Shown piece by piece: positions 1 through 64,000 of a stretch of DNA of 64,000 bases. Below the pieces are notes generated by a model. That model did no database searches. It had not been told where the DNA came from and saw only the letters and a program-made list of their open reading frames with translations. The translations under genes and the position numbers were made by a program. Source of the DNA: Paratinospora sagittata (taxonomy: Eukaryota; Streptophyta; Magnoliopsida; Ranunculales; Menispermaceae); NCBI GenBank assembly GCA_035771175.1, contig CM069593.1:22185956-22249955 (forward strand), given 5' to 3'. How positions within the stretch are numbered: position 1 is the first letter of the stretch; each line of letters starts with the position of its first letter.

Positions 1-222
1 GAAAAAATAAATAAAATAAAACTCAGATATAATATTAGATATATGTTAATCATGAAAATAATGTTGAAAATAATAGGAAGCTTGTCATACTTGACGAGTA
101 ACGTTAATGTAAAAAGCTTGTAAGACAAGCCACAGTTGCAGCATAAAGAGGTACAAGAAATCGTTAAGCCGTTAACGGCTACGTTTTTCCGCTCAAAAAC
201 ACGCAGCCCTCTCTCTCTGGTC

Positions 223-3200
223 ATGAAGAAGAAGAAACCTCTTGATAAATCTTCAAATTCAATCCCTGTTGAGATCGTAAGCGACGAAGAAATGGCTCTG
301 ATGGAAGCCGCGTTTTCAGCGATCGGTACTGCTTCGTGTTCCCCTCGTTTGTCTCTCATTTCTGCCTGTTCCTCCTCTTCTCAGCTCCATCGTAGTAGTA
401 GTAGTAGCAACGGCAGATCCATTGAATCAATTTCCCTTCTTTCCAAACGGAGATTTTCAGGTTCTTCGGAATCGGTTAAAACAGAGAAGGAGAAGGATAT
501 CGAAGATTTTGGTGGTGGTGTTAAGGGTTGTTGTAGCCAGAAAAAGATTAGAGTGCCGGATTCGTTTTTGTTTAGGTTTCGGAGGAAACGAGGGCTTTCC
601 GTCACCGACATAACCGCTTCGGTAAGCGACTAAGAGTTTTTCCGGTTTTTATTTTTTGGTTGTGGTTCGCCCTTTTGTTATTGATTCGAATGAGAATGAT
701 GATTATTTCTATTGAAATCTTGTTTTTTTTACTGAATTTGCTGATGAATGGGACATGAAGATTGAAAGTTTTGTTCTTTCTTTTTTTCTTTCTATTTGGA
801 CTGTGTTGTTAATTTAATTCTTGATTTTGGTGTAGTAAGTACCCATTTCTAATGGGCGATGATTTTTGAATTGAGAGTGGTGGTACCTAGGACCAACTCT
901 AACCCCAGAAGTCTTAGGATCAAATCTCACCTTGCCAGGGAGAAGGCATTAGTATAGGACTTGGATGCCCACTGAGGGTGTCTCCTGCTCGGGTCACCAG
1001 GGGCTCACGGGATTAGCCGGGTGAAACTCTCAGTTCTCGAAAAAAGAAAGAAGAAGAGAAAAAAAAGGAGAGTAAAATCCCTTCAACTATCGCACCAAGG
1101 CTTGTTTTTCTTGCATTGGATCATCTAGTCATGCTAAATATTTCTTCTTGTCTAATGTGATAGGAGTGGTGTGAGAAGCAAATGGAATTTGTTCTCCTTC
1201 ATGGAAAGCCAAAAGCAACTGAAGCTATGAAAGCAGGAAGTAATCGCCATGTCAAACTTGAAGAAGAGGTAAGATTTCAAACTTAAAATATCATTATGTC
1301 TACATTTTTCACATGTTATTTTCTATTAATTCATGGTAAACTAGGTTACTTACGGATATTAAGTCCACTCACAACTTGCCTTTGAAATAGAGGGAGACTT
1401 GGTGTATGCTTCTGTTCTACCTCAATCTTGAATCTTATTTAAAGAACTCTTTGACACTACTCTACCAAGTAGATTGTGCTGTTTCAATTTATATCAGTCC
1501 AGGTTTTTTTTCATAAATATCTAGCCACCATGTAAATCTATTTAAAAACGGTTGGAAGTCAATAAGAGATCTGAAACTGGAGGCATTGATTCTATTCGTA
1601 CTTTCATTGAGGAATTAAATTCATCACTAGTTTATGTTGTCATTCAAAATTAGTTGATGATTTCCATGTCATTATTGTTAAAATTCTTTCTACCACAGTC
1701 TGCTGATGCCATCTTTTGCTTCTTTTTTTTTTTTCTTTTTTTTCTTTCATTTTCAATATATTGGGACAGGTTGTACAAAAGGTAAAAGTTCACGTTGAAG
1801 CGGTTGAAGATGCTTGGGCTGTGAAGTTCATGAATTTTATAGTTGGGGCAAATCAACTGCTATTTGAGGGATTGACCCGCGAACTTCCAGTGTAAGTTGT
1901 CTAGTTTATGACAATTTTAATGTTTTCTTTGGCTCAGGTTTTTTAAAGTTTTTCTTTCGTCTTGCTTGAGCTCTCTACCTTTGGTCATTTTCCATGAAAG
2001 GGCGTGGATTAAGTCCTTACATAATTTCTTACATAGAGGACAAGAGGAATGCCTAGAAGACCAATAATTTTATGTTAAAAAAACTAAAAACAGATATAAA
2101 ATACTTGGAATTCCCTCTATAGCTAAGTTTCCCAAGTGCATGGGTGTATGGGATTCAACTTGGATAATTCTCTTGGGCCTGATCCTTGTTATAATTTATG
2201 TTGGCCATGAAGAGAGCAAACAGTTGGAAAAAACTAACCTAGAAATAAACTACATATTAAACATGGATCACATGTGCATTGCAAGGATTGAAAATTTGAA
2301 CTCGCCCTAAACTTTGGTATGTCAAAATGTGGAATTAATTCAGGGAAGTCCAATTTGACATGAAATTTTTTTGAAAAAATTCGATGTTGTAGAGAAGTAT
2401 AAAGAATTCTATTTAAATGTTGTAAAAAGTTATGTTCCATTTAGATTGGCTGAAACAAACATAATTATATATTTAAAACACTAAGTAATGAAAATTCATG
2501 GTTTAAAATAAGACATACAATCTCTATATCGTTGACACATAACGCATGAGTTTCAAGCTATTTATGAATTTTATGCTTAACTTATGTAGGAGATGTATAG
2601 ATTAACTACACAGTTTATAATTACATGTTCATTTTTGTTTTAAATTAGAGTTTTATAAATCTTATTTTGCTTCTTCCTTCGCAATTCTTAGTTTCTGAGC
2701 ATTACATATGAAGTTATACTTCAATCTCATAGAGTTTTATTCTTTAGGAATATCTTCTAGTAAAATTTGAAATCAACATTGATTTGTTAAATTGTGTTTC
2801 AAAAGTTTAAAAAAAAAAATATTGAATGATTTTTTGAGTTTTAGAAACTAGTTCGATATTTTATAAAACTTTGATGAATTTTTTTGAATAATTTGATTAC
2901 AGTTAATTCGTAATTCGATGATTGTGAAATTGATAAAATTCTATGAAAATTCAGAGAATTATGTCTAATTTTCATCTCATGGTGCATTTAAGTATTGGAC
3001 ATTTCTTTCTATGACTTCTGAATGGATCGGATTTTGAATACACCCACCCTTTTTAACTCATTCAACCACCTTACTATACCCCACATAACATTTTTTACAA
3101 CTAACTATTATCTCATATTCTCATTGCACTCCTCATGCATTCAAAAGTACCCTTTCAACTATCTCAAAGCTCACCCACAATTCCATCTTCTACACACCAC

Positions 3201-6200
3201 TCTCATTCAAAACCCTTTTGCTTTCCTTTCAATCTTCTAAACAAACTTTTTTTTTTTTTGCCCTAAATAATAATTTCTAAAGGAAAAAGGTAAAGGGGAA
3301 TACTAAACCAACCCAAAAGCATATTAAAAATTATATTCACACTAATGTGGTAAGTCACCACATCGCCACACTAGCAAAGAAAAGAAAGAAAAAAGAAACA
3401 AACAACCACCACTCACCGCATCAATGTGAGTTTGGTTTTAGGTCATTCTAGCATTTCTAAAAGGTTAATTGTTGGGGAACAATGTCTAGTCTATCAAAAG
3501 TTTTGATTCAGAGGAAAGCTATCGTCTTCAAGCCAACTCTCAACATTAGATTTTCATTTTAATTAGAAAATCACGTACATCATTTTGAAAAGACGTGTTT
3601 TTCAAATGTGTTTAATTGGAAATTTGGAACATGCGATAGGCACCTGAACATCTATTTGATCAACCAGGTTGGTTTTGTTTGGTCTTGGTGGATCAAGCCA
3701 ATGCTCTGTGTCGAAGATCGAATTGAAGGCATTTTTCTTGGTCATTTTTTTTTTGGGGTCAAGTTGATTTCTTGACCAAGACCAAATAAAGGTATTTTGT
3801 TTGGTCCTTGTTGACTGAATTGACCATGAAATATTAAAAAAGAAAAAAGTTAAAGGAGAGTTTCAACATCACTGCAAAGGAATTTGTGATTTGGAAAAGT
3901 AATGACAATTGGTCAGTTTTCATAGAGGAGAAGGCGATAGGTAAGACTTTTGAGAGTTGGTTGGAACGGGAAATGGTTGTTTTGCTTCTCAAGCAGATCA
4001 AGCAGGGTGGGAGTGGAAAGACGTCCAAATATTTCAAGAGATTGTCCAAGGGATGCAAGGGAAAGGTAATATTGGAGATCCTATAAAATATTCAAGGCGA
4101 CACATGAAGATTATGAGGATAGAGAACGGGAGCATGAAGACAATTCTCATTCCAGTTGATTCGAACGAGATTAGTTGGTTGGCTTTTGGGAGCTACATTT
4201 TCTAGGCTATGCACCATGGCAACAAAGGAGGACAAAGCGTCATGGGGGCACATGGTGGTGATAGTGGTCACAGTATTACTACCAGTTACGATAACAATTC
4301 TCGAGGGAAAATAGCACGAACACACGAATCGATAACGATGAAGTAGCTATTGGGCACCAGAAGAATCATCATTTGGATAAATTTTGGAAGCTAGCTTTGG
4401 CCATATTTAGAGTGCATTCCTTCATTCAGTGGGAAACAATCATAGAAGAATTAGAGAAAGTAACAAAGAAGGCCATTTCTCTGTCAATCTTGGCGGATGA
4501 TAGGGTTGTGGTGTGGTGTCGGGACATGAATGAAAGAAAGGCCCCTCCTAAGTGGATTCCTTTCTTAGGACATTAGGGTGGTTGATCGGGACGAGGAACT
4601 CCAGTTTTAGGATTGGCATGTGCGATGTAAACATGATTGGGTTGGAGTAGACGAGCTTGTAGTGGAGCTATGGAACACGGAAGCGTTCAAGAAGATTGGG
4701 GAGAGATGTGTTGGGTTACTAGAAGTTGACATGGATACTAGAAATCTCCTGTTTATACGCTTTGCAAAGCTTAGAGTTCGAGGGGGGATCAATGGATTCA
4801 TGCCTGAGTTTCTACAGATAGAGGTTGTCGGAGCCCCCTTTGAAGTGAAGGTTTTCAGATGCTTTGCTAATCAACGATGGTGGAATGGTGGTCGCGGCTC
4901 CGATTTCGACACCAGAGAAGTTAATAACCTCCGGATTAGCAATAGTGATAACCATAGATCTCTCAATCTAGTCATTCAAGGTCGATCCACGATTAGTGAG
5001 GCGCTAGGTGCTATTGGCATTGAATGCAGTAGCACAACAATCAACTTGGTTGGCAAAGTCTTTCATGATGGCGGGCATGGATTGGTTGAAAAGGTGGCTG
5101 AAGCTAGCGGCAATAGGAGGCATGATTCTTTTAATCAAGATCGTTGTCGTGATCTAGGTAAATCAAAGGTGGGGGAGGGGCTGTCAGATCTCAGAACGGT
5201 GGATGGTGATGGCGAAATCAACGTGGACTTGGGGAAAATTCAAATAGGATGTGAAAAGGACGATGGGCATTTATCATCAAACACGTGTCGTGATGGAAAG
5301 GAGACCATGATGGTTGCAGATCGGGTGGTGGACTATCCATCAAAAGCAAGATGGGCCTGTGGGCCAGATTCAAATTTGATCCAATGGTATAGAAGCAAAA
5401 GCAATTGTTGTTGTTGGGCTCAGCGACTGGAATTCGGCCCACAACCATAATTTAGGGACTAATGGCTTGTGGGTTGCATCATGCGGCTCCCAAATAAGTC
5501 ACGTGCCTTGAGACTTTACTAAATTTTGTTCCAGTGGTTCTATTTGATCCCAAGCGCAGGATATTCTGGGAAAAGCGAAGGGCATATTGCAGGTGTGTCA
5601 CCTTCAAAATAGGCTACCAAAGATGACAAAACTGAATGGAGACGATGTAGTGTAAGTCTTTGGGTTGGATTTATTAACAATTCTTAAGAGGAGGGTAGTG
5701 TTCAAAATAGGAATCTCAAGCGAATTGGAAAAGGGGTATCCTTTGATTGTGCCAACAGTGATGTTTCTGGTAAAGATCCGACAAGGCTGCGAAAGGCTAA
5801 ACTCTTAAAAAAAAAAATGAGAAGGCAACATGCTTAGGCTAAGGACAATTATGCTAAAGGAAAGTACAAGATTTTGGCTTATGAAGACGATTTTGATGAT
5901 GATGATTTGTGGGGTGGTGATTACATGGAGAAGGGTAATAGGGAGACTGGCGAATCTAGTGAGTCTAATGGCTTGCTCTTCGTCTTTTGAGTAGGACCCA
6001 AATATTGAGGTGGACGTGGCAGGCACCTTACCTGGGCGATCTTGATGCAGACGGACAGATGGGCCAGGTATGCCATCCTCCTTCATTGGATCATGAACCT
6101 GTACATTCTTTGTTGCCAGCAGACTCTCGTATCTCCATCCTCCCTCCTGGGTTCTTCGAATTCCATAGTCGAGTCCACGACTTGCCCAAAATAGATAAAT

Positions 6201-9200
6201 TCTACAGCCAGCAAGGACTATGCACAATCTTAAGCCATGCCCTCCATCTCTATTGGTTACTACTTCGGTCCTTCCCAAACCCAGTTCTCCCAAATGTGGC
6301 GGTGGGTAGCCTCTGCTTGTCACACAAAATGTACTTGGGGTTGGTGAAGGGGAAAGCTCTCTGGTGCATGGTTCAAAATCATATTCTTTTAGTTAACTTC
6401 ATCAACCAACATAGCAATATAAATTTTAAAAAATAATTTAACAAGCTAACAAATTATGTAGTTTATGGGGTATGTTTTACCAAAAAGAGAAGAAAAGAAG
6501 CAAAAAAAATAAATAAATAAAGTTGAAATAAGATAAAAATTTAAAAATAAATTAAAAGAGTTATGTAAGTCATCTTCTTTTAGTTAACTCTTATAAAACA
6601 AGATTAAATAATAATACATTTAAATAATAAACTAATAAATTAAGCATGGTGGAATTCAAACTAGCAAAGTATATGGTCGAGAAGCAAGCCGCCACAAAAT
6701 TAAATATCAAAACAAAGAAAAAGAATTAAGACCAAACGCCACCATTTCAAATTCATCAACCCACTTAACAAGATTGATTTTGTTAGGTCACTTATTGATA
6801 TTTTTAGCTTATACTACAATAAATCTAAATATATAAGCATATATGCAAAAATTCTCTAAACATCTCTAATTTAGCGAATTTTTACAAAAATTCTTCATGT
6901 CAAATTAAACTTCTTTGAATTAATTCTAATTTTCAAGTGACCGAAATCAAGTTGAAATCGAATTTTCGATCCTTGCTCTGGTGGAATCCCACACTAGTGG
7001 TGGTTTATTGAGGTCTCATGAGTCCATTTCATTTTAGATTATATGAGAAGAATGAATTGTGCAAAATTCATAGGAACCAAGTGTTGGAGTGTATTCCCAA
7101 TTTCAAGGGGCCTTCAAATAGGGGCTTTCTCAGTAAAGGGGCTCTTAATAGAAGGGATCATGAGGTTTTCAAATGAAGATTTTCTCATGGAACATTTAGA
7201 AGAGAAGTATGATAAGAAGATTGAATTGTAAGGTGAATTTAGATATTATTATTTTCCAAGAAACAAGGAAAAGTTATTGGGCAGAAGGTTTATAGGACAA
7301 CTTTGGGGCTCCAGATTCAGGGGATGGACAGTCCCTCCTTCGGTAGGTTCATTAGGGGGGAATTCTTGTTGCATGGGATTCTAGATCTGTGGAGGTCGTT
7401 TCCAATATGGTTGCATCTCTATTAACATTAGGATGCTCAATTCAATTCAGTAGCGGTTGATCGATGTTTATGGACCTTGTTCCCCTACTGAACATAAGGT
7501 TTTCTAGGATAAATTGGTAGACTTGTCTGCTCTTTGTGGTGATAACTAAAAGCTAAACAACTCTCGCCTTATTAGGAGCATGCAAGAGTTTGATCAATTG
7601 ATAAGCGAGCTTGAATTGAGTGACTCCTCCTTAAGGAATGCCACATTCACATGGTCCAATTTTAGGAACATTTCAATTTGTTGCAGGTTGGACAGATTCT
7701 TGTTGTTGGATGGTTGGGAGGCCATTTTTCTAGTTTATCGCCAAGCAGCCTTGGCTAGGGTCACGTCGGATCACAGGCCAATTATTCTAGATTTGAAAAC
7801 ATTTGGTTATCTTATAAGGATTTCTTGACTAATGTGAAGCAGTGGTGGTAGGCTTCTTCTTCCTTTGGAAGAGTGGGCCATAGATTTATGATTAAGCTAA
7901 AGAGGATTAAAGAGTTCGTAAAAATCATGGGATAAGGAAGTGTTCGGTTTGGTTTCTATGAAGAACAAGGAGGTAGAGGATATGATTGAGTCCCTCGATA
8001 AACTTGAAGAGGAGAACAAATGGTCTCAAGAGCTTGATCTCTTTAGATATAGTTCCAAAGTGGATCTCGCCTAACTATGTATCAAAGAGGATAAAAAGAA
8101 TCTTCAGAAGGAAAAAATTAGGTTGCTTCGTGAAAGAGATGCTAACTCAAGGTGCTTCCACAATGTCTAAAATAGTCGCCGGGGTAAGAGTGTTATTACA
8201 AAAACTGAGAAGGTGGATGGCAGTGTTGTTGACTTACTGGATGGGGTGGTTGTGGAGGTTATTGATTACTTCAAAGGGTTGTACTCTTCAAACTCGAATC
8301 GCTCTTGGGGGATTGAGGGTCTTGATTGGGATGCCATCTCGGCCGAGGACAAAAGTTTTTTGGAAAGACAATTGTGATGGTAATAAGGCTCTAAGTCAGG
8401 ATGGATTCCATGGCTTTCTACCAACATTCGTGGGAAGTGATTAAGGATGACATCATGGTGGTTTTGGTTGAGTTTTTTCATAACAACGTGGTTAATGTAC
8501 AGACGAATGAAATGTACATTTGCCTCATCCCAAAGAAGTTGCTTTCTTGAAAGCTTAATGATTTCAGGCCGATTAGCCTTGTTAATTAGTCTATACAAGA
8601 TCATATCAAAGATTTTGTCTTTGAGACTAGAAATGGTTCTTCCCAAAACCATTGACTTTACCTAATTGACATTCATTGAAGGTAGGCAAATATTGGATGC
8701 AGTTTTAGTGGCAAATGAGTTAGTGGAGGACTATAGAGTTTGTCGGAAAGCCGGGGCGGTCTTTAAGGTCAATTACGACCTAATGGATTGGGGTTTTCTT
8801 GAGTTTGTGTTGCGTAATACCAAATTTGTCGAATTTTATCAAATTGTTTTAGTGAATTTTTGCATTTTTTTTTTATGTTATATCCACTTTGCACTTCAGT
8901 GGTTTAAAAATCCAAAAGAATTTGGCGAATTTTTATTTTATTTTTTTGAACCATGCTTCATATAAGAAAAGGAGAAAGGGAGATAAACCTATGATTATCT
9001 AAGGCTTTTTGTGCAGAAAAAGATATAAGGAGAACTTCTTGTCCTCTTTAGTCTGTGCGCCTAGTACCTTTGTTATGATATTTCTTACTTCGTATGAAAA
9101 AGGAACGAAGAAGATAAACCTATAGAAAAAGAGAGGGAGATTTAGAGGGAAGCCTTTTTTTTTTTAATGGTGAATGTGGAGAAAGTTGTTTGTGAAGATA

Positions 9201-12050
9201 TGGGTGTCTTTCATTTAATTAATTTTAAAAAAATAAAAAATCTTTATTCCCCTTTTGAATTGGTATTATAAAATTTAGTGCAAAGGTCGGTTCACTAAGA
9301 TAAAAGAATGGTTGCAACTTGTAAGAACCACTCTTTGAATGGGTTGAGTTTTTGAGATCAATATCTTTTTATACGGGCCTGTGTTATTAGTTGGCTTACT
9401 TGCTATTTGCATCAGTTTGTCTAATGGACAAGTATCATTTATCTTCACTTGCTTGCTGTCAGTTAAAATCTGAAACCAGGAAATATGCTAATTTTCTTAT
9501 TTGCTTCTCGTGTTTTTGAAGTTCTGCTAGAGATAAAACATTTTAGGGCCTTACCGCTTATAAATTGCATTTTAGGGCCTTGGTTGTTTCTCGGCATATT
9601 TTGCCCAAGGTACTTACCAAGTTTTAGTACTTATTTCTTCGTGAGACTTTGAGCATCTTTTCATGATAGCTATTATAGTATTATGTTATCCATTGTAGTA
9701 GATTAACTTGGTTTAATTTCAGAATAGGCTTAATTCAAGGTGTCTGGATGGTGGGAGTGATTGATGAAATGCAAATGCCAACAACTGGAATTGTTCAACA
9801 CCCTTTATTGGTGGACACAAAAACCCGTTCTCGAGCTATACTTCCCACTGAACCACAAAAAAGAAATGGAAGGTAAGCATCTTTTCTTTGGATATCATTC
9901 TATGATATTGTCAGGAAAATCTTCAAATAATCTACTAAAAATATTTTCTGTGATGAATATTTTAGGTATTTATGAACGTTTTTGGTCTCTATATATGTGT
10001 GTCCATATATCTGTGTGTGTGTGTGTGTATATGTATTTATTATTTAATATCTATGAATGTATGTATTTTGATAAGTTTGATATTTATGGATTTCTTTTCT
10101 GTACTTCTTTTCTTGGCAGGCTCCAGTTGATGTGCTACAAGTATTTGTGGGACAAATTGACAACTGATTCTTTTTCTACCAGCCATTTCTACAGTTTCTT
10201 TGGATTGAATCCCCACTGCATTTTATCTGAAGAAGTTAAAGATCTTGCTGCTAGCTCAGGTTTCCCTGCAAAGGTAATATACCTCATACCCTGTTTTACC
10301 TGTAGAAGACCAATGGCTAGTATTGGGCTATTTGACACTCTTCTTCACTAGCCTTAGCTCTTATAGTAAATGGTTGTGAGCATTGTATTTGAGTGGTTGA
10401 TCAAGTGTTTGAATCCCTAGATATGCATGCCTCTGTGCTGTGCTCTATATTCTTCCAGGGTGTGTTCTTACGTGGAACCAGTGCTGGGAGGGTTGAGTAA
10501 CTTTACATACATTGTTGTGCTGTTCTGTCATTTTTAGCCTTTAGATGAGGACTGTCGTATGTTATCGGGACTCTTTACTTTAGTCCAATGTACCTGTGTC
10601 GACGCTTTACATTTACCAATATTGGTATGGGATATATGGCTGACCTTAGATCTTGGAATATTGCCATGTAGATTCTCCAAAGAAAGAAGATAATCCAGAA
10701 AAGCATGAGAATGACAAATAGGTGACAATTTACTTCGGTTGGGAAAACAAAAGGAATAAAAAAAAAGGAAAGAAGAAGATAGAATATAGGCTTAGTAATG
10801 AATATAATTATATCCAAGTACTTACATCCAAATTTTTGGACACTTTTAAGCTGAGTCCCCGTGTCTCATAATTTGAAGATGAACAAGTCTGACCTCTAGA
10901 TGGTATCCGACATCCATACCCGAGTCCAGGTAACAGAGGAAGTTTAAATATTATTTAATGATGAATTAGTTTCTTTTTCAAAACTTTGGAAATTATATCA
11001 GCCAGAATCTGAAACATGATTCTTTTCTGAGGAGCCTGACATGTTGCTTAGTGATTTCTTGACATGGAGAATTTAACTGGGTGAAAAGAATGCTGATTTG
11101 ACGCCATACTTCCTGTTATTTGAACTTTCTTTTTTGTAATTTTTCTTTATTCCATGGTTTAATTTTAATTCTGTAGTCCAGTTACTGTAAATACTTTCTT
11201 TCAGGGTTATCCCATTTTAAGAAAGTATTGTCAATCTAAGAAGTATTGCCTAATTAGTTGGTGGACAATTTTTTTTGGTGTATAAGAAAGGCATTGGTCT
11301 CGCTCTCGATTCTCAATGGGTTATGTTCTTAGTGATATCTTCTGTAAAAAGTGGCTGAGCTGCCTCAAGACTAATGACCATCTCGATGTGTAAATTCTTT
11401 CACCGTCAATTGAAATCTAGTCATGTTCTTGCTGTCAAGTTTAAACCTCCATATTCAAATATTTGAGGGTGAGATACTATGATGGGTTACAGCATTGTAA
11501 CAAAATTTGTCTGTTAAGCTTTTTAACAAGGCAGAAGGAGCTCGGCTTTTTTCTTAGTGTTATCTCGGTTTACATGGCAGACCCTTGAAGACTTAGTGAT
11601 CTACTTCAGAAATACATGCTGTACTCTGCCTTTGGCTTGTGATCAGCTTCTCTTGAGGTGATTAAATTGTTAAAATTTTCTTTTCTTTTTCTTTTTTTTC
11701 AACTTGGTCAGGCATATGCTGCACAGCAGCAAATGAAAAAACAAAAAGATGATGCTTCTCAATCTTTTAGGTTCCAAAAGATTTAAATTACTAGGGTTCT
11801 AATACTTGGCTTTTGAAGCAGATATGAATTCCAAGGAGACAATTCATTGTTAGGTGAGGATCTTTTCACATATGATCCTGATTGGCTCACTGATCAGATG
11901 AAATGCTCTCTCGAGTTCTGGTTGGGGAAACGGGAAGCCAGTTTTGTCCCAGAGGATGAACGTTGGAAGTGCCGGTTCTGCAATTTTGCATCCTTGTGCC
12001 CTGCTAACGCCAGTGCCAATGATGAAGCATCAAGTTCAGATCCATGTTAA
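223..12050 (+). CDS. EXO5: Exonuclease V homologue (EXO5), 7 exons, 411 aa
   Basis: Exons are 223-621, 1164-1268, 1770-1891, 9723-9872, 10120-10273, 11581-11657 and 11822-12050. All introns are GT-AG, and the phases join into one 411-aa frame. I chose the ATG at 223 because the preceding in-frame sequence has no ATG, and conserved family sequence ([13 protein letters not shown]) starts shortly after it. The core has D223 (GVID) and D240-x-K242 (LVDTKTR), the PD-(D/E)XK nuclease signature. C136 (EWCEKQ) and C386, C389 and C395 (CRFC then C) match the four cysteines that hold an iron-sulphur cluster in eukaryotic EXO5. The family degrades single-stranded DNA in repair or organelle DNA maintenance; its role in plants is little known. 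The length fits plant homologues. Intron 3 is 7.8 kb and full of transposons, but the exons are intact. Identification is from recalled similarity to the Arabidopsis homologue. Confidence 0.93.
873..1066 (+). repeat. SINE-like repeat in EXO5 intron 1
   Basis: A box-B-like motif (GGATCAAATCTCAC) follows a box-A-like stretch around 880. A body containing GGGATTAGCCGGGTG comes next, and the segment ends in an A-rich tail at about 1039-1066. This layout is typical of tRNA-derived plant SINEs. I could not define a clear target-site duplication, so the ends are approximate. Confidence 0.5.
2282..2981 (+). mobile_element. Non-autonomous hAT-like element, family B copy 1 (EXO5 intron 3)
   Basis: This is a 700-bp AT-rich non-coding element. 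The left end is CAAGGATTGAAAATTTGA, and the right end reversed is CATGAGATGAAAATTAGA, an imperfect terminal inverted repeat. The flanking 8-mers are gtgcattg (2274-2281) and gtgcattt (2982-2989), 7 of 8 identical, as expected for an old hAT target duplication. The interior matches the outer element at 38640-40150. There is no transposase. Confidence 0.7.
2990..3849. other. EXO5 intron 3, no gene recognised
   Basis: This stretch is pyrimidine-rich at 3020-3260 and otherwise low in complexity. I see no exon, RNA gene or clear repeat boundary. The last 200 bases repeat GGTCTTGG/TTGACC-like words and may be the untranslated leader of the LINE that follows. Confidence 0.4.
3850..8817 (+). mobile_element. 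Decayed L1-type LINE in EXO5 intron 3 (ORF1 plus partial ORF2)
   Basis: This is a degenerate LINE in the same orientation as EXO5. ORF1 remains run from about 3868 to 5450. They include the plant LINE ORF1 domain (DUF4283-like, with words such as VWCRDMNER and [12 protein letters not shown]), open over 276 codons at 4620-5450. ORF2 remains begin near 7260 with the apurinic endonuclease domain ([19 protein letters not shown], later TSDHRPI near 7770). The N-terminal part of the reverse transcriptase follows up to about 8815 ([19 protein letters not shown]). Stops and frameshifts are frequent, so it cannot be active. A hAT-like element interrupts it at 6367-6975. The sequence stops at LEFVLRN, where hAT-like sequence begins, so the 3' end and poly(A) tail are missing. 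Confidence 0.8.
6367..6975 (+). mobile_element. Non-autonomous hAT-like element, family A copy 1, inside the LINE
   Basis: This 609-bp element starts CATGGTTCAAAA and ends TTTTCGATCCTTG. It is flanked by perfect 8-bp duplications ctctggtg (6359-6366 and 6976-6983). The left part is internally deleted compared with the copy at 31420: only about 30 bases separate the terminus from the shared segment beginning TTCATCAACCAACATAGC. It carries no coding capacity. It inserted into the LINE after the LINE had inserted. Confidence 0.85.
8818..8955 (-). mobile_element. Fragment of a family A hAT-like element
   Basis: About 138 bp match the CATGG-end of family A in reverse orientation, including the shared words TATATCCACTTTGCAC and TTTGGCGAATTTTT and the terminal GAACCATG. 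The other half of the element is missing. The LINE reading frame stops exactly where this fragment begins, so the pair marks a deletion junction. Confidence 0.6.
8956..9722 (+). other. Distal part of EXO5 intron 3, no gene recognised
   Basis: These 767 bases are AT-rich intron sequence leading to the exon 4 acceptor at 9721-9722. A short near-duplication (GAGATAAACCTATG near 8980 and GAAGATAAACCTATAG near 9110) is visible. I see no exon, RNA gene or bounded transposon. Confidence 0.5.
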
Positions 12051-12701
12051 ACGAGTTTTTGGCATTACTTTTGAACCGGCTTTGAACCATCCATCACCTG
12101 GGCAAGGGACCAGCAATCCAAGAATACTGATCACACGACCGAGCCCATCGCTAATCAGATTAGTGTCAAGGCAGCACTTGACACTGTTGTTCACACCAGA
12201 TTGTCTAACCTAGTAGTAACCTTATTCAGCATGAGACTCCTATAACAAGATGTGTCATGCTAAACAGAACTGACGTCTCGGAAAAGAAACAGAAATATGG
12301 TTCTCCGTCTCTCTCTTCAAACTTGAAGAAACTGAATGCCTGAGCTATAGCTGCCCTTTATTAAAGTGATGATTGGAATCAGCTCTCCAGGTATGTGCAT
12401 ATTGTGTATTGCGGCTAACAGAGTAAGCTCAATTGTGATAATTTATTGCTTTAAGACTGGTTGATATTGTTATATTTTATTCCTTTCATGATAAAATGTG
12501 AGAAAAGCAAGGCATTTGTTGCTGCACCCAATCTGGGGAATTTGATTAATGTAAATTGTGTACTAAGAATATTTCAAGAAAGTCATGAAGTTATCATTAT
12601 CTTTTATCAATTTAGTTCACATGCAACTTTTTTTTTCCTCTGTTGGATGAAAGAAATAGAGTAATATATAGAGCAAAGACCTTCACCAATGAACTGAGCA
12701 A
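12051..12701 (+). other. EXO5 3' untranslated region and downstream flank
   Basis: This follows the EXO5 stop at 12048-12050 and carries no open frame of note. A possible spliced 3' UTR donor (CCAG|GTATGTGC) lies near 12390. The 10-bp target duplication of the LINE that follows is at 12692-12701. Confidence 0.5.
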
Positions 12702-13987
12702 ATTTCCTGTGATAATTTTACAAAGAGGAACATTGCTTTATGTGGTAAATGGCTGTGGACATTTTTGCAGGAAAAGAATTCCTTATGGGCTCGGGTAATT
12801 ACTAGTAGATATGGTTGGACGGACTTCATGGGTGGGGGTAATAACGCCAGAATTCAGAAACGATCCAGATGTAAAGGTCAGTGGAAGTTCATTGCATCAT
12901 TGGGACCAGTGGTTGCACCTCATGGGCGTTCAGTGGGTAGCGGGGATCTTTTTCATTTTTGGGAAGATAGATGGCTTGACCGTGTCCTTTTGCAGAATCT
13001 TTTCCTCACCTTTATAGGATTTCTACCTTGCATAATCATTTGATTTGTGCCTTTTTGTCCCTTGGCTCTCCCTCTCATCACTCAGGTTCCCCTTCCTGAA
13101 ATTTTCACCTATTGAGAAATCTCATTGCGAGAGAGCATGTTGAGATCATTTCCTTATTATCTTCACTCGTGTGTGCTAGACTTTCCTCTCATCCTGATAG
13201 GTTCACCTGGTCTTTGAAAACAAATGAATTATTCTCATGCAAATCTCTCTGAGCTGCTCTCAACAATCGGTCTCAAGCTTCCTCTTTTCCCCTAGCCTCC
13301 ATCATCTGGCATTCGTAGGTTCCTTCTAAGGTTAAAGTTTTTTGTTGGATACTGACACATAAACGTCTTAATACCATGGACATCATGCAAAGAAAACTAT
13401 CATCCACGTGTATCTCCCATCACTGTTGCTTATTTTGTCTTCAGGATAGTGAGTGTATGGATCATATTTTTTTATCTTGCTCATTCGCTCAATGTTTGTG
13501 GGATCGGTGGGGCGCTTTCTTTGGAAATAGATTTCTTCAACCTCACACGTTGGAGGAATGCTCCTCATTACCTCAGAGTATGATAGTATCTAGTATCGGC
13601 AAGGATGCGGCTATGTTGGCCTCTCTTTCTATACTATGGTGTTTATGGTTGGAGAGGAACGACGGAGTGTTTCATAATAGATCTAGGGATGTTGATCAAT
13701 TGTAGAAGTTTATTGAGGGATGTTGATCAATTGTAGAAGTTTATTGAGGTCACTGCTAACTTTTGGGCCTTCTCGACTAACTTGGGTCAAGACCTCTCTT
13801 TGGCGGATTGGGTAGATGACTGGGGTAGATGTTTGTTTTGTTTGTAATGTGTGGTTTTACAAGGGTTTTAGGTGGCCTAGTAGTCTTTTGTGCTTCTTGT
13901 GTTGGGCTTATTATGCAGGGTTCGTGCATAGTTTTGTATTTCTTTATTTTCCATCAATAAATATTTGTGTTCTTCTAAAAAAAAATA
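12702..13987 (+). mobile_element. 5'-truncated LINE between EXO5 and RNL (ORF2 C-terminus)
   Basis: Only the last 1.3 kb of a LINE is present. It begins in the region after the reverse transcriptase (RNIALCGKWLWTFLQ, then [10 protein letters not shown]) and runs through the zf-RVT domain: the cysteine/histidine cluster near 13430-13490 (CFLCLQDSECMDHIFLSC) and the LWLERN motif near 13650. It ends in a short A-rich tail. The duplicated target aactgagcaa lies at 12692-12701 and 13988-13997, showing target-primed insertion. Stops and a 31-bp tandem duplication break the frame. Confidence 0.85.
13686..13747 (+). repeat. 31-bp tandem duplication in the LINE fragment
   Basis: Two perfect 31-bp copies (13686-13716 and 13717-13747) begin GGGATGTTGATCAATTG. 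Because 31 is not a multiple of three, the duplication shifts the LINE frame just after FHNRSRDVDQL. It arose after insertion or was present in the source copy. Confidence 0.9.
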
Positions 13988-14887
13988 AACTGAGCAAGCT
14001 TCTTAGGAATTTTAAAACAGGCTCATACCTTCAAGTAGCACCATGGCTTCTGCATGCAGCCATCCTTTTTGGAGAATAATTGCCTCCAAAGCACAAAACA
14101 GGAGCCCAATCTAATTCCAAAAGATGTCTCCATATGAAGCCTGTTTCTAGACAAGGAGCAGAACCTGTTTCCCATTATTCAATTGCTGATCATAGAGTTA
14201 CAAGAATGCGAGAAGCTATTGTCACATAGTTTACAAAGCCACAAAATCAATCACAAGAACCGAAGGCTAAAAAGAATCAAGCCAACTGCCAGGTCTCTCG
14301 ATCCTTAGCAATCACTAGCCAGATATAAGCGTTAAGTTGTTGATCACACGGGGCAGGGGGTTTGTTTGTTCAACTCCATCTGAGACCTGGTCTCTACTGT
14401 GAAATATACAATCTTTCTCACGCTTTCTGTCTAAAACTTCCATGGCTACAGTGCATTGATTCTCTACAATAAGTACCTTTGCATAATTAGTAAAATATGC
14501 AGTAGCAGTCAATCACTCTTTATGTTCCCTGTATCTTTCCAATTTTAGGGACAATCACCCTTTTGTTACGTAGATTCCATTTCTAAACAAGTAAGATAAA
14601 TTACAAAATCAAGGGAAACCAGGGAATGCTAAATAACTTATTATTACATATTCCTCGTCTGATCAAAATTTTGTTAAAAAAAATTCTCAATATTAAAACT
14701 CATCTTTTGTCAAAATTGTTGCCCATCTCCAATTGGGTACCCTCTTAACCCTTTTACTTCCTACCCAAAAAAAAAAAAACCAAGGAAATGGGTCTTGTAC
14801 ATTGAGATTGCTGCTGCAGCTATAACCTACCAGGAAGGAGCAGCAAAAGAAATAACAAACGCCCATTTATTACAAAATCATAGTATC
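13988..14887. other. Intergenic DNA and RNL 3' untranslated region
   Basis: No gene is seen. On the minus strand, the part nearest 14887 is the RNL 3' untranslated region. The rest has only short frames without recognisable similarity. Confidence 0.5.
14866..14871 (-). terminator. Candidate poly(A) signal of RNL
   Basis: The minus strand reads AATAAA 17 bases downstream of the RNL stop codon (14888-14890). This close spacing is short, but the motif is canonical. The actual cleavage site cannot be seen. Confidence 0.45.
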
Positions 14888-17800
14888 TCAATAAAAGTCC
14901 AATGTGCCAGATATGGTAACTGGTGGGTCAATGTCAATGCGAGTTGCTTTGTTCTCTGAAACCAGCTGTGGCAGCATGCTAGCTTCCTTAGCTGCAACTC
15001 CTTGTGCAGTCCATAGGGTAGCATGAGGCCACTGGTTTTTCGAGCTCACCTTCTCTCCATCTACTGATCCAAGGTGGGCTTCCAATGCAGCCATCTTATC
15101 AGAGAATAGCAGAGCAGTTAGGTCAACAGGGACATTCCTTTGGAGGTATACACCATAACTAGCAACGGCTATGACACCATGACTCCTCTTGTGGGCAAGA
15201 GTTACATGAGCCTTTTGAAGGCAGTTTTGCATGTCATTATCCTTGAGGAGGCTTTCAAACTTTGCATTCTTCCGAGCCAACTGTTGGTTTGGATGGATAA
15301 ATAAGAAAAGGAGAAAACAAAAACAGATGGAAAGACTAAAGCTCATATGTCAACTAACTCAACAAAATCTGAAAGAAGCTATTACCCTTTACTTGAAATG
15401 TAGGAGCAGCAGTGACAAACAAGTGTGCAGGATTCAGTATTGTAACGCTAAAAGCAATACCTCAAAGCTTTTTGGGGGAAAACGGCCTTTTGAAACTGAA
15501 TTCACCAAATTTTGGCGAACTAGTTACAGTGTAATTCCACACCATATATCCCATGAATTGTTACCTCTTTCTTCTCTATGGTTTTCACATTATATTCTCT
15601 ATCAATTTGATGGGGTACATTGAGTTTAAGTTGGGTGTGGAAGAGAGAAAGGGGGAGAGGAGCCGGACCCCTTATCCGACTAGGGGAGGGAATCCAGCTC
15701 CCTATTCTCCAATTATCCAACAAGTAACTTAATCAAGAGTGATATCATTACAAATGATTGGTTCACATGGAAAAGTAGGGTACTGCAGAGTAGAAATCTA
15801 TAACCACCAAGAGATATCTTGAAGAAAAGAGAAAACAAGAGCAAGATTACCCAAAAGTTAAATGGATGAGGGTTGAAGACAGATGAGATAAATGTATCCA
15901 ATGGACATGTTATTTAACTTTTACACATCAAAGGGATAGAAGAACAACAAATTTTGTTCTTCCATTAAAAATCACTTTGATAAAAGGTCGAAATCTGGAA
16001 AAGGCTCAAGCTTACGCAGATTTTGTCAGTCAGAAAAGATTATGCATATAGGATATCTTTGGTAGAACTAAATGACTAAATCGTCTTGTCCTAAAATAAG
16101 TGTTTCCTTGTGTGCATGTAGAGTTTATGTGAATCTTAAAACAAGGCTTTCCTGCAGGAAATTACTCTGGTGGTCTTGAGGTGGCCAATTCCATGTCAGA
16201 ACTGGGAAACGTACTACACCATCAATGAGATCCATGGAACATGCTGAGGACTATGATGGTGTCTGACTTAAAAAAATGTAAACCTCTTTAAGCACCAGAC
16301 AGAATGGAACATTGTGTGGACTATGATGGTGTCTGACTTGAAAAATGTAAACCTATGTAAGCACCAGACAGGAAGGCCTTCGTATTACTTACATCATCCA
16401 GGAGGCTCCAGATTTCTGTAACAGGTAAAGTGACTGCAGCAAAAACTATTGTTCCAAATTTCCTCTTCTCACTGCCAGGTGTTACATAGTCAGCTTTTGC
16501 AGCAGTTCTTAGTCGCTCTAACACTTCTTTTACCGCAAAATCAAATGGAACCTGGAGAAAAAAACATAGACCATGTTACATACACATGCTTGAAAAGATG
16601 CAGTCAGCAGTGAACACTAGAATAAACTATTAATCTACACAACGATAATTGATGAATTTCATATGGTAGTGTTTGCTTGTGACCCAAAAAAAAATAGAAA
16701 AAAAGAAAGTGTGCACTTGTGTTGGGTGCAAAGCCAATAAGAGTTTGGTGATATGACTCTGGATTAGCAAAGAAAAAATGATCTACAACTCATATACAGA
16801 TTCCACAATACAGTGGACTGGGATACTTGCCAATTAAAGAAAATGGATACTTACTTGAATGTCATTTAGGTAGTCGGCATTTCCAAATAGAATCTCTCGC
16901 AGACCTTTTTCCCATTTAGCCCATTCCCTTGCATACGTTCCTTTGGTGCACTCCAATCTGAGTTTAAGAATTGTGATAACAAATAGGTATCAAAGATTAA
17001 TATATTATAAGCAACTAAGACAATTGATCAATATGCTGAAGGATATAGAAGGTGTGTGTAAATGAGACATTCCCAGGGGCAAAATACCTTCGAGCTTCAT
17101 TAATCAGAAAGACTTCTCTCTCCGGTAATCTAAAATGCCAAAGTTCCCCTTCATGTCTAACACTTAAAATCCATAAAATATCTATTTATGTGTAGATTGG
17201 TGTTATCAAATACAATTTACCTAATCTAATCAAGGCGGTGCAGAATCTATGAGAAATATTTGTTCACAAGTCTAAAGGAAGTACAAATTGCATGAGGCTT
17301 CTTCCACTGCAAGGTCTTGGAATAAGCGATGTATATTGCTTTACCACCACTTTGAGAAGAAGTTATTTCATATTTAATGTCTAATTTCTTGTCAAAAAAT
17401 AGTATTTAAATACCTCCATGTCATAATGGAGCTACCATCCCACTGTAACAAGGCACTTCTTCATGTTTACGAGGCTCTAAGTAATTTATGTTATACATGT
17501 ACATGCTTAGTTAGAAGGTCAAGCCTTGGTGCAGTGGTTAAGGTTGCTTCATTGTGACGTGGAGGTTATAGGTTCAAATCCTAAAATAGCCTCTCCAATC
17601 TAGAGGCAAGGTTGCATACATTATCCCTTCAACAGACTCCGGCAATGGTGGAAGCTTCATCCTCTGGGTATGCCGTTTCTTATGTATGTGCTTAGTCAAG
17701 TGACTAACTAAGCTAGCAGTGATACATAAGCAATATTATATAGAGAATACCAATCAAAAATTGGAGAAAGAGACAAGCTGGGTATATGTCGATCATACAA

Positions 17801-20800
17801 CAAGTTCCTCACTTTGGCACAAAGATACACATGTAATACCTAATATCTACATATATCAGCATGCATTACAACAAGTTCCTCACTTTGGCTTTATGCTTTG
17901 CACTTCACTTTGAACATATAAAAGACTCAGGCTCTAGGCTCGGGCCTCTAACTATTTGATCACATTTCCTTTAATACTTTAGCACAAAGTAATATTTTAT
18001 TGCAAGATTTGTTACTATATTCTACTTCTACAAATCAATAGATGAAATTGATAACAAGGTTTTTTAGGCATCCACAATGAAATCAATAGTACAATAAGAA
18101 ACGAAACTTAAGAGGGGAAATCAAATCATACATTGAGCTAAATTTGAATTCATCCTCTATCAGATAACAATATTTATCTTATATCAGATTTTTTTTTTTG
18201 ACATGAAACAAAAAAAATTATTGATGCCCTCATACTTGGAAGAAGTATCATTTTTTTTTTCTATGGAAAAGTTAAAAGTATAAAGCAAACATCATCCATA
18301 AGATAGAAAGTATAATGAGCATTTTTTATCTACCTACCTGCCATGCTTTTTTGTGTGAAGTTTGTACAAATTTATTCCCTCCTCTAGTATATATTTTACA
18401 GGACCAGGCAGAGGATTCCTGCAAATCCAAAAACCAATTAGCCATGATACCAACAAAAAACAAGAAGCAAATAATTGTATGTCATAGAAAATCTAATTTT
18501 AAAAAATATATGATAAAGGTGGAGTGTTGAGTATTTCTATCAATCAGTCATGTCATATAGGCCCAAGTCGGACATCCAATTGCTTCCATTTGAATTAATC
18601 AGAAAGAGCTGAAGTTTCTCATTTGCAATATGCCGATGATACATACATTATTCATGTTAGAGGGTGGGGAGGAAAATGTCATGAATGCCTTGAATATACT
18701 GCAATGCTTTTGTGAGTTCTCAAGGCTTAAGGTGAATATGGCCAAGTGTCAACTTGCAGGGGTCAACATGGAGCCAGAGGTTCTCTTGGGGCTTGCAAAT
18801 AGCGTAGGGTGCTCAGTGGGGGTATGGTCGTTGAGATATCTAGGTCTGCCTTTAGGGGGGGAATCCTTGTGGGGCAGGATTTTGAGAACTGGTTATGGCT
18901 ACTATCACCAAAAGAATGGAGGGGTGGAAGAGAGCTTTCTTATCAAAGGGAGGTTAATTGGCCTTGATCCGCTCGGTATTATCGGCAATCCCATCATACT
19001 ACTTGTCTTTGTTCAAGATTCCAAGGAAGGTGGCTGAAAATATAGAGAAGAGGATGAAATCATTCCTTTGGAAGGGGAAGATGGGTGAGCAGGTAAAAAG
19101 TTTAATAAAGTGGGAGAATGTACAAAAAACCATTGAGAAAGGTGGGCTCGGCATTGGGAATATAATCGCGAGGAATATGGCACTATGTGGGAAGTGGATA
19201 TGGAGGTTATTGATGGATCAGAATTCATTATGGCTACAGGTGATTATCAATAGATTTGAAAGACTTATCACTCTTGGAGCAAGAGGAGAATGTGAGGAGG
19301 GTAAGGAGAGTTACTTACAGAAGTCCATGGAAATTTATAGCTTCTCTAATTCCCCATGTGTTAGCGAACTGTAGGCCTAAAGTTGGAGATGGACATACAT
19401 TCCGCTTTTGGGAGGATAATTGGATGGGGGATAGATCCTTGGCAGAAATATTCCCAAACATATACAGATCATCTTCTCTACATAATCAGCCCATTTCCTC
19501 TTTCATGTCATATGACTTATCATCTACCTCTCATACCTCATCATGGAACCTTCACTTACCTAGAGCTTAACACACAGGGAGCACGATGAAGCATCCTCTC
19601 TAATTACCAGCCTAGCTAATATTAGTATATCCTCTACACCGGATCACCTAGTTTGGACCCTAGAGTCATCAGGTCATTATTCTTGTAAATCGTTATTAAC
19701 AAGTTGTCTGACTCTCCCTCCATCCCCCCGTTTCCTCTAGCTACATATATATATGGAAGGTTCTAGTTCCATCTAAAGTAAAGGTCTTCGGATGGCTAGT
19801 GGCTCATAGAAGGATTAATACTCGTGACATATTACAGAGGAGATTGCCTAACCCATGCATCTCCCCACACTGATGTTCACTATGTGGTCATGATGGTGAA
19901 AGCTTGGACCATTTATTTTTCTCCTGTGATTTTGCTAGATGAATTTGGCGCTTCTGGTATGATTTTTCAGCGGGTAGATTTTCCATTCCACATGATATTA
20001 ACGAAGGATTGTCATTGTCCCACATCATTGGTACCTCTAGACAAGTGAAGGGGGTGGGACCAATAGCCTCATACGCGACACTGTGGTCAATATGGCTGGA
20101 GCACAATAACAGAATTTTTAAAGATCAAGCTCGGGGAGAGGATCACTTATGGGAAACGATAAAGATGGTAGCCAGCTCTTGGGTGTTCGCATCAGCTTGG
20201 AACTCCGGGTTCACTCTTTCCGATTGGATTTTGGGTTGGGATAGATGTTTATATGCTGGAAATGATGTGTAGATAAGGTCACAGTAGACAGGGAGGGACA
20301 TCATGTCAGTAGGGCTTTGTTTGAAATGTGCACCCCTGGTGCATCTTAATACACTGTATATGTAACTATAACAAAGATTACATAATAAAACATCACTTTT
20401 GTTTCCGCTCAAAAAAAGAATTAATCTGAGAATACCTAATATATATCAAAACAATGCACAATCAAACTTGCTTCTCGATTCAATAGAAGCCCAAAGAAAA
20501 GTAAACATCAACATTTTCGCCATGCCTAATTAATTGTTTAAATATTTAACATTTATTCAACTACACACTTCTAAGCATACGCATCTTCTCTCCATATTAG
20601 TTAACATTCTTTCACTTTTCTAATAAAATTGTAAAGCAATGTGTAGTTGAGTAACTCATGCTCTCACTCTGTGTCTTTCTTCTAGCTCCAAGTTCTTTTT
20701 TAATAATTTGGAAAAAGAAAAATCCTTCACTGTGTTTCAACAAGGGAAAGAATAACAAGACGTAGAAGACTGAGAAGACCAACTGAGATGATAGGAGATA

Positions 20801-23800
20801 GAAAGGAAAAACTCTATTTTCACTCATATAGTACTTCACATTTAGAAAGAAACTCATCAACATAAAACTTCAACCAAGAAAGTACAAAATTGTAATTAGG
20901 AGTTATAATATTTGTCTGGCTTTAGATGCTTGCTTTACTATAGCCTAGTTTATATAGAACACAAACATCAAAAATGAGTTAAAATTTGGTTTCATATAGA
21001 GTATTAGGATAAAAGTGGCTAAGTTTGACCTAGTAAAGCAAGGACAAATAGACCCTTACGTCCAGATTATAGAAAATAATTTACTCTTTAATCCAAATAT
21101 TGTAAAATCCCCATTATTCACGTTCTCAATATGTGTCAAAATTGTAAATCCACACTTTGGATTACATGTTATGTTTTCTACAATAAGATTTTAAGGTTCC
21201 AAATATAGAAATTTTGTTTGAAGATTTCAGTTATTTTAATTGATAAATAATGTGCAGGACTTCAAATTCTGGACAAAAGCAGGCTGTATAGATTTTAAGG
21301 ATCTTAGAAGTCCATCCTGTTTAAAATCGTTCATTGAGTTTCACAAATACATGGAAGTTTTCCACTCAGATTGAGAGGTTATTATCAAGGATTAATCACT
21401 TATAAGTTGAAGCAAAGAGATGGAAATTTCAATACTATAGGCTTGAGTAAGTTGCTCCATTACTTTGTTTGAGGTGGAATACAGAGAGGAGGAAGTATCT
21501 GACCTATCAGCCTTCAGCAATGGCATTTTGACCAGGGTTCCAAAGCGCTCAACCAGTTCACTTTCAAATTCTCTGCGATTCTGGAATGTAACAAAGATGA
21601 CATAAGAGGCGATAAGAAGCTTAAAGTTGTTGTACATAATAATAGCAGCAGTCTTTCATTTTACCTTTCCCTCATAAAGGTGGTAAAACATTAGCAGGAC
21701 ATAGCCTGCATTTGGGGATGCCTTGTCAAGATTTCCCTTCAATAATGTACAGCACGAGAGAATGATGTGTCAGAAATACAACAATGGCATCCAGCTGACA
21801 AATTCAATCACAAAATAAGAGAAAAAATGCGTAATACCGGATGATTGGCTCGCCGAAGAACACGAAACATGAAAACAGCTAAAGCATCAAGAGAGAATGG
21901 ATTTGAGTCCGTTCCTACAAAAGCAAAAGATACCAAATTTCAATCTGATGGAATAAATAGCAATATATAACACCATTGGCTCTTTAACTTGAAATTTGGC
22001 GGCCACATCCTTGTGAAAGTTCATTGGCCACCATATAGTTTTCATTGAAGGAGGAATAAGGAGAAAAGGCAAAGTATGCAGGGGGTTTGATTATGAACCT
22101 TCAGAATCGGGAACAACTGGAACTGCAGAGGCCCTTGTGCTGTGGCACGTCTTCAATCTGACAGCACCACAAATTGTTACACAAACATATAGGAAATATA
22201 AACTTGAAAGAAGAGATGATAATAGCTACTAAAGCTAAAGGCATTAAACAGTACAGAAAACGTCACACAAACATATAGGAAACCAACTTTACCTGCCTCC
22301 AAACTTCTTCATTTGGTGCATTTTTGTCGGCAAGGATTATAGAATATGGTTTTCTCTTGCGCTCATCAGCAACCTTTTGCCAATACCTTCCTGCAAGTAT
22401 GCAGTCAAGGATAAGTCTATAAAATATTAATTACATACATATATTGACGGGACGGTCAGAAGCCATAGCAAGACTACCACAGGAAAGCCCACCCTCACTA
22501 GCTAACATAGATATCTATTCCCGAATAGCAATAGTCTTTATGTGAATCTCCCCCCAACCAGGCCAGGCCGAATCGGGCCACCACTTGGGAATGGCTCTGC
22601 CCACATGCATCATTTGATGGAAGCACTCCAGTCCAATCACCTCCTCGAAGTGGATTGTCAACCACCTGCACTTCCTACATTCACTCTCGGAAATTGAAAC
22701 AGGAAAACTTGAATTGTCACCTCCCGGTTTGTTGTAGTCAGCTTCACGCGTGTCTAACTAGACTGGTGAGTTAATCGTCTCCATGACTTTCCTTTTTGCG
22801 GGCTACTCCACAAAAAGGCCTTCGATTGCCCATATATATATAACCCAAGCAACCCGAACCATATGGGTTGAGAAATTTTTAAGTCAACTAGTTTGGGTTG
22901 AGTCAAGATTTTACAAAAAAAAAAAATAACTGATAGACTAGAAGCAACCCCAAATAATTAAAAATAATATTTTTTATTCTATTCATCATTTTCATTATAG
23001 TCACTTATCATAACTAAATTTCTTAAAATGTTATAATGTCTATTTTCAAATTGACTTAAAAATAATTTTATAAGATTAGAATCTGTGCATTACTGTATTG
23101 TGTAAAAATGAGATTTTGGAATACGCGGATCGAGTAGGCCAACCCAACTAACCTAACCCAAACCAACCCGAAGTTATTGGATTGGGTTGGGTATAGGGTG
23201 CCTATTGGGTTGGGTTGGGTTAAAAAAAATTCAACCCGACTCAATTGGGCGGGGTTGGTATTTTGCCAAAACTCGAACCAACTCAACCCATGAATACCCC
23301 TAGATAGAGGTGCCTTGTATTGGAACATAGAATGAGTTAAACTGAGTTGTGTACGGGTCTATGCTTCAACACCAAGAGTGACTTACATATGCAGTAAAGC
23401 GACATGCAATATATAGGCATTAATAGTTTATTGTGATTCCTGCAAACTTTTTGAAATCACTCAATAAGAGGGCACATATGCATGTGTTTATATGAGGTTG
23501 ACATGATCACTCGCAGATAGATTCTTCCTTCTCGTCTTCTTACTCTTATAGTCTAATGGAGAATTGCTTGAAACCAACTTATTAACAGGTATGTAGGTTT
23601 TAATCATTGAAACTATACAAAGATCCCAGAGTCTGATTGCAAACAACTTGTCATCATATTAGATTGCTCACACTCACAAAGTAAAATTATCTAGAGAACC
23701 CTTCAAAATTGATTTGAAATCAAAGACAAAGACTGATTATAAATGAAGCCTCCCTTTCTAAATATATTGTGTACCGAGACCCCTCAGGCTATGAGCACTT

Positions 23801-26800
23801 TATTATTCAGTCCTAACCACCTTATTAAAAATGAATTACAACATAACAAGTTTTATAACACACCTTTGATAAGATCGCCCATAAGATTGTTGACAGGCCT
23901 ATCATCTCCAAGTCCACCAGTAGCATTTAGTATTTCTTTGCAAAGAGCAGACTTAGCACAACCTGGTATTCCTGTAATGGTAGTAAATTTCTACATGGTA
24001 TTAGATGTATATTGAGTTAAGCAAGAATGAGCATAGAAAACCATGTAATTTAAACCAAAAGAAAAAAGAACACTATGTAATTGACTGCCGTGCACATGCT
24101 TTGGATTATGTAATTATTAAACATGCATTGCTAACAATTATATTCGGGGCATGAAGCAAAAGCTATGCAACAACGAAGTATGAGGTCCACTCATCTTGAT
24201 TACTTTAATAAATGCAGCATAAAAATTATTTTCATAATAAGCAACAACAACCTTTTTGTGGCCGAGGCAGCAAAAACTAAAGACACATAGGCATATATTG
24301 AGTTTCAGGATTTGAAAAGTTTGTTGATAAACATTACTAGTAAATATAGTTGGGCATGAGATGCCAGTGGACTTGAGAGTCCATTGGCATGGATTGCTTC
24401 ATACTTGGTCTGATGCCTACTTGGCATGGATCGATCGGTTGGCTTCATACAATGCACAAGTGGAATGCTTTACCAAGTCCATTGCATTTTACAATTTTTT
24501 TTTAATGAAGATCTGCATTTTCTTGTGTTAGAATCACAACTAGCTAATAACTCCCCCAAAGTAAGTCCTACGAAAACAAAAAAGATCATGAGCCATTGAT
24601 AGATTTTTATTCCTTACACATCATTAAAGAATCACAAGCTTAATAATATTGACTGTATTGATAGAGATCAATTGCGCTTGTACCCCTTGGCAAAGCAACA
24701 TATCCATTGCTTCATAGGAGACTACAATTTATGAAAAGGGAAAAACTATGAAACCTTCAAACGATTTAACTAAGAAGACACACATAAGGAGTAACAATCT
24801 ACTACTCTAAGTGCATTACTGCATGCCTAGTCAACAAAAAAAATAAAATTAAACAGAGGCATGTGAAGCAGAAACCGTTAAAACAGATATTATTTGATCA
24901 CGGAAAAGTAAAAAGACCAGGTATTGGTGCAGTAAAAACATCCCCACTACATAAAACAAGTGCACCAACACAAAAAGATCTGCAGAACAAGAAAGCCTCC
25001 AAAACAAAGCAATCCTAAATTCCAAACCCTAGCTGGTTGAAGTTCAAACAATTGCACACCTTTAAATACAATCCCTTATTTCAAACCTATAAAGTATAGT
25101 ACCCAGTGCCCCATCCATTCCCATAAAAATGACACCTTGTTGGCTTAAATCACCATCTCTGGAAGATAAACAGATGGTAAGCAGAAAAAATGAAACTCCA
25201 AATAATCCTGGAAAAAAAATTATAAGAAATTAAAACCCTATGGTTATTGTTTTTTGCAAGGGAAACATGTAAGATCCATAAATGGGGAGCTGCAACATGA
25301 GCAGGAATTAGATTTAATTGGCAGCTTAGAGCTTGCTTGATAAATCTACATAAGCTCCAACTTTAGCCTTCACTCATAGAAGATATTGAAGCTTTAAAAT
25401 AAAAATAGTTATTTTTTGGAGGATTTCTTGCTTCTTACTAAATGTAGTTGTAATTAATATGTTTACCAAAAAGTCTAATTTTACTAATCTCTACTTTTTA
25501 AGATGCTGATGGCAAAATGAGTAAACACCTTACTCAAGCCTGACTCAGATTTTAAGAGGGATTGCATCAAGCAAAAAGCAGGGTGTATTGACCTCCTCTT
25601 CATAAGAAAACTGTTAGTAGCCTCCACTTGGACAGAAGACATTGTCAAAAGCAACAGACTAAGAAAATTTATCAAATGATTGAAAACAGGCAGAAAACTT
25701 CGAAACTTAGACCGATAAATTCAAATAAAGAGAACACAATTTCCTAAACAGCTTTTGAACTCCCCAGATAACATTATTCAGTATCACTTAAAACTTAATC
25801 AAACAGTTATGATCATTAAGGTAAGTTTTTACCTGGAAAGAATATAATTAGTCCCTCATCCTTTGGAACTACATCCATCACTGTAGGGCTGGGGCTTGAA
25901 GGTGCTGTTGTGCGTTCTGGATCAAGGTCACCCTCTTCATCTCTTCCTCCCTCAATAATTGCCAGGAAGTCCTCAGCCCTCGCCAAATTTCCAGCAGATC
26001 CTATCAGAGCCTGAGTCTCTGAGCTGCGTCTTGCATACTGCTCCAGGAAAGGTTCGGCTTCACTGAGGTATATGGATGAGAACAATTGCTTGCTCCCATA
26101 TTTTCTTCTAATGTAGGAAGCCCTTTCACATTCAAAAAATAATCTTACTCTTCACATGGTATTCAAACAGAGGCACAAAAATATACTAGTATATACATTT
26201 GGAGGAACTTGAGAAAGTTAATACAAGATAAAAGCATAAGGAGAACATAGCCAATGTCACCATTCATCTAGCATCTTGCTGAGTTCCCTCTGCTTCCCAG
26301 CTGAAGTGCCCCATATTTTCATTTGCCTATAAACATCAGGATAATATTTCAAAAAAATTAAGCCACAAAGAATAAGCAGCAAACATTATACAATAGAAGT
26401 GATAGATTATGGAAAGATCCAAGTAGGTGAAATGCTCAGAGAAATAAAAAGGCATGTCAAATACCAAATATCCGAGTAATGTTGAATAACCATGACGCGT
26501 CAAGCCTAATGCTTAATTGCTTGACTCATGATCAAAGTCCTACATTAAATCTAACCTTGTAAAAAAATAAAAATAAAAAGTAGTAGTAGTAGTAGTAATC
26601 AAGGTTCGAAAATTTAACTTCACCCTAGACTTCAGTCACTTGAAAATCGAAATTAATTCGGGGAAGTTTAATTTAACGTGGAGAATTTTTGTAAAAATTC
26701 GCTAAATTAGAGAAATTCAAGGAATTTTTGCATAAATACTAAAATATCTAGATCTATTGTAGATAAGCTAAAAACTAATAGAAAATAGACATTTTTAATA

Positions 26801-29800
26801 CCTAAAAACATCCATAAATGACCTAAAAAAATCAATCTTGTTTAGTGGGTTGATAAATTTGCAATAGTGGCTTTTAGTCGTAATCCCTTTTCTATGTTAA
26901 ATTTTCAATTTTGTGGTGGCTTACTTCTTGAGCATATACTTTGCTAATTTGACATTCCACCTTGCTTAATTTATTAGTTTATTATTCAAATGTATTGTTT
27001 TTTAATATTGTTTTATAGGATTTTAATTACAAGAAGATGGCTTTGGGAACTCTTACTGAGTATTTTTAAGTTTTTGTCTCATTTTAATTTTCTTTCTTTC
27101 TTTCTTTATTTTACTTTTTTTTGCTTCTCTTCTTTTTACGTAAGGCATATCCCATAAAATTACATAATTTGTTAGCTTGTTTTTTTGGGGGGGAGGAAAC
27201 AATTTGTTAGCTTGTTAGATTATTTTTTTAATTTATATTGTCATGTTAGTTGATGAAGTTGAAAATAATGAATAATTATTAGTTTTTTTATTGATGAAAT
27301 AACATTTTTTTTACTTTTCTGTCGAATTGCATGTCGAATTTTTGCATTTTTTAATTAAAAAATAAAAATTTTATTGAAGTTTATCAAATTTTGTCGAGCT
27401 TTATCAAATTTTTTGATGAGTTTTTACATTAATTATATTATATCCACTTTGCACTATGGTGGTTTAAAAACAGAAAAAATTCGGCGAATTTTTTCGATTT
27501 TTTGGACCATGGTAGTAATAACAAGAATAATAAGTATGAAGAGAAGGGAAAGTAAAAAACAAAAAATTTCTTCATTTAGGATTATAATACAACCATTGAT
27601 CTACCAAGTAATCCAATTTTGGCTTTGCCATACAGATTGAAAAACTAACCTCAAGTAGTATGATTTGTACGCTGCTGGGCCTTCTTTGAAAAGAATTGAC
27701 AAGCCATTGCGAATCAAAAAAGTCCGCAACTAGACAGAAACCAACATAATATGTGAACATTTTATTCTCGTATGAAATTTCCTAGCATCAAAAGCGGTAT
27801 AATAACATCAAAACTGGACTAGACAAAATTATAAACTTGCCACCTTGCTACATGTAAAAAATCAGCAAAAAAAAACCTGGGAATAACTACAATGCCATTC
27901 ACTCGTACCATAGAACTGAAGGAGAAATCAAATCAAAGAACTAAAACCCTCATCAATGTAACATTAGTGCAAGGTTTAAACAATAAGCGCAAGAAAATTT
28001 TAACTATTATTGGAATAGCTTGGCCTGGAATCATTGTTGGGCCCAATGTGCATTTATTGATGTTTAATTTTCCAAATATGTTTTATCCCTACATAAAATC
28101 AAGGTTTTAAGTTGTGCAATAACAAGAAAGGAAGAAGAAGACCTGGAGTAACATGGATAACGGTGATTAAGAAAGACATAGCCACTTGCAACATAACTGA
28201 AGATTTAGCCCTTGATAGAGCATAATGGAGAAAGAAAATTCATGTAGTGATCATAAGCAGTTGGAAAAGGCTTTCTTGAGTTGAGAGAATGCTGCACTAT
28301 CGAGGATTAACAAGAATAATGTTTATTTTCATCTTAGTAGCCAAGCCTTCCTCTAGAAGCTAATTATATGTCATTCGGTGTATGATGCTGTTACAAGAAT
28401 GGCTATAGCATTCATAAACTCAAATGATATCCTTACAGAATTCTCTCCAATCACTTGTATCAAATGCCCTTATTTCATTCTTAAGTTATTTGCTGCGAAG
28501 ATCATTAACTTGATGGACAACTTTTCCAGGCACAAATGAGGACAGGCATAAGTATTTGTTTCAAGAGGAAAAAGTTTGCTATTCCAAAATTAATGGAAAC
28601 TTAATGATTAGGAAGCTGGTACCTATAAATGAACCCTGCTGGGAATGGCCGTAGAGGTTTGAATGGAATACTTTCAGCTATGCATAGCAGCATTCTCAAA
28701 TTATGGGAAAAGAGTTATGGTCGGAAATTTGGAATAATGCTTCCGTATATGCGGGAGCTTCATGGACCAGGCTGCCCTTTTTTTTAGATCATGTTACAAA
28801 TATGGTATGTATACAAACAGGAAGATCACATTAGTTGAAGCATTGACTTTATGGTTGACCCATGGACATTTTAAGTTAGGAAAAGACCAGCAATGTGGGG
28901 ATTTTACAGTTTAGTGAATACATTTTCCTTGTCAATTGTCATCAATGAAGACATCCAAATGATTAGTAATAATAATTAATCTGATTAGTTAGATTGATCA
29001 CTAGTTGCTATGAATCTTTTTTTCCAGAACAGAGTTAGTATAAAAGCACATGGACTACCCCTTGCAGAGGTGCTATGGTACATCCCATCAAAAGTTGCAT
29101 TTTCCATAAAGCAGCTGACAATTGTTCTAGAAGAGACTCTTAGTAGGAGAGCAATTCTGAAAAAGATTCACAGAATTCTCCATAAAGATAGATCATTTTT
29201 CTACATTTGCAAATATTTCAAAAACAGAATGCCTTCAGGTAAAAGACTATTGAAGAATCTGCATGTTTTGCAGTCATTTGGAGTAACAGAATCTTTGCAG
29301 AGCAGTACAAAACGACGACTGTGCTGAAATAATACATCTCCACTTCTGAAACACACATTTCAGACCCTATTCTTTGCTCCCGATACCATGGACATTAAAA
29401 TATGAAATATACTCATCATATAACATCACAAAATATACATACTTTATTTATATTACCAATAAGCATTTCCATACAAACATATCCCTGATGAATAATGAAA
29501 TTGATTCACCATCATTATCTAAGCTCTGTAAGTTGCCACTATATGCAATTTTTACTTTATAGCAATACACATGACTAATGCATACCTTATATGTAAGAAA
29601 TTTCAATTTGATCATCAAATTGGCATCTTCATCAGCTAAACCATCAGTTCCTGACGTACTTGTGCCAGAGTTACCGTTGGCATTTTTTAGTAGTGCAATG
29701 TCATCTTTTACAATTTCAGCTGCTCTCTCCTTCGTAGTCTTGAATAGGTTGATATCAACAAAAAAACCTGCAAGACAAAGGAAGCACAAGAATTGAACTA

Positions 29801-30837
29801 TCAATAAATAAGTAGAAGGACAAATAAAAACAAACTGTAATTGAATAATTTTTCATAGAAAAGAAACAGCATTCAAGAGAGAACAGAATAAAGTACGATA
29901 TCACAAGTAGAAAGCTGCAAAGGGATAAATTCATGAAAAGGACAAGAAAATTCTGTCACTCAATGATTCAATGTATGATGACAGTTAGTCTATGGCCACA
30001 ATTTTGGTAAAGGAAATAGTTTGTCAACAAAACATTCTCAGAAATCAGAACCAGGGGCTACATATTTAAATAAATTGCTCTTTAGTGGGAATTAGAACTA
30101 AAAAATCCTCATCACCAGAACAAAAAAGATGTTTACCTCTATACAAAGGCCATAATCCTGGCTTGTACCTGAAACACATCAATTTTTTCTTAACTCAGAA
30201 ACACAGAGACATACCTATTCATATAATAGATACAAAATGATAGGCAAAGATAACATAAACATCATTTCTCACATGAAAAACAAAAGAGCTCAAAAAACTA
30301 GGCACTGAGGATGTGAACTTAAGCAAGACCTCATCTCCTTCTGGTATCGCCGAAAAGCTGAATCACTATGCACATGTATAACCATCTTGAAGTGAAGGTT
30401 ATCATTTGCCATTGAAGCAATCTTGTGGAAGTTATAGTAACACTTGAAAGCAGCTGGAAAACGTTTTTCCCTCATCAAACGAACTACTTCCTGGTTCGAT
30501 CGGAAATCAGAAACAATTAAGAAAAAGGAAATATTGCAATGCAAACCAAAAAGCAGGTGTCTATGAAGGGGTAATAGCCATGAATTAAACATCATGGAGA
30601 GTGCAACATTTAAGAGTAACTATCATCAATTATCTAGTTATAATACAAGAAGTAGAGACGTTGAGCAAAGATAAGTATCATAACATTGTGAAGTTAAACA
30701 GAATATTTTCCATCTATAAAGAGAAATGTATTGACATTGAACCCTTCTCTTCTGAATATGTGAACATATATTCTGTTTGTCATTCCCATCTTCCAACTAC
30801 TGCCACAATGATTCCTTATTGATCTCTGTCCCCCCCC

Positions 30838-30873
<36 letters not shown>

Positions 30874-33800
30874 TCCTTTTTTGTTGCACTTTTGAGTAAC
30901 ACATGTCAGGAAAAGGCTTAGTTGAGTTAAGTTGAAAGACACGGATGTCAGTCCTAGAATCAACCCACCAAACATCATTCCAAAGTAAGGTCATGGAAGC
31001 CCCCTTTAGGTATTTTCTTTCGATTCTTAGCAAACAATGATGGTTTTAAATTCTTTTCTCTGTTCATCCCTAAACTGAGGCTCATAGAACGAAGGCTTCA
31101 GAAATCTTATTCTTTGTTTCTTTTCTTGGTATTTTCGATCTCTCAAGTTAGGCAACTTAGGCTGTTAGAAATATTATAGGCTTGAAGAATAAACTTAATT
31201 CATTCTTGAGTACCTAAACCTAAATTTTTGTACAATTTTCAATTAATTCCATAATTTGAAAAATAAACAAATCCAACCTCTAGAGATTTGCCTCCATACT
31301 CATACTCGAATCCAAGTAAGACAAAGGAGAATTGTTACCCCATGTGGAAGATTGAGATGTCCACTTAGTATTAGAAAGTTCACAAAAATCAGAGCCAATG
31401 GGGCTTAATTCATCCCAGACATGGTTCAAACATTCTTCGAAATTTGGCAAAATTCCACAAATTTTTTTCCTTTTTTTAACCACAGAAGTGCGAAGTGGAT
31501 GTAAAATAAAAAATACAAAAATTCGCCGAAATAATTCAATAAAATTTCTATTTTTCAATTCAAAAATGCAAAAAATCGACATAAAATTCGACAAAATTCG
31601 ACAAAGAAGTAAAAAAATGTTATTTCATCAAAAGAAAACAAAAAAATACCAATAATTATGTATTATTTTCAACTTCATCAACCAACATAGCAATATAAAT
31701 TTTAAAAAATAATTTAACAAGCTAACAAATTATGTAGTTTATGGGATATGCTTTACCAAAAAGAGAAAAAAAATAATAAAATAAATAAATAAAGTTGAAA
31801 TAAGATAAAAACTTAAAAATAAATTAAAAAAGTTCCCAAAGTCATTAAAAACAATACATTTAAATAATAAACTAATAAATTAAACATGGTGGAATTCAAA
31901 CTAGCAAAGTATATAGTCAAGAAGCAAGCCGCCACAAAATTAAATATCAAAACAAAGAAAAGGAATTAAGACTAAAAGCCACCATTTCAAATTCATCAAC
32001 CCACTTAACAAGATTGATTTTGTTAGGTCACTTATTGGTATTTTTATGTATTAAAAGTATCTATTTATATTAGTTTTTAGCTTATACTATAATAAATCTA
32101 GATATTTAAGCATATACACAAAAATTCTCTAAACTTCTCTAATTTAGTGAATTTTTACAAAAATTCTCCATGTCAAATTAAACTTCTCCGAATTAATTCC
32201 AATTTTCAAGTGACCGAAGTCAAGTCGAAATCGAATTTTCGATCCTTGATCCCAAATTAACACAACCAGGACTCAACTGTATCAACTACGTTCTTAGCAG
32301 GAAGAGGGAAAAATACCAACTCTGTCAAGGAAAATATTTAGTATCTCACTACTTCATCTTTAATATGATAGAAGACAACAAATATGCCTATCTATTTGCA
32401 TTTTCAATTCCAAGTTTTATATTTTTTTTTTGAGAAGAAACAAATGTATATATATTGCTTATAAAAAGTAAATAAAACATACTTGCACCACAAATGCATC
32501 ATGCGACAAAAACAACCCAAAGCACAACATTAGAAGAGAAGAGAAGACTCAGCCACAAATGCAAGAGCCCCAACCCACATTCCAAAGGACATAAAAAGCA
32601 GACTACAACTCAGCCTAGTAACGAAACACCGACACCCTCAAACAGCCTCATTTCATACAAGAAGCCCAATTGGTGAACCAATTTGAAATAGAGTAACCAT
32701 TTGACCAAGGAGACGCGTAGACCCATGTGTTCGCAGTTAACCTAATATCATCCCATAAATAAGCATCTGCTTTGCCCAAATTGGTGAAGACCCTCCTATT
32801 CCGCTCCAACCATAATGACCACATGGTTGCAAACGAAACGATAAGCCCAATCTCCCACTCCCTTTTTTTTAAACCTGAAATATGGGTGAGAGTGAGGCCT
32901 TCCAAAGCTCTGCTAGGCGGAAGAAGTATGTTGCCTGAGTTGTCTTTGAGCATAGCTGCAGCGGAAAAGTAAATGATCCATAGACTCTCCCTCCTACAAG
33001 CAAGCAAAGAAAACAACAATGGGGGTGGGTGGGGGGGGGGGGGGGGGGGGGGGGGGAGGAGGAGGAGGGAGGGACAGGACAGGACATGCAAATAGTGGGG
33101 CAACGTTTCTGCAAAACATCTAATGTGTTAGCTTTGTTAAGAGCAACCAACCACCCAAACACCCTTACTTTGAATGGAACATGCACTTTCCAAACACATG
33201 AGGTCAAGGGAGAAGGAGGGAGATGAGGATTATCTATAAGGAAATTGAAGAGGGATTTGCTGGTAAAGGTTCCCGATGAACAAAGGGACCAAGTAAATGT
33301 ATCTGGTTCATCGCTAAGGAGAATGTGTTTAATTTTGGGCATGAGAAGGGAAAGGTCTCTTTGGGCTTGTCTCGAGATCCCCCTATCTAAGTGTAGGTTC
33401 CATCTAAAGTTCATATCTTCATTATTCGGCGGGTTTGAAAGAAATGAGGCTGGAGGTTCGTTATGGACGGATGAGGTATTATAAAGTGTTGGGTACAAGG
33501 TCGCCAAAGGTACAGAATCCAACCATCTATCTTCCCAGAACCTGAAAGTAGATCCATCATTCACCCGGCACTGAACATGCTGAAAAAATCCTGCCGCCAA
33601 GGAAGGTATATACTTCCATGGACTCCGAAAAGAAGATCTGCCCTCGCTAATGTTTAAAGTCCCACTGTGTCCCCCTCCATGTATACTTTCGATCACCTGG
33701 GCCCACAAGGATTGCCTTTCTCTACCAAACCTCCATAACCACTTTTGAGCATAACGCAACATTTCTATGAAGAATGTTGCCAATCCCTAAGCCGCTCCTC

Positions 33801-36800
33801 TCCACTGGCCTCTGAACCACTTCCCATCTAACCATGTTAATTTTCTACCCTTCACCAGTGTCGTTCCATAGGAATGATTTGAACAACTCCACTAGGAACC
33901 CGGAATATGGCCAAAAAGTATGAGGGGAGGGCGGAAAGTACAGACTGAATAAGAGCCAGACGACCACCTTTTGATAGAAAAGCATGTTCCCATCCTTGTA
34001 ATCTGCTCGAGATTTTTGATACCACAGGATCCCAGAATACTGGCAAAAGAGGATTCCCCCCTAGAGGCAAACCCAAGTACTTCAATGGCCATGATCCCAT
34101 TGAACATCCCACCCTTTTTGCAAGGCGACGGACAACTTCTTTATCCATATTTATCCCACACATCTGACTTTTTCCCAAGTTGATCTTCAACCCTAACACT
34201 TCACCAAAGTTCATGAGCAAATTACAAGCATTAATGATGTTTTGTTCGTCTCCTTCGAGAAAGAGTAATGTGTCATCAACATATTGTAACAATGTGACCT
34301 CCACCTTGTTCCTTCCAATCAAGAAACCCCTCACTCTTCCTACCTGCCTCTCTTTATTAATCAATTTAGCTGACCCGTCTGCAACCAAGGGAAAAGGAAA
34401 GGTGACAGAGGATCGCCCTATCGTAACCCTCGCTTAGCCATGATTTTCCCTCTAGGATAGCCATTAATGATTATGGAGTAGGACACTGATGAGATCCACA
34501 CCATGATCCACCTTATCCATCTATCGCCGAAGCCGCACCCCCTCATAACAAATTCAAAGAACTTCCAGTCCACCATATCATATGCCTTCGCTAAATCCAC
34601 TTTGAACACCACCCTAGTCTGCCTCTTTATCCCATAGTCCTCAACTGCTTCATTTGCAATCAAAACCGCGTCTAAGATTTGCCTACATTCGATAAAGGCC
34701 GATTGGGCTTCATGAATGAGTTTTGGAAGGACTGTCTTGAGTCTTAGAGACAAAATCTTCGCAATTATCTTATATAGGCTCGAGACCAAGCTTATAGGTT
34801 TGAAATCTTTGATCTTACATGGCCCACTAGTCTTTGGGATGAGGCACACGTAAGTCTCATTAGTAGCCAAATTGACAACCCCATTTTGGTAGAAATCACC
34901 CAAAACCTCCATAATGTCAATTTTTAACACATCCCATGATTTTTGATAAAATGCCATGGAAAAGCCATCAGGGCCCGGGGCTTTGTTACCATCACAACTA
35001 AAAACTGCCTTCTTTACTTCCTCCTCTGAAAATGGACTCTCCAAAAATCTAGAATCCTCATCCGAGATTCTTCCCCACTCAACATCCATCACCCTACCAC
35101 CACTCCCAGCTGAGGAGGAAAAAATATTCTCATAGAATTTTACAATCTCATCCACAAGTTTTATATAGAGTGCAAGTGCATCATAGCTTTCTAAAGTCCT
35201 CATTATTGGTAAGTTGGCATCAATGCAATGACCTCTTAGCTTGCAAAATATTGTGAAACCATTGAGTTATGCGACCATACCAAAAAAAAAGAAAAAGAAA
35301 AAGGGTCTTATTTAGTTACACTGCAAGAATACTTTTGTGGCACTGAATCCAAGAGCACCATTTAAGTTACAGGTGTCGCAAATGATGATAAATTTGATAC
35401 CGACAATGTTGTCAAGGCCACGCCTAGGCTATTTTGGGGGAGAACTACCTACGTGGTTTGCTAGGCAGTCAAAGGGGGGTCTAAGAAATTTTTGAAGAGT
35501 TGAAGGTGTCCATGGATAAAGATAGAAACTATAAGGGCTTATCTATAAATATGTTTTTTATTTAATATAAAAGAATTTGAATAGGAAACCCTCGAGTCCT
35601 AACCCATCGTTGTGTTGTTCGATGATTCTCCGACGACTTTGTCTACTCCGATCATCTCCGGCGACATCGGTGACAACATCTCCAGCTTCCGGTGATCCCT
35701 TAGACATCAAAAAATCTTCTTTCCCTTTTTTTTTTCTTTATTGTTCTTCCAATCACATTCGAAGTTCTGACAGAGCTTCGAATACTTATTGTCATTGTTT
35801 AAAGACTGACAAAGCTGAAGAACTTTTCCAAAGCTAAGGACAACTTTAGCAAAGCGAATTCCATTTCCCCCGGTGATTTGGATTTTTGCTGATTAGGTTT
35901 CTTTTTTCGTTTTTTCTCCACTATAGCTTTAGATTTTTGGTTTTTTACCTTTTAATTTTGATTTCTCTTCATTTTCAATTTCAATTATTTGATTTCTTCT
36001 TTTTTTTTTGGTCCATTAAATAATTGAACCAAAATTTGGTTTTTTACCACTATCGTTTGGTAGTGACAGAGTGTTTTTTTTTTTAATCTTCGTTTTGTCT
36101 TTTCATTTTCATTGCTTGTCTTTAGTTTTCATTAAGTTAAATAATTTCTTGTATATCAATTCTTGAGCATTTAAATTGGAGCCCCTTTGTTAATTTGGTG
36201 TTGGTTGAGGGCTATATTTCTTTTTTTTTTCCCTCTTTGTAAGTAATTTCAATTACTTAATTTTCATTGGCTAAGTTAGAAAAAAGGTTTTTTTGTTATG
36301 CAATTTTAAATAAAATGTCAAATATAAATAAATAAATAAATGTGTATAAATATATTTATTTATATAAATAAAGAAATATATGTATATATGCATATGTATG
36401 TATGTATATATGTATATATGCATATGTATGTATGTATGTTATATGTGTGTATATAGAAAGAGAGAGAGGGACCTATAAATAAATAAATAAATTCTCTAGG
36501 GACCTCTAAATAAATATTTTATATGTGGCCTAAGCCTCGCTTAGGCCACGCCTAGCCTAAATAGGGTATATCACCTACTATCGCCTTGCCTCCTTGACAA
36601 CACTGGATACAGGATTTTGTTTCTCAAGTAACAATGCCTAGATGGGATATGTTCGTGTTCAAAATCCCACCCCAAGCAGAACACTCCCGGTAGAGTTTCT
36701 AGTGTGAGAAGATTGGGATGTTCACACACATCTCAAAAGACCAGATGGGTACTCAAAAAGAAAATAATACCTTTAAATTAATAAATAAATAAATATTGAT

Positions 36801-39800
36801 TGGATTGGATTGCCACTTGTCATGGAACCAGTGTCTGATGAATTTTAAGTATTGCATGGAAAAAATATGTTAGCATGTACATACATTTGAGTCTCTAACT
36901 TCTTTTGTTTTATCTGTAAACTAGCCAACAAGTGATAAAGAAATATATTATGCTGCCAAAATAAATTGGAGAAATCAATTTTTTCTAGTTTCTAGTGTTG
37001 ACATTCCAAAAACATTCCATAGCACGAGCAAAAGATAGAAACTCCAGTGTGGTTGAGTCCACAAAATAATTATTTCTCAAGTATGGGTTCTGTTCAATTT
37101 TCCCCTTCTTCTATTTTTTATTTGTACTTTGTCGCAAACAAAAAAGGAGTATACCATACTTTCTTAGAGGAACCAAGTAAATTAATCATGGTCCTTAAAT
37201 TATTCTCATAAGAGCCTACGACAGTTAAATTCCATCTTTCCTGAGACAACATTGTAATAATTTGTTATCCAGAATAGCAGGAGCTTTCTATTAGCACTAT
37301 CTTCAACTAAAGAGAGAGTGTAACTCAACAATCTGGTATTAAGGAAAATATTCGGGAATAACCTGCACTTTTGTTGTGGAATAATCTGTTGGGTGAGCTT
37401 GCAAGAACTTTGAAACGACAGATCTATCAGCACTTCTCGAGTGGGCATCACCACTTCCATTTCCAAACCAGTCTGAATGGTCTGGGCAAAAAGATGCTCC
37501 AACACTCTGTAGCAGTGCTCTTATTTGCTATAGAGGTAAAAGAAAAAGTATCACCAAAAAAAAAAATTTATTTGATACCCAAATCCATAAAAATATATGA
37601 ATTACATTTCAAAAGTAACAAATTAAAGAAGGATCATATTTGCAACAACAACGTAAAAATTTTACCTGCTTTTCATCTCCCCTATTGGCAGCACATATTT
37701 CCCGCAAGTCTGGTCCCAAGTCCTGGCCAACTAAGTACATAGACAAGAAACAAATGTCAAAGTCAAGTAAAAACCATGTATGGGGCAAACAATGACCTCA
37801 ACCAAATACATGATGTGTTTAACTCAGTTCCCTTACCCATATAAATACTTTCAGGTTGTTTCAAAAGTATTGATCCTCAAATGAACACTAAAACAATCAG
37901 ACAATTCCTGGACTCTGTCTTATTTTTAAATTTACCTCTTCCCCGTTTGATCTAATGTGCATCTCTTATGAATGTTTTGCATGATATTAAGAGGCACAAC
38001 CTGCAATTGTACATGTCTGTAACTTGCTATTCTCATCAACATTTCAAAAATTACTGAAGCTATTCATTCGCTACTTGTTCTTTGTGACTCACAAACTCAT
38101 AACACTGGTCATCTTATAACTATTACCAGTTTAACTATTAGCAGCCATATTCAAACCTCTAGCCAATCAGTTTGAAATTAGTATCATATATGGAACACGA
38201 ATTTCTAATTTTCTATTCATTGTTGCTTCTTTAATATAATTTACATCATCGCCCCTGTCCCCTACAAAAACAAAAAAAAACAAAACAAAAAAAAAAAAAC
38301 AAAAGGAAATAATAGGAGGGAGAGAGAGGGGAAGAAGAAGAATAGAATTTTATCAAACTATTTTTTTTTTTTTTAAGACAGTGGTCTCCATTCCTTTAAG
38401 TCCGATTAATCCACTGGGACCTACACGCACCCACTACGCATCAGTCCGGATAAAGTAGAGCATCAAAATCGCCAAGTCAAGATTCGAACTCCAAACCTCT
38501 GCCTCAGTCGGTGTCTTCCGCCATTCCTCCCGACCATTGAGCCAATACCCTTATCAAACTTTATAGGTTGTAACATCTTATCAAGCACCAGGTTTTGTTT
38601 ATAAAGAGGAGTCAAATGAACTCCAAGTATATTTTCTGGCAAAGATTGCAAATTTGAATTGGCCCTATGGCCCTCTAAAATTCAAAATTAATTAGTGGAA
38701 GTCCAATTCGACATAAAGGATTGCTGTAAAAATTCGACATAGTAAAGAATTACTAAGAACTATATTTAAATGTTGTAAAGATCTATGTTTTTTTAGATAT
38801 GCTGAAACAAACCAAACTATATACTTAAAACTCATTAACATAGTTCAAAAAATCAAATTAATTAACCGAATTTTGACGAATTAATTCAATTTTTTGAACC
38901 ATCAAAGTAGGAAATGGATGTAATAGAAAAAATATAAAAATTCGCCAAAAAAAACCGATAAATTTTAATAAAATTCGTCAGAGAAGTAAGCATGTGTTAT
39001 TGTATCAACAGAAAATTAAAAAAATTACCAATAATTATGCGTTATTTTTAACTTCATCAACCAACATAGCAATATAAATAACAAAAATCTAACAAGCTAA
39101 CAAATCATGTAATTTTATGGAATATAGCTAATGAAAAAAGAAAAAAGAAAATAAAAAGAAAGAAAGAAAGAATAAATGAGACAAAAACTTAAAAATACAT
39201 TGAAAGAGTTTCCAAAGTCATTTTTTTTTAGTTAAAAACTTATAAAACAAGATGAAAAAAGCAATATATTTGAATAAAAAACTATAAATTAGGCAATGTG
39301 GAATGTCAAACTAGTGAAGTATATGGTTAAGAAACAAGCCACCACAAAATTGAAAATCAAAACATAAAAAAGGGATTACGACAAAAAGCCACCATTTCAA
39401 ATTCATCAACCCACTTAAAAAAATTGATTTTGTTAAGTCATTTATGGATATTTTTATGTAGCGTCTATTTATATTAGTTTTTAGCTTATATTACAAATTT
39501 ACAATAAATCTAGATATTTTAGCATCTATGTAAAAATTCTCTAAACTTCTCTAGTTTAGCGAGTTTTTAGAAAAATTCTCCACGTCAAACTAAACTTCCC
39601 CAAATTAATTCTGATTTTCAAATTTCAAGTGACCAAAGTCCAAGGCGAAGTCAAATTTTCAATCCTTGCTCATTAAATTATGAAATATGATGATTTAAGT
39701 TAAGAATCTAAGATTTATAATTTCTATATTATTTGGCGTATATTGTATGAGTAACAAGCTGTTTTATGACTTTTATGCTTGACATATGTAGGAGATATAC

Positions 39801-42800
39801 GGTTTGATTACACATAGTTTACGAATTACAAGTTCATTTTTGGTTTAATCTTATACTGCTTCTTGTTTTAATGATTCTCTATTTTATATCCAACATATGA
39901 AATTTCATAAACTTTATTCTTTAAGAATATCTTCTAACAAAAGTTGAAGTTAATATTGATTTTTCTTTTTTTACTTTGTGTTCGAAAGGTAAAAATTACT
40001 AAGGGATTTTTTGAATTTTTCAAATTATTTTGATATTCTACCGAACTTCAATGATTTTTTTGCAACAATTCAATTATATTTAATTTGTAATTTGATGACT
40101 GGAATAAAGTTCAATTAAGTCATAGAATTTTGTTTAATGGTCATTGTGTGTTTTCCGGAACACGTCAATAAGCTAGGCTCGTGCTATGAATTGTTTCATG
40201 CCATAAATAATCCTAGACATTCCTGCACACCATTGGACAGATCCACACCTTTTACAACAAATAGCATATAATATCTAGGAGCAGAAGCAATTAGCTTCAC
40301 ATCCATCCGAATGTATCATTTCTAACACATTTGTGGGTAAACTCTCCGACATTAGGCATACTGACATGTATCAAACAAATAAGCCAAAAAGAAAAAAGAA
40401 CTACAATCATACTAGTTTAGGGCACTCAGATTTGCATGGCACTAGAAGAGAAAAACACTTACTTCCATTCAAGCAAAGAAAACATTTAAGCTTTATAGTG
40501 GTCAAATGCATTTGAAGCAGAAACTTGAGAAGTAGATAAGAGAATGGAAGGGCATGCCCACATGGTCCAGCCATTGTAAGGGAGAAGAAAGGGTCGATGT
40601 ACTAAGCCTTGCCCCCGCATTGCGAAAGACTATTTCAGATTCGGAGTATGTAAGAGAGTGCGAGACATGTATAACGCAGTAATGACATTAGGAAAAGACA
40701 GGAAATGAAATGCACAAATAGAAAAAAGAACATGCCCCACAAGTGCAAGAGAGATATAGCAACTGACAAGAAGAGGGCCCAACCTCACAAATTAAGCATA
40801 CCATGGCTGAAGTAACCAAAGATTAAATAACTAGGGACTTAACAATGTACCTCCATCTAGTGGCGGAGGAGGAAAATCTTTCAAAACCTTCTCTATATGT
40901 GTTGAGCTATCATGACTAACAATACGAGCTACAAGACCCTCCAATATTTCACCTTGCACGTTTATGTGATCTTTTGACCCTGCAATAGATTTAAATGCCA
41001 CATTATAACTTAGAAAGACTTATGAAGTATAATTCACCAAAGCACCATTGACAGGGTTGATACCATAACCATTAATCCCAAATGTGAAGGACAAGAAGAA
41101 AAGGATTTTAAGTAAAGGTTTGGAGTGCTTAGGATATAAAAGGAAAAAATGGCATGTCTAGGAAAAGTTAATGTCTAGAACATAAATGCTAATGCCCCTA
41201 AAAAAAACAGAACATAAATGCTAACTTTTGAAACAGACAGAACTTAAAATCTACCTGGTACAGATATATCTGCAACTTCATCAAGAGCTTTACATACAGT
41301 TGTCGCAGTTCCTTCCTCACATAAAGCATCATAAGCGGCAAAAAAGGAAGTAACAGATTTCCTTCAAACAGAGAGAGATGTCAGAAAAATAAATAAATAA
41401 ATGGTCTAATTGTTTCAGAAGTCGTAACCAATCTTATAACATTGAATTTAATATGATGGTATTTGAGGGTGAGGAGAGTTTGAGTGTGGGAGAACTCTCG
41501 TTTATTAGCATCTTTTTGAGTTGCAAATAGCAGGTTGTCTAGGGTTTATACACTTAATGATTGGGTAAGACTGTAAGAGGTTGGGAAAATCTTGTATAGC
41601 TTTAAGCGATTAAGGGGGATATCTTATCTTCCTTTGTCACCTATTGTAACCATTTATTTTATTTATATATATTCTCTAGTTTCTATTAAATAACTTAGTA
41701 GGAATGAAAGCCAACAAGAAACACAGTTTTTAGAATAATACAAGTAGCATCTTTTAGCTTAGCAGAAATTTTATCACGAATTCCACCAGTTTCAGTGTAT
41801 GCTCCACACTGACTTTTTTTCAAAACAGTAATTGATAAATGAAATGATATAAATATGAAATGCAAATGTAAATCAACACCTTATTGTTTCTCCTCAGAAG
41901 TGAAATACAGATCTCCAAGAGTCTATGAATTTAGATGGAAAGAATAAGTGTTTGTTTTACCCATTTTACAGACAATTATGTCTAGAACAAGTACCAGGCC
42001 ATTCTTGGGTATATGGTTTACATATTACTTCAAATGCCACCTCATTTGCAATTGTCTAATTGGAAACACTCTTCTGCAATGTGCAACGAAAATAACAAAC
42101 ATTCCATTTGACCATCTGAACAAGACACACTTGAGACATCATAAGTTAAAATGCATATTGTCAAATAAAATGGAAGTCCTGGCCATAATGCATAACCCGG
42201 TATTCCAGCCAAAGTGATGTAGAACATTTTGCTCTTGATTTCATGAAGAAGCACGAGAGGAGGAAGACTGAGTGAAGAATATTTGAGTAAGTCAGCCCAA
42301 CTTTGATCGAGTAAACTTAATCTAAGAATTAGTCAACCAAGTTCAGATTTCAATTCCGAACTTAAATTTCTAGGTCAAATGACTTGAATCTAAATAATGT
42401 CTAGATACATCCTCAAATTGAACTTATGGTTTATTTCTATTTTGAGATAAGTTTCCATATTGAATAGGTTTCTTCAAACATACTTTAAGAAACTACTATT
42501 ACCAGGAATATGACTTAGGAGTCTAGATTTCAAAGTTGACGTTCGTTCTTTGAGTTTTCTTTATGAAGTTCCCCATATAAACTTCAAAAATTGGCATTGG
42601 TATCACTCTAATCAACCAAAAAGGAAAGAAAGAAAAACAATCATTTAATTCCTAGAGAAGATTTCTTTTCCTCTTTATTTTCTTCCTGGGTCTTTCCGAT
42701 TATGAGATCTACTTTTTTTTATGCTTCTGCTATGTTACAGATTCTAATGTTAACAATATGAACAACCATGACCAAGTGTAGCAACATTAGTTAAAGAACT

Positions 42801-45800
42801 ACAAATTTGCACATCAAATGATATTCTCACAAAAGATAGTTATCTTCAATGCTTCATGAATCGGATGTTAGTAAGACTGGCTATCATTCGACGTTCACCT
42901 TGTTGAGAACAACCAAACATGATTTGTTGGTAGGCGCCATCTCCTACAAAACGCAATTATATCAGGAGTGGCGTAGAACTTTGGTTTTCCATTTCCCAGC
43001 TCTGAGACTGCGGTCACTACAACTGCCAAGAAGCGAAAATAGTTAGTATGTGGCCATGGTTTAACAGTGAATCTGTGAAAATTAAGTCAACTTTTTATAA
43101 AGCATAGAACAGCTGCAGAAGCATTCATCAAGAGAATAGTGGCATAGAATCATCATAAGGAACAATGTGCATAACAAACAAGAAAAGAAAGAAGCTTTCT
43201 TCAAAATAAATGAATAACAACACTAAATGAAATACCTTTTAGAAACATGATCACGAGATCCTAGCTTCTATAATAAAGTTTTTTATGTAGAACATACAAT
43301 AATGTTTAAAAAGGTTCTAAATTTAATTTTTTGTTTCTTTCCATTTTTTAGGCAAGCTTACTTCTTTAGCGATGCTTCTATTTAGTAGAATTCTAATTTC
43401 TTATTTTATTTGTAGATCTAGATGGTTTCTAATTTGTTTTTCACAGTAATCTCAATATTTATGTCCCAAGTAAATAGCTTATCAACTCGTAAGCGTTTGG
43501 CGAACGAACTCGAAAGAAGAAGAACAGATCTGTAGTCCCAACAACACTTAAGGTCGTGTTCTCATTCTCTTCCTCAAGCTAGAAGAAATGGAGACTTTCC
43601 TATTCACCTCTGAATCCGTGAATGAGGATCACCCTGACAAGCTGTGCGACCAGATCTCCGACACAGACCTTGATGCCTGCCTCGAACAGGACCCTGACAA
43701 CAAGGTTGCCAGCGAGACCTGCACCAAGACCAACATGGTCATGGTTTTCGGAGAGATCACAACCAAGGCCAATATCGATTACGAAAAGATAGTTTGTGAC
43801 ACCTGCCGTTCAATTGGATTCGTTTCCGATGATGTCGGTCTCGATGCTGACACCTGCAAAGTTCTTGTCAACATTGAGCAACAACGCCTGGATATTGCCC
43901 AAGGTGTCCACGACCACCTTACCAAGCGCCCTAAGGAGATCGGTGATGGTGACCAGGGACACATGTTTGGCTACGCCACCGACGAGACCCCTGAGTTGAT
44001 GCCTCTTAGCCATGCCCTTGCCACTAAGCTCAGTGCCCCCCTTACCAAGGTTCGCAAGAATGGCACCTGCGCGTGGTTGAGACCCGATGGCAAGACCAAA
44101 GTCACCGTTGAGTACCAAAATGGCAATGGTGCCATGGTCCCCATTCGTGTCCACACCGTCCTCATCTCCACTCAACATGATGAGACTATGACCAACGATG
44201 AGATTCTCACTGACCTCAAGGAGCATGTCGGAGTTGGATAGAAAAGAGGGGGGTCCAGAGTGGAATGATGTTGTGGCTCGTGAAAGGTCCATTGCCAAGG
44301 CTGAGTTATGGAAGTTATGTGTGAATGAGGATAGAGCAGCGATCCTTAAATCCAGGGTTAGGTGGTTTAAGGTTGGGGATGCTAATTCGAAATTCTTCTA
44401 TCAGATTATGAGTGGTAGAAGGGATATCAATATCATCTCTAGGTTGGAGAGGGATGATGGGACTGTCTTAGAGGAGGAAGAAGAGATTGTGTCAGAAATT
44501 ATTGATTACTTTCGAGGTATTTATTCAAGAGATGGGAACCGTGTTTGGAGGGTTGATGGAATTGAATGGTGCCCAATTAGGGAGGCAAACAATCATGAGA
44601 TTGAAAAGCCTTTTGATGAGGAGGAGGTAAGACAGGTTGTGTTTGAATGTGAAGCTACCAAGGTTCCAGGGCCTACTGGTATGACCATGTGCTTCTTCCA
44701 AAATTGTTGCGATGTAATCAAGGGTGATCTCATGAAGGTGATGGTGGAGTTTTTTGACAACGGGATCGTTAATGGTTGCACCAACGAAACATACATTTGC
44801 CTAATCCCTAAAAAGACCGTGTCCAAAAGGGTCGTTGATTTTAGGCCTATTAGCCTCGCTACATGTCTTTATAAGATTATTGCAAAGGTGTTGGCAAATA
44901 GGGTGAAGGGTGTTTTACAGAATACGATCTATGAGAATCAAATGGCCTTTGTACAAGGCCGTCAAATTGTAGATGTTGCGCTTGTTGCAAATGAATTGGT
45001 GGAGGACTACAGATCTAGGAGAAAAGAGGGGGTTGTATTGAAGCTTGATTTTGCCAAAGCTTACGGCATGGTCAATTGGGATTTTCTTGATTATGTTTTT
45101 AAAAATGAAGGGGTTTGGTTCGAGATGGAGGATGTGGATGTGGGGATGCTTGCGCTCAGTATCTTATTCAGTATTTGTTAATGGTCGTTCGAGGGACAAG
45201 ATTGTGGGGGAGAGGGGACTCAGGCAGGGTGATTCGCTTTCTCCCTTTCTGTTTACTATAGTTGTGGATGTGTTGGGGAGAATCTTGGATAAGGCAAAGG
45301 AGGCAAGTATGGTTTCAGGCTTTCGGGTTGGCCAAGAGAATGTGGAGGTTACTCATCTCCAGTTTGCTGACAATCCATTGATATTCCTAGAGGGGAGCGA
45401 AGGTTGTATTGCTAATGCATCTATGGTTGTGAAATGCTTTTGTTGGTTATCAGGGTTGGTTATTAACATGGCTAAGAGTCAGTTAGCGAGCATACATGTC
45501 TCTCAAGAATGGATGGGGGAAATGGCAGATCTACTCGGATGCACTACTTGCTCTTGGCCTATGAAATACTTGGGTATGCCCTTGGGGGGTAATCCATCCA
45601 AGACGGATTTTTGGGAACCTGCTGTTTCCAAGGTATCGAGAAGACTTGATGGATGGAAAAGAAGTTTCTTATCCAAAGGAGGAAGGCTTACACTAATCAA
45701 AGTCAATGTTGGATGCCCTACCAACTTACTACTTATTTGTTTTCCGGATTCCAGTGAAGGTGGCGGATCAAATAGAGAAGTTAATGAGGGACTTCCTGTG

Positions 45801-48800
45801 GGGGAATGATGATAGGTTAATGGGATCTCATCTAGTGTCTTGGAGCATTGTGCAGAGGAAGACTAAACAAGGAGGTTTGGGCATTGGAGATGTGATTAAC
45901 AGAAATAAAGCTTTGGTTAGAAAATGGCTATGGCGATTTTCGAGGGCGAAGAATTTTTTGTGGAGGAAGGTCATTTGTAGTGGGCATGGGCTACGAGATA
46001 ATTTGAGTGATGTTGGGTTTGCCAATAGAGCCACCCTTAGGAACCCTTGGAAATATATCTCATTAGTTTATCCTCTACTTTTACCCTTGGTTAGACTCAA
46101 ACTTGGAAAAGGTGACTCAATTTGTTTCTGGGAGGATATTCGGTGTGGGAATGACACCTTCCAAACACTTTTCCCTAACATTTATTGTTGATCTGTATCC
46201 CATAATAATAAACCTATTATTGACTTTGTGAGGATTTTGGAAGAATCCTCACTGTCGTGGGATTTCCATCTAGGTAGGCATATCTCCCCTAGAGAGGAAA
46301 GGGATGTGTTGTCTTCATGGTTCGAAAATTCTCCAAAATTCGGTGAACTTCTACGAATTATTTCTCTTTTTTTACCATCGAAGTGCGAAGTGGATGTAAA
46401 ATAAAAAATGCAAAAATTCGCCAAAGTAATTCGATAAAATTCAACAAAATTCGATAAACTTCAATAAAATTTCTATTTTTCAATTCAAAAATGCAAAAAT
46501 TCGACAAAATTCGATAAAATTCAACAAAGTTCGATGAAATTCGACAAAGAAGTAAAAAAATGTTATTTCATTAATAAAAACAAAAAAAAATATAAATAAT
46601 TATGTATTATTTTCAACTTCATCAACCAACATAGCAATATAAATTTTAAAAAATAATTTAATAAGCTAACAAATTATGTAGTTTATGGGATATGCTTTAC
46701 CAAAAAGAGAAGAAAAGAAGCAAAAAAATAAATAAATAAAGTTGAAAAAGGATAAAAACTTAAAAATAAATTAAAAAAGTTCCTAAAGCCATATTCTTTT
46801 AGTTAACTCTTATAAAACAAAATTAAAAAATAATACATTTAAATAATAAATTAAGCATGGTGGGATTCAAACTAGCAAAGTATATAGTTGAGAAGCAAGC
46901 CACCAAAAAACTAAATATCAAAACAAAGAAAATAAATTAAGTCCAAAAGCCACCATTTCAAATTCATCAACCCACTTAATAAGATTGATTTTGTTAGGTC
47001 ACTTATTAGTATTTTTATGAATTAAAAGTGTTTATTTATATTAGTTTTTTAGCTTATACTATAATAAATCTATATATTTAAGCATATATAAAAAAATTCT
47101 CTAAACTTCTCTAATTAGGAATTTTTTACAAAAATTCTCCATGTCAAATTAAAGTTTTCCAAATTAATTCCAATTTTCAAGTGACCGAAGTCAAGTTAAA
47201 ATTGAATTTTCGATCCTTGGATGTGCGTTAAACAATGTTAATGTAAAAATACATGTTTCAACCGATTATATTTATACTTTTATATGTGAAAAATATCTAT
47301 TTATGTTTGTTTTCATCATTTCTAATAGTAATTATGCATATTTTAACATCTATATAGAAATTCTTTAAACTTCTCCAAGTTGGCGAATTTTTACAATAAT
47401 TCTCCAAGACGTCTCGAACTTCCCTGAATTAATTCCGATTTTTAAAGGTCGAAGTGTCGGGCGAAATCGAAGTTTCAAACCTTGGTTGTCTTTAGTTAGT
47501 TTACTTGAGGGATGTCATTTGTCTAAGGAAGATGATAGGGTTACTTGGCCATGGGAATCTTCAGGAACCTTCACCATCAAGTCATTCCATGCATCTATTC
47601 TGAATGTGCCAAATATTCCTCCTTTCAATTATCATAATTTTATTTGGAAACCACTGGTGTCATCAAAGGTTAAATTCTTTGGGTGGGTTGCTTCTCTTGG
47701 GAAGATGAACACGGGTGATATGTTGCAAAAGAGAATTCCTTATATGTACTTATCCCCATAATGGTGTTACCTCTGCAGACAGGAACTGGAGTCTGTGGAA
47801 CATGTGTGTTGGTGTTGTAGGTTTGGAGTAGATGGTGTTACCGTTTTTCGGTTATGAATGAAGTGGATATGGAGGATGAAAATATAAACATATTCCCTTT
47901 CATGAATAGTGTTCCGGCCCAGTGGAAAGAACACTGGAAGGTGGTTTGTCTGGTAGTGTTGTGGTCTTTATGGAAGGAACGTAATAAACGCGTGTTTCAT
48001 GACGAGATGTGTTTGGCAGTTAAAGTGTGGGAGAACTCTCGCCTTTTAGCTTCCTTTTGGGTGGTCAATAATAGCTTGTCTAAAGAATAAAGGCTAAGCA
48101 CTAGGGGATTGGATTAGAGGGGGGGACAATTTTGTATCGGATTAAGGTTTGGTCGTGTCGACGTATTGTCCCTGGTGTACAGTTTTGTATTTCTTTTTTA
48201 TCCATGTATATATATATATATATACTATCTATTAGTTTCTTTTTAAAAAAAAAAAAGTAAATAGCTTATCAATTAGGACTTGTCTATCAATTAAATATTT
48301 ATGTTGACAATTGGTGAAGTATTTTTATTAATAGAACATGAATGTAGCTTAAGTCATCTGGATATTCCATTCTGGTCACATTTTAGTCTCCTACCATGGA
48401 AAGAATGTTGTTTTCCCAAACGTAATTTGTTGAACAAAGTTTCTTTTAAGGCCTAACAACCTAGAAATACATGTTTGGTGGCATCTATGGATATTTAATG
48501 CATATTGTAGCACCTCAACTGGTTCTCAAACACTATGTAACAATTAAGAGTTCCCATTAACCATCCACAAACTAATTCCGCCAGTCCAGTAAAGTTTAAT
48601 TTAGAGTAGTCGTCTCAATTAATTGGTTTATTCATATTGTCTTCAACTCTTGTTAGACAAATTGTAGAATACATGCATATAGACTATACCCTCATGAGTC
48701 CAATTGCCATAGATGTAATGATATTTACTTTAGGAAGTCTTCACACAACTTCCCATGGTTGATCATGTGTAATGTCAACTATCACCACAAGTCTAATGCA

Positions 48801-51800
48801 ACTAACTAAAACTTAAATTGGACTCCAAAGGAACTCTCAACGAATGAAAGAAGTTTTTATACTCGTTACAATCCTAAGAAATTTTAAAATATATGATGAA
48901 ACATGATACTTTGCATGAGATACACGAGCCACATGCCATTGCCTCATTGGACCTCCAATCCTTGGCCACTGATGAAACCAAAGTGAAAGTGAAAGTGAAA
49001 GTGATGCAGGGACGCATGAAACACATACATAACGTGTTTAGCATGTCTTTTATTTTTATTATGTTTTCTATTTTCGTTTCATGTCTTTGTTAGTGGGCCC
49101 ACGTTAGGTGGTTTAAGCCCACGTAGTAAAGTAGTTGGAAGTGGCGTCAATTTAGAATTTTATTTGGTAGTTTGTTATAAATAAGGCTTTTTGCCATTAG
49201 GAGAGGGGCTATGATATTTTTTTAAAGAATTCGAATCAATAGATTTATTTTGGTTATCTTTGTATATTTTCATTCTTGCTTTCGCTACGAATCTACATCA
49301 AATTGGTATCAGAGACAGGTTGATCTTGCTTTTTTCGACAATGGCACCAAAGAAGAGAAGAAGACCCGCAATCAATCCTTGGGTCGATCGACTGGAAGAA
49401 TTGAGCACCAATACTACCAAAATTGTGAATCAACTAACAGAAGTTTCGCACTTGACGTTGTCGCAACAACAATGTCACGAATCAATCGTTGTCTAAGATA
49501 GGGAGAAGGCCGCAGGTTCTCACAGCAAACGCGCAGTCTCACTCCATGATTCGAAGCAGGGGTCCAAATCCGACCAATCTTATACGATTAATTTGGATCG
49601 TAGGGATCGTTGCCATCGCAGGCGCTTGCCTGCACCACAACCTCGATGTAAGGTTCATTCCACACCGACAGACCTAGATGAATGGGTCTGAACTGGGTTG
49701 CGATATAATCGTCGCGATGACCTAGGCGCACCAGTTTGGCATCGAAATATAGCCTACAGCGAAGATTATGAATGTGATCCTTCACCAGATTTTGTACATC
49801 ATCTGAGATTGCAGAAGCGAGTACGAGATGGCCATCCAGGGCGCCGAGAGCCTCGTTTTCACCATCGAAATACGGCTTATAGCGAAGATTATGAATGTGA
49901 GTTCGATCCGCATTACGCGAGGAATGACCTACAGTATACCCCGATTTCTAGTCCCTCCCCTCCCAAGCGTCAGAACGCCAACACAAGGCAAAGGCATGTT
50001 CAGAATTATGCACGTAACATTGATCTTAATCGTTTTCTGTGCATCCTAGAGAAGAATCAATATGGAGATATCAAGATTGATGTTCCCGAGTTTGATGGCA
50101 AACTGCACCCTGATCGCTTTTTTGATTGGCTGAACAAAATTGAAAAGGTTTTTTATTACAAGAACCTAAAGGACCCTAAGTGTGTGAAGCTCATAGCTAC
50201 CAAGTTATCAGGCTATGCTCTAGTGTGGTGGGATGAATTGCAACAAAGTCATCTTCTCAGTGAGCAAGAGAAGATCGCCACATGGGACAAGATGCAATGA
50301 GAACTAAAACAAGAGTTTATTCCTCTAGATTATGAGAGAGATCTTTTTATGAGATTGCACAACTTGAAGCAGCGCCTTCAGAGTGTGACTGAGTATAAAG
50401 TGGAATTTCGTTTGCTTGTCACCAGGGTTGAGTTAGTTGAGACAGTCAAACAAAGAATTGGGAGATATTTGAATGGTCTGCGACGGTCCATCCAACAAGA
50501 TCTAGCTTTCAAGGAGATTCATGACATGTCAGAAGCTATAAAATATGCCTTGAAAGCTGAGGAATTACAAAAACAGAAGACTGGGGCCTCTTCTAGTGCA
50601 CCTTCCCCTGCAGTAGTCAAACCTTCGATCCCTGAAGGTGTCAGGTTAACTTGTTTTGAGTGCAACCAACCAGGTCACCGTGCGAGTGAGTGTCCCAAGA
50701 AGAAGCGTGTTGCTTTGGCTCACGATGGTGAGATGGAGGAACCTGAACCCCAAATTGTTGATGATGATTTGGGTGTTGCTTTATATGCTAAGTCAGGTGC
50801 TCCGGCATTGATTGTGAGACGTTCTCTCATCTCACCCGTTTCCCCACATGATCCTAATGCATGGCTTCGTCATAATATTTTTCGCACTCGGTGTAAGTCG
50901 TAGGGTCGGCTATGCAATGTGATCATTGATAGTTGTTCCAGTGAGAACATTGTTTCTACAAATATGGTGGAGAAGTTGAAGTTGAAGGATGAAAGCCCAT
51001 CCAAATCCCTTTAAAATCCAATGGCTCTAAAAGGGAAATGAAGTCAAGGTTGACAAACGATGGTTATTTCCTTTCACCATCGGTAAATATACAAATGAAG
51101 TTTGGTGCTCAGTAGCTCCTATGGACATTTGTCACTTACTACTGGATCGCCCGTGGCAACATGACAGGAAGTGCAACCATGATGGCGAGTGCAACACTTA
51201 TACCTTCATGTTTAAGGGGGAGCGAGTTACACTGTTTCCTTTGCGGCCATCTAGCACCCCGCCTACACCACCGTCACTTCCTTCGAAATCAAGCTTCCTT
51301 GCCACCAGTTGTGATTCTAGTATGGTTTTAGCAGTCATTGATTCATTTGTTGCTTCACCTACTGTTGTCCCACATGTTTTGCAGTCATTATTAGATTCAT
51401 TCTCTGATGTTTGTGATGAGCCGACTGATGTTGGACTTCCCCCACTACGGGACGTTCAGCATGCTATAGACTTTGTTCCAGGCGCTTCTCTTCCAAACTT
51501 GCCACATTATCGCATGTCTCCCACTGAACATGTCTCCATGCTATAGAAAAGTTACAGAGCTATTGGGCAAAGGGCTAATTCGAGAGAGCGTGTCTCCATG
51601 TGCAATCCCGGCATTGTTCACTCCCAAGAAAGATTGCAGTTGGCGCATGTGCGTAGATAGTCGAGCGATCAACAAGATAACGGTGAAGTACAGTTTTCCT
51701 ATTCCGAGGTTGGAGGACATGATTGATTCTTTACACGAAGCGAAAATCTTCTCCAAGCTCAATTTGCACAGTGGCTACCATCAGATACGCATGCGACCAG

Positions 51801-54800
51801 GAGATGAATGGAAGACAACTTTCAAGACAAAGGATAGCCTTTATGAGTGGTTGATTATGCCATTTGGCCTTTCTAATGCCCCCTCTACACTCATGAGGCT
51901 TATGACTCATATTTTACGTCCCTATATTGGGAAGTTTGTCGTTGTCTATGTCAATGACATACTTCTCTATAGCATTTCCGAGTCAGACCATATTCAACAT
52001 CTTCAGGTTATTTTACAAGATTTGAAGGGGGCCAAGTTGTACTACAGCTCCAGAAGTGTTCGTTCCTCATTGACTCAGTTGTTTTCTTGGGCTTTGTGAT
52101 TTCTGCACAAGGGGTTCATGTTGATAATTCTAAGGTACAGGCTATACTTGATTGGCCTACTCCACTACCCTCACACAGGTTCAAAGTTTCCATGGCTTGG
52201 CTACTTTCTACCAACGATTCATTCAGAATTTTAGTAGCATTGTAGGTTGTAGCTCCCATCACCTCTTGTATGAAATAGGGCCCTTTTGAGTGGAATCCCG
52301 AGGCTAATGCTGCCTTTCACTTGATTAAGGAGAGGATGACTTCTGCTCCTATTCTAGCATTGCCAGATTTTTCACAACTATTTTAGGTTACATGTGATGC
52401 ATCCAAGCAGGGCATTGGGGATGTCTTAAGCCAAAATGGACGTCATGTTGCATTCTTTAGTCAGAAGCTGGATGGGGCTAAGCTGAATTATTTCACTTAT
52501 GATCTGGAGCTCTATTCAGTTGTACAGGCTTTGCGACATTGGCGTCATTATCCTATACATAAGGAGTTCATCATTAAATCAGATCGTGAGGCACTTCGAT
52601 ATATTACCCAGCAAAAAGTTTCTAATCGACATGCCAAGTGGTTTGCATTCTTACAGGGTTATACCTTCCATTTGCAGTTTCAAGCTGGGAAGGATAATCG
52701 ATTTGCAAATGCATTGAGTCGGCGTACTCCCTTGCTTGTCACTTTGCGCACTTCGCTTTTTGGTTTCGATGAGTTACAAGATCTATATGTCAGTGATGAG
52801 TACTTTGGCCCTATTCATGCTGATTGCTTATTACATCATGGGGCTTTTGGTGATTATCTTCTTCAGGATGGTTTTTATTTCATGGGCAACAGTTATGCAT
52901 TCCTTCTTCCTCCCTCCGTGAGCATATTATGACTGAGATGCATGCTGGGGGAATGGCTGGTCATTTTGGGGTTATTAAGACCATTGCTTCTATTCGTGAT
53001 GTCCCTATTCCTTACAGACCTTAGCTAGATGCTTCTATGGACTTTGTATTGGGACTTCCATGATCCTCGCATCGTATGGACTCCATTCTTGTGGTGGTCG
53101 ATCGATTCTCCAAGATGACTCACTTCATTCCATGCACTCGCACTGTTGATGCCGCTCATAATGCTCATTTATACTTTCGTGAAGTTGTTCGCTTACATGG
53201 CATTCCTCGTAGTATTACTTCTGATCGGGATGTGCGCTTCACTAGCTACTTTTGGAAAACGTTGTGGAAGCTCTTGAAGTGCCAGCTGCAATTCTCTGCT
53301 GCTTTTCACCCGCAAACAGATGGTCAGACTAAAGTCGTCAATCGTAGCTTGGGAGATTTGTTACGATGCTTGATTGAGGAGAAGCCTAAGTCTTGGGTGT
53401 TTGTTTTGACACAAACAAAGTTCGCTTATAACAACTTTGTTAGCCGGTCTACTTGTTTATCACCGTTTATGATTGTGACTGGTACTTCACCTCTTACAGT
53501 TGTGGACTTGGCCTCTATTCCACCTACTCTCCTGGTGTGTGCTTCTGCAAAGGAGTTTGCTTCCAAGATTAAGTATATCCACAACGATGTTCGTAGTCGC
53601 CTTAAGAAGTCATACGCTTCTTATAAGGCTCATGTAAATGCTCATCTACGATCTGTTTATTTCAAGGTTGGTAATTTGGTGATGGTTTATTTGTGAAAGG
53701 AACAACTATCATCTCCTCAAAAGTTGATGATGCGGAGTTATGGCCCTTTTTCTATTGTTGCTTGTCATGGTGATAATACATGAGGTCGACCTTCCTTTTA
53801 AGTGGCGCATATCTCGGTCTTTTAATGTTGCGTGACTTTCTCCTTTTGTGGGTGATGTGATTCCTCTTATACCTCTACCTAGCAATGCTCGCTCAGTGCC
53901 TACTTCTGCTTCTAAACGTGTTGAAGGTGTTCGAGATGTTTCTTCATTCTCTATTCGCCTTGGTACCTGTACTCGCTATTTAGTCAAGTGGGGTGGGCGT
54001 CCTTTGTCTGAGAGTACTTGGATTTCAAAGGCAAGATTTCAAAGACTTAATCCTGATTTTTATGATGCGTACAAGAACTCCATCTCGAGGACGAACTCTT
54101 CTCATGCTGGAGGGATTGATGCAGGGACGCATGAAACACGTGCATAACATGTTTAGCATGTCTTTTATTTTTATTATGTTTTCTATTTTCGTTTCATGTC
54201 TTCGTTAGTGGGCCCACGTTAAGTGGTTTAAACCCACGTAGTTAAATAGTTGGAAGTTGTGTCAGTTTAGGATTTTATTTGATAGTTTGTTATAAATAAG
54301 GCTTTTTGCCATCAGGAAAGGGGATATGATATTTTTCTGAAGAATTCGAATCAATAGATTTATTTTGGTTATCTTTGTGTATTTTCGTTCTTGATTCCGC
54401 GACGAATCTACATCAGAAAGTGTTCAAGGTGATAAACAATAGCGAAGCCTTAAAACTTTTCAAGAAGGGCAAGCCTTGGCACAACGGCTAAGGTTACCCC
54501 ATTGTGACCAAGACGTCATGAATTCGAATCCAGAAACAACCTCTTCAATATGGTGGTAAAGATACATAAATTACCCCTCCCAAAACCCCGCAATGACAGG
54601 AACCTCGTGGACTAGGTACAACCTTTTTCTTAGCCCAAAGGTTTAACAGAATCTCTATGGAACCATCCAATTTCTATAACTAATTGAATTTCATTGCACC
54701 AATGCATTGGTTACATTTAAGAGGGTAATACAAAAGTTTTTATAACTACAAATATGAGTCAAAGCGTCACTGGCACTTCCACGACTAGCTCAACCCTATT

Positions 54801-57800
54801 GTTGGAATAGCTGTGTGTACCATCATCGAGATTTTGATTGCTTAAAAACCAATTTGGTCCAAAATTAAGGAATAACCAATTAAACCAAATGATGCCCTCA
54901 ATGTTGCCAAACTACGCATGTAACCCAAGTCAATTCACAAGTTTTTCAAATCCACTAGTGAGAGATGCACAAAATACATGTATGTCATCACTAAGACCAA
55001 CAAGCTTGACAAGACTATGAATTGAGCGGATTAACAATCAAACATAAATTTAGCTATCATGTATTAAAGAGGCAAAGCATTTGTGCTAGTTGGACTATAG
55101 AAAAAGTCAAGACAAACCCTATAGCTACTCATATAACAAGTAGCCCTTAAACAATAAAACATATATATATATATATATATTAAGCAGACACAATGCTATT
55201 TAATTAATTGACCATTAACACAAAATAAAACTCTGGAAACAAGCACCAGAAGTGCTTGGCCCATATTGAGCAAGTAACCTCCTGAACACAAACTCAATGT
55301 GTCTGATACAAGCAATTGGACCAACTTAGACTCCAATCAGACAATGACAAACCCTTAACTAAGGATGAAGCAAAAGCCCATGTACTAGCCACTTAGCCAG
55401 GAATCTAATGTTGTCCCAGACTCGTACTCCTTCCTTGGTAATGTTGTTAAAGATTCTCCTATTCCGCTCAAGCCAAAGAGACCAAACTGTTGCGAATGAC
55501 ACAATTCGAACCATCTCTTTTTCTATCCCCAAAAGGTTAGGTAAGTGTGATAGAGATAAAGCATCATTTGAATAAAATATATTGAATTGATGAGGAACAC
55601 GATTTCTAGTTGTATCATTAGCAATTGCATGAATCTAGAGAATTTTCTGATATAATCATGTACTTTATTGAGATACAACAAGAGAACTCCCCTCTAAGAA
55701 TTGTATACGCGATTTCATTTCGTACAGCTCAAGCAAAAACATTCCAATACTAATTTCAAGCACATATGTAATTAGAAAGTTTGAAACTTCCCTTTTTACT
55801 TCCAAAGATTCACTCATGAATATATTAAGGACCAAATGCTTGATGAAAATGCCAACTTATCAAGTCAGCTCATTCACCTTTATGTGGACCATCACAAGCA
55901 TCTTGAATCTTGTATCTTTACTTCATTTTTATTTGTATTTCAGCTATTTTTTTATTTGTGTGCAATGCATGCTTTTGTTTGTATTGCATCGATAGGAATT
56001 CTCTTATTCAAACCATATGAATTGATTGAAACCTAAGGCTTTAACATAGAAATTCAAGACCTTTCAAAACCATCTGATTGTTAAGCATAAATCAAAACCA
56101 AAAACTACAGATACACATGAAATAAAAATCCATAGCATAGGGTAACAGTGAACAAGTCTTGTGCAATGAAGAAAGCATGAATGGAAACTTAAAAAGGTAA
56201 ACAAACTATTTAAATAACTTCAGCTTTCTTGTGTCATTCACAATACATATGGGCTCCCTTAATGATGCATTTTTTTTAACTGAAAAGCAAAGATGAAATC
56301 CATACCATAATCTTCCCGCGGCCGCTGTCCGTGATCCCCTAGAACAGCAGTTACCAATTCCATTGAGACACACATACGATTCGTCTAAAACAAAATCATA
56401 TATATGATTACTTTCTTTGAAGAAGTTGATGAAGTTGCAATGATAAGCATAATGCACAAGCTTTAAAACAAGGAAGTAACTATATATTACAGCATAAAAC
56501 TCATCTCATTCTAAGGTCTTAAATATGTTATACCTAACAAGTAGCAAGTAGAGACACAAAAAATCAATTAGAAAAAGATGAAAAAACTAAGTTAAGATAA
56601 AGATTTAGAAAGCAAAATCGCATAAATCTCATATATTAATGTACCTTTGAATTCATAATGCTGGACATAGTTCATTAAATCTCATATATTAACGTACCTT
56701 TGAATTCATAATGCTGGACACAGTTCAATTAAGATTAATGAATGATGTGTGTGTGTGTGTGTGTGAATGGAAGAAACAGAAAGTGCTTCTTTTCATGTGG
56801 TTTTTCCAAGGCTGGTGGGGCCTCCTATTTTCTCTTCACTTTTCTTTTGATATAAGACAATGGAGGAAGAATACGAAAAAATAGCCCAAGAAATGCACCT
56901 AGACTAATCTACATGAATGGTTTCTGACCCAAATAGATACCAACTACATATAAGTTCAGAAGAAACAACTACAGCATCTCTAATACCTCTTTCCCACAAA
57001 TATTTGTACTTATCACGACTGACTCTTCAGTGAAAAGGATGAAATTATTAGTGTCTCTGAAATGTTATGAGACATGGACTAACTCTCACACAAAGCTCCT
57101 TTGATGTTTGTCAGTCTACAGGATTCTACACACCCAGTAATGATCACAAAGTTAACAACCATATCTCCAGTGAAAAATAAATCACAGGATGGGAGTTCAT
57201 TTTGAGGTACAAGCCCAAGCTAATAGCGTCTCTCTAGCTGGCAAAGGAATTATATAAGATCATTTCGTCTTTTGTTGGCAAAAGTAAACAAGAAGATTTT
57301 TCTTTTGACATGAACAATATTCCTGTACCCCTCTTACTTATTTAAAGGAATGTTACTGGGTTGGTATGGTTTAAGTATCAAGGCATCCAAAAATCAGAAT
57401 ATCAAAAATATTGTTGTTGATCCTTAGGGTTCCAGTTCCAACCAGTTGACAGAAGTGGAAACAACCAAACTCATTGTTTTTTTGTTATTACCAGTTATAT
57501 TCAGATTTGAGTTAGCATTTAGCAACAAACTTTCAATTCCTATCAGTTCAGTGATGGTTCTTTTCAAATAGGTCTTAACAAAAGCAAGAACCATTAATAT
57601 TGCCAGTTTATTGATCTAGTACTAGTTAGAATGGTTACCAAAAATCTCCCCCTCCCAACCTAAGTTCCTTTCATCTAGGTATTGATTAAGGAGGGAGATT
57701 TCTGAGATAATGGGTCATTTTCAGTAAATGCACACATTATGACATGGAAAACACAATTTGTGCTAGAAATAACTAATCTTGTTGCTAAATTGAAAGAACT

Positions 57801-60800
57801 AGGGATGAATGTTGGTGAATTTTTCTTAATGTCTAGTTCATTTTAAACTCATTGCCTCGGTATAGGTCATTTCAAATGCACTACAACATCATTAAGGATA
57901 AGTGGAATGTGAATAAGTTGGCTAGTATGCTTGTTCAAGAAAACGCACAACTCAATCAACAAAAACAACATTCTGCTCAGCTCGTGACTCAAGGGCCAAA
58001 CAAGAAAGGGAAGAAAAGGGGAAAGCATAAAGCGTGGACCACCCAAATCTAACGAGCCTGCCCAAGTTCAAAAAAGGAACATATTGATAAATGCCACTTA
58101 TATAAAAAATTATAGCTTTATCAAAAAGATTGCTAGAAAAGAAAGGTCCAATTCGAAAAGAAAGGTATTAATTTCAATAATGTTTCTTCTCAAGAAAAAA
58201 TCATTAATGTTTGTTTTGAATCTAATCTTACTAAAGTTCCAAATACTTGGTGGATTGATTCAGGTCCTACTGTTCATATTTTTAACACAAGTTGCACAAT
58301 GCAGGGATTTGTTACGAACCAAACCATAAAGAGAAATGAGAAGTACATCATGAGAAATCAGGACAAGGTTTCAATTGAAGTTGTTGGCACTTTACACTAG
58401 TCTTTAGATACTGGATTTACTTTAGAAATGTTTGACACCTTTCGCATTCTCACATTCTCCAGCAAAGCACCCAAAAAAAATTATATTTTAGATCGATTAG
58501 TAATTACTTAATTGGTTAGCCTAAAAAATACAAGCTATAGAATTTATTTATCTCATTGTAGTGCAAGAATTATGGAAATTGGAAACACCAGATTCCTGAA
58601 GAACAGTAAAGACAGTGAGAGTGATAAACCACAAACTATAAAAGTTCATAAGGTAAGGATATGCATCTCATTACCTATTACTTCCAAGGAAGTTGTTATT
58701 TCTATATTTGTTCCTAATTTTGACAACATTGAACAACAAATTACTGATCAATTTCCCATAATGGAATCATCACCAATAACCAAATTGCAGAACCACAGGG
58801 AATAACATTAAGGAGAGTTCAAAGAGAAAGAATATATGCTACTCCAGATGATTATATGGCGTATCTACAAGAATTTAACTATGATATAGGGACAAGTAAA
58901 GATTTGGTTTCATATGTTAAAGCAATAGAAACTGTGATTTTGCAAACTAGATTGATTCCATGAATGCAGATTTAAAATAAAAGGCTCAAAGTAAAGATTG
59001 AGATTTTATTGGATTGCCTGACAATTTTAAGAAAGTCGATTTTAAATGAGTCTTTAGGACTAAAAGTGACTCCATTGACAATAACAAACAATTTAAAGCT
59101 AGACTTATAGCCAAAGGTTTTACTCAGAAACACGACATTCATTATAAAGGACCCTTTTTCCATCTAAAATGGAAACTTTCAAACTTACTATAGCATCGGT
59201 GGCTTATTTTAATCCTAAGTTACACCAAATTGAAACAAAATCTACTATTCTAAATGGTAGTTTAAAGAAACAGGTCCATATAGATCAGCTTAAGGTATTC
59301 ATAGAAGAAGGTTGTAAACTTAAGAAGTCATTTACGGACTAAGCAAGCCTCCCAACAATGGTATCTTAAGTTTAATGATATTGTTATATCTTTCAATTCT
59401 AGAGAAAACGTCATTGATCGGTGTACATTAGTTTGGAGTAAGTTCAAATTTTTTATCTTATTTATTAATGATATTTTGTTTGTCAAAAGTTTCTCTTTAA
59501 GAACTTTGAAAAATAAAGGATATGATGAGGCAAACTACATGATAGGTATCAAAACCTTTCGCAATCGATCACGTGGATTATTGGGATTATCTTAGAAAGC
59601 ATATATAGAAAAGATTCTAAAGAAATTCTATATGATAAATGTTCGGCGGGTACTGCTTCTATGCAAAAAGAAGATAAGACTTTGTTATTTATTGTTGTCA
59701 AAATGAGGAACAACTACAAAGTAACAATGTCCTTAAAAGTAATATATAATGGGACATGTCGCAGACTTCTTGAATTTCGACAAGTTTGTGATATATCGTA
59801 TACCACTCCCACTGTTTTCACCATTCTTAAGGAATCTAGCATTTTCTATTTTCACAATTCTAGCACTATAATTAGGACAATAAATTCTATAGCCCTTTGG
59901 TTTTTCAAAGTGACCACTAATGGTTCTAAAATTTTCAACTTCCTTTCTTGTGTTTTCACCATTCTTAAGGAATCTAGCATTTTCTAGCTTCACAATTCTG
60001 GCACTATAATTAGGACAATAAATTCTATAGCCCTTGGGTTTTTCAAAGTGATCACTAATGGTTCTAAAATTTTCAACTTCCTTTCTTGTGGATTGTAATT
60101 TTTGGCCTCTGCTAGACAACCCCACATATGTAGATGTCTCATACTCTATGTCCTTCCAATCCACAATTCAAAAGGGGTTTTAGATACTGACTTCTAAATT
60201 AAGTTGACTAATACATGCATAATTCTAGCTTCAAAGTTTAGTGCTAGAAGGGGAAGGAGTACACAGTACCTTTCGCTTTCTTTTGACTGGGATTATTGAG
60301 TCATCATCAATTCATCACCAAGTTATTTTACATAGCTTCAAACATGGTTGTCATGCAAATTTAATGGAATGATTTATAACTGGAGCTATACTAATATTAC
60401 CATTGTGCTTTGAAGATTCCATTGTGCTTTCATTAGAAATTATAAGGAAATTACCTCAAGAAAATTGTTGAACTCAGATTCCTTTTTAAATGCTTCAGTC
60501 CCCCATGCCTCGCGGAACATCTTTCCCAAAACAAAAACACCAACAGCAGTATATCTGCATTATGAGCATAATGCTCTCTCAGATTCAACTTGGAATAGAG
60601 ACTCTCGAAGAAGTTAGGTGGGGTTTGAAGATTTTTAACCAATAATGAAGGTAACAGAGAAACAATGCAGAAACTATAAATTATGAACATACATATTTCC
60701 AAAGCTATTCTTAGCATATGCTCCACCCTCATTCCCGGCATACATGAAAAGTGACCCTGAATGTTTGAGTGAGACCTGTAGAAGTCACACATGTCAAACC

Positions 60801-62360
60801 ATATACAGAATTTCCAGTAGACCCGTATAAACCATGATGGAAGTATCCAAAGCAATGACATTGGGAAAAGAAGTACAGTGTGACAGTGCATCCATACCTC
60901 CATGGTAGCAAGGCCATTAGAAACCATCTCTATCATCCTTGTTCTAATCTGCACAAGCAGAATAAATAACAAATGAACCGTCATCAGAACCCAATAATGC
61001 CCATATTTGTTTGTATATTCAAAACCCGGCACAGATGTAATAAAACGGATGCTGATTTTCTACATAGGTTTCAAAAGATTATCCTTGGACAAAACAATGA
61101 AATAGAAATGTTGGAAATTATAAAAGTCACTCATGTTTACTAGCGGCCAACAGCTAGTATGGTAACATAGATAAGGATCCTTTCTTTGAAAGCATGACAT
61201 TTTCAAGCCACCCATTAAACACTTTATTGATGAACAATCCCAATGAAAGTAGCAGACCAGCTAAGGATTACCAATTCTAAAAGGACTTTATCAATGAGAA
61301 ACTTTTTTAATGAAACTGGAGTAGATGTAAACTACACAAAGGAATAATTAATGAAACAGCTCACGTAACCTCCCTTCACACCTCCACAAAAAAACGAAGA
61401 GAAGCAAGCAATGAAACAACACTGTTAATCAATGTTGTGACCTACAAAATGCATAGCTGAATGAGCCAAAGAATGCTACCAATCCCAAACAAATAAACAG
61501 ATACGTAATACAAGGTATCCACATTTTCTTATCACTGGTGTTATGAACTATGAATATATCAAGCATTTCATTTCAAATTCTGTAAACACAACTGCAAAAG
61601 CATGAATCAAAAAGTAATAATACCTCTTGATCAGACTTCTCGTTTTCGAATTTGGGATAAAAGGTGGCTCTAACTTGAGACAACGAATAAGTCAAATTAT
61701 CCACACTAAAATCCGCCCCAAGCGGACCCCTAAACAACTTACTCAAACCACCACTGCTCTTCTCCTCCGAAGCAGTTTCAACTACACCAGTCGAAGCTCC
61801 CGTCGCCGTCCCATACGACCTCGGTTGCCCCGCTTTCCGAGTTTTCACAGGAACCTCGTTTGCCTCAAAATTCACACTCGCAACCGGAAAAGCACGGCCT
61901 TGTCCACTGCTTTCCCCAATACTCAATCCGCTTAACCTATTCCCAACAGCATCAATTCCAGATGAACCAGCGGCCTCCATTGCCGACTCACGTTCCTGCT
62001 TCTCTTTCCACGCTTGGCCTCTCCAACCGCCTCTCCCCTAGCCAAAATTTTAAAGAAAAGTTAACACGGAAAAACAAGAACAATCATCGTCGATCATTCA
62101 AACAATATAATAAATGAATTCCTAATGGCGTGAATTTGATCGATCGTGATTCGTGACTGATTTGGATATCGTACCTGGCGATCCGGCGTTGGTGAGTCGG
62201 AGAAGAATCGCGCGAGAGTGGGAGGGGATTGAGATGAAAAAACGTGAATTGGAGATTGAAAGGAAGGGAGAAGACGAACCAGAACGAAGGTCTTATGTCT
62301 GGGAGAATAGAGAGAGGAGTTGTGCGCGAAGTTGCAGAGGAGCCTCTGCGACGCAGACAT
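14888..62360 (-). CDS. RNL: Plant tRNA ligase (RNL/RLG1), 27 exons over 47.5 kb, frameshift in exon 20
   Basis: Exons, 5' to 3': 62360-62175, 62037-61624, 60948-60898, 60775-60693, 60554-60455, 56384-56306, 43022-42899, 41361-41255, 40979-40851, 37730-37666, 37527-37363, 30490-30330, 30168-30137, 29767-29586, 27729-27650, 26326-26261, 26122-25833, 23971-23864, 22390-22293, 22157-22099, 21914-21838, 21736-21665, 21580-21504, 18418-18338, 16957-16855, 16551-16393, 15280-14888. The enzyme heals and seals tRNA halves after intron removal and, in plants, rejoins IRE1-cut bZIP60 mRNA. Numbered as if exon 20 were in frame, the ligase KxxG is K221-HSG, the kinase P-loop is GIPGCAKS (772-779), and the phosphodiesterase HxT motifs are H1075-VT and H1136-AT. 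All junctions keep phase except exon 20, which is 59 instead of 61 bases and runs into TGA at 22103-22101. The first 62 residues look like an organelle presequence. The length slightly exceeds the Arabidopsis form (about 1100 aa). Confidence 0.93.
16235..16374. repeat. 70-bp tandem duplication in RNL intron 26
   Basis: Two diverged 70-bp units (16235-16304 and 16305-16374) share CTATGATGGTGTCTGACTT and AAGCACCAGACAG. The second ends 18 bases from the exon 26 boundary (16393), so it lies next to the 5' splice site on the minus strand. Confidence 0.8.
17088..17129 (-). other. Candidate 42-nt in-frame cassette exon in RNL intron 24
   Basis: On the minus strand, CATTTTAG precedes it and GTATTTT follows. 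The 42 bases enter and leave in phase 2, exactly fitting between exons 24 and 25. They would add [14 protein letters not shown] before LECTKG. I do not recall this segment in other tRNA ligases, and exons 24 and 25 join correctly without it, so it may be a cryptic exon. Confidence 0.35.
17512..17681 (+). mobile_element. Au-type SINE in RNL intron 24
   Basis: A tRNA-derived head has a box-A-like TGGTGCAGTGGTTAAGG and box B GGTTCAAATCC. A body typical of the plant Au SINE follows (CATTGTGACGTGGAGG, then GACTCCGGCAATGG), ending in a short T-rich tail. Flanking 15-mers at 17497-17511 and 17682-17696 agree at 13 positions and end TGCTTAGT, a probable target duplication. Confidence 0.8.
18601..20417 (+). 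mobile_element. 5'-truncated LINE in RNL intron 23
   Basis: The copy starts just before the reverse transcriptase catalytic box (HLQYADDT, near 18620). It runs through the C-terminal part ([23 protein letters not shown] near 19405) and the zf-RVT end ([13 protein letters not shown] near 20090), and ends in seven A's. The target duplication gaattaatc is at 18592-18600 and 20418-20426. Several frameshifts inactivate it. It lies antisense to RNL. Confidence 0.85.
22835..23306. repeat. MITE-like repeat rich in GGGTTGGGTT (RNL intron 18)
   Basis: Both flanks are rich in AACCC/GGGTT words (AACCCAAGCAACCCGAACC at the left; GGATTGGGTTGGGTATAGGG and ACCCATGAATACCCCTA at the right) around an AT-rich middle. 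This resembles common plant miniature elements beginning TAGGGGTATTCATGGGTTGG. I found no clear duplication, so the boundaries are approximate. Confidence 0.4.
24361..24390. other. Perfect-looking stem-loop in RNL intron 17
   Basis: Arms ATGCCAGTGGACT and AGTCCATTGGCAT pair over 13 positions with one G/T wobble around a four-base TGAG loop. No flanking U-tract or known RNA fold is seen. Its function is unknown and it may be chance. Confidence 0.4.
26600..27511 (-). mobile_element. Non-autonomous hAT-like element, family A copy 2 (RNL intron 15)
   Basis: This 912-bp element lies in reverse orientation. The left end is CAAGGTTCGAAAATTT and the right end reversed is CATGGTCCAAAAAATCG. Perfect 8-bp duplications gtagtaat flank it (26592-26599 and 27512-27519); the left one is the last part of a TAG microsatellite. 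There is no transposase frame. It ends 138 bases before exon 15. Confidence 0.88.
30832..30869. repeat. C-run and (CT)n microsatellite, RNL intron 11
   Basis: A run of C's passes into about 14 CT units. It sits 340 bases beyond the acceptor of exon 12. Confidence 0.9.
31420..32248 (+). mobile_element. Non-autonomous hAT-like element, family A copy 3 (RNL intron 11)
   Basis: This is an 829-bp copy from CATGGTTCAAA to CGATCCTTG. The flanking 8-mers atcccaga (31412-31419) and atcccaaa (32249-32256) differ at one position. It shares its whole length with the copies at 38839 and 46316 and is the best single reference for the family. It has no coding frame. Confidence 0.85.
32422..35154 (-). mobile_element. 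5'-truncated L1-type LINE, minus strand (RNL intron 11)
   Basis: The copy is 2.7 kb, in the same orientation as RNL. It starts inside ORF2 ([16 protein letters not shown]) and carries the reverse transcriptase ([31 protein letters not shown], then [15 protein letters not shown] with the catalytic YVDD intact), the linker ([11 protein letters not shown]) and a zf-RVT end broken by a poly-G/C tract. It ends in a T-run (32422-32431), the poly(A) tail seen from the plus strand. The target caagttttata is duplicated at 32411-32421 and 35155-35165. Frameshifts occur near 34418, near 33850 and at the poly-G tract. Confidence 0.9.
33021..33070. repeat. Poly-G tract inside the LINE zinc-finger region
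   Basis: A run of 26 G's (33031-33056) is flanked by GGGGGTGGGT and GGA units. It falls between the LINE frame ending CPTICMSC and the continuation CCFLC, inside what should be the zf-RVT cysteine cluster. Confidence 0.9.
35404..36605. mobile_element. Non-autonomous element with TGTTGTCAAGG inverted termini (RNL intron 11)
   Basis: The left end CAATGTTGTCAAGG and the right end reversed CAGTGTTGTCAAGG form a 14-bp inverted repeat with one mismatch. The subterminal GGCCACGCCTAG also recurs inverted. The flanking 8-mers gataccga and gatacagg match at 6 of 8. The interior is AT-rich with TATG/TATT microsatellites at 36350-36440. An open stretch at 35577-35837 has no recognisable similarity. It is probably hAT-like, 1202 bp. 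Confidence 0.6.
38360..38550 (-). mobile_element. tRNA-derived SINE, minus strand (RNL intron 9)
   Basis: On the minus strand, a box-A-like TGGCTCAATGGTCGG and box B GAGTTCGAATCTTG lie at the start, and an A-rich tail ends the copy (T-run 38361-38374 on plus). The 10-bp target ttatcaaact is duplicated perfectly at 38350-38359 and 38551-38560. It is not a functional tRNA: there is no acceptor stem and the copy is 191 bp long. Confidence 0.85.
38640..40150 (+). mobile_element. Non-autonomous hAT-like element, family B copy 2, carrying a nested element
   Basis: The sequence matches the family B copy at 2282 on both sides of an insertion (38640-38838 and 39669-40150). The left end is CAAAGATTGCAAATTTGA. 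The flanking 8-mers ttttctgg (38632-38639) and ttttccgg (40151-40158) differ at one position. Without the nested unit and its extra target copy it is about 673 bp, close to the 700 bp of copy 1. Confidence 0.75.
38839..39668 (+). mobile_element. Non-autonomous hAT-like element, family A copy 4, nested in family B
   Basis: This is an 830-bp copy from CATAGTTCAAAAAATC to CAATCCTTG. Perfect 8-bp duplications ctcattaa lie at 38831-38838 and 39669-39676. The host sequence continues across them, which fixes the order: family B first, family A later. Confidence 0.88.
41465..41690 (+). mobile_element. LINE 3'-end remnant (RNL intron 7)
   Basis: The words GTGTGGGAGAACTCTCG and the following TTGCAAATAGCAGGTTGTCTA line up with the end of the LINE at 48000-48090 ([12 protein letters not shown]). 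The LINE 3' untranslated sequence follows. There is no poly(A) tail or target duplication, so the ends are approximate. Confidence 0.55.
43486..44229 (+). pseudogene. SAMS: S-adenosylmethionine synthetase retro-pseudogene, 3'-truncated
   Basis: The start at 43588 reads [13 protein letters not shown], typical of plant methionine adenosyltransferase, which makes S-adenosylmethionine from methionine and ATP. The frame stays open for 214 SAMS codons, through [16 protein letters not shown] (signature 1) to DLKEHV. It then ends four codons later in LINE-derived sequence (stop at 44239-44241). The normal enzyme is about 390 aa, so the second half, including the GGGAFSGKD signature, is missing. The conserved NEGHPDK reads NEDHPDK. 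About 100 bases upstream of the ATG look like the mRNA leader. The product would not be an active enzyme. Confidence 0.93.
44230..48254 (+). pseudogene. LINE ORF2 part of the chimera (reverse transcriptase and zf-RVT), inactive
   Basis: The LINE enters before the reverse transcriptase ([15 protein letters not shown]) and continues through [13 protein letters not shown], the FRPISL box and [14 protein letters not shown]. The frame shifts near 45110 and continues with [14 protein letters not shown]. The catalytic FADD box reads FADN near 45365, which would abolish polymerase activity. Further frames cover [11 protein letters not shown] and the linker up to 46190. After the inserted element, the frame resumes with [19 protein letters not shown] (47530) and ends in [14 protein letters not shown] and VWENSRL near 48050. 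A (TA)n tract (48208-48225) and poly(A) close the copy. Confidence 0.88.
46316..47484 (+). mobile_element. Composite family A hAT-like element inside the chimera's LINE
   Basis: Perfect 8-bp duplications gttgtctt flank it (46308-46315 and 47485-47492). The termini are CATGGTTCGAAAATTC and, reversed, CAAGGTTTGAAACTTC (13 of 16 match). The LINE frame is interrupted exactly here. The unit is longer than its relatives because it has two successive right ends: one finishing CGATCCTTG at 47219, as in the other copies, and a second, diverged one finishing CAAACCTTG at 47484. Confidence 0.88.
49002..49300 (+). repeat. 5' LTR of the gypsy element
   Basis: This 299-bp LTR starts TGATGCAGGG and ends ATCTACATCA. 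A TATAAATAAGGC promoter-like motif lies near 49175, upstream of the likely transcript start. Confidence 0.93.
49304..49315 (+). promoter_or_regulatory. Primer-binding site for initiator tRNA-Met
   Basis: TGGTATCAGAGA starts three bases after the 5' LTR. It matches the plant consensus TGGTATCAGAGC, complementary to the 3' end of initiator tRNA-Met, at 11 of 12 bases. Confidence 0.88.
49341..54147 (+). pseudogene. Gypsy gag-pol polyprotein, frameshifted and catalytically dead
   Basis: Gag starts at 49341 (MAPKKRRR), shifts frame near 49490, and continues at 49700-50900 with a CCHC knuckle ([14 protein letters not shown], near 50650). The protease remnant IDSCSSEN lies near 50925. The reverse transcriptase (51540-52100) reads YVNDILLYS where YVDD is expected. 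RNase H covers about 52390-52720 ([20 protein letters not shown]). Integrase covers 53076-53696 with VVVDRFSK and TSDRD, but reads TDGQTKVVN where the catalytic glutamate is expected. About 100 codons between the integrase zinc finger and its core are missing near 52980-53040. A chromodomain remnant ([17 protein letters not shown]) ends the frame at 53970-54030. Confidence 0.88.
54117..54415 (+). repeat. 3' LTR of the gypsy element
   Basis: This LTR is 299 bp and collinear with the 5' LTR without indels. A purine-rich tract (GCTGGAGGGAT) ends directly before it. Confidence 0.93.
54466..54633 (+). mobile_element. Au-type SINE (RNL intron 6)
   Basis: The head reads CAAGCCTTGGCACAACGGCTAAGG, and box B lies in GAATTCGAATCC. 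The body resembles the SINE at 17512 (CCATTGTGACC, CCCCGCAATGACAGG), and the copy ends in a T-rich stretch. No clean target duplication was found. Confidence 0.75.
55165..55560 (-). mobile_element. LINE 3'-end fragment, minus strand (RNL intron 6)
   Basis: The minus strand contains [14 protein letters not shown] near 55460-55490, the C-terminal zf-RVT neighbourhood of the LINEs seen elsewhere here. LINE 3' untranslated sequence follows toward an (AT)n tract at 55160-55182. The 5' boundary is uncertain. Confidence 0.65.
56623..56728. repeat. 53-bp tandem duplication in RNL intron 5
   Basis: Two copies (56623-56675 and 56676-56728) share ATTCATAATGCTGGACA and differ at very few sites. A (TG)n tract follows at 56743-56765. 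Confidence 0.85.
56766..57690. other. RNL intron 5, no gene recognised
   Basis: This is AT-rich sequence without exon-like or bounded repeat features. The end probably grades into the Ty1/copia remnant that follows. Confidence 0.4.
57691..59700 (+). mobile_element. Ty1/copia remnant, plus strand (RNL intron 5)
   Basis: Broken frames follow copia order. First come gag ([17 protein letters not shown] near 57780, then [20 protein letters not shown]) and a lysine-rich region ([10 protein letters not shown]). A protease-like [15 protein letters not shown] follows near 58245. The spacer is [20 protein letters not shown] near 58530. The reverse transcriptase is represented by [19 protein letters not shown] (59090) and [11 protein letters not shown] (59350), then [10 protein letters not shown] (59460) in place of the usual YVDDI box, and finally [12 protein letters not shown] (59600). 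Stops are numerous and most of integrase is deleted. No LTR was seen. Confidence 0.8.
59750..60175 (-). mobile_element. Ty1/copia fragment in inverted orientation with a 138-bp tandem duplication
   Basis: On the minus strand, an open frame of 143 codons carries the copia spacer motif [20 protein letters not shown] twice. This matches the plus-strand spacer near 58530, so it is a second piece of the same family, head to head with the first. The DNA units are 59813-59950 and 59951-60090, with 138-bp spacing (46 codons, in frame). Confidence 0.78.
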
Positions 62361-62600
62361 TCAGCGGAGAATGGGAAAACTCGCGCGAGCGGTGGAGCGC
62401 GGCGTTATGTGGAGGAGACAAGTGCGATTATTATTGTCGGCGAGAAAAGGATAAAGACTCGGGCCGTATAGGTATGTAAGGTAGGTAGGTTGGACTGCGA
62501 GTTCACTAGTTCCTGGGGTTTTTAGCGAACGTTAGAAGCTTGCGTTGATTTCAATTGCAAGTGCAGCCGAGGCGGGTCGTAGAGTCGTAACTGATGATCC
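62361..62600 (-). promoter_or_regulatory. Upstream region of RNL (promoter and 5' leader)
   Basis: This is the only clearly GC-richer block in the neighbourhood. It lies directly upstream of the RNL start at 62360 and is rich in CGCG and GCGC words. I see no convincing TATA box, which fits a housekeeping gene. The transcript start cannot be placed. Confidence 0.5.
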
Positions 62601-62645
62601 GTCTTGGCGATTCGATTCTGGGTCGGCTCGCCTGAGGTTCCACAA

Positions 62646-62647
<2 letters not shown>

Positions 62648-62680
<33 letters not shown>
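62648..62680. repeat. (GTGAGA)n microsatellite upstream of RNL
   Basis: About five and a half perfect six-base units lie about 290 bp upstream of the RNL start codon. Confidence 0.9.
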
Positions 62681-62681
<1 letters not shown>

Positions 62682-63333
62682 CCTTACGGGCACTTGGAGG
62701 CTACCCTCTTAATACTTTTTACCAGATTGTATTTGTCCCCGTATGGAAAAGTCAAACAACGTAAAATATTAAATTACCAAATAATATACATTGAAATATA
62801 TATATAGTATGTATGTATATTAATACTAATATACATACATATGCTCGATTTCTTTTTTGAAAGCTTATTTGTTAAATTTTCAGTCGTATGGTTTTCCTAT
62901 TGTAATATTTTAAAAAAAAAGGATATTTATGTACTTGATTTTTTTATTTTATTTTTTTGAGGGAATGTACTTCAATAAAATTAAATGGTGAAATTATCTT
63001 TCTTTTTTTATTTACAATAGAATAGAGATAAAAATAATAATCAAGTATTACAACTAAAGAGAGTGCATTGAAAATGTCAATTTTAGTTTAAGAAGTAGAA
63101 GAGACAAATATAAATAATGAGGAAAAAGTTAGACTGTCAAAAATTATAATTTTACACTTAAAATCATTAAAATTGTATTCAAAAACAAAATAACAACAAT
63201 GATGCTTTTAAGAGTAGTTTACACAAAGAGTACTCGAATTTTTTACATTGTAATAATATAAATTAACAACAAATTGAAATTTAGAAAAGTGCTAAAATGA
63301 TCGTTCTAAAAATATATCCATGCTGATATGGCA

Positions 63334-63495
63334 TAGGGGTGTCGACGATTCTGTTTGAGTCGGTTTGATGTTCAACCCTAACATAAACCAAACACAATCA
63401 GTTTCATTTCAGTTTAAATTAATCAGTTTAATTGGAATTACAAACCCGAACTAAACAAAATCGAACATAATTAGTTTGATTTGGTTTGGTTTGAC
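63334..63495. repeat. MITE-like terminus beginning TAGGGGTGTCGACG
   Basis: TAGGGGTGTCGACGATTC is followed by GGTTTGAT and AAACCAAAC words and by GTTTGATTTGGTTTGG, the composition of common plant miniature elements with TAGGGGTG ends. The other end is not evident. Confidence 0.4.
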
Positions 63496-63554
63496 TTTAT
63501 TAATTTGAAATTTTTAAGCACACACATTAAAAAAAGAAAAAAATAATAATTGTA

Positions 63555-63815
63555 TGCTTATGTATTTGGTGACGAACTAGATTTCGTAGCAGATACATGA
63601 ATTTAACGACAAAAATGATTGTCAAGTAATAAACGACAAATCTTTACCTACGAATGCATATTTTGTCGCTAAACAACATTCTTTCACAACAAACAACATA
63701 GCAACGAGCTGCATTTTGTAGCTAATGCACAGATTCAACTACGAAAAAACTTTTTTAATAATAAGCGACAAAATTTCACCTACGAATGCATATTTTGTGG
63801 CTAAACATTTATCTT
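63555..63815. repeat. CACTA-like subterminal repeats with TTGTCGCTAAA motifs
   Basis: Two diverged copies of a 42-bp unit (63634-63675 and 63766-63807) share CCTACGAATGCATATTTTGT and end in GCTAAACA. ACGACAAA and related TTGTAGC/TTCGTAGC words recur between them. Such arrays are common near the ends of plant CACTA elements, but no CACTA terminus is visible. Confidence 0.4.
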
Positions 63816-64000
63816 TTCAAGAAAAAAAAAAGAGAAAAAAGAAAAAGAATAAAAAAAGAATAAATTGCTTCTGCCCGCCAAAACCCCTTTCCACAATCCC
63901 CCATGAACCTTTCCTCTTTCTATTTTTTACTCATTGTTAAACCTGCACCTTAGTAAACTCAAAACCTAAAATCTTCTTTTACCACTACGATTTCTCTCCT

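What the first reader, a model, noticed from the sequence alone, without database searches (positions are those of the whole stretch)
43468..48272. SAM synthetase-LINE chimeric retrocopy inserted as one unit
An 18-bp perfect target-site duplication (43468-43485, 48255-48272) encloses a SAM synthetase mRNA 5' end joined at 44229/44230 to LINE ORF2 plus poly(A). The polarity (cellular 5' part, LINE 3' part) is what template switching during target-primed reverse transcription would give. U6-L1 chimeras in mammals and the MINE elements of Magnaporthe are the nearest known cases. I know of no plant example with this gene. The SAMS frame stays open for 217 codons.
Basis: partly seen in the sequence, partly recalled or inferred. 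Interest (0 to 1): 0.88.

Follow-up and report, generated by a model that had tools for sequence, protein, structure and literature searches.

The report
Plant mRNA–LINE hybrid inserted as one
In a plant genome, the front part of a spliced SAM-synthetase messenger RNA and the back part of a LINE jumping gene sit together as one insertion, most simply because the jumping gene's copying enzyme switched from its own RNA to the cell's mRNA, as is described in mammals and a fungus; it looks like a dead relic rather than a working gene.

Summary
A perfect 18-bp duplication (43468-43485 / 48255-48272) encloses 744 nt of SAM synthetase (SAMS) mRNA joined at 44229/44230 to a 5'-truncated LINE ending in poly(A). 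The source gene was found on two near-identical contigs. The copy starts 33 nt after the gene's TATA box, at the likely cap site; the 890-nt 5'UTR intron is removed exactly; the copy leaves the gene in mid-exon (GTC|ATC), with no splice donor; the LINE enters inside ORF2, with 0-1 nt of microhomology. A partner contig carries the same junction and the same TSD, so an assembly error is excluded. None of the 7 other SAMS loci found carries a LINE in its reading frame. Best explanation: template switching from LINE RNA to SAMS mRNA during target-primed reverse transcription (0.78). A ligated RNA, or the transcript of a lost SAMS::LINE gene, would leave the same product. The open frame is not evidence of function: 48% of neutral simulations keep it. 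It inserted once and was later split by a hAT-like element. It is a plant variant of a known kind; eight paper searches found no earlier plant mRNA-LINE case.

The parts
43468..43485 (+). 5' target-site duplication AAGTAAATAGCTTATCAA
   Evidence: same in the C18 copy
43486..43578 (+). SAMS 5'UTR exon 1, starting at the likely cap site
   Evidence: aligned to C13/C25 exon 1; gene TATAAATA starts 33 nt upstream of the homologous start
43579..44229 (+). SAMS exon 2: 9 nt of 5'UTR, ATG at 43588, codons 1-214
   Evidence: exon 1/exon 2 joined exactly where the gene has an 890-nt intron
44229..44230 (+). SAMS/LINE junction (GTC|GGAG here, GTC|AGAG in C18), 0-1 nt microhomology, no splice donor
44230..46315 (+). 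5'-truncated LINE, ORF2 from upstream of the RT domain; RVT_1; frames broken
46308..46315 (+). 8-bp TSD GTTGTCTT of the nested element (left)
46316..47484 (.). Nested 1,169-bp hAT-like/MITE-like element, ends CATGGTTCGAAA / CAAGGTTTGAAA (reverse complement); absent from the C18 copy (empty site)
47485..47492 (+). 8-bp TSD GTTGTCTT of the nested element (right)
47493..48244 (+). LINE 3' part incl. zf-RVT and 3' UTR
48245..48254 (+). poly(A), 10 nt (12 if the AA of the TSD is counted)
48255..48272 (+). 3' target-site duplication AAGTAAATAGCTTATCAA

Best explanation
A plant LINE (reverse transcriptase and zf-RVT of the kind found in plant L1 elements) nicked the site CCC/AAGT, primed on its own poly(A) and copied about 2.8 kb of LINE RNA. 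Inside ORF2 the enzyme left this template and continued on a spliced SAMS mRNA at codon 214, copying it to the 5' cap. Joining to the upstream target gave one insertion flanked by a 16-18-bp TSD. Shown: one TSD round the whole; cap-to-junction mRNA with the intron removed; truncated LINE with poly(A); same orientation; no splice site at the joint; same event on a second contig. Inferred: the template switch itself, and when and in what cell it happened. Afterwards the copy drifted neutrally, apparently never moved again, and in the C5 copy was split by a DNA transposon.
For: TSD. Exact intron removal and start 33 nt below the TATA box. Breakpoints in both parents located; no GT donor on the SAMS side and no AG just before the LINE side. 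7 of 7 other SAMS loci found have open 391-393 aa frames, so no LINE-bearing SAMS gene was seen. Junction and full flanks in 2 places only, colinear and with the same TSD. Comparison set: of 5 other independent 5'-truncated copies of this LINE family, 3 end at or within 9 nt of a TSD with nothing added, so extra 5' sequence is not a general feature of the family.
Against: No empty site was seen; both C5 and C18 carry the insertion. The switch entered SAMS inside the mRNA, whereas many published chimeras carry a complete cellular RNA; this could mean a cleaved mRNA or a ligated RNA. The target is CCC/AAGT, not the canonical TT/AAAA. In the comparison set 1 of 5 copies has only a degenerate TSD and 1 of 5 none, with a foldback repeat upstream. 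A fusion transcript from a lost allele leaves the same product.
Confidence: 0.78

Rival explanations
1. A LINE had inserted into a SAMS gene at codon 214; the SAMS promoter made a SAMS-LINE fusion mRNA, spliced in its leader and ended at the LINE poly(A); this fusion mRNA was retrotransposed and the LINE-disrupted gene copy was then lost.
For: Predicts the same product, including the spliced leader, the mid-exon joint and the absence of a splice site. Promoter co-option of this general kind is reported for one human intronic L1 (PMC13174262, passages).
Against: Needs an extra rare event and a loss; 7 of 7 other SAMS loci found are open and none carries a LINE in the frame.
Confidence: 0.11
2. 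SAMS mRNA, cleaved after codon 214, was ligated to a cleaved LINE RNA before reverse transcription (RNA ligation model).
For: Both RNAs are internally broken at the joint, and RNA ligation is one of two published models for U6/LINE-1 chimeras (PMC13174262, passages).
Against: Nothing in the sequence separates it from a template switch; it needs two cleavages and a ligation.
Confidence: 0.08
3. cis- or trans-splicing of a SAMS exon to the LINE.
For: Favoured for human mRNA/LINE-1 chimeras, where 6 of 17 end exactly at splice donors (PMC13174262 section 13).
Against: The joint is inside SAMS exon 2 at GTC|ATC without a GT donor; the LINE side is not preceded by AG in the 4 relatives compared.
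Confidence: 0.01
4. Two separate insertions (a LINE into an older SAMS retrocopy, or the reverse), or an assembly artefact.
For: Nested insertions are common in plants, and one (the hAT-like element) is present here.
Against: One TSD spans both parts; no SAMS remainder or second TSD follows the LINE; the second contig has the same structure.
Confidence: 0.02

Closest known systems
MINE (WEIRD-MGL) chimeric retroelements of Magnaporthe (PMC2104539, passages read)
   Same: Cellular RNA part at 5', 5'-truncated LINE at 3', same orientation, one pair of 10-20 bp direct repeats.
   Different: WEIRD is non-coding and copied full length, with 31-odd copies; here a protein-coding mRNA is copied from the cap to an internal point, in one event.
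Mammalian U6/L1 and other snRNA/L1 chimeras (PMC13174262, passages; older work recalled)
   Same: TSD, poly(A), truncated LINE, candidate template switch in the primed reaction.
   Different: Small RNA partner; recurrent in mammals; LINE-1 and not a plant LINE.
Human mRNA/LINE-1 chimeras (17 in hg38; PMC13174262, section 13 read)
   Same: 5' part of an mRNA in sense, then LINE, with TSD and poly(A).
   Different: There the L1 is mostly near full length and 6 of 17 joints are at splice donors, so splicing is favoured; here the LINE is truncated inside ORF2 and the joint is in mid-exon.
L1-like retrocopies in Arabidopsis and cassava (PMC4838847, parts 1-2 of 3 and searches read)
   Same: Spliced mRNA copied into a dicot genome with poly(A)/TSD hallmarks in part of the cases.
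   Different: Those cases are inferred from hallmarks; no template switch is mentioned. Here LINE sequence itself is covalently joined to the mRNA copy.
Sadhu retroposons of Arabidopsis (PMC2848041, passages read)
   Same: The nearest plant precedent found: chimeric structures ascribed to template switching or transduction (a 19-bp extra stretch; a 150-bp 5' stretch).
   Different: In the passages seen the extra stretches are short and not traced to a gene; Sadhu is non-autonomous; no LINE/mRNA pair.
LTR-retrotransposon gene capture in plants, e.g. Bs1 (PMC13317346 and PMC5408686, passages read)
   Same: Host mRNA joined to retroelement cDNA, by template switching in one model.
   Different: LTR machinery, gene piece between LTRs; here no LTR, TPRT hallmarks instead.

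Membership tests
LINE-made bipartite chimeric retrogenes (features i-v as listed in PMC2104539) | (i) 5' part is a full-length copy of a cellular RNA | tested here: not met
   5' end complete (cap site) but the copy stops at codon 214 of a 391-codon gene.
LINE-made bipartite chimeric retrogenes (features i-v as listed in PMC2104539) | (ii) 3' part is a 5'-truncated LINE | tested here: met
   LINE begins inside ORF2 and runs to poly(A).
LINE-made bipartite chimeric retrogenes (features i-v as listed in PMC2104539) | (iii) truncation sites vary at random between copies | not testable with these tools
   One event only.
LINE-made bipartite chimeric retrogenes (features i-v as listed in PMC2104539) | (iv) parts directly joined in the same transcriptional orientation | tested here: met
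LINE-made bipartite chimeric retrogenes (features i-v as listed in PMC2104539) | (v) one pair of short direct repeats flanks the whole | tested here: met
   also in C18
Spliced mRNA/LINE-1 chimeras (human class, PMC13174262 section 13) | Joint at a splice donor, or near full-length LINE | tested here: not met
   Mid-exon joint without GT; LINE truncated within ORF2.
Ordinary LINE-made processed retrocopy | Introns absent | tested here: met
   The 890-nt 5'UTR intron is missing exactly.
Ordinary LINE-made processed retrocopy | Poly(A) follows the mRNA's own 3' end | tested here: not met
   SAMS stops at codon 214; the poly(A) belongs to the LINE.
L1-type plant LINE | RVT_1 with zf-RVT | tested here: met
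L1-type plant LINE | Endonuclease domain upstream of RT | not tested
   Lies in the truncated-off part; the relative L013 was checked in two RT-region pieces only.
L1-type plant LINE | TT/AAAA target | tested here: not met
   CCC/AAGT; plant cases with non-standard sites are reported in PMC4838847.

The most novel reading that the evidence does not exclude
The first clear-cut case in a plant of a LINE reverse transcriptase switching in mid-reaction from its own RNA to a host protein-coding mRNA, so that one insertion records both the enzyme's own template and the captured spliced mRNA. If it recurs, plant LINEs build chimeric retrogenes as mammalian and fungal LINEs do, by true template switching and not by splicing.
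Probability: 0.6. Interest if true: 0.65.

Novelty: new variant of a known kind. Interest (0 to 1): 0.55.

Why it matters
In plants the part played by LINEs in making retrogenes has been inferred from poly(A) tails and target duplications; the authors of PMC4838847 ask for work that would formally test the link between LINEs and retroposition in plants. Here the LINE's own cDNA and a spliced host mRNA lie in one TSD-bounded insertion, which ties the two physically. The joint is also unusually informative: both parents are located and a splice junction is excluded, so it bears on the question, open in mammals, whether mRNA/LINE chimeras come from splicing or from template switching. The single locus itself looks functionless.

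Tried and rejected
Second copy as a second retrotransposition: rejected, because C18 is colinear over window 37564-55797 at about 96-97.5% and has the identical TSD. It is the other haplotype or a homeolog; C13/C25 SAMS genes differ by only 0.9% in 642 nt, so I lean to haplotypes but did not settle it.

Selection on the 217-codon frame: rejected as unsupported. 34 changes on the chimera branch (16 synonymous, 18 not), plus 6 on the C5 branch (1, 5) and 3 on C18 (2, 1). 48% of 5,000 neutral simulations keep no stop; the synonymous excess (17 against 12.6 expected) has p = 0.077, a weak lean towards constraint that the polarisation, which tends to give saturated synonymous changes to the chimera, may explain. 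Gly of GHPDK in the plant SAMS chains is Asp in both copies.

Splice-made chimera: rejected by the joint. LINE inside an older SAMS copy: rejected by the TSD pattern. Wider survey of the LINE family for other chimeras: only 6 regions (5 independent insertions) could be read; none is a shown chimera, 1 is unresolved. Search of public proteins of 119-379 aa: the best of the 120 listed (7,998 scored) is 88% identical, so no annotated copy of this locus was seen there. The species was not identified.

One search failed (script error). One block compared the wrong stretch because the C18 joint differs by one base; redone.

Full report
What is there. The window lies in a plant genome of 1.29 Gb (G000:C5:22185956-22249955). 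At 43468-48272 an 18-bp perfect repeat encloses SAM synthetase sequence, LINE sequence and poly(A). The chance of such a repeat at one register is about 5e-11, and it lies exactly where a target-site duplication should: one copy directly before the SAMS leader, the other directly after the poly(A).

SAMS part. Searching the genome with the 744 nt gave 11 matches, all scored: the window and C18 over the full length; two rows each for genes on C13 and C25 (about 92% for exon 2, 81-82% for exon 1); three on C7, one on C19 and one on C5 at 76-81%. In the C13/C25 gene the leader exon ends ...CAG|GTATGT and the next begins TTTATCAG|CTAGAAGAAATGG; the copy reads ...CAAG|CTAGAAGAAATGG. The intron is 890 nt long in C13 and is cleanly missing. 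The homology begins at CTCGTAAGCG, 33 nt after the first base of TATAAATA in the gene, where a plant transcript would be expected to start (recalled rule). So the donor was a spliced mRNA copied up to its cap. Without the TATA box the copy brought no SAMS core promoter.

Junction. In all 7 other SAMS loci the sequence after the joint continues ATCAA; in the 4 LINE relatives compared LINE sequence continues upstream. C5 has G and C18 has A at 44230; with A there is 1 nt of microhomology, with G none. There is no GT donor on the SAMS side and no AG before the LINE side, which disfavours splicing.

LINE part. It begins inside ORF2 before the RT domain and has RVT_1 and zf-RVT. Its frame is broken. 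The family is large: 2,903 first-look candidates, 40 scored, 45 rows. The best other long match is 84% identical, on C2. A 1,169-bp element with 8-bp TSD and ends like those of hAT elements (recalled) interrupts it; C18 has the empty site.

One event. A 201-nt probe over the joint gave 40 scored matches of 99 candidates: 2 span it, 2 are SAMS only, 36 are LINE only. The 3' flank matches in 2 of 2 places. The whole 5' flank matches in 2 places; the other 38 of 40 scored rows (71 candidates) cover only a repeat in its last 210 nt. C18 is colinear over 37564-55797 and carries the same TSD. Differences between the two: 1.4% in the 5' flank, 1.5% in SAMS, 2.1% in the LINE, 2.9% in the 3' flank. The insertion is therefore older than the split of the two copies. 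About 6% change on the chimera branch (40 and 37 of 642 nt) means very roughly 10 million years at a recalled plant rate.

Mechanism. The order cellular 5' part, LINE 3' part, poly(A), one TSD is what a single switch of template in target-primed reverse transcription gives, because synthesis starts at the LINE poly(A) and ends at the cap of the second RNA. Two routes cannot be told from it by this sequence: ligation of two RNAs before copying, and retrotransposition of a transcript from a SAMS gene that held a LINE and was later lost. No such gene was found: 7 of 7 other SAMS loci are open for 391-393 aa. No empty site was available, so the TSD is the evidence for one-step insertion.

Comparison copies. 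Of 5 independent 5'-truncated copies of the family (6 regions, two being the same locus), L060 has an 11-bp TSD touching the LINE start, L057 a 10-bp TSD 9 nt away, L059 an 18-bp A-rich repeat touching it (read by eye from the printed flanks), L056 a degenerate one, and L055 none, with a foldback repeat upstream. This is too few to give a rate of chimera formation.

Function. Neutral simulation keeps the frame open in 48% of runs, and the synonymous excess is not significant (p = 0.077). The conserved Gly of GHPDK is Asp in both copies. I take it as a pseudogene. Expression was not tested.

Literature. Eight searches in an open-access library gave mammalian and fungal chimeras, plant LTR captures, L1-like plant retrocopies and chimeric Sadhu elements, but no plant mRNA/LINE chimera in the listings and passages that I saw. 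Subscription papers are mostly not in it. A 2026 review of gene capture by plant transposable elements names LINEs once, as a class; 'LINE-1', 'long interspersed', 'non-LTR' and 'retrocop' do not occur in its text. Of the five features listed for such chimeras in PMC2104539, three are met, one (a full-length cellular RNA) is not, and one cannot be tested, so I call this a variant.

Noticed in passing
46316-47484; related stretches near 6335-6978, 26609-27503 (inverted), 31463-32251, 38882-39663: A repeat family with several related stretches in the window; the copy in the LINE has an 8-bp TSD and short terminal inverted repeats, so it is a hAT-like DNA element still mobile after C5 and C18 split.
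   Followed up: partly
41477-41541: A second fragment of LINE 3' sequence (78% to 48018-48082) about 2 kb upstream of the insertion.
   Followed up: no
43275-43477: The insertion lies at the edge of a dispersed repeat (72-79% copies on many contigs).
   Followed up: no
49002-49300 and 54117-54415: Direct repeat of 299 nt, 92% identical.
   Followed up: no
59813-60088: Tandem duplication of a 138-nt unit, 96% identical.
   Followed up: no
L055 1-1025 (C1): A foldback-type repeat family (inverted copies on several contigs) ends right at the start of a truncated LINE.
   Followed up: partly
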